From assembly GCF_019278525.1 (NCBI RefSeq), contig NZ_CP058986.1, positions 682,001 to 746,000 of the forward strand: a stretch of 64,000 nucleotides of DNA, in the 5' to 3' direction. The stretch comes from Polaribacter sp. HaHaR_3_91 (GTDB lineage Bacteria > Bacteroidota > Bacteroidia > Flavobacteriales > Flavobacteriaceae). Positions 1 through 64,000 of this stretch are shown here, piece by piece (within the stretch, counting starts at the first letter, position 1; each line of letters begins with the position of its first letter). Under the pieces are notes generated by a model. It did not search any database. It had not been told where the DNA came from and saw only the letters and a list, made by a program, of their open reading frames with translations. A program made the translations under genes and the position numbers.

Positions 1-1
1 T

Positions 2-103
2 CATACTATAAATCTTAGTAATATTGATGAAATCATGAATTATTTTAGGCTTTTTATTGAAAATATTAACAATAATATAAACAAAAGCTTTAATAAGCAA
101 TAA
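2..103 (+). CDS. C-terminal tail of an unidentified protein (cut by window edge)
   Basis: An open frame enters from the left edge and stops with TAA at 101-103. The 33 visible residues end in an Asn/Lys-rich tail (NINNNINKSFNKQ). Its position before fecR would fit an ECF sigma factor, the usual partner of FecR, but the residues show no sigma-factor motif and a gap of about 250 bases follows. Identity is not assignable from this fragment, and the frame could be chance in AT-rich DNA. Confidence 0.35.
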   Translation, partial: HTINLSNIDEIMNYFRLFIENINNNINKSFNKQ

Positions 104-351
104 AAATTTATAAATATTCAATTTGTAATTTTAGTTTTCAATTCTAAAGTTGCAAGTATCTTACTGTAATAGATGTTGTTACTCTTTAAAAGACTAGGTG
201 AAATAGTTTGAAAAAACGTTTTAATAAATATAAATTTTGTTATTTTTTTTGAATTAATCTCAATGAAATTAAAAAAACATTATTTTTTTTTAGGGGTTTT
301 ACTTAAATAGTAAGTAATAATGTATGTAAACCCGTAATTAGGTATTAAATC

Positions 352-1488
352 GTGAAAAAAATTATAACGAAATTTATTGCAAATACGATAACAAAAGATG
401 AATTGAATCTTTTGTATAAGTGGTTAGAAAATGTAGATAATCAATCTAAGTTTGAAAAATACATTTTAGATTATCATGATTTAAATATGGCTACACTTAA
501 GAATGATGTATACAGAGCTTATGAAAATGTAAAAAAGGGTATCGACAAAGAAAAAAATACTGTAAAGGTGCTTCTGTTATATAGAAGAAATTTTGTGAAA
601 TATGCAGCAGCAATCTTAGTGTTAATTTCTTTTAGTTTTTTCTATTTAACCAAAAATACTTTTAATAAAAGTAATGAAGTGTCTATAAGCCCTGGTACAG
701 ATAAAGCAACGTTAACGTTAGCAGATGGTTCTCAAATTATTTTAGATAGTGTAGTAAATTATCAAGATATAAAAATTAGTAGTACTGCTAAAGAAATTAT
801 ATACAAAGCTGCTGAAACTAAAGCAAAAATAATTGAATATAATTATTTAACCATACCAAGTGGTGGGCAATACCATGTTGTACTTTCAGATGAAACAGAG
901 GTTTGGTTAAATTCAGAATCTCAATTAAAATACCCTGTAAACTTTTTAAAAGACAAGCCTAGAGTTGTAGAGTTGGTTTATGGGGAAGCTTATTTTGAGG
1001 TATCACCAAGTACAAATCACCAAGGAACTAAATTTAATGTAGTTAATAGAAGTCAAACTATAGAGGTTTTAGGTACAAAGTTTAATATTAAAGCGTATAA
1101 AGATGAGGCTAATGTTTCTACTACATTAGTTGAGGGAAGTGTTTCTGTAACTACTAAATTTGATCGTAAATTATTAACTCCAAATCAAAAATCTATTTTT
1201 AGTAAAGAAGATAATCAATTAGTTATTCACCAAGTAGAAGCTAATAGTGAAATAGCTTGGATACATGGTGCATTTGTTTTTAAGAAAAAAACATTAAAAG
1301 ACATTTCAAAAGTATTATCTCGTTGGTACGATGTAGATTTTGAGTTTTCAAATGATGATATAGCTAACCAAAAATTTAATGGAGATTTAAATAAAAATCA
1401 AAACCTAGAATCTATTTTATTGTTAATACAAAATACAAATAAAATAAAGTCTTATGAAATTAAAAATAAATCAGTTTTACTGAAATAA
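352..1488 (+). CDS. FecR-family anti-sigma / signal-relay protein
   Basis: Inner-membrane regulator that in this family holds an ECF sigma factor inactive until a TonB-dependent receptor signals substrate arrival. The cytoplasmic N-terminus (about 1-80) has the usual helical FecR form with a DELNLLYKWLENVDNQ segment. One membrane helix lies near residues 83-101, the periplasmic FecR domain near 160-270, and a DUF4974-like C-terminal domain near 305-378. Start is GTG at 352: a stop sits just upstream at 346-348 and the next in-frame Met is about 45 codons in, past conserved sequence. It precedes an STN-containing SusC by 100 bases, the classic trans-envelope signalling arrangement. The cognate sigma factor is not visible in the window. 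Length (378 aa) is normal. The substrate is unknown. Confidence 0.9.
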   Translation: MKKIITKFIANTITKDELNLLYKWLENVDNQSKFEKYILDYHDLNMATLKNDVYRAYENVKKGIDKEKNTVKVLLLYRRNFVKYAAAILVLISFSFFYLTKNTFNKSNEVSISPGTDKATLTLADGSQIILDSVVNYQDIKISSTAKEIIYKAAETKAKIIEYNYLTIPSGGQYHVVLSDETEVWLNSESQLKYPVNFLKDKPRVVELVYGEAYFEVSPSTNHQGTKFNVVNRSQTIEVLGTKFNIKAYKDEANVSTTLVEGSVSVTTKFDRKLLTPNQKSIFSKEDNQLVIHQVEANSEIAWIHGAFVFKKKTLKDISKVLSRWYDVDFEFSNDDIANQKFNGDLNKNQNLESILLLIQNTNKIKSYEIKNKSVLLK

Positions 1489-1492
1489 AAAA

Positions 1493-1535
1493 GAGGGAAA
1501 AAATAGAAACATTGGACCGTGAATATTTTCCCCTC
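1493..1535 (+). terminator. Stem-loop between fecR and susC
   Basis: GAGGGAAAA at 1493-1501 can pair with TTTTCCCCTC at 1526-1535 with one bulged base. It could attenuate readthrough from the regulator gene into the receptor gene. There is no good downstream T-run on the plus strand, so a terminator role is inference. Confidence 0.35.
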
Positions 1536-1588
1536 CTAAATTCAATTCAATCAATTAAATGTTTAACTAATCAAACTTATGCAAATTT

Positions 1589-4500
1589 ATGAAAATTAAT
1601 CCAACTAACAACCGTCCCATTTTTGGTAAGCGGCTATTAAAAATGATGATGAGAACACTAATCTTTACTTGTTGTTTTACAGTATTCAGTTTGTCTCCAG
1701 GAGATTTGTTGTCTCAGGATATCAACATTACTATTAATACAGATAAAATTGTTTCTGTTGATGAAGTTTTTAAGTTGATAAGTGATCAAACTGATTACAA
1801 TTTTATTTATTCTGAAGATTGCTTTGAGCAAATCTCAAAAGTATATCTGAAAAAAGGAAAAGTTAAGGTATCCAAACTTTTAGAAGATTGTATGACTTCA
1901 AACAATCTGAGTTTTATGATATCTGAGCAACACACTATTATAATTAAACAAGCCATTTCCGAAAAACAGCAAAACATTATTGTTTCTGGTTTTGTTACCG
2001 ATGAGCAAGGTGTTCCTCTTGTTGGTGTCACTGTAAAGGTGAAAAATAAAAACCTTGGTACTTCTACCGATTTTGACGGGAACTATAGAATAGCTGTAAG
2101 TACAGGAAATATATTAGTTTTTACTTCTTTAGGATACATTAAACAAGAAATTACTGTTGGATCTAAAAACAAAATCAATGTAGCTTTAAAAGAAGCTACA
2201 AATGAATTAAATGAGGTAGTAATAAACGCAGGATACTATAAAACCTCTAGAAAATTAGCTACAGGTAATATTGGTACTGTAAAAGCTAAAGATATTGGTC
2301 AACAACCTACAACAGACCCTATAGAAGGTTTAAAAGGTAAAATTGCTGGTTTACAAATTACACAAAATGATGGTTTACCTGGAGCAGCTGCTACAGTAAG
2401 AATTAGAGGTATTAACAGTTTAAATTCAAGTGCTAACTTACCAATGTACATTTTAAACGGTGTACCTATTCCATCTTCAAATGTTGGTAGTTTAGGTGGT
2501 GTTGCAATAAGCCCTTTAGAATATTTAAATCCTGCTGATATAGAAAGTATTGATGTATTAAAAGATGCTGATGCTACGTCTATTTACGGATCTCGTGGAG
2601 CCAATGGTATTATTTTAATTACAACTAAACAAGGGCAAGCAGGTGAAACAAGAGTTGTTGCAGAATATTCTCATGGATTTTTAAAAATGCCAAATTTAAA
2701 TCGCATAGATTTAATGAATACAGAAGAGTATTTAGCAATGCGTAGGCAAACTGCTGAGAACGAGGGTATTTGGCCTATAGAGGAATCTGATCTAAGTAAT
2801 AATGTAGATTTAATTAATTGGGATCCAACTAGAGATGTAAATTGGAGAGAAGAACTATTAGGAGATATAGGGATACAAAGAACAGCTCGTTTAGCTGTTT
2901 CAGGTGGGTCAGAAACGACTAGTTATTTATTCTCTTTCAATTTATCTGACCAAACTAATATTTATAATTATGATGATTCTTCGCATAAACAAGCCTCGTC
3001 TTCGCTTAGTTTAAATCACCGATCTATAAACGATAAGTTTAATGTTGCTTTTACTTCTAGATATTCAATTACGGCAAATAATCAAAATACAGCAGCTTCT
3101 TCTGAATATTTTAGATCTGCATTTACTTTAGCGCCTAACGCACCAGAGTTGTTAGATGCAAACGGAAATATTAATTACGAAGGTCAAGAAGATGATTTGT
3201 ACTTTCAAAATCCTTTAGCTGCCTTAGAAAACTCTTTAGAAAGAGTTAGTCGTAATTATACAGGAAGTGCTATTGTGTCATATAAAAATTTGATTCCTAA
3301 TCTTGAAGCAAAGGTGATATTGGGGTATTCAAACACCTTAGTTAATTATATTGAATTAAATCCATTATCTGGTTTAAACCCAAGAGATCAAGTTGCAAAT
3401 GCCGCTGTTTATGGTAGAAATTCAGAAACCATGTCTACAACCAATAGTTGGAATGTTGAGCCTGAATTAGCGTATACTAAAAGTTTTGGAGATCATCATT
3501 TCATAATGCAAGTAGGTGCGGCTTTTCAAAGCGTTACCTCAAAAAGAATAGGCGTATTAGGTTATGGGTATACTTCTGATTTATTGCTAAGTGATATAAG
3601 AGCTGCTCCAGAACAACAAATAACAAGCAACAGTATTTCTCAATATAAATACAATGCCTTGTATACAAGACTTAATTATAATTACAAGTCTAAGTATTTA
3701 CTAAATTTAACTGGACGTAGAGATGGTTCTTCTCGTTTTGGACCTAATAAAAAGTTTGGAAATTTTGGAGCAGTAGGTGCTTCATGGGTGTTTTCTAGTG
3801 AAGATTTTGTAAAAGATAATTTATCATTTTTAAGTCTTGGTAAATTTAGAGGAAGTTACGGTATTACTGGGAATGATCAAATAGGTGATTATCAATATCT
3901 TTCTACCTATTCAAAATCAAATCTTATTGGATATAATGATATTCTTGGTATCACCCCTTCAAGAGCCGAAAATCCTTTTTATTCATGGGAAGAAAACACC
4001 AAATTAGAATTGGCTTTGGATTTAGCACTGTTTAATAATCGCGTAAATTTAGAAACGGTTTGGTATAAAAATCACTCGTCTAATCAATTAATAGGACTTC
4101 CATTGTCTAGAGTTACTGGTTTTGTAACACAGCAATTTAATTTACCTGCTTTGGTAGAGAACAGAGGGGTAGAGCTTACTTTAAATACAACTAATATTAG
4201 CAACACTAATTTTACTTGGAATACGTCATTCAATATTTCTTTTGAAAAAAATGAATTAAAAAAATTCTTTGATATAGAAAGTTTTCCTGCTTTTGACAAC
4301 CTTTATGTAGTAGGAGAATCTTTATATGGTCGTAAACAATATAATGGTACAGGAGTTGATCCTGAAACCGGAATCTACTTGATTACAGATGTGAATGAAG
4401 ATGGAAGAGTTAATGTACTTGATAGACAGTTTTTTGTAGATTTAATGCCTGATTTTTACGGTGGATTTGGAAATAATTTCACCTATAAAAATTGGCAATT

Positions 4501-4933
4501 AGATATCTCTATGAGCTTTAAACAAACAAAAGGGTTTGATTTTTTAAGCAGTTTTAGGAGACCTGGAGCTTATGAGGGAGGACATGGGAATTTACCTGTC
4601 GACTTCTTAGATGCTTGGGCAAACCCAGGTGATATTGCTAAAATTCAGCAATTGAATAACAGTAGTACTACATATACTAGTCCATTAGCTCTAGATAGTA
4701 GTACAGGAAGACATGTTGTAGACAAGTCGTTTATAAAATTACAGAATGTATCATTAACTTATAATATTCCTAAAACAGTACTAGACCGTTTAAAATTTAA
4801 GGCTGCTAAACTTTATGTGCGCGGACAAAACTTAGGAACGCTTACTTCATATGAAGGAATAGACCCAGAAACAGGAGGTTTAGGATTACCAGCATTACTT
4901 ACAATTATAACAGGAATTCAATTAACACTTTAA
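1589..4933 (+). CDS. SusC/RagA TonB-linked outer-membrane receptor with STN signalling domain
   Basis: Outer-membrane TonB-dependent transporter that imports a ligand captured by the partner SusD lipoprotein. Order of parts: signal sequence ending near residue 43 (after LLSQ), STN domain (about 44-122), carboxypeptidase-regulatory-like beta-sandwich (about 129-200, with TDEQGVPLVGVTVKVKNK), TonB plug (about 205-350), then a beta-barrel to the C-terminus. STN domains contact FecR proteins, so this receptor probably signals to the upstream FecR as well as transporting. The 1114-aa length is typical for STN-type SusC. The start agrees with the family N-terminus (short basic stretch with FGKRLL before the hydrophobic segment). 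SusD follows after 4 bases. The ligand cannot be read from sequence; neighbouring peptidase and thioredoxin genes favour peptides over glycans. Confidence 0.93.
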   Translation: MKINPTNNRPIFGKRLLKMMMRTLIFTCCFTVFSLSPGDLLSQDINITINTDKIVSVDEVFKLISDQTDYNFIYSEDCFEQISKVYLKKGKVKVSKLLEDCMTSNNLSFMISEQHTIIIKQAISEKQQNIIVSGFVTDEQGVPLVGVTVKVKNKNLGTSTDFDGNYRIAVSTGNILVFTSLGYIKQEITVGSKNKINVALKEATNELNEVVINAGYYKTSRKLATGNIGTVKAKDIGQQPTTDPIEGLKGKIAGLQITQNDGLPGAAATVRIRGINSLNSSANLPMYILNGVPIPSSNVGSLGGVAISPLEYLNPADIESIDVLKDADATSIYGSRGANGIILITTKQGQAGETRVVAEYSHGFLKMPNLNRIDLMNTEEYLAMRRQTAENEGIWPIEESDLSNNVDLINWDPTRDVNWREELLGDIGIQRTARLAVSGGSETTSYLFSFNLSDQTNIYNYDDSSHKQASSSLSLNHRSINDKFNVAFTSRYSITANNQNTAASSEYFRSAFTLAPNAPELLDANGNINYEGQEDDLYFQNPLAALENSLERVSRNYTGSAIVSYKNLIPNLEAKVILGYSNTLVNYIELNPLSGLNPRDQVANAAVYGRNSETMSTTNSWNVEPELAYTKSFGDHHFIMQVGAAFQSVTSKRIGVLGYGYTSDLLLSDIRAAPEQQITSNSISQYKYNALYTRLNYNYKSKYLLNLTGRRDGSSRFGPNKKFGNFGAVGASWVFSSEDFVKDNLSFLSLGKFRGSYGITGNDQIGDYQYLSTYSKSNLIGYNDILGITPSRAENPFYSWEENTKLELALDLALFNNRVNLETVWYKNHSSNQLIGLPLSRVTGFVTQQFNLPALVENRGVELTLNTTNISNTNFTWNTSFNISFEKNELKKFFDIESFPAFDNLYVVGESLYGRKQYNGTGVDPETGIYLITDVNEDGRVNVLDRQFFVDLMPDFYGGFGNNFTYKNWQLDISMSFKQTKGFDFLSSFRRPGAYEGGHGNLPVDFLDAWANPGDIAKIQQLNNSSTTYTSPLALDSSTGRHVVDKSFIKLQNVSLTYNIPKTVLDRLKFKAAKLYVRGQNLGTLTSYEGIDPETGGLGLPALLTIITGIQLTL

Positions 4934-4937
4934 GAAT

Positions 4938-6374
4938 ATGAAACTTATAAACATAAAAATTAAAAAATTGAAGGTAGCTTCTGCAGTTTTAATTATTGCT
5001 TGTTTAAGCAGCTTATTTGTAAGCTGTGAAAAATTTGTAGAAATAGATGCTCCCCAAGGAGAACTGAGTTCAGATAATGTATTTTTATATGAAGAAACAA
5101 CTGAATCAGCGATAATAGGCTTGTATCAGCTACTTGGATATAGTTATAATGGTACCTTTACTGAGGCAAGAATTGAGCAATATACCGGTATATCTGGAGA
5201 TGAGATAACTACCAACCATAGAAATACTGATGTAGGTGCGATTGGAGATAACAATATTGAGATAGATAATCTGATTGTGTTCAATGATTTATGGACGGAT
5301 TCTTACAATAAATTAATCTTGGTAAATCCAATTATAGAAGGATTAGGAGATAATAATGTGCTTTCTGAAGATTTCAGAAATCAAGTTTTAGGTGAAGCCT
5401 TATTTTTTAGAGCCTTTTTCCATTTTCATTTAGTAAATATATTTGGAGATATACCGTATGCTAATACTAGTGTTATAGCAACATTAAATACGTTAAGCAG
5501 AATGCCTACAACAGAGGTATACGAGCATATTATTGCAGACTTAAAAGAAGCACAGTCTTTAATGGCAGATAATTATGATCATGCAGATGGTAAAAGAAAT
5601 CGCGCAAACAAAAGCGCAGCAACTGCATTGTTGGCCAGGGCTTATTTATATACAGAAGATTGGGCCAATGCAGAAATAGAAGCCACTAAGGTTATCGAAA
5701 ACCCTACATATATATTAGAGCCTAATTTAGATGATGTATTTTTAAAACCTACAAGAGAATCTATTCTTCAAATATCAATTAATGAAACACGAAACCAGAA
5801 CGGTTATGCTCAAACCTTTGTAATTGGTAGATTTGGTTCTCCGTTTGGTGGCGGTTCATGGAGCGCATATGAATTAACCGACCAGTTATTTAATTCTTTT
5901 GAAACTGGAGATGCACGATTCGATCATTGGGTTGGTATAGAAGATAACTCTAGAGGAATATTTCATTATGCCCATAAATACAAGAAAAATTCATTTTTTA
6001 ATAGAGATGCACCTGTAGAAGAATTAGTATTTTTAAGATTTGCAGAACTGTTTTTAATTAGAGCTGAAGCAAGAGCTCAATTAGAAGATATTTCTGGCTC
6101 TCAAGAGGATGTTAATATGATTCGTAATCGAGCTGGTTTAGAAAATACTACAGCCAACACTAAAGCAACCCTACTTGATGCTATTGCTCATGAAAGACGC
6201 ATAGAATTAATGGTTGAAGGAGGGCACCGTTGGTACGATTTAAAGCGCACGGGTAAAGTTGATGCTGTTGTTGCGCCTCTTAAGTCAATGTGGGAACCTA
6301 CAGATGTTTTATTCCCTATACCTATTCAAGAAATATTAAACAACACTAATTTAACTCAAAACCCTGGATATTAA
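4938..6374 (+). CDS. SusD/RagB-family nutrient-binding outer-membrane lipoprotein
   Basis: Surface lipoprotein forming a lid over the SusC barrel and binding the nutrient. A signal peptide ends in a lipobox (SLFVSC, Cys about residue 30). The rest is the helical TPR-like SusD fold, with conserved elements such as the GEALFFRAFFHFHLVNIFGD segment early on and ERRIELMVEGGHRWYDLKRTG near the end, finishing in NPGY. The 478-aa length is typical. It follows susC by 4 bases and is surely co-transcribed. No glycan-specific enzyme is nearby, so a RagB-like peptide-binding role is the better guess. Confidence 0.93.
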   Translation: MKLINIKIKKLKVASAVLIIACLSSLFVSCEKFVEIDAPQGELSSDNVFLYEETTESAIIGLYQLLGYSYNGTFTEARIEQYTGISGDEITTNHRNTDVGAIGDNNIEIDNLIVFNDLWTDSYNKLILVNPIIEGLGDNNVLSEDFRNQVLGEALFFRAFFHFHLVNIFGDIPYANTSVIATLNTLSRMPTTEVYEHIIADLKEAQSLMADNYDHADGKRNRANKSAATALLARAYLYTEDWANAEIEATKVIENPTYILEPNLDDVFLKPTRESILQISINETRNQNGYAQTFVIGRFGSPFGGGSWSAYELTDQLFNSFETGDARFDHWVGIEDNSRGIFHYAHKYKKNSFFNRDAPVEELVFLRFAELFLIRAEARAQLEDISGSQEDVNMIRNRAGLENTTANTKATLLDAIAHERRIELMVEGGHRWYDLKRTGKVDAVVAPLKSMWEPTDVLFPIPIQEILNNTNLTQNPGY

Positions 6375-6435
6375 AAATTGTACTTCCAAAAGTAGGAGTA
6401 ACTAAAACTTTACAGTTTATTTTAATTGTTGAGAT

Positions 6436-6472
6436 CTCTTTCTAAATTTTATTTTTAATAAGTTAGAAAGAG
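6436..6472 (+). terminator. Stem-loop downstream of susD
   Basis: A perfect 10-bp inverted repeat, CTCTTTCTAA (6436-6445) and TTAGAAAGAG (6463-6472), with a 17-base loop. It lies 60 bases after the susD stop and may end or protect the receptor transcript. It lacks a T-tract, so intrinsic termination is uncertain. Confidence 0.4.
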
Positions 6473-6616
6473 GTAATAATGATACTTTAGAAATAACATA
6501 TAGGAATACAGCTTTTGTATAGCTTAGTTTTCTTACATGTATGTTCTAGGTATAAAACCATTAATTACAATTATATTTTATTCAAACTAGATAAAAATAA
6601 AATTTTATAAATAATA

Positions 6617-7999
6617 ATGAATCTTATGAAAAAACAACTTTTTATTATCGGAATGGCTGTATTAGCCTTTTCTTGCAAGCAAGACCCTGCTATAGATTAT
6701 GCTCTTATCTCTGGTAAATTATTAAATAAGACTGATAACCAAGTATTATTGTCAGGTGTTAATGATCGCTCATTTAGAAAAAAAATAGAAATATCTAGTG
6801 ATGGTACATTTAAAGATACCATTAGAGGATTAAAAGGATTGTATCAAATAAATTACAATAAAAAGCGAACCCAAATATATCTAGAAAGTGGCTACGATTT
6901 AACTATTAATGCAGATTTAGAAGAATTGGGTAAAACCATTGAAATAAATGGCAAAGGTGCTGTAGAAAACAACTTTCTTAAAGCTAGAGCTAAAAAAGCT
7001 AAAGAACTAGAAGGTGCCGAAAATATCTACATTTTAGAACAAGATGTATTTACAGAAAAAATAGATACAATCACTTCTTCTCTAAATCAATTATTAGAAA
7101 ACACAAAAGAGATTTCAGAAAGCTTTAAACTAGCACAACAAAAAGATATAAAATACACTTACCTTATTAAGCTAACAAACTATGAATTTTACCATGGACA
7201 TTATGCTAAAAAAAGAGGCTTTAAAGTTACTCCAGATTTTTTAAATGATTTGCAAAATGTTGATTACAATAATGAAGAAGATTATGCTAATTCTACAGCT
7301 TATAAAACTTTATTAGGAATACATTATAAAAATAAAGCTAATGAATTGGGAAGATCTGAAAACATTAGTAAAGATATTGCTAATTTAAGAACGTTTTCAG
7401 CAATTAAAAGCGAAACGATAAAAAATGCATTATTAAACTCAACTATAGCTAATATTACTAGAACAAAAAACCTTGAAGAATATTACACGCTCTTTATGGC
7501 TACTTCTACAGATGAAAAACAAAAGAAAAAAGTAGAAAAACTATATGAAAGTTTAAAGAATGTTCAAGAAGGGAAAGTATCTCCTAAATTTGAAAACTAT
7601 ATTAATTATGCTGGAGGAACGACGTCTTTAGAAGATTTAAAAGGTAAATTTGTTTATATAGATGTTTGGGCAACATGGTGCGGACCTTGTACAAGAGAAA
7701 TTCCTTTTTTAAAGGAAGTTGAAAAACAATATCATGGAAAAAATATAGAATTTGTAAGTATTTCAGTAGACAAACAAAAAGACTATGAGAAATGGAGAAC
7801 GATGGTCAAAGAAAAAGAACTTGGAGGTATTCAATTATTTGCGGACAACGATTTTAAATCCAAGTTTATTAAGGATTATGCAATTAATGGTATTCCTAAA
7901 TTTATTTTAATAGATCCTTCAGGAAACATCGTTGATGCTAATGCCCCAAGACCATCAAACGCAAGGTTAATCACATTGTTTGACAAACATGAGATTTAG
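6617..7999 (+). CDS. TlpA-like thioredoxin-domain lipoprotein (thiol:disulfide oxidoreductase)
   Basis: Periplasm-facing, membrane-anchored redox protein. An N-terminal lipobox (LAFSC, Cys about residue 20) is followed by a DUF4369-like beta-rich domain (about 25-120), a helical middle, and a C-terminal TlpA/AhpC-TSA thioredoxin domain (about 320-460). That domain holds WATWCGPC near residues 348-355 and the cis-Pro loop GIPKFILIDPSG. This architecture is common next to SusCD systems in Bacteroidota. DsbD, two genes downstream, is the expected electron donor for such periplasmic thioredoxins, which fits one functional group. Start could be 6617 or the Met three codons later. The substrate is unknown; reducing disulfides in imported peptides or receptor parts is inference. 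Confidence 0.88.
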   Translation: MNLMKKQLFIIGMAVLAFSCKQDPAIDYALISGKLLNKTDNQVLLSGVNDRSFRKKIEISSDGTFKDTIRGLKGLYQINYNKKRTQIYLESGYDLTINADLEELGKTIEINGKGAVENNFLKARAKKAKELEGAENIYILEQDVFTEKIDTITSSLNQLLENTKEISESFKLAQQKDIKYTYLIKLTNYEFYHGHYAKKRGFKVTPDFLNDLQNVDYNNEEDYANSTAYKTLLGIHYKNKANELGRSENISKDIANLRTFSAIKSETIKNALLNSTIANITRTKNLEEYYTLFMATSTDEKQKKKVEKLYESLKNVQEGKVSPKFENYINYAGGTTSLEDLKGKFVYIDVWATWCGPCTREIPFLKEVEKQYHGKNIEFVSISVDKQKDYEKWRTMVKEKELGGIQLFADNDFKSKFIKDYAINGIPKFILIDPSGNIVDANAPRPSNARLITLFDKHEI

Positions 8000-8097
8000 T
8001 TTTTATTAACTATTTTGTATTCAAATAAAACATATTTAATCTCAATCCTTCTTAGTATTACTTTGAGTTAGTCGCAATAAAAATTTAGAAAGATTGC

Positions 8098-8129
8098 AAA
8101 AAGGGTTATTTGAAAAAGTAATCCTTTTT
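8098..8129 (+). terminator. Rho-independent terminator after the TlpA-like gene
   Basis: AAAAAGGGTTA (8098-8108) pairs with TAATCCTTTTT (8119-8129) through one G-T pair and ends in five T. It separates the TlpA-like gene from the M16 peptidase and dsbD pair. Confidence 0.7.
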
Positions 8130-8214
8130 AATTTTGTTAAGAATTTTTAAACCTTTTCTTCCTCTTAACTATTTTTAAATAAAAACATAATTTAATTTTT
8201 AGTACAATATATAT

Positions 8215-11019
8215 ATGAAATATTTTCTTTCAGTATTAATAATGCTATCAACTGGTTTTTTAGCCATTAGCCAAACCATTGATTTAAATCAACCTTTAGC
8301 CGTCGATAACAGTATCAAAAAAGGTGTTTTACCAAATGGATTAACTTATTACATTAAGAGTACAGATGTTGTAAAAGATGCTGCGAGCTATTACATCATT
8401 CAAAATGTAGGTTCTGTTTTAGAGAACGATGATCAACAAGGATTAGCTCACTTTTTAGAGCATATGGCCTTTAATGGTACTCGTAATTTTCCAGGAAAAA
8501 GTATGTTAAATACACTGCAGGCACATGGAGCTGTTTTTGGAAAAGACATAAATGCATATACTTCATTTGATGAAACTGTGTATAATATGAATAACATTCC
8601 AACCAAAGATGGTTTGGTAGATACTTGTTTAACGGTGTTAAGCGATTGGTCTAATTTCTTATTATTAACCGATGAAGAAATAGATGCAGAACGTGGTGTA
8701 ATAAAAGAAGAATGGAGAACTAGACAGAATGGGCAAATGCGTTTGTTTAGTAAATCTTTACCTATTACATTTAATCACTCCAAATATGCGGATAGACTTC
8801 CTATTGGCCTGATGTCTATTATTGAAGGTTTTGATTATAAAATGCTTCGCGATTTTTATCACGATTGGTACAGAACAGATTTACAAGCTATAGCTGTAAT
8901 TGGTAATTTTGATGCTGAAACAATCGAACAAAAAATTATTGAAAAGTTTTCAAAAATTCCAGCTGTTGAAAATCCTAGAGAACGCTTTGTGGTTGATATT
9001 CCAGAAAGTAAGGGCCTGATGTACAGTTTAGGTATGGATCCAGAAATTTCTACAGCAAAAATCTCATTTGGAATACGTCACAAAAAATCTTTAAAAACTG
9101 AAACTGTAGCGGATTTAAAACGTTCAATTTTAGAGTCTATGTCAGTGAGTATGCTAAATGCTAGAATTTATGAACAAGCACAAAAACCAGAAGTAACTTT
9201 CTTAGGCGCTGGGATGGGGTATGGTGGACTTTCTAGAACATTTAACAGCTTAAGTATAGGTGTGTCTCCAAAACCAAATAAGCAAAAAGAAGCGTTTTAT
9301 GAAGTGTTAACAGAAGTTGAAAGAGCTGTTAAATTTGGTTTTACTCAATCTGAAATAAACAGAGGCATTGTTAAATACAAAACAGCATATGAAAACAGAA
9401 TAGCAAAGAAGGAAAGTGTTAGTCACAAAAATATCATTAAAGCTATTCAGAACAACTATCTTAAAAATGAAACAATTTCAGATATAGAAAATGAGTATGA
9501 AGTTGTATTGCAGATTTTTAAGAATCTAACGAAGGAAGAGTTACATACTACAATTAAAAATCTGTATGCTAAAAATAACAGATATTTAAATGTTACAGGA
9601 GTAGAGGGGCAAGATAATTTAACTAAAGGCGAAGCTTTAAATATTCTTAATTCGGTTAAAAAAGATGAAACTATTGAACCATATCAGGAAGCAATGGGTG
9701 GTAAAACCTTAGTGTCAGGTATTAATTTTGAGTCTGGTGAAATTGTAGAAACAGTTGTAAATAAAGACCTGAATTCAACAACTTATATGTTGAATAATAA
9801 CATTAAAGTACATTATAAATTTGTTGATAAAGAAAAAGATAAGGTTGCTTTAAAAGCTTTCAGTTATGGAGGAACATCTTTGTTGCCTATAGAAGATTTA
9901 CCTTCAGGGAATTTCGTAAAGAGCTTAATTCAAAAGTCGGGATTAGGAGATTTTAGCGCAACCGATTTAAGAAAAGTGTTAGCCGGAAAAACAGCCAATG
10001 TAAGCATCGGTTTAGGCGCAATTAACGAAAGTGTTTCAGGGGAATCAAATACAAAAGATGTAGAAACCATGTTGCAAATGGTGTATTTATATTTTGTAAA
10101 ACCCCGATTTGAAGAGCCAGCTTTTAAAGTGCTTAAAAATAGCTTAGATAACTACCTTATTAGAAAATCTAATAGTGTTGGAGATAAAATGAAGGATAGC
10201 TTGACAGTGGCTATTTATGGCGAAAATAATCCTAAAGCACGCCTTTTTGATAAAACATATATTTCTGAAATTAAATTTGATAAAATAAAATCAATTTATG
10301 AATCACGATTTCATGATGCTTCAGATTTTGAATTTTTTATTGTAGGCGATTTGAAAGCAGAACAATTAAAGCCATTATTAGAAAAATACGTTGCTGGTAT
10401 TCCTACATATAATACCAAAGAAACTTATAAGGATAACAGGCCGGAATGGATTTCAAATAAAATTAATGATGATATTTATTTAGCTATGGAAGATCCAAAA
10501 GCGACAGTAAATATAATCTATAAAAAGGAAGTGCCATACGCTATTAATAGTGCTATTTATGCTAATGTCTTGGGCGATATTCTTCAGTTAAGAGTAACAG
10601 AAAGTATTAGAGAGTCCGAAGGAGGCGCATATAGTCCTAGAGCAAATGCATACTTATCAAGAGAGCCAAAATCTGAATTAAGTGTGTCTTTTAAATTTGA
10701 TTGTAATCCTGAATTGGCCGACAAATTAGTCGATATCGTAAATGCTGAACTACAAAATATAGTAGCAGGAAATGTAAGGGAAGAGGATTTAAATAAAACA
10801 AGAACAAATTTTTTAAAGGAACGCTTGCAATCAAAAGATAAAAATGGTTACGATATGAGTTTATTAACCAATTTTTATCGTTTTAACTTAAACTTAAATG
10901 ATCCCAAGAATTTTGAAGATATTGTAAACAAGATGTCAATTAAGGATATTCAAGATATCGCAAGTCAAGTTCTACAAGATGGAAAATCCTATCATGTCGT
11001 TTTTAAGCCAAAGGAATAA
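8215..11019 (+). CDS. M16-family (pitrilysin/insulinase-type) zinc metallopeptidase, exported
   Basis: Large zinc peptidase that degrades peptides in the periplasm or at the cell surface. A signal peptide ends after FLAISQ (about residue 20). The inverted zinc motif HFLEH gives His79, Glu82 and His83; the third ligand is Glu159 in AERGVI, 76 residues on, the standard spacing. Two M16 halves can be followed: the catalytic one (about 30-260) and later inactive M16_C-type repeats, including an R/Y-containing region near RVTESIRESEGGAYSPR (about 796-813) that shapes the substrate pocket. Length 934 aa matches full-length exported bacterial M16 proteins. The dsbD gene follows after 15 bases. The enzyme supports a peptide-utilisation role for the SusCD locus upstream, although a terminator lies between them. 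Confidence 0.93.
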   Translation: MKYFLSVLIMLSTGFLAISQTIDLNQPLAVDNSIKKGVLPNGLTYYIKSTDVVKDAASYYIIQNVGSVLENDDQQGLAHFLEHMAFNGTRNFPGKSMLNTLQAHGAVFGKDINAYTSFDETVYNMNNIPTKDGLVDTCLTVLSDWSNFLLLTDEEIDAERGVIKEEWRTRQNGQMRLFSKSLPITFNHSKYADRLPIGLMSIIEGFDYKMLRDFYHDWYRTDLQAIAVIGNFDAETIEQKIIEKFSKIPAVENPRERFVVDIPESKGLMYSLGMDPEISTAKISFGIRHKKSLKTETVADLKRSILESMSVSMLNARIYEQAQKPEVTFLGAGMGYGGLSRTFNSLSIGVSPKPNKQKEAFYEVLTEVERAVKFGFTQSEINRGIVKYKTAYENRIAKKESVSHKNIIKAIQNNYLKNETISDIENEYEVVLQIFKNLTKEELHTTIKNLYAKNNRYLNVTGVEGQDNLTKGEALNILNSVKKDETIEPYQEAMGGKTLVSGINFESGEIVETVVNKDLNSTTYMLNNNIKVHYKFVDKEKDKVALKAFSYGGTSLLPIEDLPSGNFVKSLIQKSGLGDFSATDLRKVLAGKTANVSIGLGAINESVSGESNTKDVETMLQMVYLYFVKPRFEEPAFKVLKNSLDNYLIRKSNSVGDKMKDSLTVAIYGENNPKARLFDKTYISEIKFDKIKSIYESRFHDASDFEFFIVGDLKAEQLKPLLEKYVAGIPTYNTKETYKDNRPEWISNKINDDIYLAMEDPKATVNIIYKKEVPYAINSAIYANVLGDILQLRVTESIRESEGGAYSPRANAYLSREPKSELSVSFKFDCNPELADKLVDIVNAELQNIVAGNVREEDLNKTRTNFLKERLQSKDKNGYDMSLLTNFYRFNLNLNDPKNFEDIVNKMSIKDIQDIASQVLQDGKSYHVVFKPKE

Positions 11020-11034
11020 TTAAAAGATTTTTTA

Positions 11035-13002
11035 ATGAAAAATATATTATTAGCAATAGCCTTACTTACAATTAGTTTTGTAAAAGGCCAAGTCTTAGAT
11101 CCCGTAAAATGGATTACTTCAGTAGAAAAAATTTCAGAAACGGAATATAATTTAATTTCCACAGCTACTATAGAAGAAGGTTGGCATTTATATTCTCAAA
11201 CCGTTCCAGAAGATGGTCCAATACCAACAACTTTCGTTTATGACGATAGTGAGAGTGGGTTTAATATTATAGGAAATACCGAAGAGGAAGAAGGACATAT
11301 TGTTGATGATCCCGTCTTCGGAATGGAAATTAAATTTTTTGAAAACAAAGCAACGTTTAAGCAAAAAGTTGAAGTGGAATCTGAAAAATCTAACATTTCT
11401 GGATTTGTTGAATTTATGGTTTGCGACGATGCCCGCTGTTTAGCTCCAATAGAAGTTGATTTGACGTTTCAATTAAACAGAGATTTAGTAAATAGAATTG
11501 AGGCCGTAAAAAATGATGTTATTGATAATAGCATGCGTCTTGAAGAAATTCAGGAAGAAAACAAAGGGCTATTTGCTATTTTTATTATAGCTTTTTTCTC
11601 TGGTTTTGCAGCATTGTTAACTCCCTGTGTGTTTCCAATGATTCCTATGACGGTGAGTTTTTTTACCAAGCAAAGTAAAAGTAAGGCTGCAGGTGTTAAA
11701 AATGCTCTAATTTATGGTGCATCCATCGTTATTATATATGTACTACTAGGTATTCTTGTTAGTGCTATTTTTGGTGCAGATGCCTTAAATGCCTTATCAA
11801 CAAATGTGTGGTTTAATATTATTTTCTTCGTATTATTAATCGTTTTTGCTGTATCCTTTTTAGGTGCTTTCGAAATAGTATTACCAAGTAGTTGGGGAAC
11901 AAAAGTTGATGCGCAAGCTGATAGAGGAGGTATAATAGGTATCTTTTTTATGGCACTTGCCTTAGCTATTGTTTCTTTTTCTTGTACAGGTCCTATTGTA
12001 GGTACTTTACTTGTAGAGGCTGCTGCAGGAGGTAGTCAAATAGGTCCTATTGTAGGAATGTTAGGTTTTTCATTAGCCTTAGCAATTCCGTTTGCCTTAT
12101 TTGCCGCTTTTCCTGGTTGGTTAAATTCATTACCTAAATCTGGTGGATGGTTAAATACTGTTAAAGTTGTATTAGGGTTTTTAGAATTAGCATTGGCATT
12201 TAAATTTTTATCAAATGCAGATTTAGTATTGCAATTACATTGGTTAGAACGTGAAGTGTTTTTAGCTATTTGGATTGCTATTTTTGGAGTGTTAGCTTTC
12301 TACTTATTTGGTAAAATACAATTATCACATGATTCTCCTTTAACACATATTTCTGTAGGAAGACTTAGTTTAGGAATACTTTCTTTAACATTTACAATTT
12401 ACATGATCCCTGGATTATGGGGTGCACCATTGAATTTGATTAGTGCATTTCCACCGTCACAAAGTTACAGTGAATCACCTTACGGAGTCGGGTTTTCTAA
12501 AACAGGAAGTTCACAAAGTAATACAAATCACTCAGTAATACCCGATGGCGCACATTTAATGGCTCCACATGATATTATGGCTTTTAAGGATTATGATAAA
12601 GGGTTGGCGTATGCTAAAAAAGTAGGAAAACCAGTACTCTTAGATTTTACAGGATATGCATGTGTAAATTGCCGTAAGATGGAACAAAATGTTTGGCCAA
12701 AAGATAGAATACTTTCAATTTTAAAAAATGAAGTGGTCTTGATTTCTTTATATGTAGATGATAAGAGACCTTTACCTGTAGGAGAAGAAATGGAATCAAA
12801 ATTAAGACCAGGGAAAAAGTTAAAATATATTGGTCAGAAATGGAGTGAATTTCAAACGATCAAATACCGAGCAAATGCACAACCTTTTTATGTTTTAATG
12901 AATCATGAAGAAGAAAATTTAACAAACCCAACAGCTTACACACCAGATGTTGAAGAATATTATGTATGGCTTCAAAAAGGAATTAAAAGTTTTGAAAAAT
13001 AA
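11035..13002 (+). CDS. dsbD: Thiol:disulfide interchange protein DsbD
   Basis: Moves reducing power from cytoplasmic thioredoxin across the inner membrane to periplasmic proteins. The three expected modules are present. A signal peptide is followed by the alpha domain with the Cys130/Cys135 pair (CDDARC). The membrane core (about 178-475) has the two conserved cysteines in [12 protein letters not shown] and [12 protein letters not shown]-terminal thioredoxin domain has Cys543/Cys546 (ACVNC). Length 655 aa is slightly above the E. coli protein. It sits 15 bases after the M16 peptidase and near a TlpA-like lipoprotein, its plausible client. A strong terminator follows. All six redox cysteines are visible, so it should be functional. 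Confidence 0.93.
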
Positions 13003-13015
13003 TATTTTCAATATG

Positions 13016-13050
13016 AAATAGTTTTGATGTTGTAGTCAAAACTATTTTTT
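13016..13050 (+). terminator. Rho-independent terminator after dsbD
   Basis: AAATAGTTTTGA (13016-13027) pairs perfectly with TCAAAACTATTT (13036-13047) over an 8-base loop and runs into six T. It cleanly ends the M16-dsbD transcript. Confidence 0.85.
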
Positions 13051-13134
13051 AGTATTATTAGAAATTTAATGCTATTAACCAATTTATTTATTCATGATAA
13101 AAAAGTGAAATTAATGCGGTAACACTTGTTAGTT

Positions 13135-13176
13135 GTTTATAAATTTAATTTTATTGAAAAAATAATATTTATAAAC
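13135..13176. repeat. Inverted repeat upstream of the HTCS-like regulator
   Basis: GTTTATAAAT (13135-13144) and ATTTATAAAC (13167-13176) form a perfect 10-bp inverted repeat 105 bases before the regulator start. It could be an operator or a weak RNA hairpin. No known motif is recognised. Confidence 0.35.
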
Positions 13177-13280
13177 CTAAAACGGGTAAGAATTTTAAAG
13201 GCATAATTTTTATTTACTTAACCTAATATTTATATTAAGGTAATCTTAAAAGTATATTCTTGTGGGTTTAAATATACACT

Positions 13281-16200
13281 ATGACAAGAGTAGTATTATT
13301 CATTTTTTTTATAACATTACAAACTTTTGGTCAACAAATTAAATTTGATAATTTTTCGATAAACGAGGGTTTATCTAATAATTCTGTAAAAGATATCGAA
13401 AATGATATTAATGGAGGTTTATGGATTGCAACTTGGGATGGTTTAAATTATTTTGATGGATATATATTTACTTCCTTTAAACATGACATTAACAACAGTA
13501 ATTCCATCGCTGGTAACTACATCAGCAAAGTTAAACAAGATATAAAAGGTACAATTTGGATTATTACAGAAGATGCGAAAATAAGTAGATACTTAGGTAA
13601 TAAAAAATTTAAAAATTACACTTTTAAGAACAAACCAAATGATATCTCTGTTACAAAAGATGGTAATATTTTAGTTCACACTCAAAATAGCTGTTACGAA
13701 TTTGTTGCTGGTCAATTTAAAGAAACCAATAGACAAACATCAAAAATAAACAACAACGCTTTAAGTAGCATTCTTTTAACAAAATACCCAAACCTTATTA
13801 TTAATGATGTTTTAAAAGATAAAACAGGTAATATTTGGTATGCCACTCGTAAAAATGGTTTATTCATCATTAAAAATATATTAGACAAAGCCAATAAATA
13901 TCATATAGAAAATTACACAAAAGACCCTTATTCTAAAGAAAGTTTTAAAAGTAATGAAGTAGAAACTTTACACGAAGATTATTTTGGAAACATTTGGCTT
14001 GGCTTAAAAGATGGTGGAATTAGTATGGCGTATTCTAATTCTGATAAGATAGCATCTATTGCACCTCACCCAATAAAATCTCCTAACATTCCTAATGAAA
14101 CTTTACGTGCAATAACCAAAGATCTACAAGGTAAACTTTGGTTAGGTTATTACACAAAAGGACTATATAATTACAATTCTACTTCTAAAAACTACAAAGA
14201 ATTTATAATTAAAGAAGCTATCAATGAGCCAGATTGGAAACGTATAAGGTCTTTGTTTACCGCTTCTGATGGAACTATTTGGGCAGGAACTTATGCTGGA
14301 ATTATTAGAATAGAAAAAAATGGAAATTATAATTTATATAATTCTAAGAACAATAAAAACATACCTAACAATAGAAATTATTCTATTTACGAAGATAGTG
14401 ATAAACAATTATGGGTTGCTTGCTGGGGTGGAGTTGCTAAATTTAATCTAAACACAAATAATTTTGAGTCTTTTATTGGACAAGAATTAATTCGTAAATA
14501 TCATATTAGAAATTTAAAATTGATAGATAACGAGCTTATTCTTGCTACAGAAAATAATGGACTACAATTATTAGATATTAGCAAAGGAAAATTAAAAACA
14601 ATAGAAACCCAAAATAACCTTTCTGATTATCATAAAGAGCAAAAAAACACTTTAAAATCTAATAATAATAATAATAATAATAATAAAGGTTTAAAATTAA
14701 TTGATATTAAAAATGGCGAATTACAATCTATAAATACTAATAAAGGTCTTTTAAGTAATAGTATTTATGCTGTTTATAAAGATGAAAAAACAAATTATTA
14801 TTGGATTGCATCACTTGGTGGATTAAGTGTTTTTAGTAAAGAAAAAGGTATTATTAAGAATATTACAGAAAAAGAAGGTTTACCTAGCCAATTAATTTAC
14901 GGTATTTTAGATCATAAAGAGCAAGTTTGGTTAAGTACTACTAAAGGAATTGTTGTGATTGATAAAAAAAGTTTTGAAGTAAAAACTTTTCATCCAAAAG
15001 GAGGTTGGCAAGTTTCTGAATTTTCTGAAGGCGCTTATTATCAGGGTGCTAAAGGTGATTTGTTTTTTGGTGGAATTAATGGTTTAAATTATTTTAATCC
15101 TAGTAATATTCAGTTTAATAACACTAAGTCAAAAATTAAATTACTGGTTGATGATAGTGAAAACTTCTCTCCAAATATTATAAAAAGTCATAATGAAAAT
15201 CAGATTAGTATTGATTTAATTCCGATTAGATTCCCTAAAAAAACAGAGAAAAATATCTATTATAAATTAGAAGGCTTAGATAGTAATTGGACTTTATTAG
15301 ATATCAATAACAACATAAAATATCAAAATTTAACTTCTGGAAGTTATAATTTTTTACTTAAAGAAGGAAAAGAAAATGAAGAAGAATTACTTTTCTCCTT
15401 ACAAATAAAAAAGGCTTTTTATAAAACGAACTTATTTTATGTGCTCTTATCAGTATTTATATTAATTACAGCAATAATACTTATCTACCTTAAGAATTTA
15501 AGAACAAAATCACTTCAAAAAAACCTAGAAAAAAAGATTTTAATTCGTACAAATGTCATCGAAAATCAAAAAAAAGATTTAGAGGTTATTAACAATCAAT
15601 TAGATGAAAAAAATAAAGAAATTTTACGTCAAAAAGAGACACTTTTAAAACTACATAACAATCTTAAAAATGAAGATTTTGAAGTCGAAAAATTTAAAAC
15701 ATTTGTTTTATCAGAGTTTCAAGAACCTGTTTCTAAAATTTTACAAACTGCAAATTGTTTGTCAGAAAATTCTGATGATAAAAAAACTATTTTAGAAGAG
15801 TCTAACAAAATGGTAAACCTAATTTCTGAATGGAATTATCTAAGCCACGTAAAAGAAATTGGAGCTATTAAGACTTCTGTAATTAATTTATTTCCGGTTT
15901 TAAAAAACAGTATTAATAAGTTAGAGGAATCTTTACAAACCAATAAAGTAGATTTTAATTTTAATATAGACACTTCTATTAATTGGGTAGAAATAGATGT
16001 TTTACGTTTTCGTTTAATGCTACAATACTTTTTTAATGACATTAATAAATACTCAGATAATAGCAGTAAGTTAAACTTAAAAATCAATTATAAGAATTCT
16101 TTTGTAATTATAGAAATTTCCTCTAATAGTGATCTTTTAAAAAATAATTGGTACAGTGTTTTACATTACAGTCCTTATTTTAAAGCGTTACAAACTCTTT

Positions 16201-17117
16201 TGGTTGATTTAAAAGGAAAACTTATTAATTATAATTTAGACCAAGAATTTAAGGTAGCATTACAAATACCAATTACTAAAATAAACCCGAAGGATAAATC
16301 TATAGAAACTATTTCGTGGAAACATTTTAATCAACAAGAAAATTTATCTGCAGACAAAAAAAATGTATTAATCTTTAGTGATGAAGAAAATTTTGCAGCT
16401 GCAAATCAAATTTTAGAACATAATAATTATAATTTAATTTTTGAAAACTCTGCAAATAATTTAAACTCGATTACCAAACAAATTCAGATACATATTGTTG
16501 TAATCTATCAAGTTTCTTTCTCTAAAGATCTTTTATATTTTATCAATAATTCTGATGCAACAAAAAACAAGAAAATCGCTATAATTTATATATCAGAAGA
16601 TATTAATTACGAACTAAGAGAACAATCGATTGAGTTTGGTGTAGACACTCTTATTCAGCTTCCGGTAAGTGAATCTTTTATTCAAAAAAAAATAGACTCT
16701 TTAATAAATAGAAAATATGTTTCTATTGAAGAAAATAAATTTCAAGAAAAAATATTCGATATTTTAACAGGTAAAGATCTTGTTTTAACGGCTAATGATA
16801 AATTATTAAAAAAGAGTTTAGAAGTTATAAAGAAAGAATTACATAACTCTTCTTTTAATGTAGAAATGTTGGTAGACTTATTAGATGTTTCTAGGGTAAA
16901 GTGTTATCGATTATTTAAAGAGCGGTTAAAACAATCTCCTTCAGATGTAATTATGTCTCTTAGACTACAAAAAGCAGAAGCTTTGTTAAAAACTAAAAAA
17001 TTAAACATCTCTGAAATAAGTTTTGAGTGCGGTTATAACGATCCAAAATATTTTGGAAAAGCATTTAAAAAGCATTTTGGAAAAAGCCCTAAAGAGTTTA
17101 AAGATCAATTTAACTAA
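13281..17117 (+). CDS. HTCS-like one-piece sensor/AraC regulator with degenerate kinase and receiver
   Basis: Has the layout of Bacteroidota hybrid two-component regulators, which sense a periplasmic ligand and activate a SusCD locus. Parts in order: signal peptide (about 1-17), two-bladed Reg_prop/propeller sensor (about 20-640, repeated GNIWLGLKDGG-type motifs), Y_Y_Y domain (about 650-710), membrane helix (about 717-738), coiled coil (about 740-800), kinase-like region (about 803-1003), receiver-like region (about 1026-1148) and an intact AraC/HTH_18 domain (about 1183-1278, ending CGYNDPKYFGKAFKKHFGKSP). The phosphorelay residues are missing. The H-box reads VLSEFQEPVS, with Ser (about 811) where His belongs; N- and G-boxes are not recognisable. 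The receiver has VVIYQVSF where the Asp motif should be and lacks the conserved Lys. An (AAT)8 tract encodes eight Asn at 461-468 inside the propeller. Next to the SusCD-phosphatase genes it presumably regulates. Signalling would have to be non-phosphorylative (inference). Confidence 0.85.
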   Translation: MTRVVLFIFFITLQTFGQQIKFDNFSINEGLSNNSVKDIENDINGGLWIATWDGLNYFDGYIFTSFKHDINNSNSIAGNYISKVKQDIKGTIWIITEDAKISRYLGNKKFKNYTFKNKPNDISVTKDGNILVHTQNSCYEFVAGQFKETNRQTSKINNNALSSILLTKYPNLIINDVLKDKTGNIWYATRKNGLFIIKNILDKANKYHIENYTKDPYSKESFKSNEVETLHEDYFGNIWLGLKDGGISMAYSNSDKIASIAPHPIKSPNIPNETLRAITKDLQGKLWLGYYTKGLYNYNSTSKNYKEFIIKEAINEPDWKRIRSLFTASDGTIWAGTYAGIIRIEKNGNYNLYNSKNNKNIPNNRNYSIYEDSDKQLWVACWGGVAKFNLNTNNFESFIGQELIRKYHIRNLKLIDNELILATENNGLQLLDISKGKLKTIETQNNLSDYHKEQKNTLKSNNNNNNNNKGLKLIDIKNGELQSINTNKGLLSNSIYAVYKDEKTNYYWIASLGGLSVFSKEKGIIKNITEKEGLPSQLIYGILDHKEQVWLSTTKGIVVIDKKSFEVKTFHPKGGWQVSEFSEGAYYQGAKGDLFFGGINGLNYFNPSNIQFNNTKSKIKLLVDDSENFSPNIIKSHNENQISIDLIPIRFPKKTEKNIYYKLEGLDSNWTLLDINNNIKYQNLTSGSYNFLLKEGKENEEELLFSLQIKKAFYKTNLFYVLLSVFILITAIILIYLKNLRTKSLQKNLEKKILIRTNVIENQKKDLEVINNQLDEKNKEILRQKETLLKLHNNLKNEDFEVEKFKTFVLSEFQEPVSKILQTANCLSENSDDKKTILEESNKMVNLISEWNYLSHVKEIGAIKTSVINLFPVLKNSINKLEESLQTNKVDFNFNIDTSINWVEIDVLRFRLMLQYFFNDINKYSDNSSKLNLKINYKNSFVIIEISSNSDLLKNNWYSVLHYSPYFKALQTLLVDLKGKLINYNLDQEFKVALQIPITKINPKDKSIETISWKHFNQQENLSADKKNVLIFSDEENFAAANQILEHNNYNLIFENSANNLNSITKQIQIHIVVIYQVSFSKDLLYFINNSDATKNKKIAIIYISEDINYELREQSIEFGVDTLIQLPVSESFIQKKIDSLINRKYVSIEENKFQEKIFDILTGKDLVLTANDKLLKKSLEVIKKELHNSSFNVEMLVDLLDVSRVKCYRLFKERLKQSPSDVIMSLRLQKAEALLKTKKLNISEISFECGYNDPKYFGKAFKKHFGKSPKEFKDQFN
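14661..14684. repeat. In-frame (AAT)8 trinucleotide repeat
   Basis: Eight consecutive AAT codons encode poly-Asn within the sensor propeller. Similar sequence lies on each side (GLQLLDISKGKLKTIET before, GLKLIDIKNGELQSINT after), as if a propeller strand had been duplicated around the repeat. Length change by slippage would stay in frame. Confidence 0.8.
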
Positions 17118-17157
17118 ACCGTTTGTTGCTGTAGGATTTTCTTAACGTTAGGGAATT

Positions 17158-17168
17158 GTTACTGTAAC
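17158..17168. promoter_or_regulatory. Small palindrome in the regulator-susC gap (operator candidate)
   Basis: GTTAC-T-GTAAC is a perfect inverted repeat 41 bases after the regulator stop and about 127 bases before susC. An AraC-type activator would bind in this gap, but its sites are usually direct repeats, so this is only a candidate. No clear TAnnTTTG promoter element is visible before susC. Confidence 0.2.
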
Positions 17169-17294
17169 GAAAACACACCTAATCTGCTTCTTTTCTATGC
17201 TGATTTGAATGATTAATACTCTTTGATGAAACAAAAACACCCCAACCAACACTTTCTGTAAATTAGTTTTACCACAATTTAAAAATCAAACTAG

Positions 17295-20264
17295 ATGAAA
17301 AAAATTTATTTAATTTTAATACTTGCATTAGGTTTTACTTCCTATTCTATTGCGCAAGTTAACGTGTCTGGAACCGTAGTTTCTGATGCAGATGGAATAC
17401 CAATACCTAATGTTTCTGTTGTTTTAAAAGGACAGCTTAATACAGGAACTATAACAGATTTTGATGGAGTTTTCTCTATCAATTTAAATGATGAAAATGG
17501 CGTTTTAATATTTTCATATTTAGGTTATGAGACTAAAGAAGTTCTTTATGCTGGAAACCAAAAATTAAATATCATTTTAAAAGAAGAAGCAAATTCTTTG
17601 GATGAGGTGGTTATAGTAGGTTATGGATCTCAAAAAAGATCTGATGTAACTGGAGCAATTTCTTCTGTAAAAAATGAAGATTTTAACCAAGGAGTTGTTG
17701 CAAACGCGGGTCAACTTTTACAAGGTAAAGTTGCCGGTGTAAACGTATCTTCTTCTAGTGGTGAGCCTGGTGCTACACAAGATATTGTTATTAGAGGTGT
17801 TGGTAGTTTGCGTTCTGGTACTACTCCGCTTTATATTGTAGATGGTTTTGCATTAGATAATTCTGGTAATGGTATTGCTACTAATCCGTTAAACTTTATA
17901 AATCCACAAGATATAGAAAGTATAGAAGTTTTAAAAGACGCTTCTTCAACTGCAATTTACGGTTCTAGAGCAGCTAATGGTGTTATTGTAATTACTACAA
18001 AAAAAGGAAAAAAAGGAAGAAACAAAGTAAACTTAAACGTCTCTAGTGGTTTTTCTACGCTAGCAAATAAAGTAGATGTTTTTACTGCTGATGAATTTAG
18101 AGCTAATGTAACTGCCGTAAATGGTACTTTAATTGATGGAGGAGCATCTACAAATTGGCAAGATGAATTAACAAGAACTGCGGTGTCAAAAAACATTAAC
18201 CTTTCTATGAGTGGAGGTACAGAAAATTCTTCTTACGCAGCTTCTGTAGGTGTAGATGATCAAGAGGGTATTTTAAGAAACAGTAACTTAAAACGTTACT
18301 CTGGTCGTTTAAACTTAACTCAAAAAGCAATTGACGATAAATTTAATGTTACTTTTAATTTAACAGCGACTAAATTAGACAATATAAGACCTAATTCTGG
18401 TAGTGTTGTAAGTGATATGCTAAGCCTTAACCCAACAGACTCCCCTTATGAAAATGGTGAATTAAAAGGAAACTTAAGTAACGATATTTTAAATCCTTTT
18501 ATTGGAGAAACAATTTATGGCGATTACACAAACAACAACCGTATTTTGGCTAATATTTCTCCTTCTTATAAAATTGCAAAAGGTTTAACTTATAAATTAA
18601 ATCTTGGTGTAGATTATTCTATTACAGAAAGAGATGTGCAATACATGCCTTACGCTACAGAAACAAATACAACTTTAGGAAGCTTAAATACAGCCACTAC
18701 TAAAAACAGCAATACTCTTATAGAGAATACTTTAACGTATAGTTTTCATAAGAAATTAAGTAGTTTTACTTTGCTATTGGGACATACCTACCAACAAACT
18801 GAAGTAAATCAAAAACAATTTTATTTAGAAGGTTTTCCAGATAATGGAGTAGAGCCAAGATATCAAATAGAAACGGCAAACCAGCAAACAACTCAGTCTG
18901 CTTATGCTACTAAAAATGAGTTGCAATCTTTCTTTGGTAGAGTAAATTATACCTTTAATGATAAATATTTAATGACTGCAACAATGCGTGCAGATGGTTC
19001 TTCTAAATTTGGTGAGAATAATAAATATGGATATTTCCCTTCTGTTGCCTTAGGATGGAACATCAATAAAGAAAATTTCTTGAAGGATTCTGATAACATC
19101 AACAACTTAAAATTAAGAGCAAGTTGGGGGCAAACGGGTAGTCAAGAAATTCCTTCTAAAATAACACAAGCTAGTTATACAGAAAGTAATACGGATAACA
19201 ACACATACCCATTAGATTCTAGCGCATCAGATTTAGGCGGATATCCTTATGGTTCTATCTTTACTCGTTTAGCAAACCCAAATATTCAATGGGAAGTTTC
19301 TACACAGGCAAATATTGGTTTAGACTTTGGTTTATTTGGTAACAAGTTGACAGGTACAATCGATTATTTTAATAAAATTACAGACAACATTTTATTACAA
19401 GTTACTCCTACAGATCCTATTGTTCCGGTTTCTAGTTATTGGACTAACATTCCTAATATGGAAATTAGAAACAACGGGGTTGAAATTGCCTTAGATTACA
19501 ACAATACTATAAATAAAGACTTCACTTATAATATTGGTGGTAACATTTCTATCACTAAAAACGAAGTTGTAAACTCTCCTTATCAAATATTAACAACTGG
19601 TGCCGCACAAGGTTCAGGACAAACAGGAGCTACAATTAATGGTGTTTTAAACGGAGAAGCTATTGGTACTTTTTATGTTCAAGAATTTACCGGAATTGGA
19701 GAAGATGGTTTAAATCAATTTGCAGACATTAATAATGATGGTGAAATTTTAGATGATGACCGTATTGTAGCTGGTAATGCTTTACCAGATTATATTTATG
19801 CATTCTACTTAAATTTTAATTACAAAAAATTCGATTTAGGGTTAAATTTTAATGGAGCTGGTGGTAATAAAATTTACAACCACGTTGCTATGTCTTCTTT
19901 TAACAAAGGAAATTTAGCCAATTCTTTTAACACGACAGATAGAGCTGTAGAATATTTAGATGAATCTGCAACAAATTCTAACTTAGTTTCTACAAGATAT
20001 TTAGAGGACGGAGATTTTTTAAGATTAAACAATGCAACTTTAGCTTACAATTTTACGCCAGAAGCATTAGGTCTTGGAAATAGCATCAAAAATCTTCGCT
20101 TATCAATTACAGGTCAAAACTTATTTGTGATAACAGATTACAGTGGTTTCGATCCAGAGATTAATACAGGAAGTCCTGTTGGAGGTATTCAAACTTTTGG
20201 TATCGACTATTACAGTTATCCAAAAAGTAGAACAATCCTTTTAAGTCTAAATGTAGAATTTTAA
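17295..20264 (+). CDS. SusC-like TonB-dependent receptor of the phosphatase locus
   Basis: Outer-membrane importer. The signal peptide ends after SYSIAQ (about residue 21). A carboxypeptidase-regulatory-like domain follows (about 23-100, VVSDADGIPIPNVSVVLKG), then the TonB plug (about 110-235, starting at SLDEVVIVGYGSQKRSDVTG), then the barrel. No STN domain is present, so unlike the receptor at 1589 it should not signal through FecR; control by the adjacent AraC-domain regulator fits. Length 989 aa is normal. SusD follows after 10 bases. Two alkaline-phosphatase genes downstream suggest that the ligand is a phosphate ester or a phosphorylated polymer, which is inference from context only. 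Confidence 0.93.
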   Translation: MKKIYLILILALGFTSYSIAQVNVSGTVVSDADGIPIPNVSVVLKGQLNTGTITDFDGVFSINLNDENGVLIFSYLGYETKEVLYAGNQKLNIILKEEANSLDEVVIVGYGSQKRSDVTGAISSVKNEDFNQGVVANAGQLLQGKVAGVNVSSSSGEPGATQDIVIRGVGSLRSGTTPLYIVDGFALDNSGNGIATNPLNFINPQDIESIEVLKDASSTAIYGSRAANGVIVITTKKGKKGRNKVNLNVSSGFSTLANKVDVFTADEFRANVTAVNGTLIDGGASTNWQDELTRTAVSKNINLSMSGGTENSSYAASVGVDDQEGILRNSNLKRYSGRLNLTQKAIDDKFNVTFNLTATKLDNIRPNSGSVVSDMLSLNPTDSPYENGELKGNLSNDILNPFIGETIYGDYTNNNRILANISPSYKIAKGLTYKLNLGVDYSITERDVQYMPYATETNTTLGSLNTATTKNSNTLIENTLTYSFHKKLSSFTLLLGHTYQQTEVNQKQFYLEGFPDNGVEPRYQIETANQQTTQSAYATKNELQSFFGRVNYTFNDKYLMTATMRADGSSKFGENNKYGYFPSVALGWNINKENFLKDSDNINNLKLRASWGQTGSQEIPSKITQASYTESNTDNNTYPLDSSASDLGGYPYGSIFTRLANPNIQWEVSTQANIGLDFGLFGNKLTGTIDYFNKITDNILLQVTPTDPIVPVSSYWTNIPNMEIRNNGVEIALDYNNTINKDFTYNIGGNISITKNEVVNSPYQILTTGAAQGSGQTGATINGVLNGEAIGTFYVQEFTGIGEDGLNQFADINNDGEILDDDRIVAGNALPDYIYAFYLNFNYKKFDLGLNFNGAGGNKIYNHVAMSSFNKGNLANSFNTTDRAVEYLDESATNSNLVSTRYLEDGDFLRLNNATLAYNFTPEALGLGNSIKNLRLSITGQNLFVITDYSGFDPEINTGSPVGGIQTFGIDYYSYPKSRTILLSLNVEF

Positions 20265-20274
20265 TAAGACAAAA

Positions 20275-22020
20275 ATGAAAAACATAATAAAAAATACAGT
20301 ATTTGCAATTAGCATTCTATTAATGTCTAGCTGTAGTGATTTAAAAGAAGAAGTTTTAGATGAATCTTTAACTGGTGCAGGACAAGCAGAAGCAATTAGT
20401 GGAGCAATTGCACCTGCGTACGGTCAGGTTGCTTGGACTTGGAGACACACAAACTATTACGGTTTGCAATTAATACCAAGTGATGAGGCAATTTTACCTT
20501 ACAGAGGAGGTACAGATTGGTATGATGGTGGTAAATTTTTAGCGGCTCATTCTCATTCTATAACTTCTACAAATGATTTGGTAAAAAGTGCTTGGACAGA
20601 ACTTACAATAAATATTTCTAGAACATTAACTGCTATAGAAGTTCTTACGCCAATGGCTGAAGAAGGAAATACAGAAGCAGAAAGTGCTCTTTATGAAATG
20701 AAAGCGCTTAGAGCTTATTTAAATATGTTAACTTTAGATAGTTGGGGACTTGCATTTAAAAAAGAATCTTCTAATGAAAACTCAGAAATTCTTAGAGGGC
20801 AAGATGCAGTAGATTATATAGAAAGCGAATTGTTATCTGTTGTTGATGTGATAAATACTGATAAAGGTTCTGGTAGAATGACACAATCTGCCGTTTGGGG
20901 ATTTTTAGCAAGATTAAATCTAAATGCTGCTGTTTATAGAAATCCTTACGGAACTCCTAATTTTACAACAGAAGACATGGATAAAGTTATTGAATATACA
21001 GATAATATTATCAATTCAGGTAAGTTTTCTTTATCTCCAGAATATTTCGATTTATTTAATGATAGTAATAGCAATAATGCAGAATTAATTTTCGCATTAG
21101 ATCAACGTGGAGTTTTAAAGAATGAACATAGCCGTTGGGCATATTGGTCTTTACCAGGTTCTATGTTTCCTAGGCCAGAATTTACAAATGCAGATGGTAC
21201 AGATGGTCCTGCAATTACATCAGACTTTTACCAAACTTGGGTAGATGCTTATGGTAGTGTAGATCCTGCAGACGCAGATCCTAGATTTCTTCAGAAAAAT
21301 ACCCAAGAAGTTACTTATGGTTTAGATGATCTTACAGGTCTTTCTCCTTTAAATGACGAAGATCATTATTACTGTGTAGGAGCAGAAGATTTTGAAATAG
21401 ACAGAGGTATTTTAAGAGGAGTAACTTGGGCTGTTAGAAAAGATGAAAATGGTGCTTTTTATACTTGTGATGAAGGTTATAGAATTTATCCAGTAAAGCA
21501 AATTAAAGGAAACGGTACAGATAAAAATGTAGATTACGTAAACCTTACTCAACAAGCAGATTTTACAAACGAAGGTAGAGCACACCATACAGGTTATCGA
21601 GTTTCTAAATATCAATTTAGCCACACTTCTAATAATGGAAATAACTACAGTAGTGTAGACTTAGTGTTAATGCGTTATGCAGAAATTTACATGATGCGCG
21701 CAGAAGCTAAATTAAGAAAAGGAGATGTTGCTAGTGCTTTAGCAGATGTAAATACAATAAAAACATCAAGAAATGCACGAGAACCAATAGCAACCGCTCT
21801 TTCATCAATAGATTTAGATGTATTATATAGAGAACTTGGTTTTGAGTTTTATTGGGAGGGTTTAAGAAGAACAAATCAAATCCGTTTTAGTCACTACGAA
21901 GATTCATGGACAGAAAAAACAGATACAGATGTAAATAATAGGTTATTTCCTATTCCACAAGTGGCTATAGATGGAGCTTCTAACACGCCAGGGTATTTAG
22001 AACAAAATAAAGGATATTAG
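20275..22020 (+). CDS. SusD/RagB-like binding lipoprotein of the phosphatase locus
   Basis: Outer-leaflet lipoprotein partner of the SusC just upstream. Lipobox LLMSSC places the lipidated Cys near residue 20. The fold is recognisable from the central LRAYLNMLTLDSWG helix region, the MRYAEIYMMRAEAKLRKGD segment near 465-485, and the C-terminal GLRRTNQIRFSHYE, FPIPQ and NTPGY motifs. At 581 aa it is longer than the SusD at 4938, with extra loops between about 300 and 450. These are rich in aromatic and acidic residues and may form the ligand site. A strong terminator follows the gene, so receptor levels may exceed those of the downstream phosphatases. Confidence 0.92.
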   Translation: MKNIIKNTVFAISILLMSSCSDLKEEVLDESLTGAGQAEAISGAIAPAYGQVAWTWRHTNYYGLQLIPSDEAILPYRGGTDWYDGGKFLAAHSHSITSTNDLVKSAWTELTINISRTLTAIEVLTPMAEEGNTEAESALYEMKALRAYLNMLTLDSWGLAFKKESSNENSEILRGQDAVDYIESELLSVVDVINTDKGSGRMTQSAVWGFLARLNLNAAVYRNPYGTPNFTTEDMDKVIEYTDNIINSGKFSLSPEYFDLFNDSNSNNAELIFALDQRGVLKNEHSRWAYWSLPGSMFPRPEFTNADGTDGPAITSDFYQTWVDAYGSVDPADADPRFLQKNTQEVTYGLDDLTGLSPLNDEDHYYCVGAEDFEIDRGILRGVTWAVRKDENGAFYTCDEGYRIYPVKQIKGNGTDKNVDYVNLTQQADFTNEGRAHHTGYRVSKYQFSHTSNNGNNYSSVDLVLMRYAEIYMMRAEAKLRKGDVASALADVNTIKTSRNAREPIATALSSIDLDVLYRELGFEFYWEGLRRTNQIRFSHYEDSWTEKTDTDVNNRLFPIPQVAIDGASNTPGYLEQNKGY

Positions 22021-22039
22021 TTGTTTATTGTTTTATTTT

Positions 22040-22073
22040 AAGGGAGCTCTTTTATAAAAATAGCTCCCTTTTT
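22040..22073 (+). terminator. Rho-independent terminator between susD and the phosphatase genes
   Basis: AAGGGAGCT (22040-22048) pairs with AGCTCCCTT (22062-22070), a GC-rich stem for this genome, followed by T residues. It should cut most transcription before the phosphatases, leaving readthrough or a weak promoter at 22074-22117 to express them. Confidence 0.85.
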
Positions 22074-22117
22074 CTATTATAATATTAATAAAAATATACT
22101 TTCAAATTTTTTGAAAA

Positions 22118-23221
22118 ATGAAGAAAATTATAATACTGAGTTTAATTTCTATGTTTTACATAGGATGTGAAAAAAAATCAGAAAAAAGAACCCAAGAAGA
22201 ACCGTTAAATATCATTTTTATGATTGGTGATGGTATGGGACTTACCCAAATTTCTACTGCTTTTTATTTTGGAAAAGAAACGCCTAATTTTGAGCAATTT
22301 AAAAATATTGGTTTTATAAAAACACCAAGTACAAGTCATACAATTACAGATTCTGCGGCAGGTGCTACTGCTTTTTCAACAGGAGAAAAAACATATAAAA
22401 GAGCCATTGGCATGTCTAAAGATAGTTTGCCTTTGCCTACAATTTTAGAAACTTTACAAAAAGAAGACTATCAGACTGGTTTTGTAACTTTAACACCAGT
22501 TACACATGCAACTCCTGCTTCTTTTTATGCACATGTAAAGGATAGAGACTTACATGAAGAAATCGCTTTAGATTTAGTAAAATCTAATGTAGATTTTTTT
22601 GTTGGTGGAGGTTTAAAATACTTAAAACGTAGAACTGATAAAAAAGATTTATATACAGCGTTAATTGCAAAAAACTACCAATTAGATTCTGTGAGTTTAT
22701 CAAAGTTTGATGTAAACAAAAAGAACGGATATTTACTAGCCGAAGAAGGTTTGCCTTCTAAAACAGAGGGTAGAAAAAGTTTTTTACAAGATGCAACTCA
22801 ATTAGGTTTAGATTATTTTACTAAGAAAGGAAAACCATTCTTTTTTATGATAGAAGGTTCTTATATAGATTGGGGAGGACATGCAATGGATGCAGAGTTA
22901 TTAAAACAAGAAGTCTTAGATTTTGACAAAACAATTGGTGTGGTTTTAAGATACATAAAAGAACATCCAAATACACTTTTAGTGGTTACTGCAGATCATG
23001 AAACAGGAGGTGTTAGTATTGGTAAATCTTATATGATAGATGAAGAAACCGGAGAAAAATCTGAAGAAGTAGATAATGTTTCTATCAATTTTAACAACGA
23101 TCAACATAGTGGAACTTTAATTCCGGTTTTTGCAGAAGGGGAAGGTTCAGAAAATTTTCAGGGTATTTATGAAAATAATGAAATTTACCATAAAATGTTT
23201 AAAGCAATCAATAATAAATAA
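22118..23221 (+). CDS. PhoA-type alkaline phosphatase, lipoprotein
   Basis: Releases phosphate from phosphomonoesters outside the cytoplasm. The short signal peptide ends in a lipobox-like YIGC (Cys about 17). PhoA-family landmarks follow in order: metal Asp in MIGDGMG (about 37-43), catalytic Ser79 in TDSAAGATA, the THATPASFYAHVKDR block with the metal Thr and substrate-binding Arg, IDWGGHAMD (metal Asp and His), ADHETGG (metal Asp-His) and QHSGTLIPVF (last metal His). All the metal and nucleophile positions look intact. At 367 aa it is compact, lacking the large crown insert of some marine enzymes. The next gene encodes a second phosphatase 7 bases downstream. Context suggests it processes material handled by the SusCD pair. 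Confidence 0.92.
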   Translation: MKKIIILSLISMFYIGCEKKSEKRTQEEPLNIIFMIGDGMGLTQISTAFYFGKETPNFEQFKNIGFIKTPSTSHTITDSAAGATAFSTGEKTYKRAIGMSKDSLPLPTILETLQKEDYQTGFVTLTPVTHATPASFYAHVKDRDLHEEIALDLVKSNVDFFVGGGLKYLKRRTDKKDLYTALIAKNYQLDSVSLSKFDVNKKNGYLLAEEGLPSKTEGRKSFLQDATQLGLDYFTKKGKPFFFMIEGSYIDWGGHAMDAELLKQEVLDFDKTIGVVLRYIKEHPNTLLVVTADHETGGVSIGKSYMIDEETGEKSEEVDNVSINFNNDQHSGTLIPVFAEGEGSENFQGIYENNEIYHKMFKAINNK

Positions 23222-23228
23222 GATTAAA

Positions 23229-25025
23229 ATGAAACAAAAAACAAATATATTTTTAATAGTATTGGTTTTCTTTTTAGGATTAAACAATACAGTTATTGCA
23301 CAAGAAGAAGTGATGGTTCATTCTCACAACGATTACAATCAATCAGTACCTTTTTGGAATGCTTTTGCAAACGGAGCAACTTCTTTTGAAGCTGACATTT
23401 TTCTAAAAGACAACAATTTGTTTGTTGCTCATAATTATGAAGATATTTCCCCATCAAAAACATTAGAAGCTTTATATCTAAAGCCATTAGAAACTGTTTT
23501 TAATATGGAGTACAAAAAGGAAGAACAATTAATCCTTTTGATTGATATTAAATCTGATGCTTTTAAAACCTTAGAAAAACTTATAGAAGTTCTAAAAAAA
23601 CATACTTCTATAATTAACAATAAGCAGATTAAAATTGTTGTTTCTGGAAACAGACCAAAAGCTAAAGATTATGTCAATTATCCTGATTTTATCTTTTTTG
23701 ATTATCAAGAATTAGAAACTTCGGTTTCATCAGAAATTTGGAAAAAAATTGCTATGGTTAGTTTAGATTTTAAACAATTTTCTCAATGGAATGGAAAAGG
23801 AAGGTTAACACATGATGATGAAAATCGTATTGTAGAGGTTTTAGAAAAAGCAAATAAAACGAATAAACCTTTTCGTTTTTGGGGAAGTCCAGATTCTAAA
23901 AGAGCATGGAGAACTTTATCTGAAATGGGAGTTGCAATCATAAATACAGATCATCCTTTTAAGTGTGTTAATTATTTTAAATCTTTACCAAGCAGACTGG
24001 TAACTTCAACTACTTTTTCTGAAGTTTACAAGCCAAGTTTTAACAACGATCAAAAAGACTCACCTGTTAAAAACATTATTTTATTAATTGGAGATGGAAA
24101 TGGTTTGGCTCAAATTTCATCTACAGCACTTGCAAATAATGGCGAATTAACTTTAACTCAATTAAAAAGTATTGGCTTTATAAAAACACAAGCTGCAGAC
24201 GATTTTACAACAGATTCTGCTGCTGCAGGTACTGCTTTAGCAACCGGAGTTAAAACAAATAACAGAGCAATTGGTACAGGAGTAAATGGAGAGCCTTTAA
24301 AAAATATTACAGAAATTTTAAGCGAACAAGGTTTTTCTACAGCATGTATCACTACAGATAATATTTTAGGAGCAACACCCGCTTCATTTTACGCACATGC
24401 AAAAGATAGGTCTGATGATTCTATAATTTCTAAAGATTTAATTAATAGTAGACTTAATCTTTTTATTGGAGGTGGAGCTTCTACTTTTAAAAAGACAAAC
24501 CTTACGGATAACTTTAAAATAGTTTCATCTTTTAATGATTTAAAAAATACTACGGATGACAAAGTAGGTTTTTTTATGTCTGAACATGGTATGAAATGGA
24601 TTACAGAAGGAAGAGGTAGTGTTTTAGCTGATGCAACCAAAACTGGGCTTAATTTTTTAAGGAAAAAACAAAAACCTTTCTTTTTGATGATTGAAGCTGC
24701 AAAGATAGATCACGCAGGTCATTCTAATGATACCGCAGGAATTTTAGCAGAATCGATAGATTTTGATAAAGCAATTACAGAAGCTTTAATATTTGCAGAT
24801 AATAACCCAGAAACTTTGGTTATTATAACAGCAGATCATGAAACATCTGGTTTTAGCATTCCGCAAGGCGATGTAAAAACACACCAAATAGAAGGTTATT
24901 TTGCTTCTTATGATCATACTGCAATTATGGTTCCTATTTTTGCATATGGAGCTAAGTCAAACGAGTTTCAAGGAGTTTATGAAAATAATGAAGTGTTTTC
25001 TAAAATACTTAAAGTTTTAAAATAG
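23229..25025 (+). CDS. Fusion of GDPD/PI-PLC-like phosphodiesterase with alkaline phosphatase
   Basis: Two-domain exported enzyme. The signal peptide ends after TVIAQ (about residue 20). Residues about 25-260 resemble the PI-PLC/glycerophosphodiester phosphodiesterase barrel, with HSHNDY (31-36), FEAD with Glu54 and Asp56, and VAHN with His68, the expected acid-base and metal residues. Residues about 280-598 are a complete alkaline phosphatase: LIGDGNG, catalytic Ser330 in TDSAAAGTA, ATPASFYAHAKDR, IDHAGHSND, ADHETSG and DHTAIMVPIF. One protein could thus cut a phosphodiester and then strip the phosphate from the monoester produced. An upstream ATG in this frame at 23130 lies inside the preceding gene; ATG 23229, 7 bases after that gene and right before the signal peptide, is preferred. 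Substrate is unproven. Confidence 0.9.
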   Translation: MKQKTNIFLIVLVFFLGLNNTVIAQEEVMVHSHNDYNQSVPFWNAFANGATSFEADIFLKDNNLFVAHNYEDISPSKTLEALYLKPLETVFNMEYKKEEQLILLIDIKSDAFKTLEKLIEVLKKHTSIINNKQIKIVVSGNRPKAKDYVNYPDFIFFDYQELETSVSSEIWKKIAMVSLDFKQFSQWNGKGRLTHDDENRIVEVLEKANKTNKPFRFWGSPDSKRAWRTLSEMGVAIINTDHPFKCVNYFKSLPSRLVTSTTFSEVYKPSFNNDQKDSPVKNIILLIGDGNGLAQISSTALANNGELTLTQLKSIGFIKTQAADDFTTDSAAAGTALATGVKTNNRAIGTGVNGEPLKNITEILSEQGFSTACITTDNILGATPASFYAHAKDRSDDSIISKDLINSRLNLFIGGGASTFKKTNLTDNFKIVSSFNDLKNTTDDKVGFFMSEHGMKWITEGRGSVLADATKTGLNFLRKKQKPFFLMIEAAKIDHAGHSNDTAGILAESIDFDKAITEALIFADNNPETLVIITADHETSGFSIPQGDVKTHQIEGYFASYDHTAIMVPIFAYGAKSNEFQGVYENNEVFSKILKVLK

Positions 25026-25043
25026 ATAAAGATAATAGCAAAT

Positions 25044-25082
25044 ATTTTGTATAAGTTGCTTAATAGTGATTTTATACAAAAT
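25044..25082 (+). terminator. Hairpin after the phosphatase operon
   Basis: ATTTTGTATAA (25044-25054) and TTATACAAAAT (25072-25082) form a perfect 11-bp stem with a 17-base loop, 19 bases past the stop. A second perfect inverted repeat, TAAAGCTATA (25101-25110) and TATAGCTTTA (25132-25141), follows. Together they may end the transcript, though neither has a T-run. Confidence 0.45.
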
Positions 25083-25130
25083 CGGTTGTATATAATTATG
25101 TAAAGCTATAGGTGTACAAAAAAAATACAT

Positions 25131-25298
25131 TTATAGCTTTATACATGATCCATTTTTTAAATCAAAAAGTATATTTTTTCTTCCAATGAATGAGTCTTTT
25201 TGATAACCAATCTTTTTATCATAAACTTTATAGATATCAATCCAATTTTGAATGTTTAATTTTCTAAATTCCTTGATTAATGTGTAAAGTTTGTTATT
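25131..25298 (-). pseudogene. Possible decayed ORF fragment (55 codons, no start)
   Basis: The gap 25026-25491 holds no intact gene. On the minus strand an open stretch of 55 codons without an ATG runs from just after a TGA (25299-25301) to a TAA (25131-25133). Its translation looks protein-like (includes NIQNWIDIYKVYDKK and IGYQKDSFIGRKNILF) rather than low-complexity. It may be the 3' remnant of a deleted gene. The family is not recognised, and chance in AT-rich DNA is possible. Confidence 0.3.
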
Positions 25299-25433
25299 TC
25301 AGGCAGAGTGGAAGATTATTTAAGGTTTGTCAGTTGTTATTTTAGAAAGACTATGAGAGTTTATTTATGAGATTGCTTCGTGCGATATAATTACAGTTTA
25401 TAAATAATGGGTGTGTAACATATTAAAAATAAA

Positions 25434-25465
25434 AAATCATCTAAAAATTGCTTTTTAGATGATTT
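25434..25465 (-). terminator. Terminator of the gal operon
   Basis: AAATCATCTAAAAA (25434-25447) pairs perfectly with TTTTTAGATGATTT (25452-25465) over a 4-base loop. Read on the minus strand it ends in a T-rich tract and lies 27 bases beyond the galT stop. Confidence 0.8.
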
Positions 25466-25491
25466 CCTTTATTTCTATCAGTCTGTAATTC

Positions 25492-26514
25492 CTACAAACA
25501 ATCTTTAATCATTTTTACTGCTTGTTCTGCAGTTATATCTCTTTGAGGAGTTCCAAACATTTCGTAACCAACCATAAATTTCTTTACAGAAGCACTTCTT
25601 AATAAAGGTGGATAAAAACTCATGTGGAAATGCCAATGTTTGTTGTCATTACCATCTGTTGGTGCTTGATGAATTCCGCTAGAATATGGAAAAGAAGTAT
25701 TAAAAATCTTGTCGTATGCTTTTGTTAATACAGAAATTGCTTCTCCGTATTGTAACGTTTCAGCTTCTGTCATTTCTAAGATGTTAGCCAAAGGCCTTTT
25801 TGGAACAATCATTGCTTCGAAAGGCCAAATAGCCCAAAACGGAACTAAAACTACAAAACCATCATTTTCAAAAATAATACGTTCTTGCTTTTCTAATTCT
25901 TGTGCTAAATAATCACCCAATAAACTACTATTGTTGTTATTGAAGTAGTTTAATTGTTGTGTGTTTTTTTTATCAACTTCGTTTGGTAAAGAAGATTGAC
26001 TCCAAATTTGTCCGTGAGGATGCGGATTACTACAGCCCATTACTGCACCTTTGTTCTCAAATATTTGAACGTAATTTATGTTTGGGTTTTCAGACAATTC
26101 TTTAAACTCTCTTTGCCATGCAAAAACAACTTTCTGAATTTCTGTAGCCGACATGTCTGCCAAACTTTTTGAGTGATCTGGGCTAAAGCAAATTACCTTA
26201 CAAATACCAGTTTCACTCTGTGCTTTTAAAAGTCCGTCGTTTACGTTAAACGTTGGCGAATCATTTTGTAAAGCAGCAAAATCATTTGTAAAAACAAAAA
26301 CGTCTTTATAATCTGGGTTTACTTCTCCGTTAATTCTTGTGTTTCCTGCACATAAATAACAAGATTCATCATGTGTTGGTCTTTTTTCATTATTAACTTC
26401 TTCATTTTGTCCTTGCCAAGGTCTTTTTGCTCTATGAGGTGAAACTAACACCCATTCTCCTGTAAGAATATTAAATCGCTTGTGCGAATAGTCTTGTAAA
26501 TTTGTATTGCTCAT
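25492..26514 (-). CDS. galT: Galactose-1-phosphate uridylyltransferase (GalT)
   Basis: Leloir-pathway enzyme exchanging galactose-1-phosphate with UDP-glucose to give UDP-galactose and glucose-1-phosphate in the cytoplasm. The HIT-type active site reads CSNPHPHGQIW (about residues 160-170), with the nucleophilic His in HPH. N-terminal RFNILTGEWVLVSPHRAKRPW and the zinc-site CYLCAGN are also visible, and GIHQAPTDG and HWHFHMSFYPPL mark the C-terminal half. The 340-aa length is normal. It is the last gene of a minus-strand galM-galK-galT order, 15 bases after galK. Expression is likely controlled by the adjacent GntR regulator. Confidence 0.96.
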   Translation of the reverse strand: MSNTNLQDYSHKRFNILTGEWVLVSPHRAKRPWQGQNEEVNNEKRPTHDESCYLCAGNTRINGEVNPDYKDVFVFTNDFAALQNDSPTFNVNDGLLKAQSETGICKVICFSPDHSKSLADMSATEIQKVVFAWQREFKELSENPNINYVQIFENKGAVMGCSNPHPHGQIWSQSSLPNEVDKKNTQQLNYFNNNNSSLLGDYLAQELEKQERIIFENDGFVVLVPFWAIWPFEAMIVPKRPLANILEMTEAETLQYGEAISVLTKAYDKIFNTSFPYSSGIHQAPTDGNDNKHWHFHMSFYPPLLRSASVKKFMVGYEMFGTPQRDITAEQAVKMIKDCL

Positions 26515-26529
26515 TTTCTTGTGTTGTAA

Positions 26530-27681
26530 TTATTGGTTTACGATATGTGTACCTTCAGAAAGTTCAATAAAATACACTGAACATTCATTATTAAATTCAT
26601 TTTTATAGGCTTCAGATGCCGTTTCTGCAAAAGCTTTTGCTTCGCTTTTATCAATTAAATTAATGGTGCAACCACCAAAACCACCGCCCATCATTCTTGC
26701 GCCTAAAACGTGTTTGTTTTTCTTAGCCTGTGCTACTAAAAAGTCTAATTCATCGCAACTTACTTTGTATTGATTAGATAGACCTTCGTGAGATTGGTAA
26801 ATTAAAGCACCTAACAATTCTAAATTATTGTCTTCAATTGCCTTTGCTGCTTTTATGGTTCTGTTATTTTCTTGAATTACAAATAAGGTTTTTTGATAAT
26901 TTGCAGGTGTCACTTTATCAGCAACAGTTTCTAAATCTGCTTCAGTAGCATCTCTTAATGCCTTTATGTTTAATAATTCAGATACACTTTCGCAAGCAGA
27001 ACGTCTGTCATTATAAGCACTGTCTGATAAACTATGTTTAACGTTGGTGTTTATCAACATTAATTGATGATTTTCGAAATCAATTTTATAAGGATTCGAT
27101 TCTACAGTTCTACAATCTAAATGCAATGCATGGTCTTTAATACCAAACATACTAGCATATTGATCCATAATTCCGCAGTTTACACCTACATAATTATGCT
27201 CTGCTTTTTGAGATATTAAAATCATTTCGTGTTTGGTTAAACCTAAATCAAACAATTCATTTAAACCAAAAACAACACTATTTTCTAAAGCAGCAGAAGA
27301 AGACATACCTGCACCTCCAGGAATATTTCCTTTAAAGATGATGTTGAAATTGCCAATCACTTTGTTTTTATTCTGTATTTCTGCAACAACACCAAAAACG
27401 TAGTTTTCCCAACTTCCTTCTTTAGAAGGCTTTATTTTATCTAATTCAAATTTTATGGTACTGTCTAAATCTAAAGCGATGGCTGTAGAGTTATTAGCGT
27501 CAGTTTTTTGAATAGCAGCAGCAATACCTTTATTTACAGCTGCTGGAAATACAAAACCATCATTATAATCTGTATGTTCTCCAATAATATTAATTCTTCC
27601 AGGAGAAAAAATTAATAAAGGTTCCGTTTTAAATTCTTTGATAAATGTCTCTTTAACATCCTTAATTAGTGTTGCACTCAT
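26530..27681 (-). CDS. galK: Galactokinase (GalK)
   Basis: Phosphorylates galactose with ATP to galactose-1-phosphate, feeding GalT. GHMP-kinase motifs are clear: the galactokinase signature GRINIIGEHTDYNDGFVFP near residues 28-46, the ATP loop GGAGMSSSAALE near 120-131, and MMGGGFGGCTI near the C-terminus. Start at 27681 (MSATLIKDV) gives 383 aa, the usual size, and lies 11 bases after galM. The longer frame starting at 27720 would overlap galM by 28 bases and add 13 residues of no family resemblance. Co-transcribed with galM and galT. Confidence 0.95.
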   Translation of the reverse strand: MSATLIKDVKETFIKEFKTEPLLIFSPGRINIIGEHTDYNDGFVFPAAVNKGIAAAIQKTDANNSTAIALDLDSTIKFELDKIKPSKEGSWENYVFGVVAEIQNKNKVIGNFNIIFKGNIPGGAGMSSSAALENSVVFGLNELFDLGLTKHEMILISQKAEHNYVGVNCGIMDQYASMFGIKDHALHLDCRTVESNPYKIDFENHQLMLINTNVKHSLSDSAYNDRRSACESVSELLNIKALRDATEADLETVADKVTPANYQKTLFVIQENNRTIKAAKAIEDNNLELLGALIYQSHEGLSNQYKVSCDELDFLVAQAKKNKHVLGARMMGGGFGGCTINLIDKSEAKAFAETASEAYKNEFNNECSVYFIELSEGTHIVNQ

Positions 27682-27692
27682 AATTTGCTTCG

Positions 27693-28583
27693 TTAATTGT
27701 TGATTATGTTTATTTTCCAAACAATGGAATATTTTTCATTAGGGTCTAGTGTTTGTAATCCTATTTTATTATTAAAACTATTAGAAACACCTGTGGTTGG
27801 CTCAATGGCTATGGTATTTAATCTAGGTGGCGTATATGCTTGTAAATAATTTTTGGTACCTGAAGATTGAAAGTTTAATTGATATTTAGGAGTGTTAAAC
27901 GCTACTTTGTCAGAATTTAAACCCCAACAATCATCCAATTGTTTTTTCTCGATATCTAAATGTATCATAGAATTTACAGTCTCAGAGCCAGTAGTAATAT
28001 TACGGTCACCAATAATTAATTGTTGATCACAATCAAAATTTAGAGAACTTTTTGCTAAATTATCACTGATGAAATACGGGTGCCACCCTAAAGTAAACGG
28101 AAAAGGTTTAGCGTCGGTATTTCTTACACTAACAGATAAATCTAGCCCATCATTTGTAAAAATATAAGTAACTACAATTGTGTATGTATACGGAAAACCA
28201 TCATTTCGTATGTTTTCATTATACTCTACAGTTATTTTAGCATTATCTGCAGATGCTTCTTTTGCAATTACTTTAAACGTTTTATTGTACACAAAACCAT
28301 GCAATGCATTTTGCTCTTCTTCTTGGTTTTTTTCTAATTGAAAATCTTCATTATTAAAAGAATATTTTCCATCTTTAATTCTATTTGCAAACGGAAATAA
28401 AATAGAAGAGGCAAATGTAGAATCGTATGTCAATGGAGCTAAATCTTGAATAATGGCATTTCCGCCTAAAGTTAGTTCTTGTAAACTAGCTCCTTCATTT
28501 AGATGAATTTTACCAAAAACCGTGTTTTCAGTATTTTTTACTTCTAAAATATTTGTTTCTGTGTTATGGTTTATGGTATACAA
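27693..28583 (-). CDS. galM: Aldose 1-epimerase (galactose mutarotase)
   Basis: Interconverts alpha and beta anomers of hexoses so that galactokinase receives alpha-galactose. A beta-sandwich sugar-epimerase fold is indicated, with conserved His in LHGFVYN (about 96), His in LGWHPYF (about 170, catalytic acid) and Glu in IAIEPTTGVSNSFNN (about 268, catalytic base). The 296-aa length fits the shorter bacterial class. No signal peptide, so cytoplasmic. It sits between the GntR regulator (8-base gap upstream) and galK. Among epimerase subfamilies it might act on other hexoses, but the operon argues for galactose. Confidence 0.9.
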   Translation of the reverse strand: MYTINHNTETNILEVKNTENTVFGKIHLNEGASLQELTLGGNAIIQDLAPLTYDSTFASSILFPFANRIKDGKYSFNNEDFQLEKNQEEEQNALHGFVYNKTFKVIAKEASADNAKITVEYNENIRNDGFPYTYTIVVTYIFTNDGLDLSVSVRNTDAKPFPFTLGWHPYFISDNLAKSSLNFDCDQQLIIGDRNITTGSETVNSMIHLDIEKKQLDDCWGLNSDKVAFNTPKYQLNFQSSGTKNYLQAYTPPRLNTIAIEPTTGVSNSFNNKIGLQTLDPNEKYSIVWKINIINN

Positions 28584-28590
28584 TGTGTTG

Positions 28591-29583
28591 TTATATTGAG
28601 TTTCTAATAATTAATTTATTCGGATTTTCTACTTTGTCTTGTTCTTTGTTCAAAATCATTTTGGCTAACCTTTTTCCCATTTCGTTAAAATCTGTAGTAA
28701 TGGTGGTAATGCCTCCTTCAACTATTTCCTTTAATAATGTATCGTTATAAGAAATAACGCCAATATCATTTACTAAAGTCATATTCTGACTTTTCATTTT
28801 CTTGATAATTCTTAGTAAACTTATATCATCTAGCAATACGTAAAGTTCACCTTTTATTAAAGGAGTTTCTTTTACAGTGCTTAAAATTTCAAAAGGCATT
28901 GTGCTTTGTTCGCAGAATTGTGTAAACCCTTTAAGAATGCCTTTAGGTTGTTTTTCTTCTGAGAAGATTAGATTAATTTTATTATATTTTGAAACAAATC
29001 CTGAAGCCTTAGTTAGGTTTTCATAGATGGATTTTTCAAAATTTTGATAGATGGATGGATATGCTACCAAATCTTCTGGCACCTGATCTAAAATATAGAC
29101 TTTATCATCTGGTAATAATTGAATGCTCTTACTGGTGTTTTCTAAATTAGCAGGCATAATTACATAATAATTATAACTACCAGCATTGTCTTTTATTAGT
29201 TTTTTAAAAATAGCTTCATTAAAATGATGAAAGAAAATATCTACCTGAATAGTGTCTTCTAAGTTTTCTAAAAAAGAATTATATAAATCTTCTTTAAATG
29301 AATTAAGTTCATCAAAAAGTAAAAATATCTTTTGATGCACATTAATATCTTCACTTATAACATAATACCCTTTTCCTACAATAGATTCTATGATACCTCG
29401 GTTCTTTAATTCATTAAAGGCCATTAAAACGGTATCTCTAGAAAGTTTATTGTTGTTTTTAATAGTATTAATAGAAGGCAATTGATCTCCTTTTTTTAAC
29501 AAACCATTTTCTATAGCATTTTCTATAGCATTAATGATTTGCTTATATTTAGGAATGCCTATTTCTTTTTTAACTTCTATCAT
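28591..29583 (-). CDS. GntR-family regulator with LacI-type sugar-binding domain (likely galactose repressor)
   Basis: Transcription factor with an N-terminal GntR winged helix (about 5-75: PKYKQIINAIENAIENGLL, then LSRDTVLMAFNELKNRGIIES). A periplasmic-binding-protein-like effector domain follows (about 80-325). The C-terminal GVISYNDTLLKEIVEGGITTI and FNEMGKRLAKMIL segments are typical of LacI/GalR folds. This hybrid class controls sugar genes in Bacteroidota. It heads the galM-K-T transcript and is divergent from the symporter, with a palindrome between them. Galactose as effector is inferred from neighbours. Length 330 aa is normal. Start ATG 29583 lies 10 bases from a TATATTTG promoter element, so the mRNA would be nearly leaderless. 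Confidence 0.88.
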   Translation of the reverse strand: MIEVKKEIGIPKYKQIINAIENAIENGLLKKGDQLPSINTIKNNNKLSRDTVLMAFNELKNRGIIESIVGKGYYVISEDINVHQKIFLLFDELNSFKEDLYNSFLENLEDTIQVDIFFHHFNEAIFKKLIKDNAGSYNYYVIMPANLENTSKSIQLLPDDKVYILDQVPEDLVAYPSIYQNFEKSIYENLTKASGFVSKYNKINLIFSEEKQPKGILKGFTQFCEQSTMPFEILSTVKETPLIKGELYVLLDDISLLRIIKKMKSQNMTLVNDIGVISYNDTLLKEIVEGGITTITTDFNEMGKRLAKMILNKEQDKVENPNKLIIRNSI

Positions 29584-29592
29584 AATTAATTA

Positions 29593-29600
29593 CAAATATA
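29593..29600 (-). promoter_or_regulatory. TAnnTTTG promoter element for the gntR-gal operon
   Basis: Minus strand reads TATATTTG, a full match to the Bacteroidota -7 consensus, ending 10 bases before the gntR ATG. No clear TTG -33 element at the usual distance was found. Confidence 0.5.
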
Positions 29601-29645
29601 TAATTTTTTCAACAAAAAACCTACCTGACCCTACTAGTTTGATAA

Positions 29646-29667
29646 AAATGTACTCAGAGGTACATTT
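29646..29667. promoter_or_regulatory. Palindromic operator candidate between gntR and the symporter
   Basis: AAATGTAC and GTACATTT are perfect inverted 8-mers separated by six bases (TCAGAG), in the centre of the divergent gap. Symmetry and half-site size suit a dimeric GntR regulator that could control both directions. Regulator-operator pairing is inference. Confidence 0.55.
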
Positions 29668-29705
29668 CTTTGGGCTTACAGATACATTTTCTGAAATTAT
29701 ATACA

Positions 29706-29713
29706 TATATTTG
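29706..29713 (+). promoter_or_regulatory. TAnnTTTG promoter element for the sugar symporter
   Basis: TATATTTG matches the flavobacterial -7 consensus and lies 38 bases before the symporter ATG. The palindrome at 29646-29667 is just upstream, where a bound regulator could block or assist polymerase. Confidence 0.6.
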
Positions 29714-29751
29714 ACTTGTATAAATAATTAACTAAAACAAAAATAATAATT

Positions 29752-31380
29752 ATGAAAGCAGGTTTTGAAATTTGGGACTATATAGTCTTCATTGCGTATG
29801 CCATTTTAATTTTAGGTGTAGGTTTATGGGTTTCTCGAGATAAAAAAGGACACCAAAAAAATGCAGAAGATTACTTCTTGGCAAGTAAATCTTTGCCTTG
29901 GTGGGCAATTGGTACTTCTTTAATTGCTGCAAATATTTCTGCAGAACAATTTATAGGGATGTCTGGTTCTGGTTTTGCCTTGGGTATTGCAATTGCTTCT
30001 TATGAATGGATGGCAGCATTAACTTTAATAATTGTTGGTAAATATTTCTTACCTATTTTTATAGAAAAAGGATTGTATACAATTCCTGAATTTGTTGAAA
30101 AACGTTTTTCTACCAACCTTAAAACAATTTTAGCTGTATTTTGGTTAGGTTTATACATATTTGTTAATCTTGCTTCTGTTTTATATTTAGGAGGTTTGGC
30201 TATTGAAACCATTATGGGAGTAGATATGATGTATGCAATTATTGGTTTGGCATTATTTGCAGCTGCATACTCTTTGTACGGAGGTTTATCTGCGGTAGCA
30301 TGGACAGATGTTATACAAGTAGTATTTTTAGTGTTAGGTGGTTTGGTTACTACTTATTTAGCTTTAAATACGGTTTCTGGAGGAGAAGGAATGTTAGCAG
30401 GTTTTTCTAAAGTATTAGATGCTGCTCCAGAAAAATTTCATATGATATTGGATGAATCTAATGATAACTATGTAAACTTACCTGGTATTTGGGTATTGGT
30501 TGGTGGTTTATGGGTTGCAAACTTATATTATTGGGGATTCAACCAATATATTATTCAAAGAACTTTAGCTGCTAAATCTTTAAAAGAATCTCAAAAAGGG
30601 ATTTTATTAGCAGCATTTTTAAAATTGATTATTCCTTTAATTGTTGTAATTCCTGGTATTGCAGCGTATGTAATGGTAAACGACCCAGCTATTATGGCTA
30701 ATTTAGGTGAAGTAGGTATGTTAAATGTGCCTTCTGCCGAACAAGCTGATAAAGCATATCCTTGGTTACTACAATTTTTACCTACAGGATTAAAAGGTGT
30801 TGCTTTTGCTGCTTTAGCTGCTGCTATTGTTTCTTCTTTAGCTTCGATGTTGAATTCTACATCTACCATTTTTACAATGGATATTTATAAGCAATACTTC
30901 AACAAAAATGCAGATGATAAAACTACGGTAAATGTGGGGAGAATTTCTGCTGCAGTTGCTTTAATAATTGCTGTTATTGTAGCGCCACTTTTAGGGGGTA
31001 TCGATCAAGCATTTCAATTTATTCAAGAGTACACAGGTATTGTAAGTCCAGGTATTTTAGCTGTATTTATTTTAGGTTTGTTTTATAAGAAAACAACTAA
31101 TAATGCAGCGATTTGGGGAGCTATTTTATCTATTCCAATTGCATTAACATTGAAATTCATTCCAATAGCAGTATTTGAGCCTTGGATGCATCAAATGGGA
31201 ATTACAGCTGTCTTAACGCTTATTATCATTATGGTTATGAGTAATATTCAAAACAAAGGGAAAGATGATCCTAAAGGGATTGATTTTGGCTCAGATTTAT
31301 TTAAAACAACTCCGTTGTTTAACTTAGGTTCTATTGCCGTTTGTATTTTAGTAACTGTACTATATTGTTTATTCTGGTAG
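29752..31380 (+). CDS. Sodium:solute symporter (SSS family), probable Na+/galactose transporter
   Basis: Inner-membrane importer driven by the sodium gradient, related to vSGLT. It has about 14 hydrophobic helices, beginning with DYIVFIAYAILILGVGLWVS. SSS hallmarks are the SLPWWAIGTSLIAANISAEQ segment near residues 48-67, the glycine-rich second helix, YSLYGGLSAVAWTD near 176-189, and AAAIVSSLASMLNSTSTIFT (about 358-377) with the sodium-site serines. Length 542 aa is typical of vSGLT-like proteins. It is transcribed away from the gntR-galMKT operon across a shared regulatory gap, which supports galactose as cargo; the sequence alone does not fix the sugar. A strong terminator follows. Confidence 0.92.
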   Translation: MKAGFEIWDYIVFIAYAILILGVGLWVSRDKKGHQKNAEDYFLASKSLPWWAIGTSLIAANISAEQFIGMSGSGFALGIAIASYEWMAALTLIIVGKYFLPIFIEKGLYTIPEFVEKRFSTNLKTILAVFWLGLYIFVNLASVLYLGGLAIETIMGVDMMYAIIGLALFAAAYSLYGGLSAVAWTDVIQVVFLVLGGLVTTYLALNTVSGGEGMLAGFSKVLDAAPEKFHMILDESNDNYVNLPGIWVLVGGLWVANLYYWGFNQYIIQRTLAAKSLKESQKGILLAAFLKLIIPLIVVIPGIAAYVMVNDPAIMANLGEVGMLNVPSAEQADKAYPWLLQFLPTGLKGVAFAALAAAIVSSLASMLNSTSTIFTMDIYKQYFNKNADDKTTVNVGRISAAVALIIAVIVAPLLGGIDQAFQFIQEYTGIVSPGILAVFILGLFYKKTTNNAAIWGAILSIPIALTLKFIPIAVFEPWMHQMGITAVLTLIIIMVMSNIQNKGKDDPKGIDFGSDLFKTTPLFNLGSIAVCILVTVLYCLFW

Positions 31381-31404
31381 GAATTACCAAATAGTTTATA
31401 TAAA

Positions 31405-31438
31405 AAATCGTCTAAAGAAATTTAGACGATTTTTTTTT
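31405..31438 (+). terminator. Rho-independent terminator after the symporter
   Basis: AAATCGTCTAAA (31405-31416) pairs perfectly with TTTAGACGATTT (31421-31432) over a 4-base loop, then more T residues. Confidence 0.9.
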
Positions 31439-31465
31439 ACCTAATTTTTAGGTTTTAGAATTGAT

Positions 31466-31513
31466 AGCTTGTAAAGAAAATAAGACGCTGAAACATGTTT
31501 AGCGTGACAAGCT
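31466..31513. repeat. Intergenic nested palindrome
   Basis: Outer arms AGCTTGT (31466-31472) and ACAAGCT (31507-31513) enclose an inner hairpin, ACGCTGAAACA with TGTTTAGCGT (one bulge). It looks like the short palindromic repeats scattered between flavobacterial genes. Only one copy is in this window, so its repeat status rests on style. Confidence 0.5.
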
Positions 31514-31543
31514 TGAATCCTTTTATTAAGTATTTTTATGTTC

Positions 31544-31990
31544 TTAACTTTTTTTAAGAGCTATCTCTTCAAAGTCGTCACTTTTTTCGGAAGCGTCAAA
31601 CAAATGTTGGGCTTCTTTTGGTGGTACGGTTAGTTTTCGTTTAGTTAAATCTATCCAAGCTCCATATACTTTTATAATTGCTGATAATTGACCAGCTTCA
31701 TTAAAAACTTGATGTGTGATTTTCCAACGTTCACCATTTTTAGATAAACCAGAAATCTTAAAGTCTACAGAGATATTTTCTCCCAAATGGATTTCTTTTC
31801 TAAAAGAAGTTTCTTCGGTAAATAAAATAGGACCAAGGTTGTGTTTTGTAAATTCTGCTATAGAGAAATTTTGATCTCTAAAATATCGTACTCTTACTTC
31901 TGCGGCATAATCATTATATGCTGTGTGACGCATGTGTCTGTTTGGGTCAAAGTCAGACCATTTTGTGTGAAATGTTACTTTAAAACTCAT
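31544..31990 (-). CDS. Acyl-CoA thioesterase, hotdog fold (4HBT)
   Basis: Cytoplasmic thioesterase of the YbgC/4HBT type, hydrolysing an acyl-CoA thioester of unknown chain. The N-terminal HTKWSDFDPNRHMRHTAYNDY carries the catalytic Asp region and the start of the long hotdog helix (AAEVRVRYF), followed by the beta strands. Start ATG 31990 (MSFKVTF) gives 148 aa, the usual size. An extra 12 codons upstream to 32026 run back into the terminator of the protease gene and are rejected. It lies downstream of that terminator, so it needs its own promoter; none is obvious. The C-terminal 20 residues are charged and probably disordered. Confidence 0.85.
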   Translation of the reverse strand: MSFKVTFHTKWSDFDPNRHMRHTAYNDYAAEVRVRYFRDQNFSIAEFTKHNLGPILFTEETSFRKEIHLGENISVDFKISGLSKNGERWKITHQVFNEAGQLSAIIKVYGAWIDLTKRKLTVPPKEAQHLFDASEKSDDFEEIALKKS

Positions 31991-32010
31991 GTTAGCTCTT
32001 TTTTGAAACA

Positions 32011-32043
32011 AAAAACCTGATAACATTAGACAATATTATCAGG
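32011..32043 (-). terminator. Terminator of the tail-specific protease gene
   Basis: Plus-strand CCTGATAA (32016-32023) pairs with TTATCAGG (32036-32043). On the minus strand the stem runs into TTTTT (32015-32011), 26 bases after the protease stop. Confidence 0.8.
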
Positions 32044-32068
32044 CTTGTTGTTATTTAATATTTGGTAA

Positions 32069-34198
32069 TTATTGTTTTACTATTTCGTTTTTGGTATTCA
32101 TTTTTAACTCACTTAAAACGTTTATAGCTTCAAAAACATAGACATCTTTCGATAAATTTTTATGCCATGCCAATCGTTTGTCAGCTAGTGCTGTATCCTT
32201 TTTAATTAATGAAAGTTCGTAAGTTGGAGAGTTAAACGTTAAATCTGATTTATAATCAAAAACAGATTTAAATTTTTCTGCATCTTTTTCATTGGCTACA
32301 TTTACTTCTTCAAATTGTTTATAGTTTAAAGAGTAAGAATTATCGTCTTGCTTCTTTTTTAACCATTTAGCATATTCGTTTATCAACTTAAATTTAGAAT
32401 CTGTAGCAATTCTTTGTTTACTGTTATTAACAACATCATTAAAATTTTGGTACGAATTTGTTTGCACATAATCTGCTTGTTTTACTTTGTCCCAAACCAA
32501 TGCGCCATCCAAATCTCTTTCGCCAAATTTCATATAACTATATCTGTCTGGCATTGCAATGTCTGAATACACTCCTTCAATTTGAGTAGAACCACCATTA
32601 ACTCTATAGAATTTTTGAATAGTCATTTTTAGAGCTCCTAAGTCTTTATCGTATTTTGTAAATTGATTAATAGGTAAAACACTTTGCACGGTTCCTTTAC
32701 CATAGGTTTGGTTACCGCCCATAATTACTGCTCTTTTATAATCTTGCATTGCTGCAGCAAAAATTTCTGAAGCTGAGGCAGAAAACTCATTTACAAGAAC
32801 AACTACTGCTCCTTCCCATTGAATTTTTGGATCAATATCTTTTTTAATAATTGGATCTTCACCTCTATATTTTACTTGTACAATTGGACCTTCATTAATA
32901 AACAATCCACTAATTTCAATGGCTGTTTTTAGAGAACCACCTCCATTATTTCTTAGATCTACAATTAAGCCAGTAACACCTTCACTTTTTAAGCGTTCTA
33001 TTTCTTGCTCCATATCTTTTGCAGAATCTCTATAACTTTCCTCATTAAAATCGATATAAAACTTAGGTAAATCTATAATTCCGAATTTTTTACCATCTTT
33101 TTCTACAATACTAGATTTTACAAAAGTTTCTTCTAGTTCTACAACGTCTCTAGTAATAGAAATTACTTTGTTGGTACCGTCTAATTTTTTCTTAACGGTT
33201 AATTTAACTTCTGTACCTTTTTTTCCTTTGATAAATTTTATAGCATCATCTAAACGCATCCCAACAATATCTAATGGCTCTTCATCTCCTTGAGCAACTT
33301 CTAGAATAATATCACCAGGTTCTAAGCTACCTTCTTTCCATGCAGGACCTCCAGAAACCAATTCAAAAATTTCGGTATAAATTCCCTTTTTTACTAAACG
33401 CGCTCCAATTCCTTCTAGTTTACCAGACATGTCTTGGTCAAAACGTTCTTTTATACTTGGCGCCATATAGGTTGTGTGAGGGTCAAAAGCACCCACAACA
33501 CTGTTTAGAAAAGTAGAAAACCAATCTTCATGTTCTAGCTCTTCAATTCTAACATATAAATCGTCCATATTTTTAAGAACTTCTGCACGTGCCTCTTTTT
33601 CAAGTTCATCAAAACTTTTTGTTTTGTGATTTTTGTTTTTTAGTACGTCCGCTTTTTGTTTGTCTAACTTATCTTGAATTCTAATAAGAGTACTTAATTT
33701 TAATTGCTTACGCCAGTAGTCTATCAGCTCGTTTTCATTTTTAGCGAAAGGAACTTTTTCATAATCTACATCAATGGTTTCCGTTTTGTTAAAGTTAAAA
33801 GGTTGTTTTAACAAATCACCATAATATGATTTTGCATTTTTAATTTTACTAGTAAATCGTTCATAAACCAAATTATAGAAAGAGACATCTTCTTTTAAAA
33901 GTTGATTGTCGATTTCATATTTGAATTTAGAAAAATCTTTCATATCCTTTTGAGTAAAATACCTTTTGCTTGGGTCTAAACCATCAATGAATTCGGTATA
34001 CACATATTCAGAAAAATCATCATTCATGTCTTTTACAACAAAATGACTTCTGGTAAGTATATTTCTAAGAATGTAAACTAAAATTTTATCTTTTTCAGGG
34101 TCTGAATTGGTATCCGTATTAGCGGCTTGAGTTTGCAAGCTAGTTGCAAATAGAAGTATTGCTAATAAAAATGTGGTGATTTTATATTTTGTCTTCAT
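32069..34198 (-). CDS. prc: Carboxy-terminal (tail-specific) processing protease, S41 family
   Basis: Periplasmic serine/lysine protease that trims or degrades proteins from their C-termini. The signal peptide ends after LQTQA (about 25). A long helical N-terminal domain (about 35-240) is followed by a PDZ domain (about 245-335, SGKLEGIGARLVKKG to LEPGDIILEV). The S41 core (about 370-560) has NEFSASASEIFAAAMQDYKR with the nucleophilic Ser and GNQTYGKGTVQ with the catalytic Lys, and a C-terminal DUF3340-like helical part follows. At 709 aa it matches the long Prc/Tsp type rather than short CtpA. Monocistronic, with a terminator behind and a TAATTTTG promoter element upstream. Confidence 0.94.
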   Translation of the reverse strand: MKTKYKITTFLLAILLFATSLQTQAANTDTNSDPEKDKILVYILRNILTRSHFVVKDMNDDFSEYVYTEFIDGLDPSKRYFTQKDMKDFSKFKYEIDNQLLKEDVSFYNLVYERFTSKIKNAKSYYGDLLKQPFNFNKTETIDVDYEKVPFAKNENELIDYWRKQLKLSTLIRIQDKLDKQKADVLKNKNHKTKSFDELEKEARAEVLKNMDDLYVRIEELEHEDWFSTFLNSVVGAFDPHTTYMAPSIKERFDQDMSGKLEGIGARLVKKGIYTEIFELVSGGPAWKEGSLEPGDIILEVAQGDEEPLDIVGMRLDDAIKFIKGKKGTEVKLTVKKKLDGTNKVISITRDVVELEETFVKSSIVEKDGKKFGIIDLPKFYIDFNEESYRDSAKDMEQEIERLKSEGVTGLIVDLRNNGGGSLKTAIEISGLFINEGPIVQVKYRGEDPIIKKDIDPKIQWEGAVVVLVNEFSASASEIFAAAMQDYKRAVIMGGNQTYGKGTVQSVLPINQFTKYDKDLGALKMTIQKFYRVNGGSTQIEGVYSDIAMPDRYSYMKFGERDLDGALVWDKVKQADYVQTNSYQNFNDVVNNSKQRIATDSKFKLINEYAKWLKKKQDDNSYSLNYKQFEEVNVANEKDAEKFKSVFDYKSDLTFNSPTYELSLIKKDTALADKRLAWHKNLSKDVYVFEAINVLSELKMNTKNEIVKQ

Positions 34199-34266
34199 AT
34201 TTAGGTATGTCGTTTTTTTAATTCTAAAATTACTAGTTGTGCTTTGCTAAACTACTAAAATAATGC

Positions 34267-34274
34267 CAAAATTA
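34267..34274 (-). promoter_or_regulatory. TAnnTTTG element upstream of prc
   Basis: Minus strand reads TAATTTTG about 70 bases before the prc ATG. No TTG at the -33 spacing was found, so this is a half-supported promoter. Confidence 0.4.
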
Positions 34275-34455
34275 TTTAGGAACTACTAGTCTTATTCGTT
34301 TTTGTGAATGGATTAAACACTATTTCTTCTTTTAGTTCAATTTTTAAATATCAAAATAGCTTTCGTTTCTACAATATTACGTAAAAAAGAGAAATTGTAT
34401 TCTTTACAAAATGTTAAAAAGGAATCGTATAAAATCAATTATATTTGCTTAAAAT

Positions 34456-34522
34456 AATTTAGAATTTAAAGTTCAATTTTTTAATTGAAAACTACCTTTA
34501 ATTCTAAATTTTGAACTTTAAA
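34456..34522 (+). repeat. Interleaved inverted repeats (pseudoknot-capable) before surE
   Basis: The 326-base gap 34199-34524 holds the divergent control region. Two perfect inverted pairs interleave: AATTTAGAAT (34456-34465) with ATTCTAAATT (34501-34510), and TTTAAAGTTCAA (34465-34476) with TTGAACTTTAAA (34511-34522). The order A-B-A'-B' allows an H-type pseudoknot or alternative hairpins directly before the surE ATG at 34525. A repeat-element remnant is equally possible. Confidence 0.55.
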
Positions 34523-34524
34523 CA

Positions 34525-35301
34525 ATGATGATGCAAAACAAACCATTAATTTTAATTACGAATGATGATGGAATTACAGCTCCTGGTTTAAGAGCTTTAA
34601 TTAGAATAATGAATAAAATTGGTGAAGTTGTTGTGGTGGCTCCTGATAGTCCGCAAAGCGGAATGGGGCATGCAATTACGGTTGATAATGTTTTAACTTG
34701 TAATGCCATAACGATAGATGATGGTCCGCAATTAGAATACACTTGTTCTGGTACGCCTGCAGATTGTGTAAAAATGGCAGTGAACGAAATTTTAAATAGA
34801 AAACCAGACTTATGTGTTTCAGGAATTAATCATGGTTCTAATGCATCTATTAGTGTTATTTATTCTGGTACTATGAGTGCAGCTATTGAAGCAGGTATAG
34901 AAGGAATCCCTGCTATTGGTTTTTCTTTATTAGATTTTAAATGGCATGCAGATTTTAAACAATCTGAAGAATATATAAAAAAGATTACTTTAAATGCGTT
35001 GCTAAACGGAATTCCAGAAGGCGTTGTCTTAAACGTAAATATTCCGAAGTTAAAAAAGGAAGAAATAAAAGGGATTAAAATTTGTAGACAAGCTAATGGA
35101 GTTTGGAAAGAGATTTTTGATAAACGAAAAAACCCTATGGGAAAAGAATATTACTGGCTTTCTGGTGAGTTTATTAATAAAGATAAAGGTCAAGATACAG
35201 ATCTTTATGCATTAGAAAGTGGCTATATTTCTGTAGTACCTGTACAATTCGATATGACTGCACATCACATGATTCAAAAATTAAACGCTTGGGAACTGTA
35301 A
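34525..35301 (+). CDS. surE: 5'/3'-nucleotidase SurE
   Basis: Cytoplasmic survival phosphatase that dephosphorylates nucleoside monophosphates. The metal site ITNDDGITAPGL is near residues 10-21, followed by VVVAPDSPQSGMGHAITV and VSGINHGSNASISVIYSGTMSAA (around residues 95-120) with the conserved Asn. All signature residues are intact and the 258-aa length is normal. Three ATG codons in a row start the frame, so translation may begin at 34525, 34528 or 34531. The next gene, for a small membrane protein, overlaps its 3' end by 13 bases, and lpxB follows. Confidence 0.95.
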   Translation: MMMQNKPLILITNDDGITAPGLRALIRIMNKIGEVVVVAPDSPQSGMGHAITVDNVLTCNAITIDDGPQLEYTCSGTPADCVKMAVNEILNRKPDLCVSGINHGSNASISVIYSGTMSAAIEAGIEGIPAIGFSLLDFKWHADFKQSEEYIKKITLNALLNGIPEGVVLNVNIPKLKKEEIKGIKICRQANGVWKEIFDKRKNPMGKEYYWLSGEFINKDKGQDTDLYALESGYISVVPVQFDMTAHHMIQKLNAWEL

Positions 35302-35576
35302 AAAAACATATTTTAATAGGCGTATTGGTTTCCTTATTTGCCACTTTTGGAGGTATATTTTTATATTTAGAATATATTTCGAAATTTGGTTTTTACGAAA
35401 CCATCGATTTAATTAAAGAAGGAGAATTGTATGGTAAAGTATTGTCTTTAGCTGCAATTCCTAATTTATTTGTGTTCTTTATTTTTATCAAAAAGAAAGA
35501 AGACAACAAAGCAAAAGGAGTTTTATTGGCAACTATTTTAATTGCACTAACTACTTTAGTTTTAAAGTTTTTCTAA
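35289..35576 (+). CDS. Small membrane protein of unknown function
   Basis: 95-aa protein with about three hydrophobic segments (residues 8-28, 50-66 and 77-95) separated by short charged loops, so an inner-membrane location is likely. No family is recognised. Its first 13 bases overlap the surE stop in another frame and it ends before an intergenic palindrome and lpxB, so it is translationally coupled to surE. The starting Met lies at the overlap. Confidence 0.7.
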   Translation: MGTVKKHILIGVLVSLFATFGGIFLYLEYISKFGFYETIDLIKEGELYGKVLSLAAIPNLFVFFIFIKKKEDNKAKGVLLATILIALTTLVLKFF

Positions 35577-35590
35577 CAGAGATAATGTCT

Positions 35591-35636
35591 CCTCGAGCGC
35601 AGTCGAGAGGTTTAATAAGGTCTCGACTGCGCTCGA
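35591..35636. repeat. Intergenic inverted repeat, copy 1
   Basis: TCGAGCGCAGTCGAGA (35593-35608) and its exact reverse complement TCTCGACTGCGCTCGA (35621-35636) flank a 12-base loop. It is far richer in GC than its surroundings. The same 16-mers occur at 48426-48485 in the opposite order. An ATG at its edge (35585) creates a false N-terminal extension of lpxB. Confidence 0.9.
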
Positions 35637-35653
35637 CCAAACAAGTAAAATTT

Positions 35654-36775
35654 ATGAAATATTACATAATTGCTGGTGAAGCTTCAGGAGATTTACATGG
35701 CTCTAACCTAATGAAAGCATTGTATAAAGAAGATGCAAATGCAGACATTCGGTTTTGGGGTGGAGATCTAATGCAAAATGTTGGCGGAACTTTGGTTAGT
35801 CATTATAAAGAAAGAGCTTTTATGGGCTTTTTTGAAGTTATAATGAATCTTTCTAAAGTATTGGGTTTTATTAAAATTTGCAAAAAAGATATTGCCCAAT
35901 TTAAGCCAGATGTACTTATTTTAATTGATAACTCTGGGTTTAATTTACGTGTTGCTAAATGGGCAAAAGAGCAAGGTTTTAAAACCAATTATTATATTTC
36001 TCCACAAGTTTGGGCAAGTAGAGCAAGTAGAGTAAAAGGTATTAAAAGAGATATCGATAAAATGTTTGTAATCCTTCCTTTCGAAAAAGAATTTTATGAA
36101 AAATACGACTATAATGTAACTTTTGTTGGACATCCTTTAATTGACGGAATTGCAGGTAGAAAACAAGTAAAAGAAGCTGCTTTTAGAAAAGAATATAACT
36201 TAACAGACAAACCTATTATTGCTTTGTTACCCGGAAGTAGAAAGCAAGAAATAACCAAAATGCTCTCTGTAATGTTGTCTTTAATTGATGATTTTTCTGA
36301 GTATCAGTTTGTAATTGGTGGGGCTCCAAGTCAAGATTTTAGTTTTTATCAAAGTATTATTGGTGATCGTAAAGTTTCTTTTATCAACAATAAAACGTAC
36401 GATTTATTAAGTATTTCTTACGCAGCAATTGTTGGGTCTGGCACTGCAACTTTAGAAACTGCTTTGTTTAAAGTGCCGCAAGTGGTTTGTTATAAAGGCG
36501 GAACAATCTCTTATCAGATTGCAAAAAGAATAATCACTTTAAAATTTATTTCTTTGGTAAATTTAATCATGGATAGAGAAGTGGTTAAAGAATTAATTCA
36601 GAATGATTTTAATAAGCAGAATTTAAAAATTGAATTGACCAAGATTTTAGATGATACCTATCGAGAAAAATTCTTTTTAGAATACTTTGAATTAGAAAAG
36701 AAATTGGGAGGTAAAGGTGCTTCAGAAAAAGTAGCGAAACAAATTGTAAGTGATTTAAGAAAAGGAGATAACTAA
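35654..36775 (+). CDS. lpxB: Lipid-A-disaccharide synthase (LpxB)
   Basis: Joins UDP-diacylglucosamine and lipid X to make the lipid A disaccharide at the inner membrane. Family start MKYYIIAGEASGDLHGSNL is exact at ATG 35654. Further motifs are FWGGDLMQNVGG, the DNSGFNLRVAKWAK segment, YYISPQVWASRASRVKGI, VGHPLIDGI, LLPGSRKQEI and GSGTATLETALFKVPQVV. A longer open frame from 35585 adds 23 residues encoded by a palindromic repeat and is rejected. Length 373 aa is typical. It follows surE and the small membrane gene on the same strand, an order compatible with one transcript. Confidence 0.96.
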   Translation: MKYYIIAGEASGDLHGSNLMKALYKEDANADIRFWGGDLMQNVGGTLVSHYKERAFMGFFEVIMNLSKVLGFIKICKKDIAQFKPDVLILIDNSGFNLRVAKWAKEQGFKTNYYISPQVWASRASRVKGIKRDIDKMFVILPFEKEFYEKYDYNVTFVGHPLIDGIAGRKQVKEAAFRKEYNLTDKPIIALLPGSRKQEITKMLSVMLSLIDDFSEYQFVIGGAPSQDFSFYQSIIGDRKVSFINNKTYDLLSISYAAIVGSGTATLETALFKVPQVVCYKGGTISYQIAKRIITLKFISLVNLIMDREVVKELIQNDFNKQNLKIELTKILDDTYREKFFLEYFELEKKLGGKGASEKVAKQIVSDLRKGDN

Positions 36776-36786
36776 TTCTAAATTGT

Positions 36787-37122
36787 ATGAACTATAATAA
36801 TAAAAAGTTTAGAGTTGTTCAAAATGCTGATAATGGTGAAACTTCAAAAGAAACCATTTTTACATACAAGCAAAAAGGTACTATTTTAACGTCTGAATAT
36901 AAAGGCGGGCAAATAGTTAAAGGTCATTTAATTGGTCTTGTAGATGAGCATGGGAATATAGAAATGCGTTATCATCAAGTAAATCTTAAAGGAGAATTAA
37001 TGACAGGTATTTGTTATTCTAAACCTGAAATAGAGGTTAACGGAAAAATTACTCTCTATGAAAATTGGACGTGGACTTCTGGTGATAAAACAAGTGGAAT
37101 GTCCGTTTTAGAAGAAGTTTAA
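36787..37122 (+). CDS. Small conserved-looking protein, MORN-like beta repeats, function unknown
   Basis: 111-aa soluble protein, no signal peptide. It has glycine-containing strand repeats of the kind GxxxKGHLIGLVDEHGNIEMRYHQV, which suggests an antiparallel beta-sheet wrap. I recall similar proteins loosely annotated as n-acetylglutamate-synthase-like, but nothing here supports that activity. It starts 11 bases after lpxB; the stop codon shares one base with an ATG of the next frame. Confidence 0.65.
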   Translation: MNYNNKKFRVVQNADNGETSKETIFTYKQKGTILTSEYKGGQIVKGHLIGLVDEHGNIEMRYHQVNLKGELMTGICYSKPEIEVNGKITLYENWTWTSGDKTSGMSVLEEV

Positions 37123-37157
37123 TGAAGGTACAAATGATACGTAAAAGAATATTTAAT

Positions 37158-37640
37158 ATGAAGAAATGGAGTTTTTTAATAGTTGTAATTTCTTTATTAT
37201 TAAGTTCTTGTTCATCCACTAAAACGGTTGTTAAAAAGACACCAAAACCAATTACTAAGGCGGATAAAATAGTAGCAAATGCCTTAGAATATAAAGGTGT
37301 TCGTTACAAATTTGGAGGAACTACCAATAGAGGGATGGATTGCTCTGGAGTGGTATATGTTGCCTTTGGAAACGAAAACGTACAATTGCCAAGAATCTCT
37401 AGAGATATGGCAAAGAGAGGTGATGAAATTGCTTTAAGTAAAGTTAAAAAAGGTGATTTATTGTTCTTTAAAACAAGTAAAAACAGACGAGGAAATATCA
37501 ATCATGTTGGCTTGGTGGTTTCCCATTTAAAAGGACAAATTAAGTTTGTACACGCCACTACTTCTAGAGGTGTAATTGTTTCTGCACTATCAGAAAAATA
37601 CTGGAAAAATGCCTTCGTAAAAGCAACAACAATCTTGTAA
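37158..37640 (+). CDS. NlpC/P60 cell-wall hydrolase lipoprotein
   Basis: Envelope cysteine peptidase expected to cut peptidoglycan stem peptides. The signal peptide has lipobox LLSSC (Cys near 18) at the chosen start ATG 37158; the upstream ATG at 37122 would bury that signal sequence behind 12 residues. The NlpC/P60 domain (about 45-160) has catalytic Cys in GMDCSGVVYVAF, His in NHVGLVV and the third polar residue in VHATTSRGV. The 160-aa length is that of a single-domain Spr/NlpC-like protein. Confidence 0.9.
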   Translation: MKKWSFLIVVISLLLSSCSSTKTVVKKTPKPITKADKIVANALEYKGVRYKFGGTTNRGMDCSGVVYVAFGNENVQLPRISRDMAKRGDEIALSKVKKGDLLFFKTSKNRRGNINHVGLVVSHLKGQIKFVHATTSRGVIVSALSEKYWKNAFVKATTIL

Positions 37641-37678
37641 TTAATAGTTAACGTTTTTTTTAGTAACTTTAACTTGCT

Positions 37679-39694
37679 ATGAAAAGGTTGTACAATTACA
37701 TACCCTTGCACTTTGTTGTGCTTGTAATTATTGGAATTTGTTTCCAGTTTTTTACTCAATTTTGGACTTTTACTTTTCTTAGGACCACTATTTTTTTGGT
37801 AGGTTTATCTGTTTTATTTTTTCTGATAAAACATAAGGTTTTAAGAACATGTACTGCTCTTGTTTTATTCTTTTGTATTGGTGTTTCGGCTGTTTATGTG
37901 AGTGATGACAGAAATTATGATTCATATTATCAATATCATTTAAAAGACAATTCTAAGGTTGTTTTACAGATTCATAAAATATTAAAACCTGGTAATTATT
38001 ACCAAAAATATGAGGCTGCTATTATTAATGTTGATGATCTGAAAACTACAGGAACAATACTTCTAAATGTTAAGAATGATAGTAGTGTAAATTCGTTACA
38101 AATTGATGATCAGTTATTCTTAAAACCTACTTTAAAAGAGTTAATTCCGCCTTTAAATCCGCATCAATTTAACTATAAGTCTTATTTAGCAAAACAAGGT
38201 ATTCATCATCAATTATTTGTGGATACAAATCAGTTTTTAAAGCTTCGTACTCAGTCAACCACTTTATTTGGTTTGTCGGCGAAATTTAGAAATCAAATTC
38301 AGGAAGCATTACAGAAATACCATTTTAAGAAAAATGAATTAGCGGTTATTAATGCACTTTTGTTGGGGCAACGACAAGATATTTCTAAAGAATTGATTGT
38401 AGATTATCAAAGAGCAGGAGCAATCCATATTTTGGCAGTTTCTGGTTTACACATTGGTGTTATTCTATTGATTTTATCTTTCATTTTTAAACCTGTTGAA
38501 AGAATTAAGTACGGAAAGTTTATAAAAACACTTATTATTGTTTCTTTACTTTGGATGTTCGCATTTATCGCAGGTCTTTCTGCGTCTGTAGTTAGAGCGG
38601 TTACCATGTTTACTTTTTTAGCTATTGGGTTGTCTTTTCAAAGAAAAAAGGTAGTAGAGTTTTCCTTTATTTCTTCCATGCTTTTTTTACTATTGATAAA
38701 ACCTATGTTTCTTTTTGATGTTGGTTTTCAACTCAGTTATTTAGCAGTTTTTGGTATTCTTTGGACACAGCCTAAATTGTATGCAATATGGAAACCTAAG
38801 TTTAAATTTGTCGATTTTTTCTGGCAATTGTTTACCGTTTCAATAGCAGCCCAAATAGGAATATTGCCTTTAAGTATTTATTATTTTCAACAATTTCCAG
38901 GGTTATTTTTGGCCTCAAACTTAGTTATCATTCCTTTTTTAGGGGCAATTTTAATCGGAGGGATTTTAGTCATTATTACATCACTTTTAAATATTCTACC
39001 TCAGGTTTTGGCAAATATCTATGGAATGATTATTTCTTGGATGAATGGTTTTGTAAGTTGGGTTTCTCTTCAAGAAGAATTCTTATTTAAAGAAATTTCC
39101 ATTTCATTTGTTACGATGTTGTTTTGGTATGTATTCTTGTTTTTAGGAGTTTCATTCTTAATCAAAAAATCATCTAAAAATTTGATTTACTTTTTAGTTT
39201 CAATAGTACTTTTACAAACTGTTTTTCTATTTGAAACGAAAGAAAATAAATCGAAAGAAGAATTGATTGTGTTTCATAAAAGTAGATTTTCTGTGATTGG
39301 AAAGAGAGTAGGAAGACAACTCTTTTTGCAACACGACATAGATAGTATGAGGTTTAAGAATGAAAATAGTATTAAAACGTACCGAGTTTCAGAAGGTATT
39401 GATGAGGTTAAGGAATTCAATTTTAAGAACTTTCTTCAATTTTCTAAAAAGGATATTTTACTGATTGATAGTTTGGGGATTTATACGATTTCTGGAATGA
39501 GGGAACCAATTGTAGTTTTGCAATATTCGCCAAAAATAAATTTATCAAGATTGATAAAAACAATAAAACCATCACAAATTATTGCTGATGGTTCTAATTA
39601 TAAGAGTAGTGTAAATCGTTGGGAAGAGACTTGTTTAAAACATCAAATCCCATTTCATTATACAGGTCAAAATGGAGCGTTTATCATTGATTAA
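37679..39694 (+). CDS. comEC: ComEC/Rec2-family DNA-uptake channel without an intact metallo-beta-lactamase domain
   Basis: Inner-membrane protein of natural transformation that passes single-stranded DNA into the cytoplasm. N-terminal helices and a DUF4131-like OB region (about 1-190) are followed by the competence domain (about 200-480) with GAIHILAVSGLHIGVILLIL and many membrane helices. The last 170 residues have beta-lactamase-like strands (end: QIIADGSNYKS, FHYTGQNGAFII), but no HxHxDH metal motif is present. Length 671 aa fits the short Bacteroidota form. Stem pairing TTAAAATAA (39691) with TTATTTTAA (39729-39737) may terminate it and the convergent gene. Confidence 0.9.
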   Translation: MKRLYNYIPLHFVVLVIIGICFQFFTQFWTFTFLRTTIFLVGLSVLFFLIKHKVLRTCTALVLFFCIGVSAVYVSDDRNYDSYYQYHLKDNSKVVLQIHKILKPGNYYQKYEAAIINVDDLKTTGTILLNVKNDSSVNSLQIDDQLFLKPTLKELIPPLNPHQFNYKSYLAKQGIHHQLFVDTNQFLKLRTQSTTLFGLSAKFRNQIQEALQKYHFKKNELAVINALLLGQRQDISKELIVDYQRAGAIHILAVSGLHIGVILLILSFIFKPVERIKYGKFIKTLIIVSLLWMFAFIAGLSASVVRAVTMFTFLAIGLSFQRKKVVEFSFISSMLFLLLIKPMFLFDVGFQLSYLAVFGILWTQPKLYAIWKPKFKFVDFFWQLFTVSIAAQIGILPLSIYYFQQFPGLFLASNLVIIPFLGAILIGGILVIITSLLNILPQVLANIYGMIISWMNGFVSWVSLQEEFLFKEISISFVTMLFWYVFLFLGVSFLIKKSSKNLIYFLVSIVLLQTVFLFETKENKSKEELIVFHKSRFSVIGKRVGRQLFLQHDIDSMRFKNENSIKTYRVSEGIDEVKEFNFKNFLQFSKKDILLIDSLGIYTISGMREPIVVLQYSPKINLSRLIKTIKPSQIIADGSNYKSSVNRWEETCLKHQIPFHYTGQNGAFIID

Positions 39695-39728
39695 AATAAA
39701 CGTGTAGGTGTTTATGTCTATAATAGTA

Positions 39729-40250
39729 TTATTTTAAACTGCTTTTAAAATCGGTATTAAAGTCTTCCCATTTTTTAGTTTTGTATACTTCTCTAGAAAA
39801 ATAGACTAATATTTTTTCCATAATTTCTTTGTCTAAATAACCAGGGATTTTATCTAATAACTGTACATCTTCCGACAAAAAGAGGGTAGTTGGATACGAT
39901 AATTTTCCATCCATTAAAGAAGCTGCTAATTGGTGATAGCCACGTCTACCTTCTTTTTGAAATTTAAATGTATGATCATTAAAAACAATGTCTTTTTTAC
40001 CTTCTCCGTCTAGTTTAACAGCGTAAAAGTTTTTATTTATATAATCACCAATGGTTTTGTTAGAGTAAGTGTTTAAATCCATTTTTTTACAATAGCCACA
40101 CCAATCTGTGTAAATATCAACTAAAATAGGTTTAGGATTTGCTTTGTTTAATTCGATAGCTTCTTCAAAATCAAGCCATTTAATATTTTCTTGTCCATTT
40201 GTATTTATACAAAATAGGCAAACAGCAATAAGTAATATCAGTTTTTTCAT
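39729..40250 (-). CDS. Exported thioredoxin-like protein (DUF255/thioredoxin_7 type)
   Basis: Periplasmic redox protein. The signal peptide ends after CINTNGQ (about 19). The thioredoxin fold has VDIYTDWCGYCKKMDLNTYS near residues 45-64 with the CGYC active site, and a cis-Pro at SYPTTLFLSED. Length 173 aa. WCGYCKKM is typical of reductase-side thioredoxins kept reduced by DsbD. It lies downstream of the peptide-uptake operon but behind a strong terminator, so it is probably expressed alone. Confidence 0.85.
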   Translation of the reverse strand: MKKLILLIAVCLFCINTNGQENIKWLDFEEAIELNKANPKPILVDIYTDWCGYCKKMDLNTYSNKTIGDYINKNFYAVKLDGEGKKDIVFNDHTFKFQKEGRRGYHQLAASLMDGKLSYPTTLFLSEDVQLLDKIPGYLDKEIMEKILVYFSREVYKTKKWEDFNTDFKSSLK

Positions 40251-40284
40251 AATTATTGAGTCGTAATATTTATGTCTAATTTAC

Positions 40285-40319
40285 AAAAAAAAAAGAGCCT
40301 TTAAAAAAGCTCTTTTTTT
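40285..40319 (-). terminator. Terminator of the peptide-uptake operon
   Basis: AAAAAGAGC (ending 40298) pairs with GCTCTTTTT (from 40309), giving a GAGC/GCTC core with long A and T flanks on both sides. It works on either strand and sits 19 bases beyond the POT gene stop. Confidence 0.8.
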
Positions 40320-40337
40320 CATTTATTTTGATGAAGT

Positions 40338-41906
40338 TTATTTTACTCCGTGCATTAGTTTTTTTAATAAAGGCGTTAAGCTCATAATTAAAAGACCTGC
40401 AATGATAGGTACAAAAGTGAAAATTAAAAAGAAGGTACTCATAGAGTATTTCGTTGTTATTTCATCAATCATTCCTCCCATCAAACCAGCTAATTTATTT
40501 CCCATACCAACAGCTATATACCATAGACCAAACATCATAGCAATCATTTTTCCTGGTACTAGTTTAGAAACGTAAGACAAGCCTACAGGAGATAAACTTA
40601 ATTCACCTAAAGTGTGAAGTAAATAGGCTAAAATAAGCCAAATAACACTTACTGATGCTGTTTGTGCACCTTGAGGTATACTTGCAGAACCATAGGCCAA
40701 AACTAAGAACCCTAGTCCTAATAATATTAATCCGACACCAAATTTTACGGTTGCAGGTGGATTGAATTTACTTTCCCATATTTTAGAAAATAATGGCGCA
40801 AATGTTATAATAAAGAATGAATTTAAGATACCAAACCAAGAAGCAGGTATTTCCGTAGAAACTTCACTAAACTGGTTTTTTAACATGATGATTACTATGA
40901 TCCAAATTATTGCAAAACTGATTCCTAAGAAAAGATTAGATAATGCATATTTTTTAAAAGTAATTTTAAATAAACTAATTAAAACATAGGTAATAATCAT
41001 TAAAGGAACAACAGTAAGTAGTGTATTTGCGATTCTAAAAATATTTGCAGCGCTACCTTCTAATACTCTATTGGTATAATCTTTAGCAAAAATAGTCATA
41101 GAACCACCGGCTTGCTCAAATGCAGCCCAAAAGAAAATAGTAAAGAATGCTAAAATACCAACAACAATATATCTGTCTCTCTGTACATTGCTTGGTACAT
41201 CGTCATAACTCTTTTCATCTTTACTAGCAACTGCATCAGATAAATCAACAATTTTACTTGGCTTTGTACCAACATTACCAAAAATGCTTTGAGCGAAATA
41301 GAATTGTAACATTCCGAAAAACATAAAAATACCAGCTAAACCAAAACCAAAATGCCAACCATAAGTTTCACCTACATAACCACAAAGCATAATACCTAAA
41401 AAAGCACCAGCATTTACACCCATATAAAAAATAGTAAATGCACCATCCTTTTTTTCTTGAGCGTTTTTATAAACACCATTAATAATTGAAGTAATATTAG
41501 GTTTAAAGAAACCATTTCCTGCAATTAGTAAACCAATACCTACATATAATGCCCAAGGAGTATCGAATGCCATCGCTGCGTGTCCAAGTGTCATTAATAA
41601 AGCACCTATAACAACTGCATTTCTGTATCCTAAAAATCTATCGGCTAAAATACCTCCAATAATAGGAGTAAAGTAAACTAACATTGTGTAGGTACCGTAT
41701 AAACTTAAAGCATCTTCACGACTCCAAGCCCAACCGCCATCAGTTAATGATGAAATTAAAAAAATAACTAATAATGCACGCATTCCATAATATGAAAAAC
41801 GCTCCCACATTTCTGTGAAAAATAAAATAAATAAACCTGCTGGGTGTCCTAGCAATAATTTATTGTTCATTTCTGAACCTTCAAATCTGTATTTGGCTGT
41901 ATTCAT
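40338..41906 (-). CDS. POT/PTR2-family proton-coupled oligopeptide transporter
   Basis: Inner-membrane symporter importing di- and tripeptides with protons. About 14 helices. The family signature FFTEMWERFSYYGMRALLVI (about 29-48) includes the proton-coupling ExxER motif. The second PTR2 segment appears as FTIFYMGVNAGAFLGIMLCG, and the late helix has FWAAFEQAGGSM. Length 522 aa. It is the third gene after a DPP-IV-like peptidase and another POT gene, forming a peptide-processing and uptake operon. The two POT proteins are related but clearly diverged, so different peptide preferences are likely. Confidence 0.93.
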   Translation of the reverse strand: MNTAKYRFEGSEMNNKLLLGHPAGLFILFFTEMWERFSYYGMRALLVIFLISSLTDGGWAWSREDALSLYGTYTMLVYFTPIIGGILADRFLGYRNAVVIGALLMTLGHAAMAFDTPWALYVGIGLLIAGNGFFKPNITSIINGVYKNAQEKKDGAFTIFYMGVNAGAFLGIMLCGYVGETYGWHFGFGLAGIFMFFGMLQFYFAQSIFGNVGTKPSKIVDLSDAVASKDEKSYDDVPSNVQRDRYIVVGILAFFTIFFWAAFEQAGGSMTIFAKDYTNRVLEGSAANIFRIANTLLTVVPLMIITYVLISLFKITFKKYALSNLFLGISFAIIWIIVIIMLKNQFSEVSTEIPASWFGILNSFFIITFAPLFSKIWESKFNPPATVKFGVGLILLGLGFLVLAYGSASIPQGAQTASVSVIWLILAYLLHTLGELSLSPVGLSYVSKLVPGKMIAMMFGLWYIAVGMGNKLAGLMGGMIDEITTKYSMSTFFLIFTFVPIIAGLLIMSLTPLLKKLMHGVK

Positions 41907-41977
41907 GTAAAATAAAATTATATAAGTATAACAAACCTCATTAAGATATCATTTATGAGGTTTATTATTTTGTTTCA

Positions 41978-43402
41978 TTAATTATCAGCTAGTTCGAAAC
42001 CTTCTGTTTCTTCATTTTTAATTGCTTGCCTATCTTCAGCTCCATGTGTTAGCCTCTTTAGAGGTTTTAGAATTGCAATTAATAATAAACCAAAAATAGT
42101 ACATGTTATTGCGATTCCTGTAAATACTTCAAAATCTCCAGCATCTTCAGAAAGTCCACCAATAAAACCTGCGACTTTATTACCTAAACCAGTTGCAGCA
42201 AAATATGCTCCCATCATTAGAGAAGCGTATTTTAACGGTGCTAACTTAGTGATAAAAGACAATGCAACCGGAGAAGCACAAAGCTCACCAATAGTATGAA
42301 AAAGGTATGCTAATATTAACCAAATCATTGCAGATTTTTCTGCTACTTCATCTCCATTCATAACTACTTCAGAAGCAGCTTTACTCATAAAGAAAAAACC
42401 AAAAGCCATAATAATTACACCTATCGCCATCTTAAATAAAGAAGAAGATTCTCTTCCTTTCTTTTTCCAATTATACCAAAACCCACCAACTGCAGTACCT
42501 AAAACAATAATAAAAAAGGCATTAACAGATTGAAAAACAGCTGCAGGAATTTCATTTCCAATTAAAGGTAAAGAGAAAGATAAAATTCTATTTGTTTTTT
42601 GTTCTGTATATAAACTCATTAACCCACCGGCTTGTTCAAAAGCACCCCAAAAAACAATAATAATTAAGAAAGATAAGAACATTACTAACATTCTATCTTT
42701 TTCAATTTTTGTTAAAGGTTTTTTTAGTAATTCTTTATCAGGTGAATCTGCATTACCGATAAAATTTCCAACACTACCTAAATATTTTAAGCCATACATA
42801 TATACAATTTGTCCCAGTGCCATACCGATACCTGCTAAACCAAAACCATAATGCCAGCCATATTTAGCGGCAACTGCACCAACTAAAATAGCTCCTAAGA
42901 AAGCTCCCAAATTAATTCCTATATAGAAAACATAAAAACCTTTATCTCTTCTTTCATCTCCTTGTTTGTACAAACCACCAACCATTGTAGAGATGTTTGG
43001 TTTTAAAAAACCTACACCAATAACAATAAAAAGAAGTCCTGTAAAGAATGCCCATTGTGCTTCTACGGCTAAAATTCCATGACCAATACATAGTAAAATT
43101 CCTCCCAGCATTACTGCTTTTTTCTGTCCTATAAATTTATCTGCAATCCAGCCTCCAGGAATGGAAGTTAAATACACAAACATGGTATATGTTCCGTAAA
43201 AAGATAAAGTTTCTCCGTTAGACCAACCAAAACCAGATTGAGGATCTCCTATAATAATTGGAGCAGCAAGATATAAGGTTAAAATTGCACGCATTCCATA
43301 ATATGAAAAACGCTCCCACATTTCAACAAAAAATAATACGTACAATCCTACAGGATGCCCAAATAATTCTTTTTCGTGTGGTTCTTTTATTAAATTACTC
43401 AT
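41978..43402 (-). CDS. POT/PTR2-family oligopeptide transporter, second copy
   Basis: Peptide:proton symporter. ExxER signature FFVEMWERFSYYGMRAILTL near residues 28-47, YVFYIGINLGAFLGAILVG further on, and FWGAFEQAGGLMSLYTEQKTN around residue 260. At 474 aa it is shorter than its neighbour, mainly through a shorter cytoplasmic linker and C-terminus. It starts 11 bases after the DPP-IV-like gene and is surely co-transcribed. The C-terminal tail (AEDRQAIKNEETEGFE) is charged and cytoplasmic. Confidence 0.93.
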   Translation of the reverse strand: MSNLIKEPHEKELFGHPVGLYVLFFVEMWERFSYYGMRAILTLYLAAPIIIGDPQSGFGWSNGETLSFYGTYTMFVYLTSIPGGWIADKFIGQKKAVMLGGILLCIGHGILAVEAQWAFFTGLLFIVIGVGFLKPNISTMVGGLYKQGDERRDKGFYVFYIGINLGAFLGAILVGAVAAKYGWHYGFGLAGIGMALGQIVYMYGLKYLGSVGNFIGNADSPDKELLKKPLTKIEKDRMLVMFLSFLIIIVFWGAFEQAGGLMSLYTEQKTNRILSFSLPLIGNEIPAAVFQSVNAFFIIVLGTAVGGFWYNWKKKGRESSSLFKMAIGVIIMAFGFFFMSKAASEVVMNGDEVAEKSAMIWLILAYLFHTIGELCASPVALSFITKLAPLKYASLMMGAYFAATGLGNKVAGFIGGLSEDAGDFEVFTGIAITCTIFGLLLIAILKPLKRLTHGAEDRQAIKNEETEGFELADN

Positions 43403-43413
43403 AGTTTATCCTT

Positions 43414-45615
43414 TTATTTAGTTGATTTTGTATTTAAATTTTCGTCGATAAAGTTAGTCATTTTTGTGAACAAATTTAAACGAGTATTTCTTCCTTTATA
43501 AATTCCGTGTGCTCGGTCTGGTACAATAAACATATCAAATTGTTTATTAGCTTCAATTAAAGAATTTATCATTCTGTAAGAGTTTTGTACATGTACATTA
43601 TCATCACCAGTTCCGTGAACTAATAAGTAGTTTCCTTTTAATTTATCTGCATAATTAAATGGCGAATTATCATCATAACCACTTGCGTTTTCTTGCGGAG
43701 TTTGCATATAACGTTCTGTATAAACAGAATCGTAAAAACGCCAAGAAGTAACCGGAGCTACTGCTATTGCTGTGGTAAAAATATCATTTCCTTTTAAAAT
43801 ACAATTGGTGCTCATAAAACCACCATAAGACCATCCCCAAATACCAACATTATTATTGTCTATATAAGAACGTTCTACTAATTTTTTTGCTGCTGCTATT
43901 TGATCTTCAACTTCATATTTACCCAATTCTTTTTGAGTTACTTTTTTAAAATCGGCACCTTTATAACCCGTTCCACGTCCATCAATACAAACTACAATAA
44001 TTCCTTTTTGCGCTAACATATTGTGCCAGTAATCATTGCTTGCGTTCCAAGAGTTTCCAACTTGTTGAGAACCAGGACCAGAATATTGAAACATTAAAAG
44101 TGGGTATTTTTTAGTTTCATCAAAATCTAAAGGTTTTACCATCCACATATTTAAGTCGTTTCCATTAATGTTAATGGTAGAAAACTCTTTAGGACTCATT
44201 TTATATGCGGATAATTTTTCTTTTAAAGCAACATTATCTTTTATCACCTTTAACATTTTTCCTTTGCTATTATATAAAGAATAAATAGGAGGAGTTTCTG
44301 CAGAAGAATACGTGTTGATGAAAAAGTTTAAGTTTTTACTAAAAGCAGCCGTATTCTGACCGTCTTCATTACTTAATAACTGTTTCTTTTTTCCTTTTAT
44401 GTTGATAGAATACACACCTCTATTGATAGATCCGTTTTCTACAGATTGATAATAGATGGTTTTCTTTTTTTCGTTAAAACCGTAGTAGTTGGTTACTTCC
44501 CAATCTCCTTTTGTAATTTGATTGATTAATTTACCATTAAAATCATAATGATAAATATGGTTGTAACCATCCTTTTCGCTTGTCCAAATAAAACTGTTAT
44601 CAGCTAAAAAAGTAAGATTGTCTGTAATATCTACATACGCTTTATCAGTTTCATTTAATAATAAAGAAGCAGTAGCATTTTGAGAATTAACTTTGTGTAG
44701 GTTTAAGTTATTTTGATGACGGTTTAAAGTCGTTGCAACTAAAATATCTGAATCATTAGACCATTTAATTCTAGGAATATATTCATAATCTCCTAAAGAA
44801 ATTGTTTCTGTATTTTTAGATGAAAGCGTATACATGTGTAAAGTAACATCTGCATTTTTTTCACCTGCTTTAGGATACTTAAAAACTTGTTGTGTTGGGT
44901 ATAATTCTGTACCAACAACATCCATAGAAAAAGTAGGAACGTTGGTTTCATCAAAACGTAAAAAAGCTAAATGAGTTCCTGTTTTATTCCATTCAAAAGC
45001 TCTTACAAAAGCAAATTCTTCTTCATAGACCCAATCTGTAATTCCGTTGATGATTTCATTTATTTTACCATCCGTTGTTACCTGAGTAATTTTGTTTGAA
45101 GCTACATTTTTAATAAAAATGTTATTGTCTTTTGCATACGCTACATTTTTATTGTCCGGAGAAAAAACTGGTTCTTGAATTGCCTCACCAATCAACGTCA
45201 ATTCTTTAGAAGCAATATCATAGGCATAATAGGTTCCTTTTTTAGAATGACGATAAATTTGTTGGAAGTTGGTTCCTAAAATCAGTTTGGTTTCATCATT
45301 ATTAAAACTATAAGAAGAGAAACTATTTAAACCTTTTAAATCGGCACTATTTACAATTGTTTCAACTTTTTCTAAAGTTTTGTAACTGTATTTATCCACA
45401 GTAACCGATCTAGATGATCTATTAAAATCTAAAACAGCATAATAATCGCCATTCATAGAATTTAAAGAATTCATTCTATCTGCAGAAAATGTTCCGTTCC
45501 AGATTTCTTCTAATGTTATGTTTTTTTTGTTTGATGTTTTACTTGCATTTACTTGTGCAAATGTTATACAGTTAATTAATAGTAAAATAACTGTAAGGGA
45601 GACTCCTTTTCTCAT
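43414..45615 (-). CDS. Dipeptidyl-peptidase IV-like S9 serine peptidase, exported
   Basis: Removes dipeptides (typically X-Pro or X-Ala) from peptide N-termini in the periplasm. The signal peptide ends after CITFAQ when the start is taken at 45615 (MRKGVSLTV); the frame open from 45657 would put 14 residues ahead of it. A DPPIV N-terminal beta-propeller (about 40-470), with the YEEEFA double-Glu motif that holds the substrate N-terminus (WVYEEEFAF), precedes the alpha/beta hydrolase domain. Its triad is Ser in GWSYGGF, Asp in GTGDDNVH and His in DRAHGI. Length 733 aa is normal. Its products are the right size for the two POT transporters downstream. Confidence 0.94.
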   Translation of the reverse strand: MRKGVSLTVILLLINCITFAQVNASKTSNKKNITLEEIWNGTFSADRMNSLNSMNGDYYAVLDFNRSSRSVTVDKYSYKTLEKVETIVNSADLKGLNSFSSYSFNNDETKLILGTNFQQIYRHSKKGTYYAYDIASKELTLIGEAIQEPVFSPDNKNVAYAKDNNIFIKNVASNKITQVTTDGKINEIINGITDWVYEEEFAFVRAFEWNKTGTHLAFLRFDETNVPTFSMDVVGTELYPTQQVFKYPKAGEKNADVTLHMYTLSSKNTETISLGDYEYIPRIKWSNDSDILVATTLNRHQNNLNLHKVNSQNATASLLLNETDKAYVDITDNLTFLADNSFIWTSEKDGYNHIYHYDFNGKLINQITKGDWEVTNYYGFNEKKKTIYYQSVENGSINRGVYSINIKGKKKQLLSNEDGQNTAAFSKNLNFFINTYSSAETPPIYSLYNSKGKMLKVIKDNVALKEKLSAYKMSPKEFSTININGNDLNMWMVKPLDFDETKKYPLLMFQYSGPGSQQVGNSWNASNDYWHNMLAQKGIIVVCIDGRGTGYKGADFKKVTQKELGKYEVEDQIAAAKKLVERSYIDNNNVGIWGWSYGGFMSTNCILKGNDIFTTAIAVAPVTSWRFYDSVYTERYMQTPQENASGYDDNSPFNYADKLKGNYLLVHGTGDDNVHVQNSYRMINSLIEANKQFDMFIVPDRAHGIYKGRNTRLNLFTKMTNFIDENLNTKSTK

Positions 45616-45725
45616 TGTAGACCTTGTATTTGATAAAAGTTTGCCAAGTTTACGCAAAAATCCATAAAAAATATCTTAAAAATCCATAAATGTTGATTAT
45701 CTATTAATGTTTTAACAGTTTGACT

Positions 45726-45733
45726 TATCTTTG
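45726..45733 (+). promoter_or_regulatory. TAnnTTTG promoter element for HMG-CoA reductase
   Basis: TATCTTTG lies 26 bases before the reductase ATG. No well-spaced TTG was found at -33. The gap 45616-45759 is shared with the divergent DPP-IV operon. Confidence 0.5.
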
Positions 45734-45759
45734 TTGTTGATAGTTTTATACCCAAATTA

Positions 45760-47487
45760 ATGAGCAAACTTATTTCTGGTTTTTCTAAGTTAACGAAAGA
45801 TGAAAAAATTACGTGGTTAACAGAGAATTATTTCCACAATCATTCCCATACAAAAGATATAATTAAACAATATTGGAATGATGATGCTGAATTGCAACAA
45901 CTTCATGATGACTTTATTGAGAATACAATTTCTAACTTTTACATGCCTTTTGGTATTGCACCAAATTTTGTAATTAATGATAGAACTTATGTAATTCCTA
46001 TGGTGGTAGAAGAAAGTTCTGTAGTAGCAGCTGCTTCTTTAGTTGGTAAATTTTGGAGTACAAGAGGAGGTTTTAAAACCAAGGTAATTGGTACAACAAA
46101 AATTGGGCAAGTCCATTTTATGTATGCTGGAGATAAAACCAATCTTGAAGACTATTTTAATAAAAATAAAACAGAATTATTTGCTGCAACGGCTTCCATC
46201 ACTAAAAATATGGAAAAACGTGGTGGTGGAATTTTAGATATAAAATTAGTTGATAAAACTGATAAATTAGAAAACTATTATCAACTGCACGCAACCTTTG
46301 AAACGAAAGATTCAATGGGTGCAAATTTTATAAACTCATGTTTAGAAGCAATTGCTAAAAAGTTTGAAAAAGACGATATAGAAATTGTAATGAGCATACT
46401 TTCTAACTACGTTCCAGAATGTTTGGTTAGGGCAGAAGTGAGTTGTAAGATAGAAGAATTAGGAGGTGAGAATCCTCAGAGATTTGCAGAGAAATTTTAC
46501 CAAGCAGTAAAAATTGCAGAAATAGAACCTTATAGAGCGGTAACGCATAATAAAGGAATTATGAATGGAATTGATGCTGTTGTTTTAGCTACTGGTAACG
46601 ATTTTAGAGCAGTAGAAGCTGGTGCGCACGCGTACGCTTCTAAATCCGGACAATACTCTAGCTTGTCTCATTGTACTATTGATGATGGAATTTTTAAATT
46701 CTGGATTGATATTCCGTTGGCTTTAGGAACCGTTGGTGGCTTAACAGGTTTACATCCTCTAGCAAAGTTATCTTTAGAAATGTTGCAAAAACCATCTGCA
46801 AGAACTTTAATGCAAATTATGGCAGCAGCAGGTTTGGCTCAAAATTTTGCAGCTTTAAGAGCTTTAACGACTATGGGAATTCAGCATGGACACATGAAAA
46901 TGCATTTACAGAATATCTTAAATCAGTTTAATGCTACCGAAGAAGAAAAAGAAATAGTTACAGCTTTTTTTGATAAAAAGACAGTGACACATTCTGCAGT
47001 TGTAGAAAAAATAGATGCTTTAAGAAAACCTTCTATCAATTGGATTGATTTTTTTAATAAGAACTTGGTAAGTTATAAACTGGCTAAGATTGATGAAAAG
47101 ACAAAGCCGCTTTTTGGGAAGATGAATGGGCAACAAATGATAGAACATTTAAGTTTTTTATTACAAATTTCTAATGGAAAAATAGCTGCTGATTATTATG
47201 TTTCTGATGAAAAATCAGCAAGAAGAAAACCTTTTTTAAATACAGAAGGGGAGTTGCAAGTTGGGTTTAAAGCAAGTATGTTGTCTGAAGAACCAAATGC
47301 CTTAAAATTTAATTCTGTAGGTGAAGCAATTCATGATTTATTCATTCAAATTGATGCTTTTAAAGTTCATTTTGAAATAGCCAAAGCTGAAAATCATCCG
47401 TTTTTTGGAGAGTTAGATTATGAGTATTGGCAGAAATTTCATGTAAAACATTTTACACATCATTTTAAACAATTTGGATTGGTATAA
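45760..47487 (+). CDS. HMG-CoA reductase with C-terminal DinB/DUF1569-like domain
   Basis: Reduces HMG-CoA to mevalonate, the committed step of the mevalonate pathway. The catalytic part (about 1-430) has the Glu-containing VVEESSVVAAASLVGKFW, the NAD(P)-domain segment MGANFINSCLEAI, the Asp-containing GIDAVVLATGNDFRAVEAGAHAYAS, PLALGTVGGLTGLHPLAKL and the catalytic-His loop QHGHMKMHLQN, all as expected for class II enzymes. Residues about 440-575 are extra. FGKMNGQQMIEHLSFLL and HPFFGELDYEYWQKFHVKHF followed by HHFKQFG resemble the DinB-like DUF1569 family, with its metal-type histidines kept. The stop codon overlaps the ATG of the GHMP kinase by one base. The function of the extra domain is unknown. 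Confidence 0.9.
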   Translation: MSKLISGFSKLTKDEKITWLTENYFHNHSHTKDIIKQYWNDDAELQQLHDDFIENTISNFYMPFGIAPNFVINDRTYVIPMVVEESSVVAAASLVGKFWSTRGGFKTKVIGTTKIGQVHFMYAGDKTNLEDYFNKNKTELFAATASITKNMEKRGGGILDIKLVDKTDKLENYYQLHATFETKDSMGANFINSCLEAIAKKFEKDDIEIVMSILSNYVPECLVRAEVSCKIEELGGENPQRFAEKFYQAVKIAEIEPYRAVTHNKGIMNGIDAVVLATGNDFRAVEAGAHAYASKSGQYSSLSHCTIDDGIFKFWIDIPLALGTVGGLTGLHPLAKLSLEMLQKPSARTLMQIMAAAGLAQNFAALRALTTMGIQHGHMKMHLQNILNQFNATEEEKEIVTAFFDKKTVTHSAVVEKIDALRKPSINWIDFFNKNLVSYKLAKIDEKTKPLFGKMNGQQMIEHLSFLLQISNGKIAADYYVSDEKSARRKPFLNTEGELQVGFKASMLSEEPNALKFNSVGEAIHDLFIQIDAFKVHFEIAKAENHPFFGELDYEYWQKFHVKHFTHHFKQFGLV

Positions 47488-48413
47488 TGAATTTTTATTC
47501 TAACGGAAAACTTTTATTAACAGGAGAATATCTTGTTTTAGATGGCGCAAAATCTTTGGCAATTCCAACTAAATTTGGACAAAATTTAAGTGTTGAGAAA
47601 ATAAAAGAACCTCAAATTATTTGGGGAAGTTTTACACACACCGGAGAATGTTGGTTTGAGGCTGTTTTCGATTTAAAAAAACTACGTTTGATAAATTGTA
47701 CTTTCAATTCCGATAAAGAAGGAAGTGGAGAGGTTATTGCAGAAACGTTGTTAGATATTTTAAAAGAAGCTAAAAACTTAAATCCAGATTTTTTAGCATC
47801 AGAAAACGGATTTGTTGTAAAAACAAACCTTACATTTCCAAGAAATTGGGGATTAGGAACTTCATCTACATTAATAAATTCTGTAGCATCTTGGGCAAAA
47901 GTAGATGCTTTTCAATTGCTTTGGAATTCCTTTAAAGGAAGTGGTTATGATATTGCTTGTGCACAAAACGATACGCCAGTTTTTTATCAAATAGAAAATA
48001 AAGAACCTGTTGTTGAGCAAGTGGAATTCAATCCGAATTTTAAAGAGAATTTGTTTTTTGTTCATTTAAATCAGAAGCAAGATTCTAAAGAAGGAATTGC
48101 AAAGTTCAGGGAGAGTAACATTAATTTTGATAAAGAAATAAAGAGAATTTCAGAAATTTCTGAGGAATTTTTAACTACAAAATCATTACAAGAATTTGAG
48201 GAATTAATAGTTGAACATGAACAAATTATCAGTTCAATTATAAAACTAAAAACAGTTAAAGAGAAGTTGTTTCCAGACTATTTTGGATCGGTAAAAAGTT
48301 TAGGTGCTTGGGGAGGAGATTTTGTTTTAGTAACAGGAGACGCATCAACACCAAGCTATTTTAAAAATAAAGGATTTGAAACCATATTGACTTACAGTCA
48401 GATGGTTTTATAA
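47487..48413 (+). CDS. GYDIA-family GHMP kinase (probable phosphomevalonate-kinase role)
   Basis: Small-molecule kinase of the GHMP superfamily. The N-terminus has SNGKLLLTGEYLVLDGAKSL, the ATP loop is FPRNWGLGTSSTLINSVASW (about 115-134), and GSGYDIACAQNDTPVFYQ (about 150-167) is the namesake motif. The C-terminus keeps the SVKSLGAWGGDFVL glycine motif. Length 308 aa. Its start overlaps the HMG-CoA reductase stop, so the two are translationally coupled. Since mevalonate kinase and diphosphomevalonate decarboxylase lie nearby, phosphomevalonate kinase is the missing step this protein most plausibly fills. That assignment is inference. Confidence 0.85.
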   Translation: MNFYSNGKLLLTGEYLVLDGAKSLAIPTKFGQNLSVEKIKEPQIIWGSFTHTGECWFEAVFDLKKLRLINCTFNSDKEGSGEVIAETLLDILKEAKNLNPDFLASENGFVVKTNLTFPRNWGLGTSSTLINSVASWAKVDAFQLLWNSFKGSGYDIACAQNDTPVFYQIENKEPVVEQVEFNPNFKENLFFVHLNQKQDSKEGIAKFRESNINFDKEIKRISEISEEFLTTKSLQEFEELIVEHEQIISSIIKLKTVKEKLFPDYFGSVKSLGAWGGDFVLVTGDASTPSYFKNKGFETILTYSQMVL

Positions 48414-48425
48414 TAAAATATTAGG

Positions 48426-48485
48426 TCTCGACTGCGCTCGACCTGACAATTAATATTCTAAATGTCTCCTCGAGCGCAGTCGAGA
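48426..48485. repeat. Intergenic inverted repeat, copy 2
   Basis: TCTCGACTGCGCTCGA (48426-48441) and TCGAGCGCAGTCGAGA (48470-48485) are the same 16-mers as at 35593-35636, in swapped order with a 28-base loop. The bases ATGTCTCC before the right arm also match copy 1. Confidence 0.9.
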
Positions 48486-48506
48486 GGTTTTATATAAGAT
48501 AAACAA

Positions 48507-49718
48507 ATGAGTAAAGTAATAATTATTGGAGGAGGAGCAGCAGGATATTTTACAGCGATAAACGCTAAAGAAAATAACCCTGAATTAGATATTACAATTC
48601 TCGAAAAAGGAAAAGACGTTTTACAAAAGGTGAAAATTTCTGGAGGTGGAAGATGTAATGTTACACACGCATGTTTTATTCCAAAGGACTTAACAGAATT
48701 CTATCCAAGAGGAAAAAAAGAATTGTTAGGGCCTTTTCACCAGTTTATGACAGGCGATACTTTTGAATGGTTCGAAAACAGAGGAGTTCCTTTAAAAATA
48801 GAAGACGATAATCGTGTTTTTCCAGAAGCAAATACAAGTCAGGCAATTATAGATTGTTTTCAAAATGCTGTTGATAACTTAGGAATTAAAGTGTTAACAA
48901 ACTGTGGTGTAAATTCGGTTTCTCAACAAGATAATAAATGGATTATCAACACAAAAGAACAAGTTTTTGAAGCTGATAAATTAGTGATCGCTGCAGGAAG
49001 TTCTAAAAAAGTATGGGAATTATGCCAAACATTAGATCATAGCGTTGTAGAACCAGTTCCGTCTTTATTTACCTTTAATATTAACGATAAAAGATTGGTA
49101 GATTTATTAGGAACTTCTGTGCCAAATGCTACAGTTACCATTTCTGGAACAAAATTAGAAGCATCCGGACCTTTGTTAATTACACATTGGGGAATGAGTG
49201 GTCCCGCGGTTTTAAAATTATCCGCCTTTGGCGCAAGAATTTTGGCTGATAAAAATTATCAATATAACGTAGAGGTAAACTGGTTGTCTAGACCAACCGA
49301 TAAAGTTTTAAATGTTCTTTTAAATTTAAAAAAGAAAGAACCTAGAAAAACGGCTATTTTAAAATCTCCTTTTGCTGAGGTTTCTAAAAGATTGTGGGAG
49401 CGTTTTGTGCTTGCAGCAGGAATTAGTGCAACTCAGAATTGGGCAGATTTAAATAATAATCAATTAGAAGGTTTAGCAAACCAATTGACAAAAGGTGTTT
49501 TTAATGCCAACGGAAGAACTACTTTTAAAGATGAATTTGTAACTGCTGGAGGAATCGATTTAAAAGAAATTAACTTTAAACGCTTTGAAAGTAAGAAACA
49601 CCAAAATCTATTTTTTGTTGGTGAAGTTTTAAATATTGATGCTGTTACTGGAGGTTTCAATTTCCAAAATGCGTGGACAAGTGGTTTTATTTGTGCAAAT
49701 GCTTTGGCAGAAGATTAA
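48507..49718 (+). CDS. HI0933/BaiN-type flavoprotein (NAD(P)/FAD-dependent oxidoreductase)
   Basis: Cytoplasmic FAD-binding oxidoreductase of unknown substrate. The dinucleotide fold VIIIGGGAAGYFTAINAKE opens the protein and is followed by ILEKGKDVLQKVKISGGGRCNVTHA, the family signature. The C-terminal FAD contact appears as VTAGGIDLKEINFKRFES and GEVLNIDAVTGGFNFQNAW. Length 403 aa is typical. No partner gene is evident: a palindromic repeat separates it from the mevalonate genes and another from the next gene. Confidence 0.9.
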   Translation: MSKVIIIGGGAAGYFTAINAKENNPELDITILEKGKDVLQKVKISGGGRCNVTHACFIPKDLTEFYPRGKKELLGPFHQFMTGDTFEWFENRGVPLKIEDDNRVFPEANTSQAIIDCFQNAVDNLGIKVLTNCGVNSVSQQDNKWIINTKEQVFEADKLVIAAGSSKKVWELCQTLDHSVVEPVPSLFTFNINDKRLVDLLGTSVPNATVTISGTKLEASGPLLITHWGMSGPAVLKLSAFGARILADKNYQYNVEVNWLSRPTDKVLNVLLNLKKKEPRKTAILKSPFAEVSKRLWERFVLAAGISATQNWADLNNNQLEGLANQLTKGVFNANGRTTFKDEFVTAGGIDLKEINFKRFESKKHQNLFFVGEVLNIDAVTGGFNFQNAWTSGFICANALAED

Positions 49719-49732
49719 AATATTAAAAATAT

Positions 49733-49792
49733 CATTGAGAGGAACGAAGTAATCTGTTTTTTAACGGAGAGGTTGCTTCGTTCCTTGCAATG
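49733..49792. repeat. Intergenic inverted repeat of a second type
   Basis: Left arm CATTGAGAGGAACGAAGTAATC (from 49733) matches the reverse complement of the right arm (49771-49792) at 17 of 22 positions. The right arm reads GGTTGCTTCGTTCC and then TTGCAATG. A shorter related piece (GAGATTGCTTCGTG) occurs near 25370. The ATG at 49790 belongs to this repeat, not to the next gene. Confidence 0.75.
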
Positions 49793-49828
49793 ACGAGTGG
49801 TGAAAAAATAATAAAAGAGAATATAATT

Positions 49829-50383
49829 ATGGCAAGAGCAGAATCGAACGAGTTTAAAAACGGAACAATAGCACCTGATTTTACTTTATTAAATACAGTT
49901 GATAACTCTTTTGTTTCTTTAAACGAAGCAAAAGGAGAAAAAGGAACAGTAATTATGTTTATTTGTAATCATTGTCCGTTTGTAATTCATGTAAATAGTG
50001 AGTTGGTAAAAATGGCAAACGAGTATCAACAAAAAGGAATTAACTTTATTGCGATAAGTGCTAATGATGTTGAGAATTATCCACAAGATTCGCCTGAATT
50101 GATGAAGCAACTTGCTAAGGATGAAAACTATCCTTTTCCGTATTTATATGATGAAACGCAGGAAGTAGCAAAAGCGTATGATGCTGCATGTACACCCGAT
50201 TTTTATGTTTTTGATAAAGATTTAAAAGCTGTTTATCACGGACAATTAGACAATTCTAGACCAGGAAACGGAAAACCGGTAACAGGAATTGATTTACGTA
50301 ATTCTCTTGATAATTTATTAGAAAATAAACCCACTTTAGAAAACCAAAAACCAAGTATGGGGTGTGGTATTAAATGGAAATAG
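49829..50383 (+). CDS. Thioredoxin-family protein (AhpC/TSA redoxin type)
   Basis: Soluble redoxin with no signal peptide. IAPDFTLLNTVDNSFVSL opens the AhpC/TSA fold. The active-site Cys is in FICNHCPFVIHV (Cys near 41 and 44). A third Cys is in DAACTPDFYVFD and a last one in the C-terminal SMGCGIKWK. This NHCPF class is widespread but poorly studied; peroxide or thiol reduction is the general expectation. Start ATG 49829 gives 184 aa; an earlier ATG at 49790 lies in a palindromic repeat. Confidence 0.85.
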   Translation: MARAESNEFKNGTIAPDFTLLNTVDNSFVSLNEAKGEKGTVIMFICNHCPFVIHVNSELVKMANEYQQKGINFIAISANDVENYPQDSPELMKQLAKDENYPFPYLYDETQEVAKAYDAACTPDFYVFDKDLKAVYHGQLDNSRPGNGKPVTGIDLRNSLDNLLENKPTLENQKPSMGCGIKWK

Positions 50384-50389
50384 TATCTA

Positions 50390-50773
50390 TTAGACATCAT
50401 TATTTACTTCAATCCAATATCCGTTTGGGTCTTGAAAATACACCTGTAGAATACCATCATTTCTAACATAATCTTTGTTTGGTGTACCGATCCAATCGGA
50501 ATACTCAATTTTTAATTCTTTTAAATGGAGTATAAATGTTGCAATATCCTTGGTTGATAAAGCAAAGTGCACAGCTTCATTCGTTTTAATGATCGCATCA
50601 GGACGAGGAATTATATGAAGTTGTTTTCCTTCACCAAGAGATAACCATCTTGTTTTTGAATTAGAGGCAGTATTTTTAATCTCTTTTAGTTGTAGTACTT
50701 TTTGATAAAACGCTATAGATGTATCTACATCTTTTACAGAAAGGGCAATATGATTAAATATAAAAGGTTGCAT
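50390..50773 (-). CDS. VOC-family (glyoxalase/dioxygenase fold) protein
   Basis: 127-aa single-domain vicinal-oxygen-chelate protein. FNHIALSVKDVDTSIAFYQKVL starts the first beta-alpha-beta-beta-beta unit with a metal-type His. Later LHIIPRPD, VHFALSTKD and LQVYFQDPNGYWIEV supply the other expected metal ligands (His and Glu). Glyoxalase I-like lyase activity is possible, but many VOC proteins differ. It is convergent with the redoxin gene, with 6 bases between stops. Confidence 0.85.
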   Translation of the reverse strand: MQPFIFNHIALSVKDVDTSIAFYQKVLQLKEIKNTASNSKTRWLSLGEGKQLHIIPRPDAIIKTNEAVHFALSTKDIATFILHLKELKIEYSDWIGTPNKDYVRNDGILQVYFQDPNGYWIEVNNDV

Positions 50774-50810
50774 TTATAAAGTTTTATGAGGAGTTTACTT
50801 TTCCTAACAA

Positions 50811-50818
50811 CAAAACTA
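50811..50818 (-). promoter_or_regulatory. TAnnTTTG promoter element for the VOC gene
   Basis: Minus strand reads TAGTTTTG, 37 bases before the ATG at 50773. Confidence 0.45.
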
Positions 50819-50935
50819 ATAAAGAATATCTAACTTCAAATGACGTACCTCTTTTATTTTAATCAAATTCAATATAGTTTTTTATATCAATTTTAGGAAA
50901 ACATCAATGACCTATTTGGTGTTGAGTGCTATATA

Positions 50936-50988
50936 AATAATAACGAATCTTATTTTGTGTATATAAATTAGTAAGATCCGTTATTATT
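50936..50988 (-). terminator. Long hairpin downstream of the 50998-51495 gene
   Basis: AATAATAACGAATCTTA (50936-50952) pairs with TAAGATCCGTTATTATT (50972-50988) at 16 of 17 positions, with a 19-base loop, starting 9 bases past the minus-strand stop. Confidence 0.65.
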
Positions 50989-50997
50989 TTAAGGGTA

Positions 50998-51495
50998 TTA
51001 TGCAGCTTTATTTTGTTGCTGATTTTGAAGTAATGAATTAATTATTTTGTTCCATTTTTCTATAGAATCAAACTCATTGCCAGGTTGAAAATTAATATCT
51101 GAATTATAAAATTCAAGAACAATACTAGGTTTGTTTTTACCGATAACGTTTAGTTTTAAGTTTAACTTGTCTAGTGTTGTTTCGTTCTTTCCTATAGATT
51201 TACTGATGTTATTTATCTCGCTGTTTTTAATAGTGTTAAGATCTATAAACTGAAGATTAACTTGCTCTTTTGTTTTTTGTAAAAATGAAATTGCATGTTT
51301 ATTTTCATCTAAACCAATTGCATAACATTCACTAATTTCGTGCTCTGTAATTTCAGAATTATGCTGTTTTGCAAACTCTTTCAATGAGTTTAATACTTTT
51401 TTTTCTTTATTTTTTTTGTTTTTATTTGTTAATACAAAAGGTAGTGCACATAATGCAATACATATTACTCCTATTATTATTGTACCTAAATCCAT
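50998..51495 (-). CDS. Membrane-anchored protein of unknown function
   Basis: 165-aa protein with one N-terminal membrane helix (about 3-21, LGTIIIGVICIALCALPFVL), a Lys-rich stretch, and a cytoplasmic or periplasmic domain of mixed helix and strand that ends in a Gln-rich tail (LLQNQQQNKAA). No family recognised. Start ATG 51495 (MDLGTIIIG) is chosen over 51561 because the upstream 22 residues would put a hydrophilic stretch before the helix. Flanked by other small unknown genes. Confidence 0.7.
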   Translation of the reverse strand: MDLGTIIIGVICIALCALPFVLTNKNKKNKEKKVLNSLKEFAKQHNSEITEHEISECYAIGLDENKHAISFLQKTKEQVNLQFIDLNTIKNSEINNISKSIGKNETTLDKLNLKLNVIGKNKPSIVLEFYNSDINFQPGNEFDSIEKWNKIINSLLQNQQQNKAA

Positions 51496-51612
51496 TTTAT
51501 GTTTTTTAATTTTTTTTGATATACTGATTTTTATATGAAACGGGTATCCGCAACATATCAATGTTTTATTTTAACTACGTAAAAGGTAGTTGTTAGTAAA
51601 TAAAATAAAGGG

Positions 51613-51987
51613 TTACCAAAAATTATGGAAAGGAAAAATAAGATCAGACTTTCGTTGTCTAATTAGGGTGTTTTCTAAGTAGTTTTTATACTGTTTAAAC
51701 TTAGAATTGAACTCTAGTTTAGTTGTATAAGAAATTGCTAATAAATCGTCTGAAGACAATTTAAAATTGGGTAATGAAAAATCTATTGTTTCAGAAACTA
51801 AGTTTTCTGATTGTTGTGTATGCGCATGAAATACTTTAGAAGCTGTAACTAAATAGGTAAGCTGTTCTGTATCTTGGTTCGCATTTTGTGCGTTAAAATA
51901 AGAAGTTGTATTTGCAGAAAGATACATCCCAGAACAATAAATTGAAATGAGTAATAGTACTTTTAGTATTTGGTGTTTCTGCTTCAT
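51613..51987 (-). CDS. Small exported protein of unknown function
   Basis: 124-aa protein with a clear signal peptide (QILKVLLLISIYCSGMYLSA, cleavage about 25). The mature part has no recognisable domain; it contains two His in VFHAHTQQ and a conserved-looking aromatic C-terminus (FPFHNFW). A TAATTTTG promoter element lies 30 bases upstream, so it is likely expressed on its own. Confidence 0.65.
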   Translation of the reverse strand: MKQKHQILKVLLLISIYCSGMYLSANTTSYFNAQNANQDTEQLTYLVTASKVFHAHTQQSENLVSETIDFSLPNFKLSSDDLLAISYTTKLEFNSKFKQYKNYLENTLIRQRKSDLIFPFHNFW

Positions 51988-52016
51988 TATTTTTTGCCAT
52001 ACAAGTTATGACATTG

Positions 52017-52024
52017 CAAAATTA
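52017..52024 (-). promoter_or_regulatory. TAnnTTTG promoter element for the 51613-51987 gene
   Basis: Minus strand reads TAATTTTG, 30 bases before the ATG. Confidence 0.45.
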
Positions 52025-52082
52025 GTTAATTTTATATTAGGAAAAATAAAAAAGTGTATTTGTTGTATAATAATTAACAATC

Positions 52083-52316
52083 TTATCCAACTTCACCTCG
52101 ATGAGGTTTTAATGCATCTCTATAAACTTTCATATCTTTTTCATCTACTGTAATGAAGGCAGAAAATAACATTGGATTTTTTTCTTCAATATTAATTTCA
52201 TGAAAAGTTAAGTTTTCCATTTCTGCAAATTCTTTTAAATGAATGGTATGATGTTTTGCTGTTTCTTGTGCATCAGGACCTCTAAAATCCCACAATAATT
52301 TTATTTTTCTACTCAA
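52083..52316 (-). CDS. Small soluble protein of unknown function
   Basis: 77-aa protein with no signal peptide or membrane helix. It shows a beta-alpha-beta-like pattern (KIKLLWDFRGPDAQETAKHH, then LTFHEINIEEKNPMLFSAFI) with several His and acidic residues. No family is recognised with certainty. It begins 11 bases after the thiamine pyrophosphokinase gene on the same strand and is probably in the same transcript. Confidence 0.65.
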   Translation of the reverse strand: MSRKIKLLWDFRGPDAQETAKHHTIHLKEFAEMENLTFHEINIEEKNPMLFSAFITVDEKDMKVYRDALKPHRGEVG

Positions 52317-52327
52317 TGTATTCGTTT

Positions 52328-52933
52328 TTAATGGTTGATGAAAATGAATAATTCTCCGCTTTCAAAAGTAATTTTTATATCGTTTGTAATTGCTTTATTT
52401 CTTGTGCCAATTCTTTCTCCGAAAACTAAATCTTCCTTATCTAAAGGATATTGCAATCCTAAAGTGCAAATGTTTTTTGCTTTTGGGAAAGGAACTAATG
52501 AAATTGTTTTATCAACAGAATTTAAGATTTCAGTATTTTTATCCGCTAAAAAATAACGACTATGATTATCGAAAAAAGTAAGGTTTAATTTGTTTTTCCA
52601 CTGAATGGCGGTGTGCAAATTTCCTAAAAAATGGTCTTGTTCTTTTCCGCTGGCACCAAAAACATCAACGTTTTTAAAACTTTTATCAAATAGAATCTGA
52701 AGGATTTTATCAAAATCTGTAAAATCTTGATTCGGAGTATGAATTACTTCAATATCTTTTGGTAGGTTTTTTATTGAATCAAAATCGCCGCTAATAAAAT
52801 CGGGTTTTATTTTATTTTTTTCTAAAAATTGATAAGCGCCATCTGTAGCACAAATAATTTCGTATTCCTCCAAATTAGGAATTGCTATTGGAGGTTCTCC
52901 GTTTAGAAGTAGAAAAACTTTTTTTGTATGCAT
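52328..52933 (-). CDS. Thiamine diphosphokinase (thiamine pyrophosphokinase)
   Basis: Transfers pyrophosphate from ATP to thiamine to make the cofactor thiamine diphosphate. Family motifs are ICATDGAYQFLEKNKIKPDF and ISGDFDSIKN (acidic metal site), TPNQDFTDFDKILQ and FGASGKEQDHFLGNL. The C-terminal beta domain has LVPFPKAKNICTLGLQYPL and IGTRNKAI. Start ATG 52933 (MHTKKVFLLLNG) gives 201 aa, typical for the family; a longer frame to 52984 crosses a terminator stem and is rejected. The adjacent small gene at 52083 is likely in the same transcript. No TPP riboswitch was recognised upstream. Confidence 0.9.
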   Translation of the reverse strand: MHTKKVFLLLNGEPPIAIPNLEEYEIICATDGAYQFLEKNKIKPDFISGDFDSIKNLPKDIEVIHTPNQDFTDFDKILQILFDKSFKNVDVFGASGKEQDHFLGNLHTAIQWKNKLNLTFFDNHSRYFLADKNTEILNSVDKTISLVPFPKAKNICTLGLQYPLDKEDLVFGERIGTRNKAITNDIKITFESGELFIFINH

Positions 52934-52939
52934 AGAATG

Positions 52940-52947
52940 CAAAAATA
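52940..52947 (-). promoter_or_regulatory. TAnnTTTG element overlapping a terminator, for thiamine diphosphokinase
   Basis: Minus strand reads TATTTTTG, only 6 bases before the ATG at 52933, which would give an almost leaderless mRNA. The element is built from the distal arm of the terminator at 52941-52979. Confidence 0.4.
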
Positions 52948-52979
52948 CCCATTTCAGAATTAATGAAATGGGTATTTTT
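52941..52979 (-). terminator. Terminator of the small ExbB-like gene
   Basis: A perfect 16-bp stem, AAAAATACCCATTTCA (52941-52956) with TGAAATGGGTATTTTT (52964-52979), with a 7-base loop. On the minus strand it ends in TTTTT, 17 bases past the stop at 52997. Confidence 0.9.
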
Positions 52980-52996
52980 ATCAAGTAATTTTTTAC

Positions 52997-53335
52997 TTAT
53001 TCTTTTTTAATCCACGTAAGTGCAATTACACCTAATCTACCAATAAGAAAAATGATAAAACCAAATAAAGTTGCTGTAATTGCACATTTTAACCCCACAG
53101 CTAAAACACCGTGAGATACACTGTTTGCTATTGCAATCACAGTAAACATTTGGTATAATCCGAGAAAAAGACCAAAAAAACCAAAAACAAGCGCAAATAA
53201 ACTTACAGATTTAATAAGTTCTCTGTTTTTATCTGAATTTACTTTAAAACTTTTTGCAATTAAAAAAAGTGTTAAAAAGAATAGAATTAATAAAGGGATC
53301 ATAAATTGAGTACCTCCTTCGGTTATGTAAGTCAT
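52997..53335 (-). CDS. Small MotA/TolQ/ExbB-like membrane protein
   Basis: 112-aa integral membrane protein with three hydrophobic segments (about 11-29, 43-66 and 78-108). FGLFLGLYQMFTVIA and the LAVGLKCAITATLFGFIIFLIG segment match the proton-channel helices of TolQ/ExbB proteins, where the conserved Thr sits in the last helix. It is about half the usual length and lacks a cytoplasmic domain. No ExbD/TolR partner gene is adjacent, so energising a TonB system is uncertain. Own promoter element and strong terminator, so monocistronic. Confidence 0.65.
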   Translation of the reverse strand: MTYITEGGTQFMIPLLILFFLTLFLIAKSFKVNSDKNRELIKSVSLFALVFGFFGLFLGLYQMFTVIAIANSVSHGVLAVGLKCAITATLFGFIIFLIGRLGVIALTWIKKE

Positions 53336-53358
53336 AATATAAGTTTTTAAATTCGTTT

Positions 53359-53366
53359 CAAAAATA
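53359..53366 (-). promoter_or_regulatory. TAnnTTTG promoter element for the ExbB-like gene
   Basis: Minus strand reads TATTTTTG, 23 bases before the ATG at 53335. Confidence 0.5.
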
Positions 53367-53542
53367 TTGGTAATGTTTGTTCTTAAAATATATTTGAGAT
53401 GAATGAATCCTTTTTACTTGGTTTCTACAAAAAACAGGTAGTTTTAGTATAAAAAGTGTCAAATTTGTTTTTTAGAGATTAAAATAAGTAATCCGTCGCT
53501 AATTATCCTAAAAATTAAATCTTTATTTTTATTTTGTAACAT

Positions 53543-54586
53543 ATGCAAAAAGAACTGATATTAGTCTTAAAAAAAATACCAATACATTTTTTATGTTGGA
53601 TGATTGTTTGGTTTTTCTTCAAAAGTTTTTTTAGTGTAGGTTCATCAAACAAAGCTTTTTTATTTTGGTTTTCTTCTCTTTTAAGTATTGTAACATTAAT
53701 TATTGCGTATGTTTTTGTATATGATTTAATTCCTAAATATTTATTAAAAAAACAATATAAGAAATTTGTTCTTTATACTATTTATTCAGGTGTTTTTGTC
53801 GCTACAACTATTTTAATGATAGAAGTAGTGGGGTTTGTGTTTTATTTTAATTTAGAATTTAAAAAAATGCCAGCATTAACTACAAATCCTGCTGTAATTT
53901 TGGTTTGTATTTTTTTTATTGTGATTTTGGCAAGCGGATTAAAAATATTAAAAAGTAATTATAAGTCTTTAGATGAAAAAAAGACTTTAGAAAATAAATT
54001 TTTACAAACTAAGTTAGAGTTAAAAGAACAAGAGTTAAAGTTCTTAAAAATGCAAATTCATCCACATTTTTTATTTAACTCTTTAAACACAATTTATGGT
54101 TTTGCAATCGCTAAAGCGGATGAAGCACCAGAAATGATTTTAAAATTATCTAATTTATTAGATTATATTCTATATCAAGTAGAAAAGCCAAAAGTGCCGT
54201 TAGTAGAAGAGATACATCATTTGGAAGATTATGTTTCATTAGAGAAAATGCGTTTTCATGATACTTTAAAAGTGAATTTCAGTAAAGATAAACTGAACGA
54301 TCCTCTTCAAATTCCGCCAATGTTATTAATTCCTTTTGTAGAAAATAGTTTTAAGCATGGTGTAATTATTGACGGAGTTTTAAATGTTGATATTCGTCTA
54401 AAAACAGCAAATAATTGTTTGTTTTTTGAGATTGAAAATTCATCCAAAAGAAAAGAAGAAACGAATACTGGAATTGGACTTCCGAACATTAGAAAACGTT
54501 TAGAAATGTTGTATCCAGGCAAATATCAATTAGAAATAATTGAAAATAATGATACTTTTAAAGTACATTTAAAAATTGAGTTTTAA
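53543..54586 (+). CDS. LytS/YpdA-type sensor histidine kinase
   Basis: Inner-membrane sensor kinase. Four hydrophobic segments (about 10-28, 38-58, 78-100 and 115-133) without a large periplasmic domain are followed by a short coiled coil (KTLENKFLQTKLELKEQELKF). The HisKA_7TM/His_kinase domain has KMQIHPHFLFNSLNTIYG, with phosphoacceptor His near 175. A HATPase_c follows: PMLLIPFVENSFKHG is the N-box and NTGIGLPNIRKRLEMLYPG the G-box. Length 347 aa is normal. Its partner LytTR regulator starts 83 bases later but is frameshifted. Confidence 0.92.
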   Translation: MQKELILVLKKIPIHFLCWMIVWFFFKSFFSVGSSNKAFLFWFSSLLSIVTLIIAYVFVYDLIPKYLLKKQYKKFVLYTIYSGVFVATTILMIEVVGFVFYFNLEFKKMPALTTNPAVILVCIFFIVILASGLKILKSNYKSLDEKKTLENKFLQTKLELKEQELKFLKMQIHPHFLFNSLNTIYGFAIAKADEAPEMILKLSNLLDYILYQVEKPKVPLVEEIHHLEDYVSLEKMRFHDTLKVNFSKDKLNDPLQIPPMLLIPFVENSFKHGVIIDGVLNVDIRLKTANNCLFFEIENSSKRKEETNTGIGLPNIRKRLEMLYPGKYQLEIIENNDTFKVHLKIEF

Positions 54587-54594
54587 TTAAAATT

Positions 54595-54635
54595 GTCATT
54601 TCGACAGAAAGAGGTACGAATGACGAGAAATCTCA
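54595..54635. repeat. Intergenic palindrome of a third type
   Basis: GTCATTTCG (54595-54603) pairs with CGAATGAC (54617-54624), followed by GAGAAATCTC (54625-54634), which is itself partly self-complementary. It resembles scattered flavobacterial intergenic repeats. It fills the gap between the kinase and the regulator gene. Confidence 0.55.
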
Positions 54636-54669
54636 AGGTACTTACAATATGAAAACAAATTGCTGAAAA

Positions 54670-55391
54670 ATGAATACCATTAATTGTGTTATTGTTGATG
54701 ACGAGCCAGTTGCTAGAAATATTTTAGAAACTTTTGTGGCTAAAATTCCGAATTTAAATTTGGTAAAAAGTTGCAAAAATGCCATGGAAGCTTTCGAAAT
54801 AGCAAATTCTAATAATATAGATTTATCCTTTTTAGATATTAATATGCCAGACATTTCTGGTTTGTCTTTGGCAAAATCAATAAACAAGAAGTCTAAAATT
54901 ATTTTTACAACAGCTTACAGAGAATATGCTGTTGATGGTTTCGATTTGCAAGCCGTAGATTATTTGTTAAAACCTATAGCTTTTGATCGTTTTTTACAAG
55001 CCGTTAATAAGTTTTTTGAAACGCAAACTGTTATTGTGAGTCAGGTTGATGTTGAAGAACCCTCTGTTAAAAGCGATTATATTTTTGTGCGTTCAGAACG
55101 TAAAATGGTAAAGATTAATTTTGATGATATTCTATATGTTGAGAGTTTATCTGATTATATCAAAATTCATACAAAAGACACCGTTTTAGTAACTAGAGAA
55201 ACGATTAGTAATTTGGAAATGAATTGCCTTCTCAACAATTTTTAAGAATTCATAGGTCTTATATTATCAATTTAAATAAGACAGATTCTTATACGAATGA
55301 ATTTATTGAAATTGAAAAAAATGCAATTCCTATAAGTAGAACGTACAAAGAAAATGTACTTAAAAAGTTAACTGAAAATTCTTTGAAATAG
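54670..55391 (+). pseudogene. LytTR response regulator, broken by a one-base deletion near 55222
   Basis: Partner of the LytS-like kinase. The receiver (about 1-125) is intact, with DDEP at the start, phosphoacceptor Asp56 in SFLDINMPD, FTTAY and LLKPIAFD. The LytTR DNA-binding domain (from about 137, YIFVRSERKMVKINFDDILYVES) is cut off after NLEM: the frame ends NCLLNNF with a stop at 55243-55245. Adding one A to the AA at 55222-55223 restores KLPSQQFLRIHRSYIINL and a normal end at 55389-55391, giving a full regulator of about 240 aa. So a real frameshift mutation or a sequence error removed the second half of the DNA-binding domain. Confidence 0.9.
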
Positions 55392-55394
55392 TTT

Positions 55395-55402
55395 TATCTT
55401 TG
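55395..55402 (+). promoter_or_regulatory. TAnnTTTG promoter element for mvaD
   Basis: TATCTTTG starts 3 bases after the full-length regulator stop and 18 bases before the TTG start of the decarboxylase. Confidence 0.5.
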
Positions 55403-55419
55403 GTGCAAAATCAAGACGT

Positions 55420-56499
55420 TTGGATACAGCACAATTTATTTCGAAATCAAATAACAATTCGGTAGAAAAAGCAAGCTTTACTTGGCAAACACCAAGTAAT
55501 ATTGCGTTGGTAAAATATTGGGGAAAGAGCAATCCGCAAATACCAAAAAACGCTTCTATTAGTTTTACATTAAACAATTGTCATACAATTACTACGATTG
55601 ATTTTGAGAAAAAAGTAAAGTCGGAAATAGTAGATTTCGATTTGTTTTTCGAAGGAAAACAAAAAGATGCATTCAAACCAAAAATTGCAGAATTTTTCAC
55701 AAGAATACAAGAATATTGTCCTTATATTTTTGATTATAAAATGATAATTAATTCGGAAAATTCTTTTCCACACTCTAGCGGAATCGCATCATCTGCAAGC
55801 GGATTAAGTGCCATTGCTATGTGTTTAATGAGTTTAGAGGCTGAATTAAATCCTGATTTATCAGTAGAAGAAATTAATAAAAAAGCTTCTTTTTTAGCAC
55901 GTTTAGGATCTGGAAGTGCCAGTAGAAGTATAGAAGGGCCAATGGTTGTTTGGGGAAATCACCCAGAAATAGAAGGAAGTTCAGATTTGTATGGCGTACA
56001 ATTTCCATACAAATTACATACTGTTTTTCATAATTATCAAGATGCTATTTTGTTAGTAGACAAAGGCGAAAAACAAGTTTCTAGTACAGTTGGTCATAAT
56101 TTAATGCATGAGCATCCGTATGCAGAAAGTCGTTTTACACAAGCAAATGATAACTTGAGTAAGATATCAGAAATTTTACAAAACGGAGATATAAAAGCAT
56201 TCGTCAGTTTGGTAGAAAGTGAAGCATTAACGTTGCATGCAATGATGATGACAAGCAATCCGTATTTTATTTTGATGAAACCAAATACCTTAGAAATTAT
56301 CAATAAAATTTGGGAATATAGAACCGAAAATGATAGCAATATCTGTTTTACCTTAGATGCTGGTGCAAATGTGCATGTGTTGTATCCTGAGGTAGAAAAA
56401 GAAAAAGTGAATCAATTTATAGATAAAGAACTTTCTAAATACTGCCAAAAAAATCAGTATATTTATGACTCTGTGGGGTTTGGAGCTAATAAGAAATAG
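55420..56499 (+). CDS. mvaD: Diphosphomevalonate decarboxylase
   Basis: Converts mevalonate diphosphate to isopentenyl diphosphate with ATP. SFTWQTPSNIALVKYWGKSN near residues 19-38 is the family signature; the GHMP ATP loop is PHSSGIASSASGLSAIA (about 117-133), LARLGSGSASRSIEG follows, and the catalytic Asp is in CFTLDAGANVHVLYP. Start is TTG at 55420; no ATG exists between it and conserved sequence, and the N-terminus then has the usual spacing to the signature. Length 359 aa. First gene of mvaD - MORN protein - mevalonate kinase - prenyltransferase. Confidence 0.94.
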   Translation: MDTAQFISKSNNNSVEKASFTWQTPSNIALVKYWGKSNPQIPKNASISFTLNNCHTITTIDFEKKVKSEIVDFDLFFEGKQKDAFKPKIAEFFTRIQEYCPYIFDYKMIINSENSFPHSSGIASSASGLSAIAMCLMSLEAELNPDLSVEEINKKASFLARLGSGSASRSIEGPMVVWGNHPEIEGSSDLYGVQFPYKLHTVFHNYQDAILLVDKGEKQVSSTVGHNLMHEHPYAESRFTQANDNLSKISEILQNGDIKAFVSLVESEALTLHAMMMTSNPYFILMKPNTLEIINKIWEYRTENDSNICFTLDAGANVHVLYPEVEKEKVNQFIDKELSKYCQKNQYIYDSVGFGANKK

Positions 56500-56524
56500 A
56501 ATGTCTGAATTAAAAATAATTTAA

Positions 56525-56920
56525 ATGAAAGCTTTTATAAAGTTACTATCAATTTTAATTTTCTTTTTAACAATAACCATTTCTGCTCAAAAAACTACGT
56601 GGTTAGATGCAGACTTAAAGGAAACAAATAAAGTTAAATCATATTATTACAAAGTAGTTCCTACTGATGGTAACGAAGTAAAGTATTACTACAAAAGCGG
56701 TAATATTTTTAGAAAAATAGGCTATTCTGAAGGGAAGTATGATGGCGTTTTTTCTGAGTTTTATGAAACAGGCGAGTTAAGAACATCTGGAATTTATGCA
56801 AATGGGTTAGAAGAAGGTGTTTGGAAAACGTATTATAAGAATGGAAAAAATAAAGAAAAAGGGAAATATACAAAAGGAGAAAAAGTTGGCGTTTGGAAAA
56901 CTTTTTACAAGAATTTTTAA
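56525..56920 (+). CDS. Exported MORN-repeat (YwqK-like) protein
   Basis: 131-aa protein with a signal peptide (ILIFFLTITISAQ, about 1-22). The rest consists of three to four MORN-variant repeats of the YxNGxxxxxGxYxxGxxxGxW type: YYKSGNIFRKIGYSEGKYDG, FYETGELRTSGIYANGLEEG and YYKNGKNKEKGKYTKGEKVG. Such repeats form beta-hairpin ladders. Databases label the family toxin-antitoxin YwqK antitoxin, but no toxin is adjacent and the export signal argues against that role. It sits between two mevalonate genes; a functional link is not evident. Confidence 0.75.
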   Translation: MKAFIKLLSILIFFLTITISAQKTTWLDADLKETNKVKSYYYKVVPTDGNEVKYYYKSGNIFRKIGYSEGKYDGVFSEFYETGELRTSGIYANGLEEGVWKTYYKNGKNKEKGKYTKGEKVGVWKTFYKNF

Positions 56921-56946
56921 TAATTATCTCTTAACTTAATATGTTG

Positions 56947-56954
56947 TATTTTTG
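56947..56954 (+). promoter_or_regulatory. TAnnTTTG promoter element for mevalonate kinase
   Basis: TATTTTTG followed by CAG, 20 bases before the ATG at 56975. No TTG at -33 spacing. Confidence 0.55.
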
Positions 56955-56974
56955 CAGTACTATAAAAAAGAAAA

Positions 56975-57901
56975 ATGAAAGGACCATTATTTTATGCTAA
57001 AATCCTTCTCTTCGGAGAATACGGAATTATAAAAGATTCTAAAGGTTTGGCAATTCCGTTTAACGCATACAGAGGAGCTTTAAAAACTTCATCAGATTTA
57101 TCTGGAAAACCTAAAGTTTCCAACCAAAATTTAGAACGTTTTTATAAATATTTATCTTCTCTAGAAACAGAGTTAGTTTCGTTTAATTTATCTAGTCTTA
57201 AAACAGATATTGAAAACGGAATGTATTTCGATTCTTCAATTCCACAAGGTTATGGAGTTGGTAGTTCTGGCGCTTTAGTGGCGTCTATTTATGATAAATA
57301 TGCGGATAATAAAATAACAGTTTTAGAAAATTTAACAAGAGAAAAATTGTTAAGATTAAAAGGAGTTTTTTCTTTAATGGAATCTTTTTTTCATGGTAAA
57401 AGTTCTGGTTTAGATCCTTTAAATAGTTACTTAAGTTTGCCAATTTTAATCAACTCTAAAGACAATGTAGAGCCAGCGGGTATTCCTTCTCAAAAACAAG
57501 GAAAAGGTGCTGTTTTCTTGTTAGATTCTGAGCAAATAGGAGAAACGGAGCCTATGGTTAACATCTTTATGAATAAGATGAAAAACGAAGGTTTTAGAAA
57601 AATGATCAGCGAAGAATTTGCAACTACTACAGACGCTTGTATCGAGGATTTCTTAGGAGGAAACGTGAAATCTTTATTTGGAAATGTAAAATCATTATCC
57701 AAGATAGTTTTAAAGAACTTTAAACCGATGATTCCTGATGCTTTTCATAAAGTTTGGGAAAATGGAATTAAAACAAATGATTATTACCTGAAACTTTGTG
57801 GTTCTGGTGGTGGTGGTTATATTTTAGGTTTTACTGAAGATTATGAAAAAGCTCAAAAAAGTCTTAAAGATTATAAGTTAGAGTTGGTTTATAGATTCTA
57901 A
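56975..57901 (+). CDS. Mevalonate kinase (GHMP family)
   Basis: Phosphorylates mevalonate with ATP. N-terminal YAKILLFGEYGIIKDSKGLA, the ATP loop IPQGYGVGSSGALVASIYDK near residues 89-108, SSGLDPLNSYLSLPI with the catalytic Asp region (about 147-161), and the C-terminal LCGSGGGGYILGF motif are all in place. Length 308 aa. It resembles, but is clearly distinct from, the GYDIA kinase at 47487, so the window has two GHMP kinases plus the decarboxylase, as a complete lower pathway needs. The UbiA gene follows after 4 bases. Confidence 0.9.
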   Translation: MKGPLFYAKILLFGEYGIIKDSKGLAIPFNAYRGALKTSSDLSGKPKVSNQNLERFYKYLSSLETELVSFNLSSLKTDIENGMYFDSSIPQGYGVGSSGALVASIYDKYADNKITVLENLTREKLLRLKGVFSLMESFFHGKSSGLDPLNSYLSLPILINSKDNVEPAGIPSQKQGKGAVFLLDSEQIGETEPMVNIFMNKMKNEGFRKMISEEFATTTDACIEDFLGGNVKSLFGNVKSLSKIVLKNFKPMIPDAFHKVWENGIKTNDYYLKLCGSGGGGYILGFTEDYEKAQKSLKDYKLELVYRF

Positions 57902-57905
57902 ATAT

Positions 57906-58823
57906 ATGCCTAGTTTTAAAGTCAAAAGAATTATTTTTAAACTTTTAAGCTTAGTTTCTGTAATCAGGGGGTATAATATTCTTGTTTTAGTTTTAGCGCA
58001 ATACTTAGCGGCTATTTTTGTTTTTTCGCCTACAAAATCTCTCAGAACAATTGTTTTTGATGCAGACTTGTTATACATTGTTTTAGCAAGTATATGTGTG
58101 GTGGCGTCTGGTTATATTATTAATAATTTTTATGATGCAAAGGTAGATCGCATAAATAGACCATTAAAAACGGGCTTAGATAATTATGTAAAACAGTCTA
58201 CGAAGTTAAAGCTTTATTTTACTTTAAATTTTTTAGGTTTTATTTTTGGTTACCTAATATCTGTTAGAGCAGCTTTGTTTTTTGCTATTTATATATTTGC
58301 TATTTGGTTTTACTCTCACAAGCTTAAGAAGTATCCTTTTACAGGTTTAGTTTCTGCTACTATACTTACCATTTTGCCTTTTTTTGCTGTATTTGTGTAT
58401 TTTCAGAACTTTTCTAAAATCATTTTTGTTCATGCAATTTTCTTGTTTCTAGTAATAATGGTTAGAGAGTTGTTGAAAGATTTGCAGAGTATGAAGGGAG
58501 CAATTGTGAATGATTACGATACTTTTCCTGTTTTTTATGGAGAGGTAAGAACAAAGAAATTATCAATATTCTTATTGTTTTTAACGTTGTTTCCTATTGT
58601 AGTTTTGTTTAGTTATCCAGCTTTAAGCTACATGAGATATTATTTTTACTTTGCTTTATTTGTTCTTGTTTTTTTAGGCTTTTATTTATGGAATTCTTCC
58701 GAAACGAAACATTATAGATTAATGCATAACGTTTTGAAAGTGTTGCTTTTAATAGGAGTTTTCTCTTTAATTTTTATAAAGCCTGAACTAATTGTAGAAA
58801 AAGTAATAGACCGATTGAATTAA
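57906..58823 (+). CDS. UbiA-family prenyltransferase (geranylgeranylglycerol-phosphate geranylgeranyltransferase-like)
   Basis: Membrane enzyme that attaches a polyprenyl chain to an acceptor. Eight to nine helices. The first Asp-rich metal motif is NNFYDAKVDRINRPLKTG (about 75-92) and the second region is RELLKDLQSMKGAIVNDYDT (about 189-208). It resembles the archaeal-type digeranylgeranylglyceryl-phosphate synthase branch of UbiA, common in Flavobacteriia. Coupling to mevalonate kinase (4-base gap) supports a polyprenyl diphosphate substrate. The acceptor is unknown; menaquinone or heme pathway members are less likely given the neighbours. Confidence 0.85.
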   Translation: MPSFKVKRIIFKLLSLVSVIRGYNILVLVLAQYLAAIFVFSPTKSLRTIVFDADLLYIVLASICVVASGYIINNFYDAKVDRINRPLKTGLDNYVKQSTKLKLYFTLNFLGFIFGYLISVRAALFFAIYIFAIWFYSHKLKKYPFTGLVSATILTILPFFAVFVYFQNFSKIIFVHAIFLFLVIMVRELLKDLQSMKGAIVNDYDTFPVFYGEVRTKKLSIFLLFLTLFPIVVLFSYPALSYMRYYFYFALFVLVFLGFYLWNSSETKHYRLMHNVLKVLLLIGVFSLIFIKPELIVEKVIDRLN

Positions 58824-58843
58824 GGTTTTTTTGCGTATTTTTG
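58815..58843 (+). promoter_or_regulatory. Promoter of the pseudouridine synthase gene (TTG-N18-TATTTTTG)
   Basis: TTG at 58815-58817, an 18-base spacer and TATTTTTG at 58836-58843 match the full flavobacterial consensus. The ATG follows 17 bases after. Confidence 0.7.
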
Positions 58844-58859
58844 CAAAAATTTTTAAGTA

Positions 58860-59717
58860 ATGAATTCAAATAAAAACTCGTCGAGAGGACGACAAGAAGG
58901 TAAAAAAAGTACTCCTTTAAGTAGAAAAAGCAAACCTGTAGCTAGAAAAACTCCAAAGAAAACTTTTACCAAAATTAAAGAAACTCCAAAGGCAAGTAAT
59001 GACGCCTCAGGGATCCGTTTAAACAAATATATTGCAAATTCTGGAGTATGTTCTCGTAGAGAAGCAGATATGTATATAGAGCACGGTAGTGTAGAGGTAA
59101 ATGGAAAGTTGGTGACAGAAATGGGATATAAAGTTCAGCCAGACGATATTGTTCGTTTTGATGGAACTTCTATTACACCAGAACAAAAAAGATATATTTT
59201 ACTGAATAAGCCTAAGAACTACATTACCACAATGGATGATGATAGAGGTAGAAAAACAGTAATGGAATTGATTGCAAATGCATCTAAAGAAAGAATTTAC
59301 CCTGTAGGTAGGTTAGATAGAAACACAACTGGTTTGTTGCTGTTTACAAATGATGGTGATTTAGCAAAGAAATTAACACACCCAAAACATAATGTTCGTA
59401 AACTATATCATGCATCTCTAGATAGAAAATTAGAGTTAAGAGATTTAGAGAAATTACGAGGGGAGGTTATTATTGAAGGTAGAAAAGTGTTTATCGATGC
59501 TGTTTCTTATGTAGATGGTCAACCGAAATCTGAAATTGGTATCGAAATCCATTCTGGTAGAAATAGAATTGTTCGTAAGATATTTGAACATGTTGGTTAT
59601 AAAGTAAGCAAGCTAGATAGAGTTGTTTTTGCTGAATTAACTAAGAAAAACTTACCGAGAGGTAGGTGGAGAGAGTTAACTAATTTAGAGGTTACTAATC
59701 TTCAGATAATGAAATAG
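58860..59717 (+). CDS. rluB: rRNA pseudouridine synthase, RluB/RsuA type
   Basis: Converts a specific uridine in ribosomal RNA to pseudouridine. A very basic disordered N-terminus (about 1-48, rich in Lys, Arg and Ser) is followed by an S4 RNA-binding domain (RLNKYIANSGVCSRREADMY, about 51-110). The RsuA catalytic domain holds YPVGRLDRNTTGLLLFTNDG (about 141-160) with the catalytic Asp. Length 285 aa. The S4 domain and motif fit RluB (23S) best, with RluF or RsuA as alternatives. Own promoter and terminator, so monocistronic. Confidence 0.9.
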   Translation: MNSNKNSSRGRQEGKKSTPLSRKSKPVARKTPKKTFTKIKETPKASNDASGIRLNKYIANSGVCSRREADMYIEHGSVEVNGKLVTEMGYKVQPDDIVRFDGTSITPEQKRYILLNKPKNYITTMDDDRGRKTVMELIANASKERIYPVGRLDRNTTGLLLFTNDGDLAKKLTHPKHNVRKLYHASLDRKLELRDLEKLRGEVIIEGRKVFIDAVSYVDGQPKSEIGIEIHSGRNRIVRKIFEHVGYKVSKLDRVVFAELTKKNLPRGRWRELTNLEVTNLQIMK

Positions 59718-59727
59718 AATAATTAAG

Positions 59728-59755
59728 AATCCAGCTTTTAGCTGGATTTTTTTTT
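59728..59755 (+). terminator. Rho-independent terminator after rluB
   Basis: AATCCAGC (59728-59735) and GCTGGATT (59741-59748) form an 8-bp stem with a 5-base loop and run into a T-tract. Confidence 0.9.
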
Positions 59756-59914
59756 ACATATAATCTTATGTTTATAGATAGTTGATCTGAGTGCTTTAAT
59801 TCAGTTTAGGTTCATAAGGTGTTTGTTTACAATATATACTTTTACGAAACAATATTCAGGTATAATAATCAAAGGGTGTAATTAGCTGTGAGTTGGGCGG
59901 AAAGTTTATAAAAG

Positions 59915-59953
59915 CAAAAAAACCGTTGAAAATCTAAAAGATTAACAACGGTT
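59915..59953 (-). terminator. Terminator of tRNA-Leu copy 1
   Basis: Minus strand: AACCGTTG pairs with CAACGGTT around an inner AATCT/AGATT stem, then a run of T. It lies 4 bases beyond the tRNA 3' end. Confidence 0.9.
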
Positions 59954-59957
59954 ATTG

Positions 59958-60043
59958 TACTGAAGGCGGGACTTGAACCCGCACGGCCATTACTGACCAC
60001 TGGATTTTAAGTCCAGCGTGTCTACCAATTCCACCACTTCAGC
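59958..60043 (-). tRNA. tRNA-Leu(UAA), copy 1
   Basis: 86-base class II tRNA. The acceptor stem GCTGAAG pairs with CTTCAGT, discriminator A. Anticodon stem-loop CTGGACTTAAAATCCAG gives anticodon TAA. A long variable arm (TGGTCAGTAATGGCC region) and GGTTCAAGTCC in the T-arm confirm leucine. It has its own promoter at 60143-60173. Confidence 0.97.
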
Positions 60044-60142
60044 ATGGTATTTTATTTATAAAGTAAAGATGGTAATTAAATCAAATTTTACTTTTTTATT
60101 TTTAATGAACTTTTTTATAGTTGTCCTTATTTCTAAGGAGTG

Positions 60143-60173
60143 CAAATATATTATCTTTATTAGTAGTACGCAA
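60143..60173 (-). promoter_or_regulatory. Promoter of tRNA-Leu copy 1 (TTG-N20-TATATTTG)
   Basis: Minus strand TTG (60173-60171), a 20-base spacer, then TATATTTG (60150-60143). It matches the promoter before tRNA-Gly in element and flanks (both run into TGCA and a CCTTAG stretch). Confidence 0.7.
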
Positions 60174-60351
60174 TGTTTAAATGGAGAAATAATTAATTAT
60201 TTTTATATTTTTACATAAAGTGTTAATAGTCTATTGTTTAATGTTTTTTTTATTTGATATAGAGCTGTTATTATTGATGATTGTTTAAGTATGAAATTAA
60301 ATAAATTTAATAAAAAGTGAGGAGTAGGCGAGTGCCTAAGTTTGTAAAAGC

Positions 60352-60388
60352 AAAAAACCGTTGAAAATCTAAAAGATTAACAACGGTT
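60352..60388 (-). terminator. Terminator of the tRNA-Gly/tRNA-Leu copy 2 unit
   Basis: Same nested stem as the terminator at 59915-59953, with one base fewer in the T-run. Confidence 0.9.
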
Positions 60389-60392
60389 ATTG

Positions 60393-60478
60393 TACTGAAG
60401 GCGGGACTTGAACCCGCACGGCCATTACTGACCACTGGATTTTAAGTCCAGCGTGTCTACCAATTCCACCACTTCAGC
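60393..60478 (-). tRNA. tRNA-Leu(UAA), copy 2
   Basis: Identical over all 86 bases to copy 1. Co-transcribed with tRNA-Gly, whose 3' end is 15 bases upstream. Confidence 0.97.
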
Positions 60479-60493
60479 ATGGTAATTGAATAG

Positions 60494-60565
60494 AGCGAAA
60501 GACGGGATTTGAACCCGCGACCCCCACCTTGGCAAGGTGATGCTCTACCCCTGAGCTACTTTCGC
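60494..60565 (-). tRNA. tRNA-Gly(GCC)
   Basis: 72-base cloverleaf: acceptor GCGAAAG with CTTTCGC, discriminator T. Anticodon loop TTGCCAA gives anticodon GCC. T-arm GCGGGTTCAAATCCCG. First tRNA of a two-tRNA transcript. Confidence 0.97.
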
Positions 60566-60621
60566 AGTCATAATTTTAAAAGAACTTTTCTTTTTAATTA
60601 CCCTTATTCCTAAGAGCGGTG

Positions 60622-60651
60622 CAAATATAATATCTTTTATTATTCTGACAA
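60622..60651 (-). promoter_or_regulatory. Promoter of the tRNA-Gly/tRNA-Leu unit (TTG-N19-TATATTTG)
   Basis: Minus strand TTG (60651-60649), a 19-base spacer and TATATTTG (60629-60622), about 57 bases before tRNA-Gly. Confidence 0.75.
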
Positions 60652-60805
60652 GTTTTTTATTTATTTTTTTTCACTTTTTTATTGATAGCGATTTTTACAT
60701 GATTAATTGGTTCTTGATACTGTAATTACATGATGTAGGGGTTCAGTAATTTAGCTTTTATAAATTATGCGTAGATTTACGTGATAACAATTAATGTGTT
60801 TAAAT

Positions 60806-62335
60806 ATGAAATTAATAAAATATGTAGCTTTTACTTTTTTAGTGCTTCTTGCAATATCATCTTGTAAAAAAACATCAGAAAAAGTGGTTATAAATGATGT
60901 TAAGAGTCAGCAACCTAATATTATTTGGTTAATGGCAGAAGATATGAGTACCGATTTGGAAATCTATGGAATGCCAAACGTAAAAACGCCATATTTAAAT
61001 AAAATGGCATCAGAAGGTATTCGTTTTGATAATGCTTTTGTAACCAATCCAATATGTTCGCCAAGTAGATCTGCAATGATGATTGGTACACATCAAGTTA
61101 AAACAAACTCACAGCATCATAGAAGTAATAGAAAGGTACCTCTAGATTCTATATATAAACCGTTTACAAAATTGTTAAGAGATGTAGGTTATACTACAAT
61201 ATTAGGTCATCATGGAGTGATGAAAAAAGGAAGGAAGACAGATGTTAATTTTAAAAGTAAGCCTATTGGGAAATGGGATGGAAAAACGGAGTTTGGTTTG
61301 TTTGATAAATATGATACGTTTACAAAAGAAGATCAACCTTTTTTTGCTCAGATACAATTAGATGTTACACATAGGGGAGATTGGTGGGATGACGTTAGAG
61401 AGAAGTCTAAACATCCTGTAGATGCTAAGACAGTAACGTTACCTCCATATATGGCAGATGATCCTGCGATACGATTGGATTGGGCTAAGTATTTAGACCA
61501 AATCGAATATATGGATAATGAAGTTGGAATGATTTTTAATGAATTAGAAGACAAGGGAATGGCGAACAACACAATTGTAATCTTTATTGGAGATAATGGT
61601 CGTTGTAATATCCGAGGAAAGGGGTATTTACAAGATACTGGGTTAAGAATTCCTTTTATACTGTATTATCCGAAGCATTTTAAAGGTGGTCAAGTTAGAA
61701 AAGATGTGGTTTCATCAACAGATATTACTGCTACAATTGTAGATTTTGCAGGGATTGAAGTTCCTGATTATATGACCGGAAAACCAATTTTTAAGAAAGA
61801 CTTTGAGAGGGAATTTGTTTATGGTACAAGAGATTTATGGGACGAAATTGAAGAAAAGTCTAAAGCTGTAATTTCTGAAGATTGGTCTTATATTAAAAAT
61901 GAGAAACCAGAGATTCCTTATGATGCACAACAAGCTTATTTAGAGTTTTACAGACCTGCTGTACATGTGATGAGAAAACTGTATAAAGAAGGTAAATTAA
62001 ATGACGCTCAAAAACCATTTTTTGAAGCAACAAAACCTAAAGAGGAGTTGTATAATTTAAAAGAAGATCCACATCAGTTAAATAACTTAGCTTCTAATAA
62101 AAAATACAAAGAGATATTAGAAAAGCTACGTGTAAAAACATTAGAATTTGAGAAAGCTATGACTCCGGATAATATTGTTTATAATCCGGCTCCTGTTCCA
62201 GGTTTAGCTTTTGTTAAATGGTTTGAAAAAGAACATCCAAAAGTACATCAGCAAATGAAAGAAGGTGTTGAGGTTGGTTATAAAAAATATAGTAAAGCTT
62301 ATAAAGAATATTTAAAAAAGAGCAACAGTAAGTAA
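60806..62335 (+). CDS. Sulfatase (formylglycine type), lipoprotein
   Basis: Hydrolyses sulfate esters, probably of sulfated polysaccharide or glycosaminoglycan fragments. Lipobox AISSC (Cys about 20) follows the start at 60806 (MKLIKYVAF); four extra codons upstream to 60794 are less likely. The metal site is IIWLMAEDMSTD, the formylglycine precursor is Cys in PICSPSRSAMM (about 88-98), and IFIGDNGRCNIRGKGYLQDT closes the active site. Length 509 aa fits S1-family sulfatases. It stands alone between the tRNAs and superoxide dismutase; no SusCD, glycosidase or sulfatase-maturing enzyme is nearby. Confidence 0.92.
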   Translation: MKLIKYVAFTFLVLLAISSCKKTSEKVVINDVKSQQPNIIWLMAEDMSTDLEIYGMPNVKTPYLNKMASEGIRFDNAFVTNPICSPSRSAMMIGTHQVKTNSQHHRSNRKVPLDSIYKPFTKLLRDVGYTTILGHHGVMKKGRKTDVNFKSKPIGKWDGKTEFGLFDKYDTFTKEDQPFFAQIQLDVTHRGDWWDDVREKSKHPVDAKTVTLPPYMADDPAIRLDWAKYLDQIEYMDNEVGMIFNELEDKGMANNTIVIFIGDNGRCNIRGKGYLQDTGLRIPFILYYPKHFKGGQVRKDVVSSTDITATIVDFAGIEVPDYMTGKPIFKKDFEREFVYGTRDLWDEIEEKSKAVISEDWSYIKNEKPEIPYDAQQAYLEFYRPAVHVMRKLYKEGKLNDAQKPFFEATKPKEELYNLKEDPHQLNNLASNKKYKEILEKLRVKTLEFEKAMTPDNIVYNPAPVPGLAFVKWFEKEHPKVHQQMKEGVEVGYKKYSKAYKEYLKKSNSK

Positions 62336-62337
62336 AA

Positions 62338-62371
62338 TAAAAAAGCATCCTAAATTTAGGATGCTTTTTTT
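62338..62371 (+). terminator. Rho-independent terminator after the sulfatase
   Basis: Palindrome GCATCCTAAATTTAGGATGC (62345-62364) with A-run before and seven T after. Functions on both strands and also faces the superoxide dismutase gene. Confidence 0.92.
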
Positions 62372-62442
62372 ATGAAAATTAGTAATCTTACTCTTAAGTT
62401 AATTCACTTTATGAGTGCGATATCTAAAAGCAACTGTGTTAC

Positions 62443-63051
62443 TTATTTTGCTGCTGCGTAACGTTTTTCAACTTCGTTCCAGTTAATTACATCAAAAAAT
62501 GCATTGATATAATCTGGTCTTCTGTTTTGGTAGTTTAAGTAGTAAGCATGTTCCCAAACGTCTAATCCTAAGATTGGAGTTCCGCCACAAGTTACACCTG
62601 GCATTAATGGATTGTCTTGGTTTGGTGTAGAACAAACTTCTACTTTACCTCCTGGTAAAACACATAACCACGCCCAACCAGAACCAAACTGAGTAGCTGC
62701 TGCTTTAGAAAAAGCGGCAATAAAATCATCTTTAGTACCAAAAGCAGCTTCAATAGCATCTTTTAATTCACCAGATAAATATCCTCTATCATTTGGGTTT
62801 AAAACTGACCAGAATAATGAATGATTGTAAAAACCACCACCATTATTTCTAACAGCTCCATTGCTCATATCTAAATTAGCAAGAATATCTTCAATAGATT
62901 TTCCTTCTAAGTCCGTATCTGCAATTGCATTGTTTAAGTTATTTGTATATCCTTGGTGATGTTTACTATGGTGAATCTCCATAGTTCTTGCATCAATATT
63001 TGGTTCTAACGCATCATAAGCGTATCCTAATTCCGGTAATTGAAAAGCCAT
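62443..63051 (-). CDS. Superoxide dismutase, Fe/Mn family
   Basis: Dismutates superoxide to oxygen and peroxide in the cytoplasm. Metal ligands are His in [12 protein letters not shown] (about 27), His in FYNHSLFW (about 76), and Asp and His in [19 protein letters not shown] (about 162-180). [18 protein letters not shown] is the family N-terminus, so the start is ATG 63051 (MAFQLP), giving 202 aa; the frame open to 63105 adds 18 residues without resemblance. [10 protein letters not shown] and the ILGLDVWEH context lean towards Mn use, but metal choice cannot be settled by eye. Confidence 0.95.
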
Positions 63052-63164
63052 TTTTTTATGTTTTTTAAAAGTTAGTATACTATTTACGCTTGTAAAATTA
63101 ACCATAAATGGATGGTTTTACAAGTATTTTATGTTTTGATAATTGATTACAGTATAAATAAGAT

Positions 63165-64000
63165 TTATTCTCCGTGTATTTGCATAAATTCCTCTAACTG
63201 ATTTACCATATTTTTACTTCCACAAATAAAAGGAACTCTTTGGTGTAGCTCAGTAGGCTCCACATCCATAGTCCTTGTATAACCATCAGAAGATTTTCCG
63301 TTAGCTTGTTCTGCAATAAAAGCCATTGGGTTACATTCATAGAGTAAACGTAGTTTTCCGTTTGGGTTTCTAGAACCTTTTGGATACATATAAATACCTC
63401 CTTTTATCATGTTTCTATGAAAGTCAGAAACCAAAGAACCAATATATCTACTGGTATAAGGTCTGTTTCCTTCTTCTTCCTGGCAGTATTTAATATATTT
63501 TTTTACACCTAAAGGAAAGTCTAAATAATTTCCTTCGTTTACAGAATACATTGTTCCGTCTTCTGGGAACTCCATATTTGGGTGAGATAAGTAAAAAGAA
63601 CCAATTGCAGGGTTTAATGTAAAGCCATTAACACCATCTCCAGTGGTGTAAACAATCATCGTAGAAGTTCCGTACACTACATAACCAGCAGCAACTTGTG
63701 CACTTCCTTTTTGTAAAAAATCTTTTAATTCTACAGGAGTACCTGTAGGAGTAATACGTCTATAAATAGAGAAGATCGTTCCTACCGAGACATTTACATC
63801 AATATTAGAAGAACCATCTAAAGGATCAATTAAAACAACATATTTATTTTGATGATTCTCATCGTTACTATTAATAGAAATAAAACTATCTTCTTCTTCA
63901 CTAGCAATACCACAAACAATATTCCTTCTTGTTAAAGTCTGTATAAACTTATCATTAGCATACACGTCTAATTTTTGTTGATCTTCACCTTGAATATTTG
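63165..64000 (-). CDS. fbp: Fructose-1,6-bisphosphatase class I (5' end beyond window)
   Basis: Gluconeogenic enzyme that removes the 1-phosphate of fructose-1,6-bisphosphate. The frame runs off the right edge: codons for [15 protein letters not shown] are readable up to the last bases, so the GTG at 63965 is internal and not the start. The metal site is [20 protein letters not shown]; further motifs are [31 protein letters not shown] and [17 protein letters not shown]. About 278 residues are visible, with the N-terminal part (roughly 60 residues) missing. Confidence 0.95.

Follow-up and report, generated by a model that had tools for sequence, protein, structure and literature searches.

A probable phosphodiester-scavenging SusCD locus of Polaribacter with an HTCS-shaped regulator that appears to have lost its kinase and receiver residues

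What does a bacterium take up, and on what signal, through a locus in which a SusCD pair and an HTCS-shaped regulator, both typical of glycan PULs, stand beside two phosphatase genes? We addressed this question for a locus of Polaribacter sp. HaHaR_3_91, using a 64,000 bp stretch of contig NZ_CP058986.1 (hereafter the window, in whose coordinates all features are given). The order of the five adjacent plus-strand genes given in the original prediction was confirmed, each being a full-length open frame with family matches: a regulator of 1278 aa (13281..17117), a SusC-type TonB-dependent transporter of 989 aa (17295..20264; TIGR04056, 801 bits), a SusD lipoprotein of 581 aa (20275..22020; lipobox Cys20 by inspection of the sequence, with distant SusD relatives among PDB entries), a PhoA-type alkaline phosphatase of 367 aa (22118..23221; PF00245, 206 bits) and a GDPD/PI-PLC–PhoA fusion of 598 aa (23229..25025). 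A Pfam search found no CAZyme among the five genes, in agreement with the earlier remark that no glycosidase is present, and this places the unit outside the definition of a glycan PUL. Family searches of the same genes found instead the CAZyme-free combination that defines a PUS, a SusCD pair with phosphomonoesterase and phosphodiesterase genes. Just 3' of the locus, the window also holds a galactose operon, convergent to the five-gene unit.

The fusion matches GDPD_2 (PF13653, 30.5 bits against a cut-off of 27) and PhoA (PF00245, 186 bits). Its start had been placed at TTG 23130; the likely start is ATG 23229, which lies 7 bp past the PhoA stop codon and opens a signal peptide. Because PhoA chains filled the 50 matches listed in a fold search with the whole fusion, the N-terminal domain (residues 30-275; 23316..24053, +) was predicted alone (model ma8104ab63f06, pLDDT 88.8). 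According to the predicted model and its fold searches, this domain adopts the barrel fold of the GDPD/PI-PLC superfamily, with 15-21% identity to GDPD and bacterial PI-PLC of known structure (PDB 3qvq, 2pz0, 3no3, 5fyr). GDPD and PI-PLC tied in the fold search, and therefore the specificity of the domain cannot be read from its fold. H33, E54, D56 and H68 are invariant in the alignment, and we take them to be the catalytic His, E-x-D and His set of the superfamily. The residue set of the C-terminal PhoA domain (residues 281-598; 24069..25022, +; PF00245, with relatives in the PDB) is also complete and invariant, presumably comprising the nucleophile Ser and the metal ligands. Among solved structures, TAB5 alkaline phosphatase (PDB 2iuc) is closest to both PhoA parts; this 375-residue chain, unlike the fusion, has no GDPD domain. 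Both cutting and dephosphorylation had been expected to take place on the cell surface. This localization is not supported: the fusion carries an ordinary signal peptide without a lipobox and therefore reads as periplasmic, its predicted location, and the small PhoA, with its lipobox YIGC, is the only one of the two phosphatases that looks like a lipoprotein.

Next to these enzymes, the regulator combines a Reg_prop/Y_Y_Y sensor and an AraC-type HTH on one chain (Pfam Reg_prop, Y_Y_Y and HTH_18), as an HTCS does. Its N-terminal part comprises a signal peptide, the Reg_prop propellers, Y_Y_Y and a single hydrophobic (TM) stretch at residues 715-741; beyond it lie kinase-like and receiver-like regions devoid of catalytic residues and, at the C-terminus, HTH_18. 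HisKA, HATPase and receiver models gave no match to it at E ≤ 0.001. We compared 38 regulator rows with seven HTCS controls, three of which (L053-L055) are near-identical relatives; three proteins of L070 and two of L076 were excluded because they failed to align as HTCS. The phosphoacceptor His column of the H-box holds S, A, T or N in 38/38 regulator rows and H in 7/7 controls, and the receiver Lys column holds L or M in 38/38 and K in 7/7. The receiver Asp column reads Y in every regulator row and D in every control, D appearing in 3/38 rows if read one residue on. The G-box ATP-binding motif was present in 0/38 rows compared with 4/4 own-genome controls; because the scan began at residue 701, its negative outcome in the three shorter controls does not count. 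An N-box scan gave no match in the regulator rows, but none in the controls either, and was set aside. Judged by these residues, the regulator is HTCS-shaped only, having lost the kinase and receiver residues and kept the AraC domain. The term 'HTCS-like' therefore stands for its shape (Reg_prop, Y_Y_Y, AraC HTH) and fails for its mechanism; this dedicated switch protein resembles a sensor kinase that has lost its chemistry.

To follow the locus across genomes we named the best 80 of 524 fusion loci, chosen by the fusion alone. Of these best 80 of 524, 62 had a SusC and 31 the same regulator no more than 5 ORFs from the fusion; because both recur at loci picked by the fusion alone, their co-location is beyond chance. 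Some of the 18 loci without SusC in that range end at a contig end, and ten are from Arenibacter, where an M14 peptidase gene precedes the fusion. The search for the five-gene order proposed with the original prediction recovered it in Polaribacter or near kin (L034, L035, L036, L047, L048 and L049) and in an uncultured Cellulophaga (L060); the order is thus conserved, and the objection foreseen for an unconserved one does not apply. In an even, order-wide sample of 395 genomes, 13 carried the regulator, all 13 with the fusion within 10 kb, and 50 carried the fusion, 37 of them with no regulator match among the two candidates scored per genome. No regulator was found without the fusion in three samples. 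The linkage is one-way, from regulator to fusion and not the reverse. Many of the neighbourhoods inspected contain FecI/FecR or lack any evident regulator nearby. Three SusCD classes accompany the fusion: two that are distant from each other, with SusC about 32% identical, and a third in the PUSII type. At L188, L189 and L196 a fusion of the other class holds the same place beside a window-type SusCD, the regulator being retained.

Upstream of susC lies a putative operator (17147..17168, +), two GTTA half-sites 11 bp apart that begin 148 bp 5' of the start codon. The tandem GTTA element was found 147-155 bp before susC in 30/32 regulator-type loci, counted with a pattern derived from those same loci. 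In the 64-kb window the pattern has one match at ≤2 mismatches, and shuffles average 1.04; the genome has two matches at ≤1 mismatch, one of them perfect and identical with the 17147-17168 element itself, and the reversed-pattern control gives the same number. We regard this element as a candidate operator, conserved upstream of susC with almost constant spacing.

The locus had been put forward as an undescribed system, which has to be revised in the light of PUSII of Flavobacterium johnsoniae DSM 2064 (Fjoh_3249-3252). As described in PMC8115612, PUSII has the same fusion architecture, its PhoA carrying an additional pf13653 (GDPD_2) domain and standing beside a SusCD-like pair; it is induced by phosphate depletion and is without the CAZymes of traditional PULs. 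Fjoh_3249 is predicted there to be a periplasmic diesterase/phosphatase, and the paper links the use of organic phosphorus by Flavobacterium to phosphate starvation. This was the one direct precedent that we recognised among open PMC papers. Its main text contains neither 'HTCS' nor 'AraC', and 'SusC' is absent from the main text of PMC12406696. The window shares with PUSII the pf13653-bearing PhoA beside SusCD, but it has the pseudo-HTCS where PUSII has a FecR-like regulator upstream, and it adds a PhoA lipoprotein and the GTTA element. Locus L191, with the PUSII order, has a FecR-like regulator and an ECF sigma factor, and its fusion is 39% identical to that of the window; SusC and SusD of the L191 type match the other class best, and the window is not of the PusCD2 class. 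By sequence, the window locus is a distinct variant of the published PUS kind, with another SusCD class and its own regulator.

The regulator itself shares with the HTCS of Bacteroides PULs the periplasmic Reg_prop and Y_Y_Y domains, one TM stretch and the C-terminal AraC domain, but lacks their phosphoacceptor His, G-box motif, receiver Lys and conserved receiver Asp. In BT4236 of B. thetaiotaomicron, an HTCS, Q replaces the phosphoacceptor H, and the authors suggest a phosphorylation-independent mechanism (PMC11253607). That account, in what it describes, concerns one protein with one residue named, whereas the window-type regulators form a linked family in which kinase and receiver residues are jointly lost, and they accompany a phosphoesterase locus.

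As for the nutrient, the proposal of a phosphorylated molecule is supported and can be narrowed: a small organophosphate diester is most likely, because of the GDPD/PI-PLC barrel with its conserved residues, the conserved gene order, and the genes of three more phosphoesterase families that repeatedly neighbour the fusion in relatives (best 80 of 524 loci). Inositol is a tempting substrate, since iolB lies beside the fusion in six relatives with iol operons; these are all non-HTCS, and iolB, the sole inositol catabolic gene sought, had no match in the window genome, so we set inositol aside as a hint. Nor did iolB exceed the cut-off in any of the 18 HTCS-type genomes among 41 searched, four of which gave weak matches. 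We also set aside 2-aminoethylphosphonate (a TIGR03364 oxidoreductase in 4 of the best 80 of 524 loci, none HTCS-type, with a PhnX-like gene in 3 of the 4) and a galactose-containing diester, the gal operon being convergent and seen next to the locus in the window, L034 and L035 alone. A PI-PLC-like 636-aa gene (L096, L103, L114) was not used as evidence: its PF16670 match was below the cut-off in the two tested, and the L096 protein had no sequence match in the PDB.

We consider it probable, on the gene content and residues described, that the locus is a phosphodiester-scavenging system of the PUS kind with its own regulator, coupling diester import to periplasmic cleavage under non-phosphorylating AraC control. 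The SusD lipoprotein would bind a small phosphodiester, which SusC would import across the outer membrane via TonB. The most likely ligand is the headgroup of a deacylated phospholipid, either of glycerophosphodiester or of inositol-phosphodiester type. In the periplasm, the GDPD/PI-PLC domain of the fusion would cut the diester and its PhoA domain would remove phosphate from the monoester; with both activities on one polypeptide, a diester would yield two alcohols and Pi. The PhoA lipoprotein may add monoesterase capacity. The membrane-spanning regulator would sense substrate or product with its periplasmic propellers and pass the signal by conformation, without phosphotransfer, to the AraC domain, whose binding site would be the tandem GTTA element that begins about 148 bp before susC. 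A wider proposal is tentative, and we would not bet on it: that these conserved, non-phosphorylating, HTCS-derived transmembrane receptors are dedicated one-component sensors of phospholipid headgroups, possibly inositol phosphodiesters, which control SusCD and the two-step diesterase-phosphatase and make organic P use in Flavobacteriaceae substrate-induced and not phosphate-starvation-induced.

The locus might simply belong to a phosphate-starvation regulon, as the low-Pi induction of PUSII in F. johnsoniae would suggest, with the HTCS-shaped gene a decayed passenger of little effect. Such decay would fit the loss of the tested kinase and receiver residues and the short open frames of two homologues, G476 (629 aa) and G602 (513 aa). 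We find it rather unlikely, as the regulator is long, in frame and has an intact HTH across many genera, was never seen apart from the fusion in the three samples, stays with the module despite the other-class fusion of L188, L189 and L196, and is accompanied by the upstream element at its nearly fixed distance.

The SusCD pair and the regulator shape might also suggest a PUL that targets a phosphorylated glycan, such as phosphomannan or a polymer resembling teichoic acid, in which the phosphatases are accessory and the glycosidases lie elsewhere in the genome. In its favour are GH92 relatives, present in the retrieved flanks at 7 of the best 80 of 524 fusion loci, and the galactose operon just downstream in the window and two close relatives. 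Against it, the five-gene unit is CAZyme-free, GH92 was not seen in the retrieved flanks of the other 73 (blastp, two representatives), in L036 the gal genes lie apart from the locus, and it is phosphoesterases, of three other families, that recur beside the fusion; we judge this reading improbable. That the phosphatases serve general periplasmic Pi scavenging while SusCD imports something unrelated, their co-location being historical, seems very improbable to us. The 18 SusC-less loci of the best 80 of 524, ten of them Arenibacter, would agree with it, but three SusCD classes, two distant and one PUSII-type, each sit with the fusion, and the exchanged fusion of L188, L189 and L196 occupies the same place beside the window-type SusCD.

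If the preferred reading of a phosphodiester-scavenging locus with a dedicated regulator is true, some marine and soil Flavobacteriaceae would start phosphodiester uptake on meeting the substrate, perhaps for carbon as well as phosphate. Those relatives whose fusion lies next to an inositol operon suggest which candidate substrates to consider first. With apparently one operon, one upstream element and a natural loss of kinase residues, the regulator family would offer a natural test case for HTCS-shaped signalling without phosphotransfer.

Gene calls and family matches placed all five genes of the original prediction on the plus strand of the window (G000:C1:682001-746000, in a genome of 4,208,346 bases in a single contig) and in the predicted order: an HTCS-shaped regulator (13281-17117), SusC (17295-20264), SusD (20275-22020), PhoA (22118-23221) and a fusion of a GDPD/PI-PLC-like N-domain with a PhoA C-domain (23229-25025). 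The fusion had been listed from a TTG at 23130, but this codon falls inside the PhoA gene; we start it instead at the ATG at 23229, which lies 7 bp past the PhoA stop, opens a signal peptide and yields a protein of 598 aa. Its closest named relatives, among the best 80 of 524, are from Polaribacter, with identities of 83% and below. A third PhoA-family gene is found outside the window (G000:C1:3069801-3071126). Next to the fusion, at 25492-31380, galT, galK, galM, a GntR-type regulator and an SSS-type transporter, named from their read sequence, form what we take to be a galactose operon, the first four genes of which face the fusion in convergent orientation; galT, galK and galM also adjoin the relatives' fusion loci L034 and L035, but not L036. 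The window further contains a second SusCD unit, accompanied by a FecR-type and a thioredoxin-like protein (352-7999), and two tRNA-Leu genes, both with anticodon taa, which lie a few hundred bases apart at 59957-60043 and 60392-60478.

The proposal that this locus is an undescribed SusCD system for a phosphorylated nutrient proved sound in kind but not new, because the phosphate utilisation locus PUSII of Flavobacterium johnsoniae has already been described (PMC8115612). That paper lists Fjoh_3249, which carries pf00245 and pf13653, as "PhoA1 (putative diesterase activity)" adjoining PusD2, PusC2 and a FecR-like regulator, and it reports induction of the two PusCD complexes under Pi depletion only (PMC8115612). 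The fusion locus L191, ordered sigma factor, FecR, SusC, SusD and fusion, fits the PUSII gene order as described there. At least three SusCD classes accompany the fusions. One is that of the window, another occurs together with the window's regulator family (L037, L063, L083 and others), and a third is that of PUSII. In L188, L189 and L196, a window-type HTCS-SusC-SusD set stands beside a fusion from the PUSII-type class, which shares 40% identity with the window fusion; two of these loci carry an extra gene of 323-330 aa between SusD and the fusion.

To approach the substrate, we surveyed the flanks of 80 named loci, those whose fusions ranked as the best 80 among 524 relatives. Of these loci, 15 had one metallophosphoesterase family and 12 another, 11 an alkaline-phosphatase-superfamily enzyme, 9 FecI/FecR (some beside another SusC) and 7 GH92, and inositol (iol) genes also occurred; some frequent neighbour families were restricted to closely related Arenibacter loci. 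In L074, iolD, iolG, iolC and iolB scored above the NCBIfam cut-offs and iolE below. Of 41 fusion genomes searched from these loci, 9 had iolB above cut-off, inside the examined locus in three (L074, L100, L103) and, by coordinates and assuming numbered contigs to be equivalent, just past its edge in three more (L070, L072, L096). A LacI-type regulator accompanies the inositol catabolic genes at these loci. Since iol genes adjoin the fusion in these relatives, there are hints that some fusions may release inositol. No iolB above cut-off was found in the 18 HTCS-type genomes (those with the window-type regulator family) among the 41, nor in 97 relatives including the window's genome, so for the window locus we claim a small phosphodiester as the putative substrate and nothing narrower. 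Separately, a TIGR03364 oxidoreductase and an MFS-like transporter lie near the fusion in L066, L093, L102 and L120, three of which also have a PhnX-like hydrolase, suggesting possible phosphonate use there.

The window regulator matches Reg_prop, Y_Y_Y and HTH_18 and shows a clear hydrophobic stretch at residues 715-741, but no Pfam model of a kinase or receiver matched it at E <= 0.001. We aligned 38 fusion-linked regulator relatives, one species being represented twice (L038, L083), with seven canonical HTCS controls, including four from the window's own genome. All seven controls have His at the H-box position, where the relatives carry S (24), A (11), T (2) or N (1). In a scan from residue 701, which is invalid for the three shorter controls, the G-box motif was absent from all 38 and present in 4/4 own-genome controls. 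The receiver Lys column holds L or M and the Asp column Y in every row; one residue on, Q or N predominates, with D in 3/38. By these residues the family reads as a conserved HTCS type with a pseudo-kinase and a pseudo-receiver. A precedent for loss of the phosphoacceptor His, though a single protein, is BT4236, which carries Q in its place and for which the authors suggest a phosphorylation-independent mechanism (PMC11253607). The regulator gene contains nine perfect TAA triplets (14660-14686) accompanying an Asn run longer than in L034 and L035. Two homologues with short open frames, of 629 aa (G476:C1:401074-402756) and 513 aa (G602:C1:4704001-4705527), cover the C-terminal half alone and may reflect a lost sensor or a split gene.

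When 395 genomes were sampled evenly across the order (regulator E <= 1e-100, fusion E <= 1e-90), all 13 genomes with the regulator were among the 50 with the fusion, and by the listed coordinates both genes lay on one contig less than 10 kb apart in 13/13. Among 150 Flavobacterium genomes (the genus of L051), the 14 with the regulator were likewise all among the 33 with the fusion (Fisher p 4.6e-11, uncorrected for kinship), the genes being on different contigs in two. Each of the 7 regulators in the 97 relatives came from a genome with a fusion match; that of G012 is interrupted and split over two contigs. Scoring in these samples was limited to the 2 to 6 best regulator candidates of each genome, so distant copies could be missed. 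On a quickly built tree of 101 fusions, the HTCS label requires 9 changes, and well-supported branches force at least 6 of these, from which we infer that the regulator module came or went repeatedly among fusion loci.

The region between regulator and susC contains the element GTTA-N7-GTTA, followed by NTG and NAAC. Its best match lies 147 to 155 bp ahead of the susC start in 30 of 32 loci of both SusC classes (all except L095 and L099), with 11 perfect, 5 with one mismatch, 6 with two and 8 with three; the pattern was built from the sequences in which it was counted, which makes the count partly circular, but not the near-constant distance. Among 623 other upstream regions of the same loci, none matched with two mismatches or fewer and 7 with three. 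Other controls favour the element less: the window holds one match with up to two mismatches, against a shuffle mean of 1.04, and the genome two with up to one, as many as the reversed-pattern control; the perfect one of these two is that upstream of the window susC. The simplest reading is that the regulator would act locally on a single operon.

A literature search of open PMC papers found no published account of this regulator family or its upstream element. We read the window locus as a variant of a published kind, a probable phosphodiester locus resembling PUSII but linked to a dedicated regulator of non-canonical type, and its interest lies in the regulator family and the element upstream of susC.
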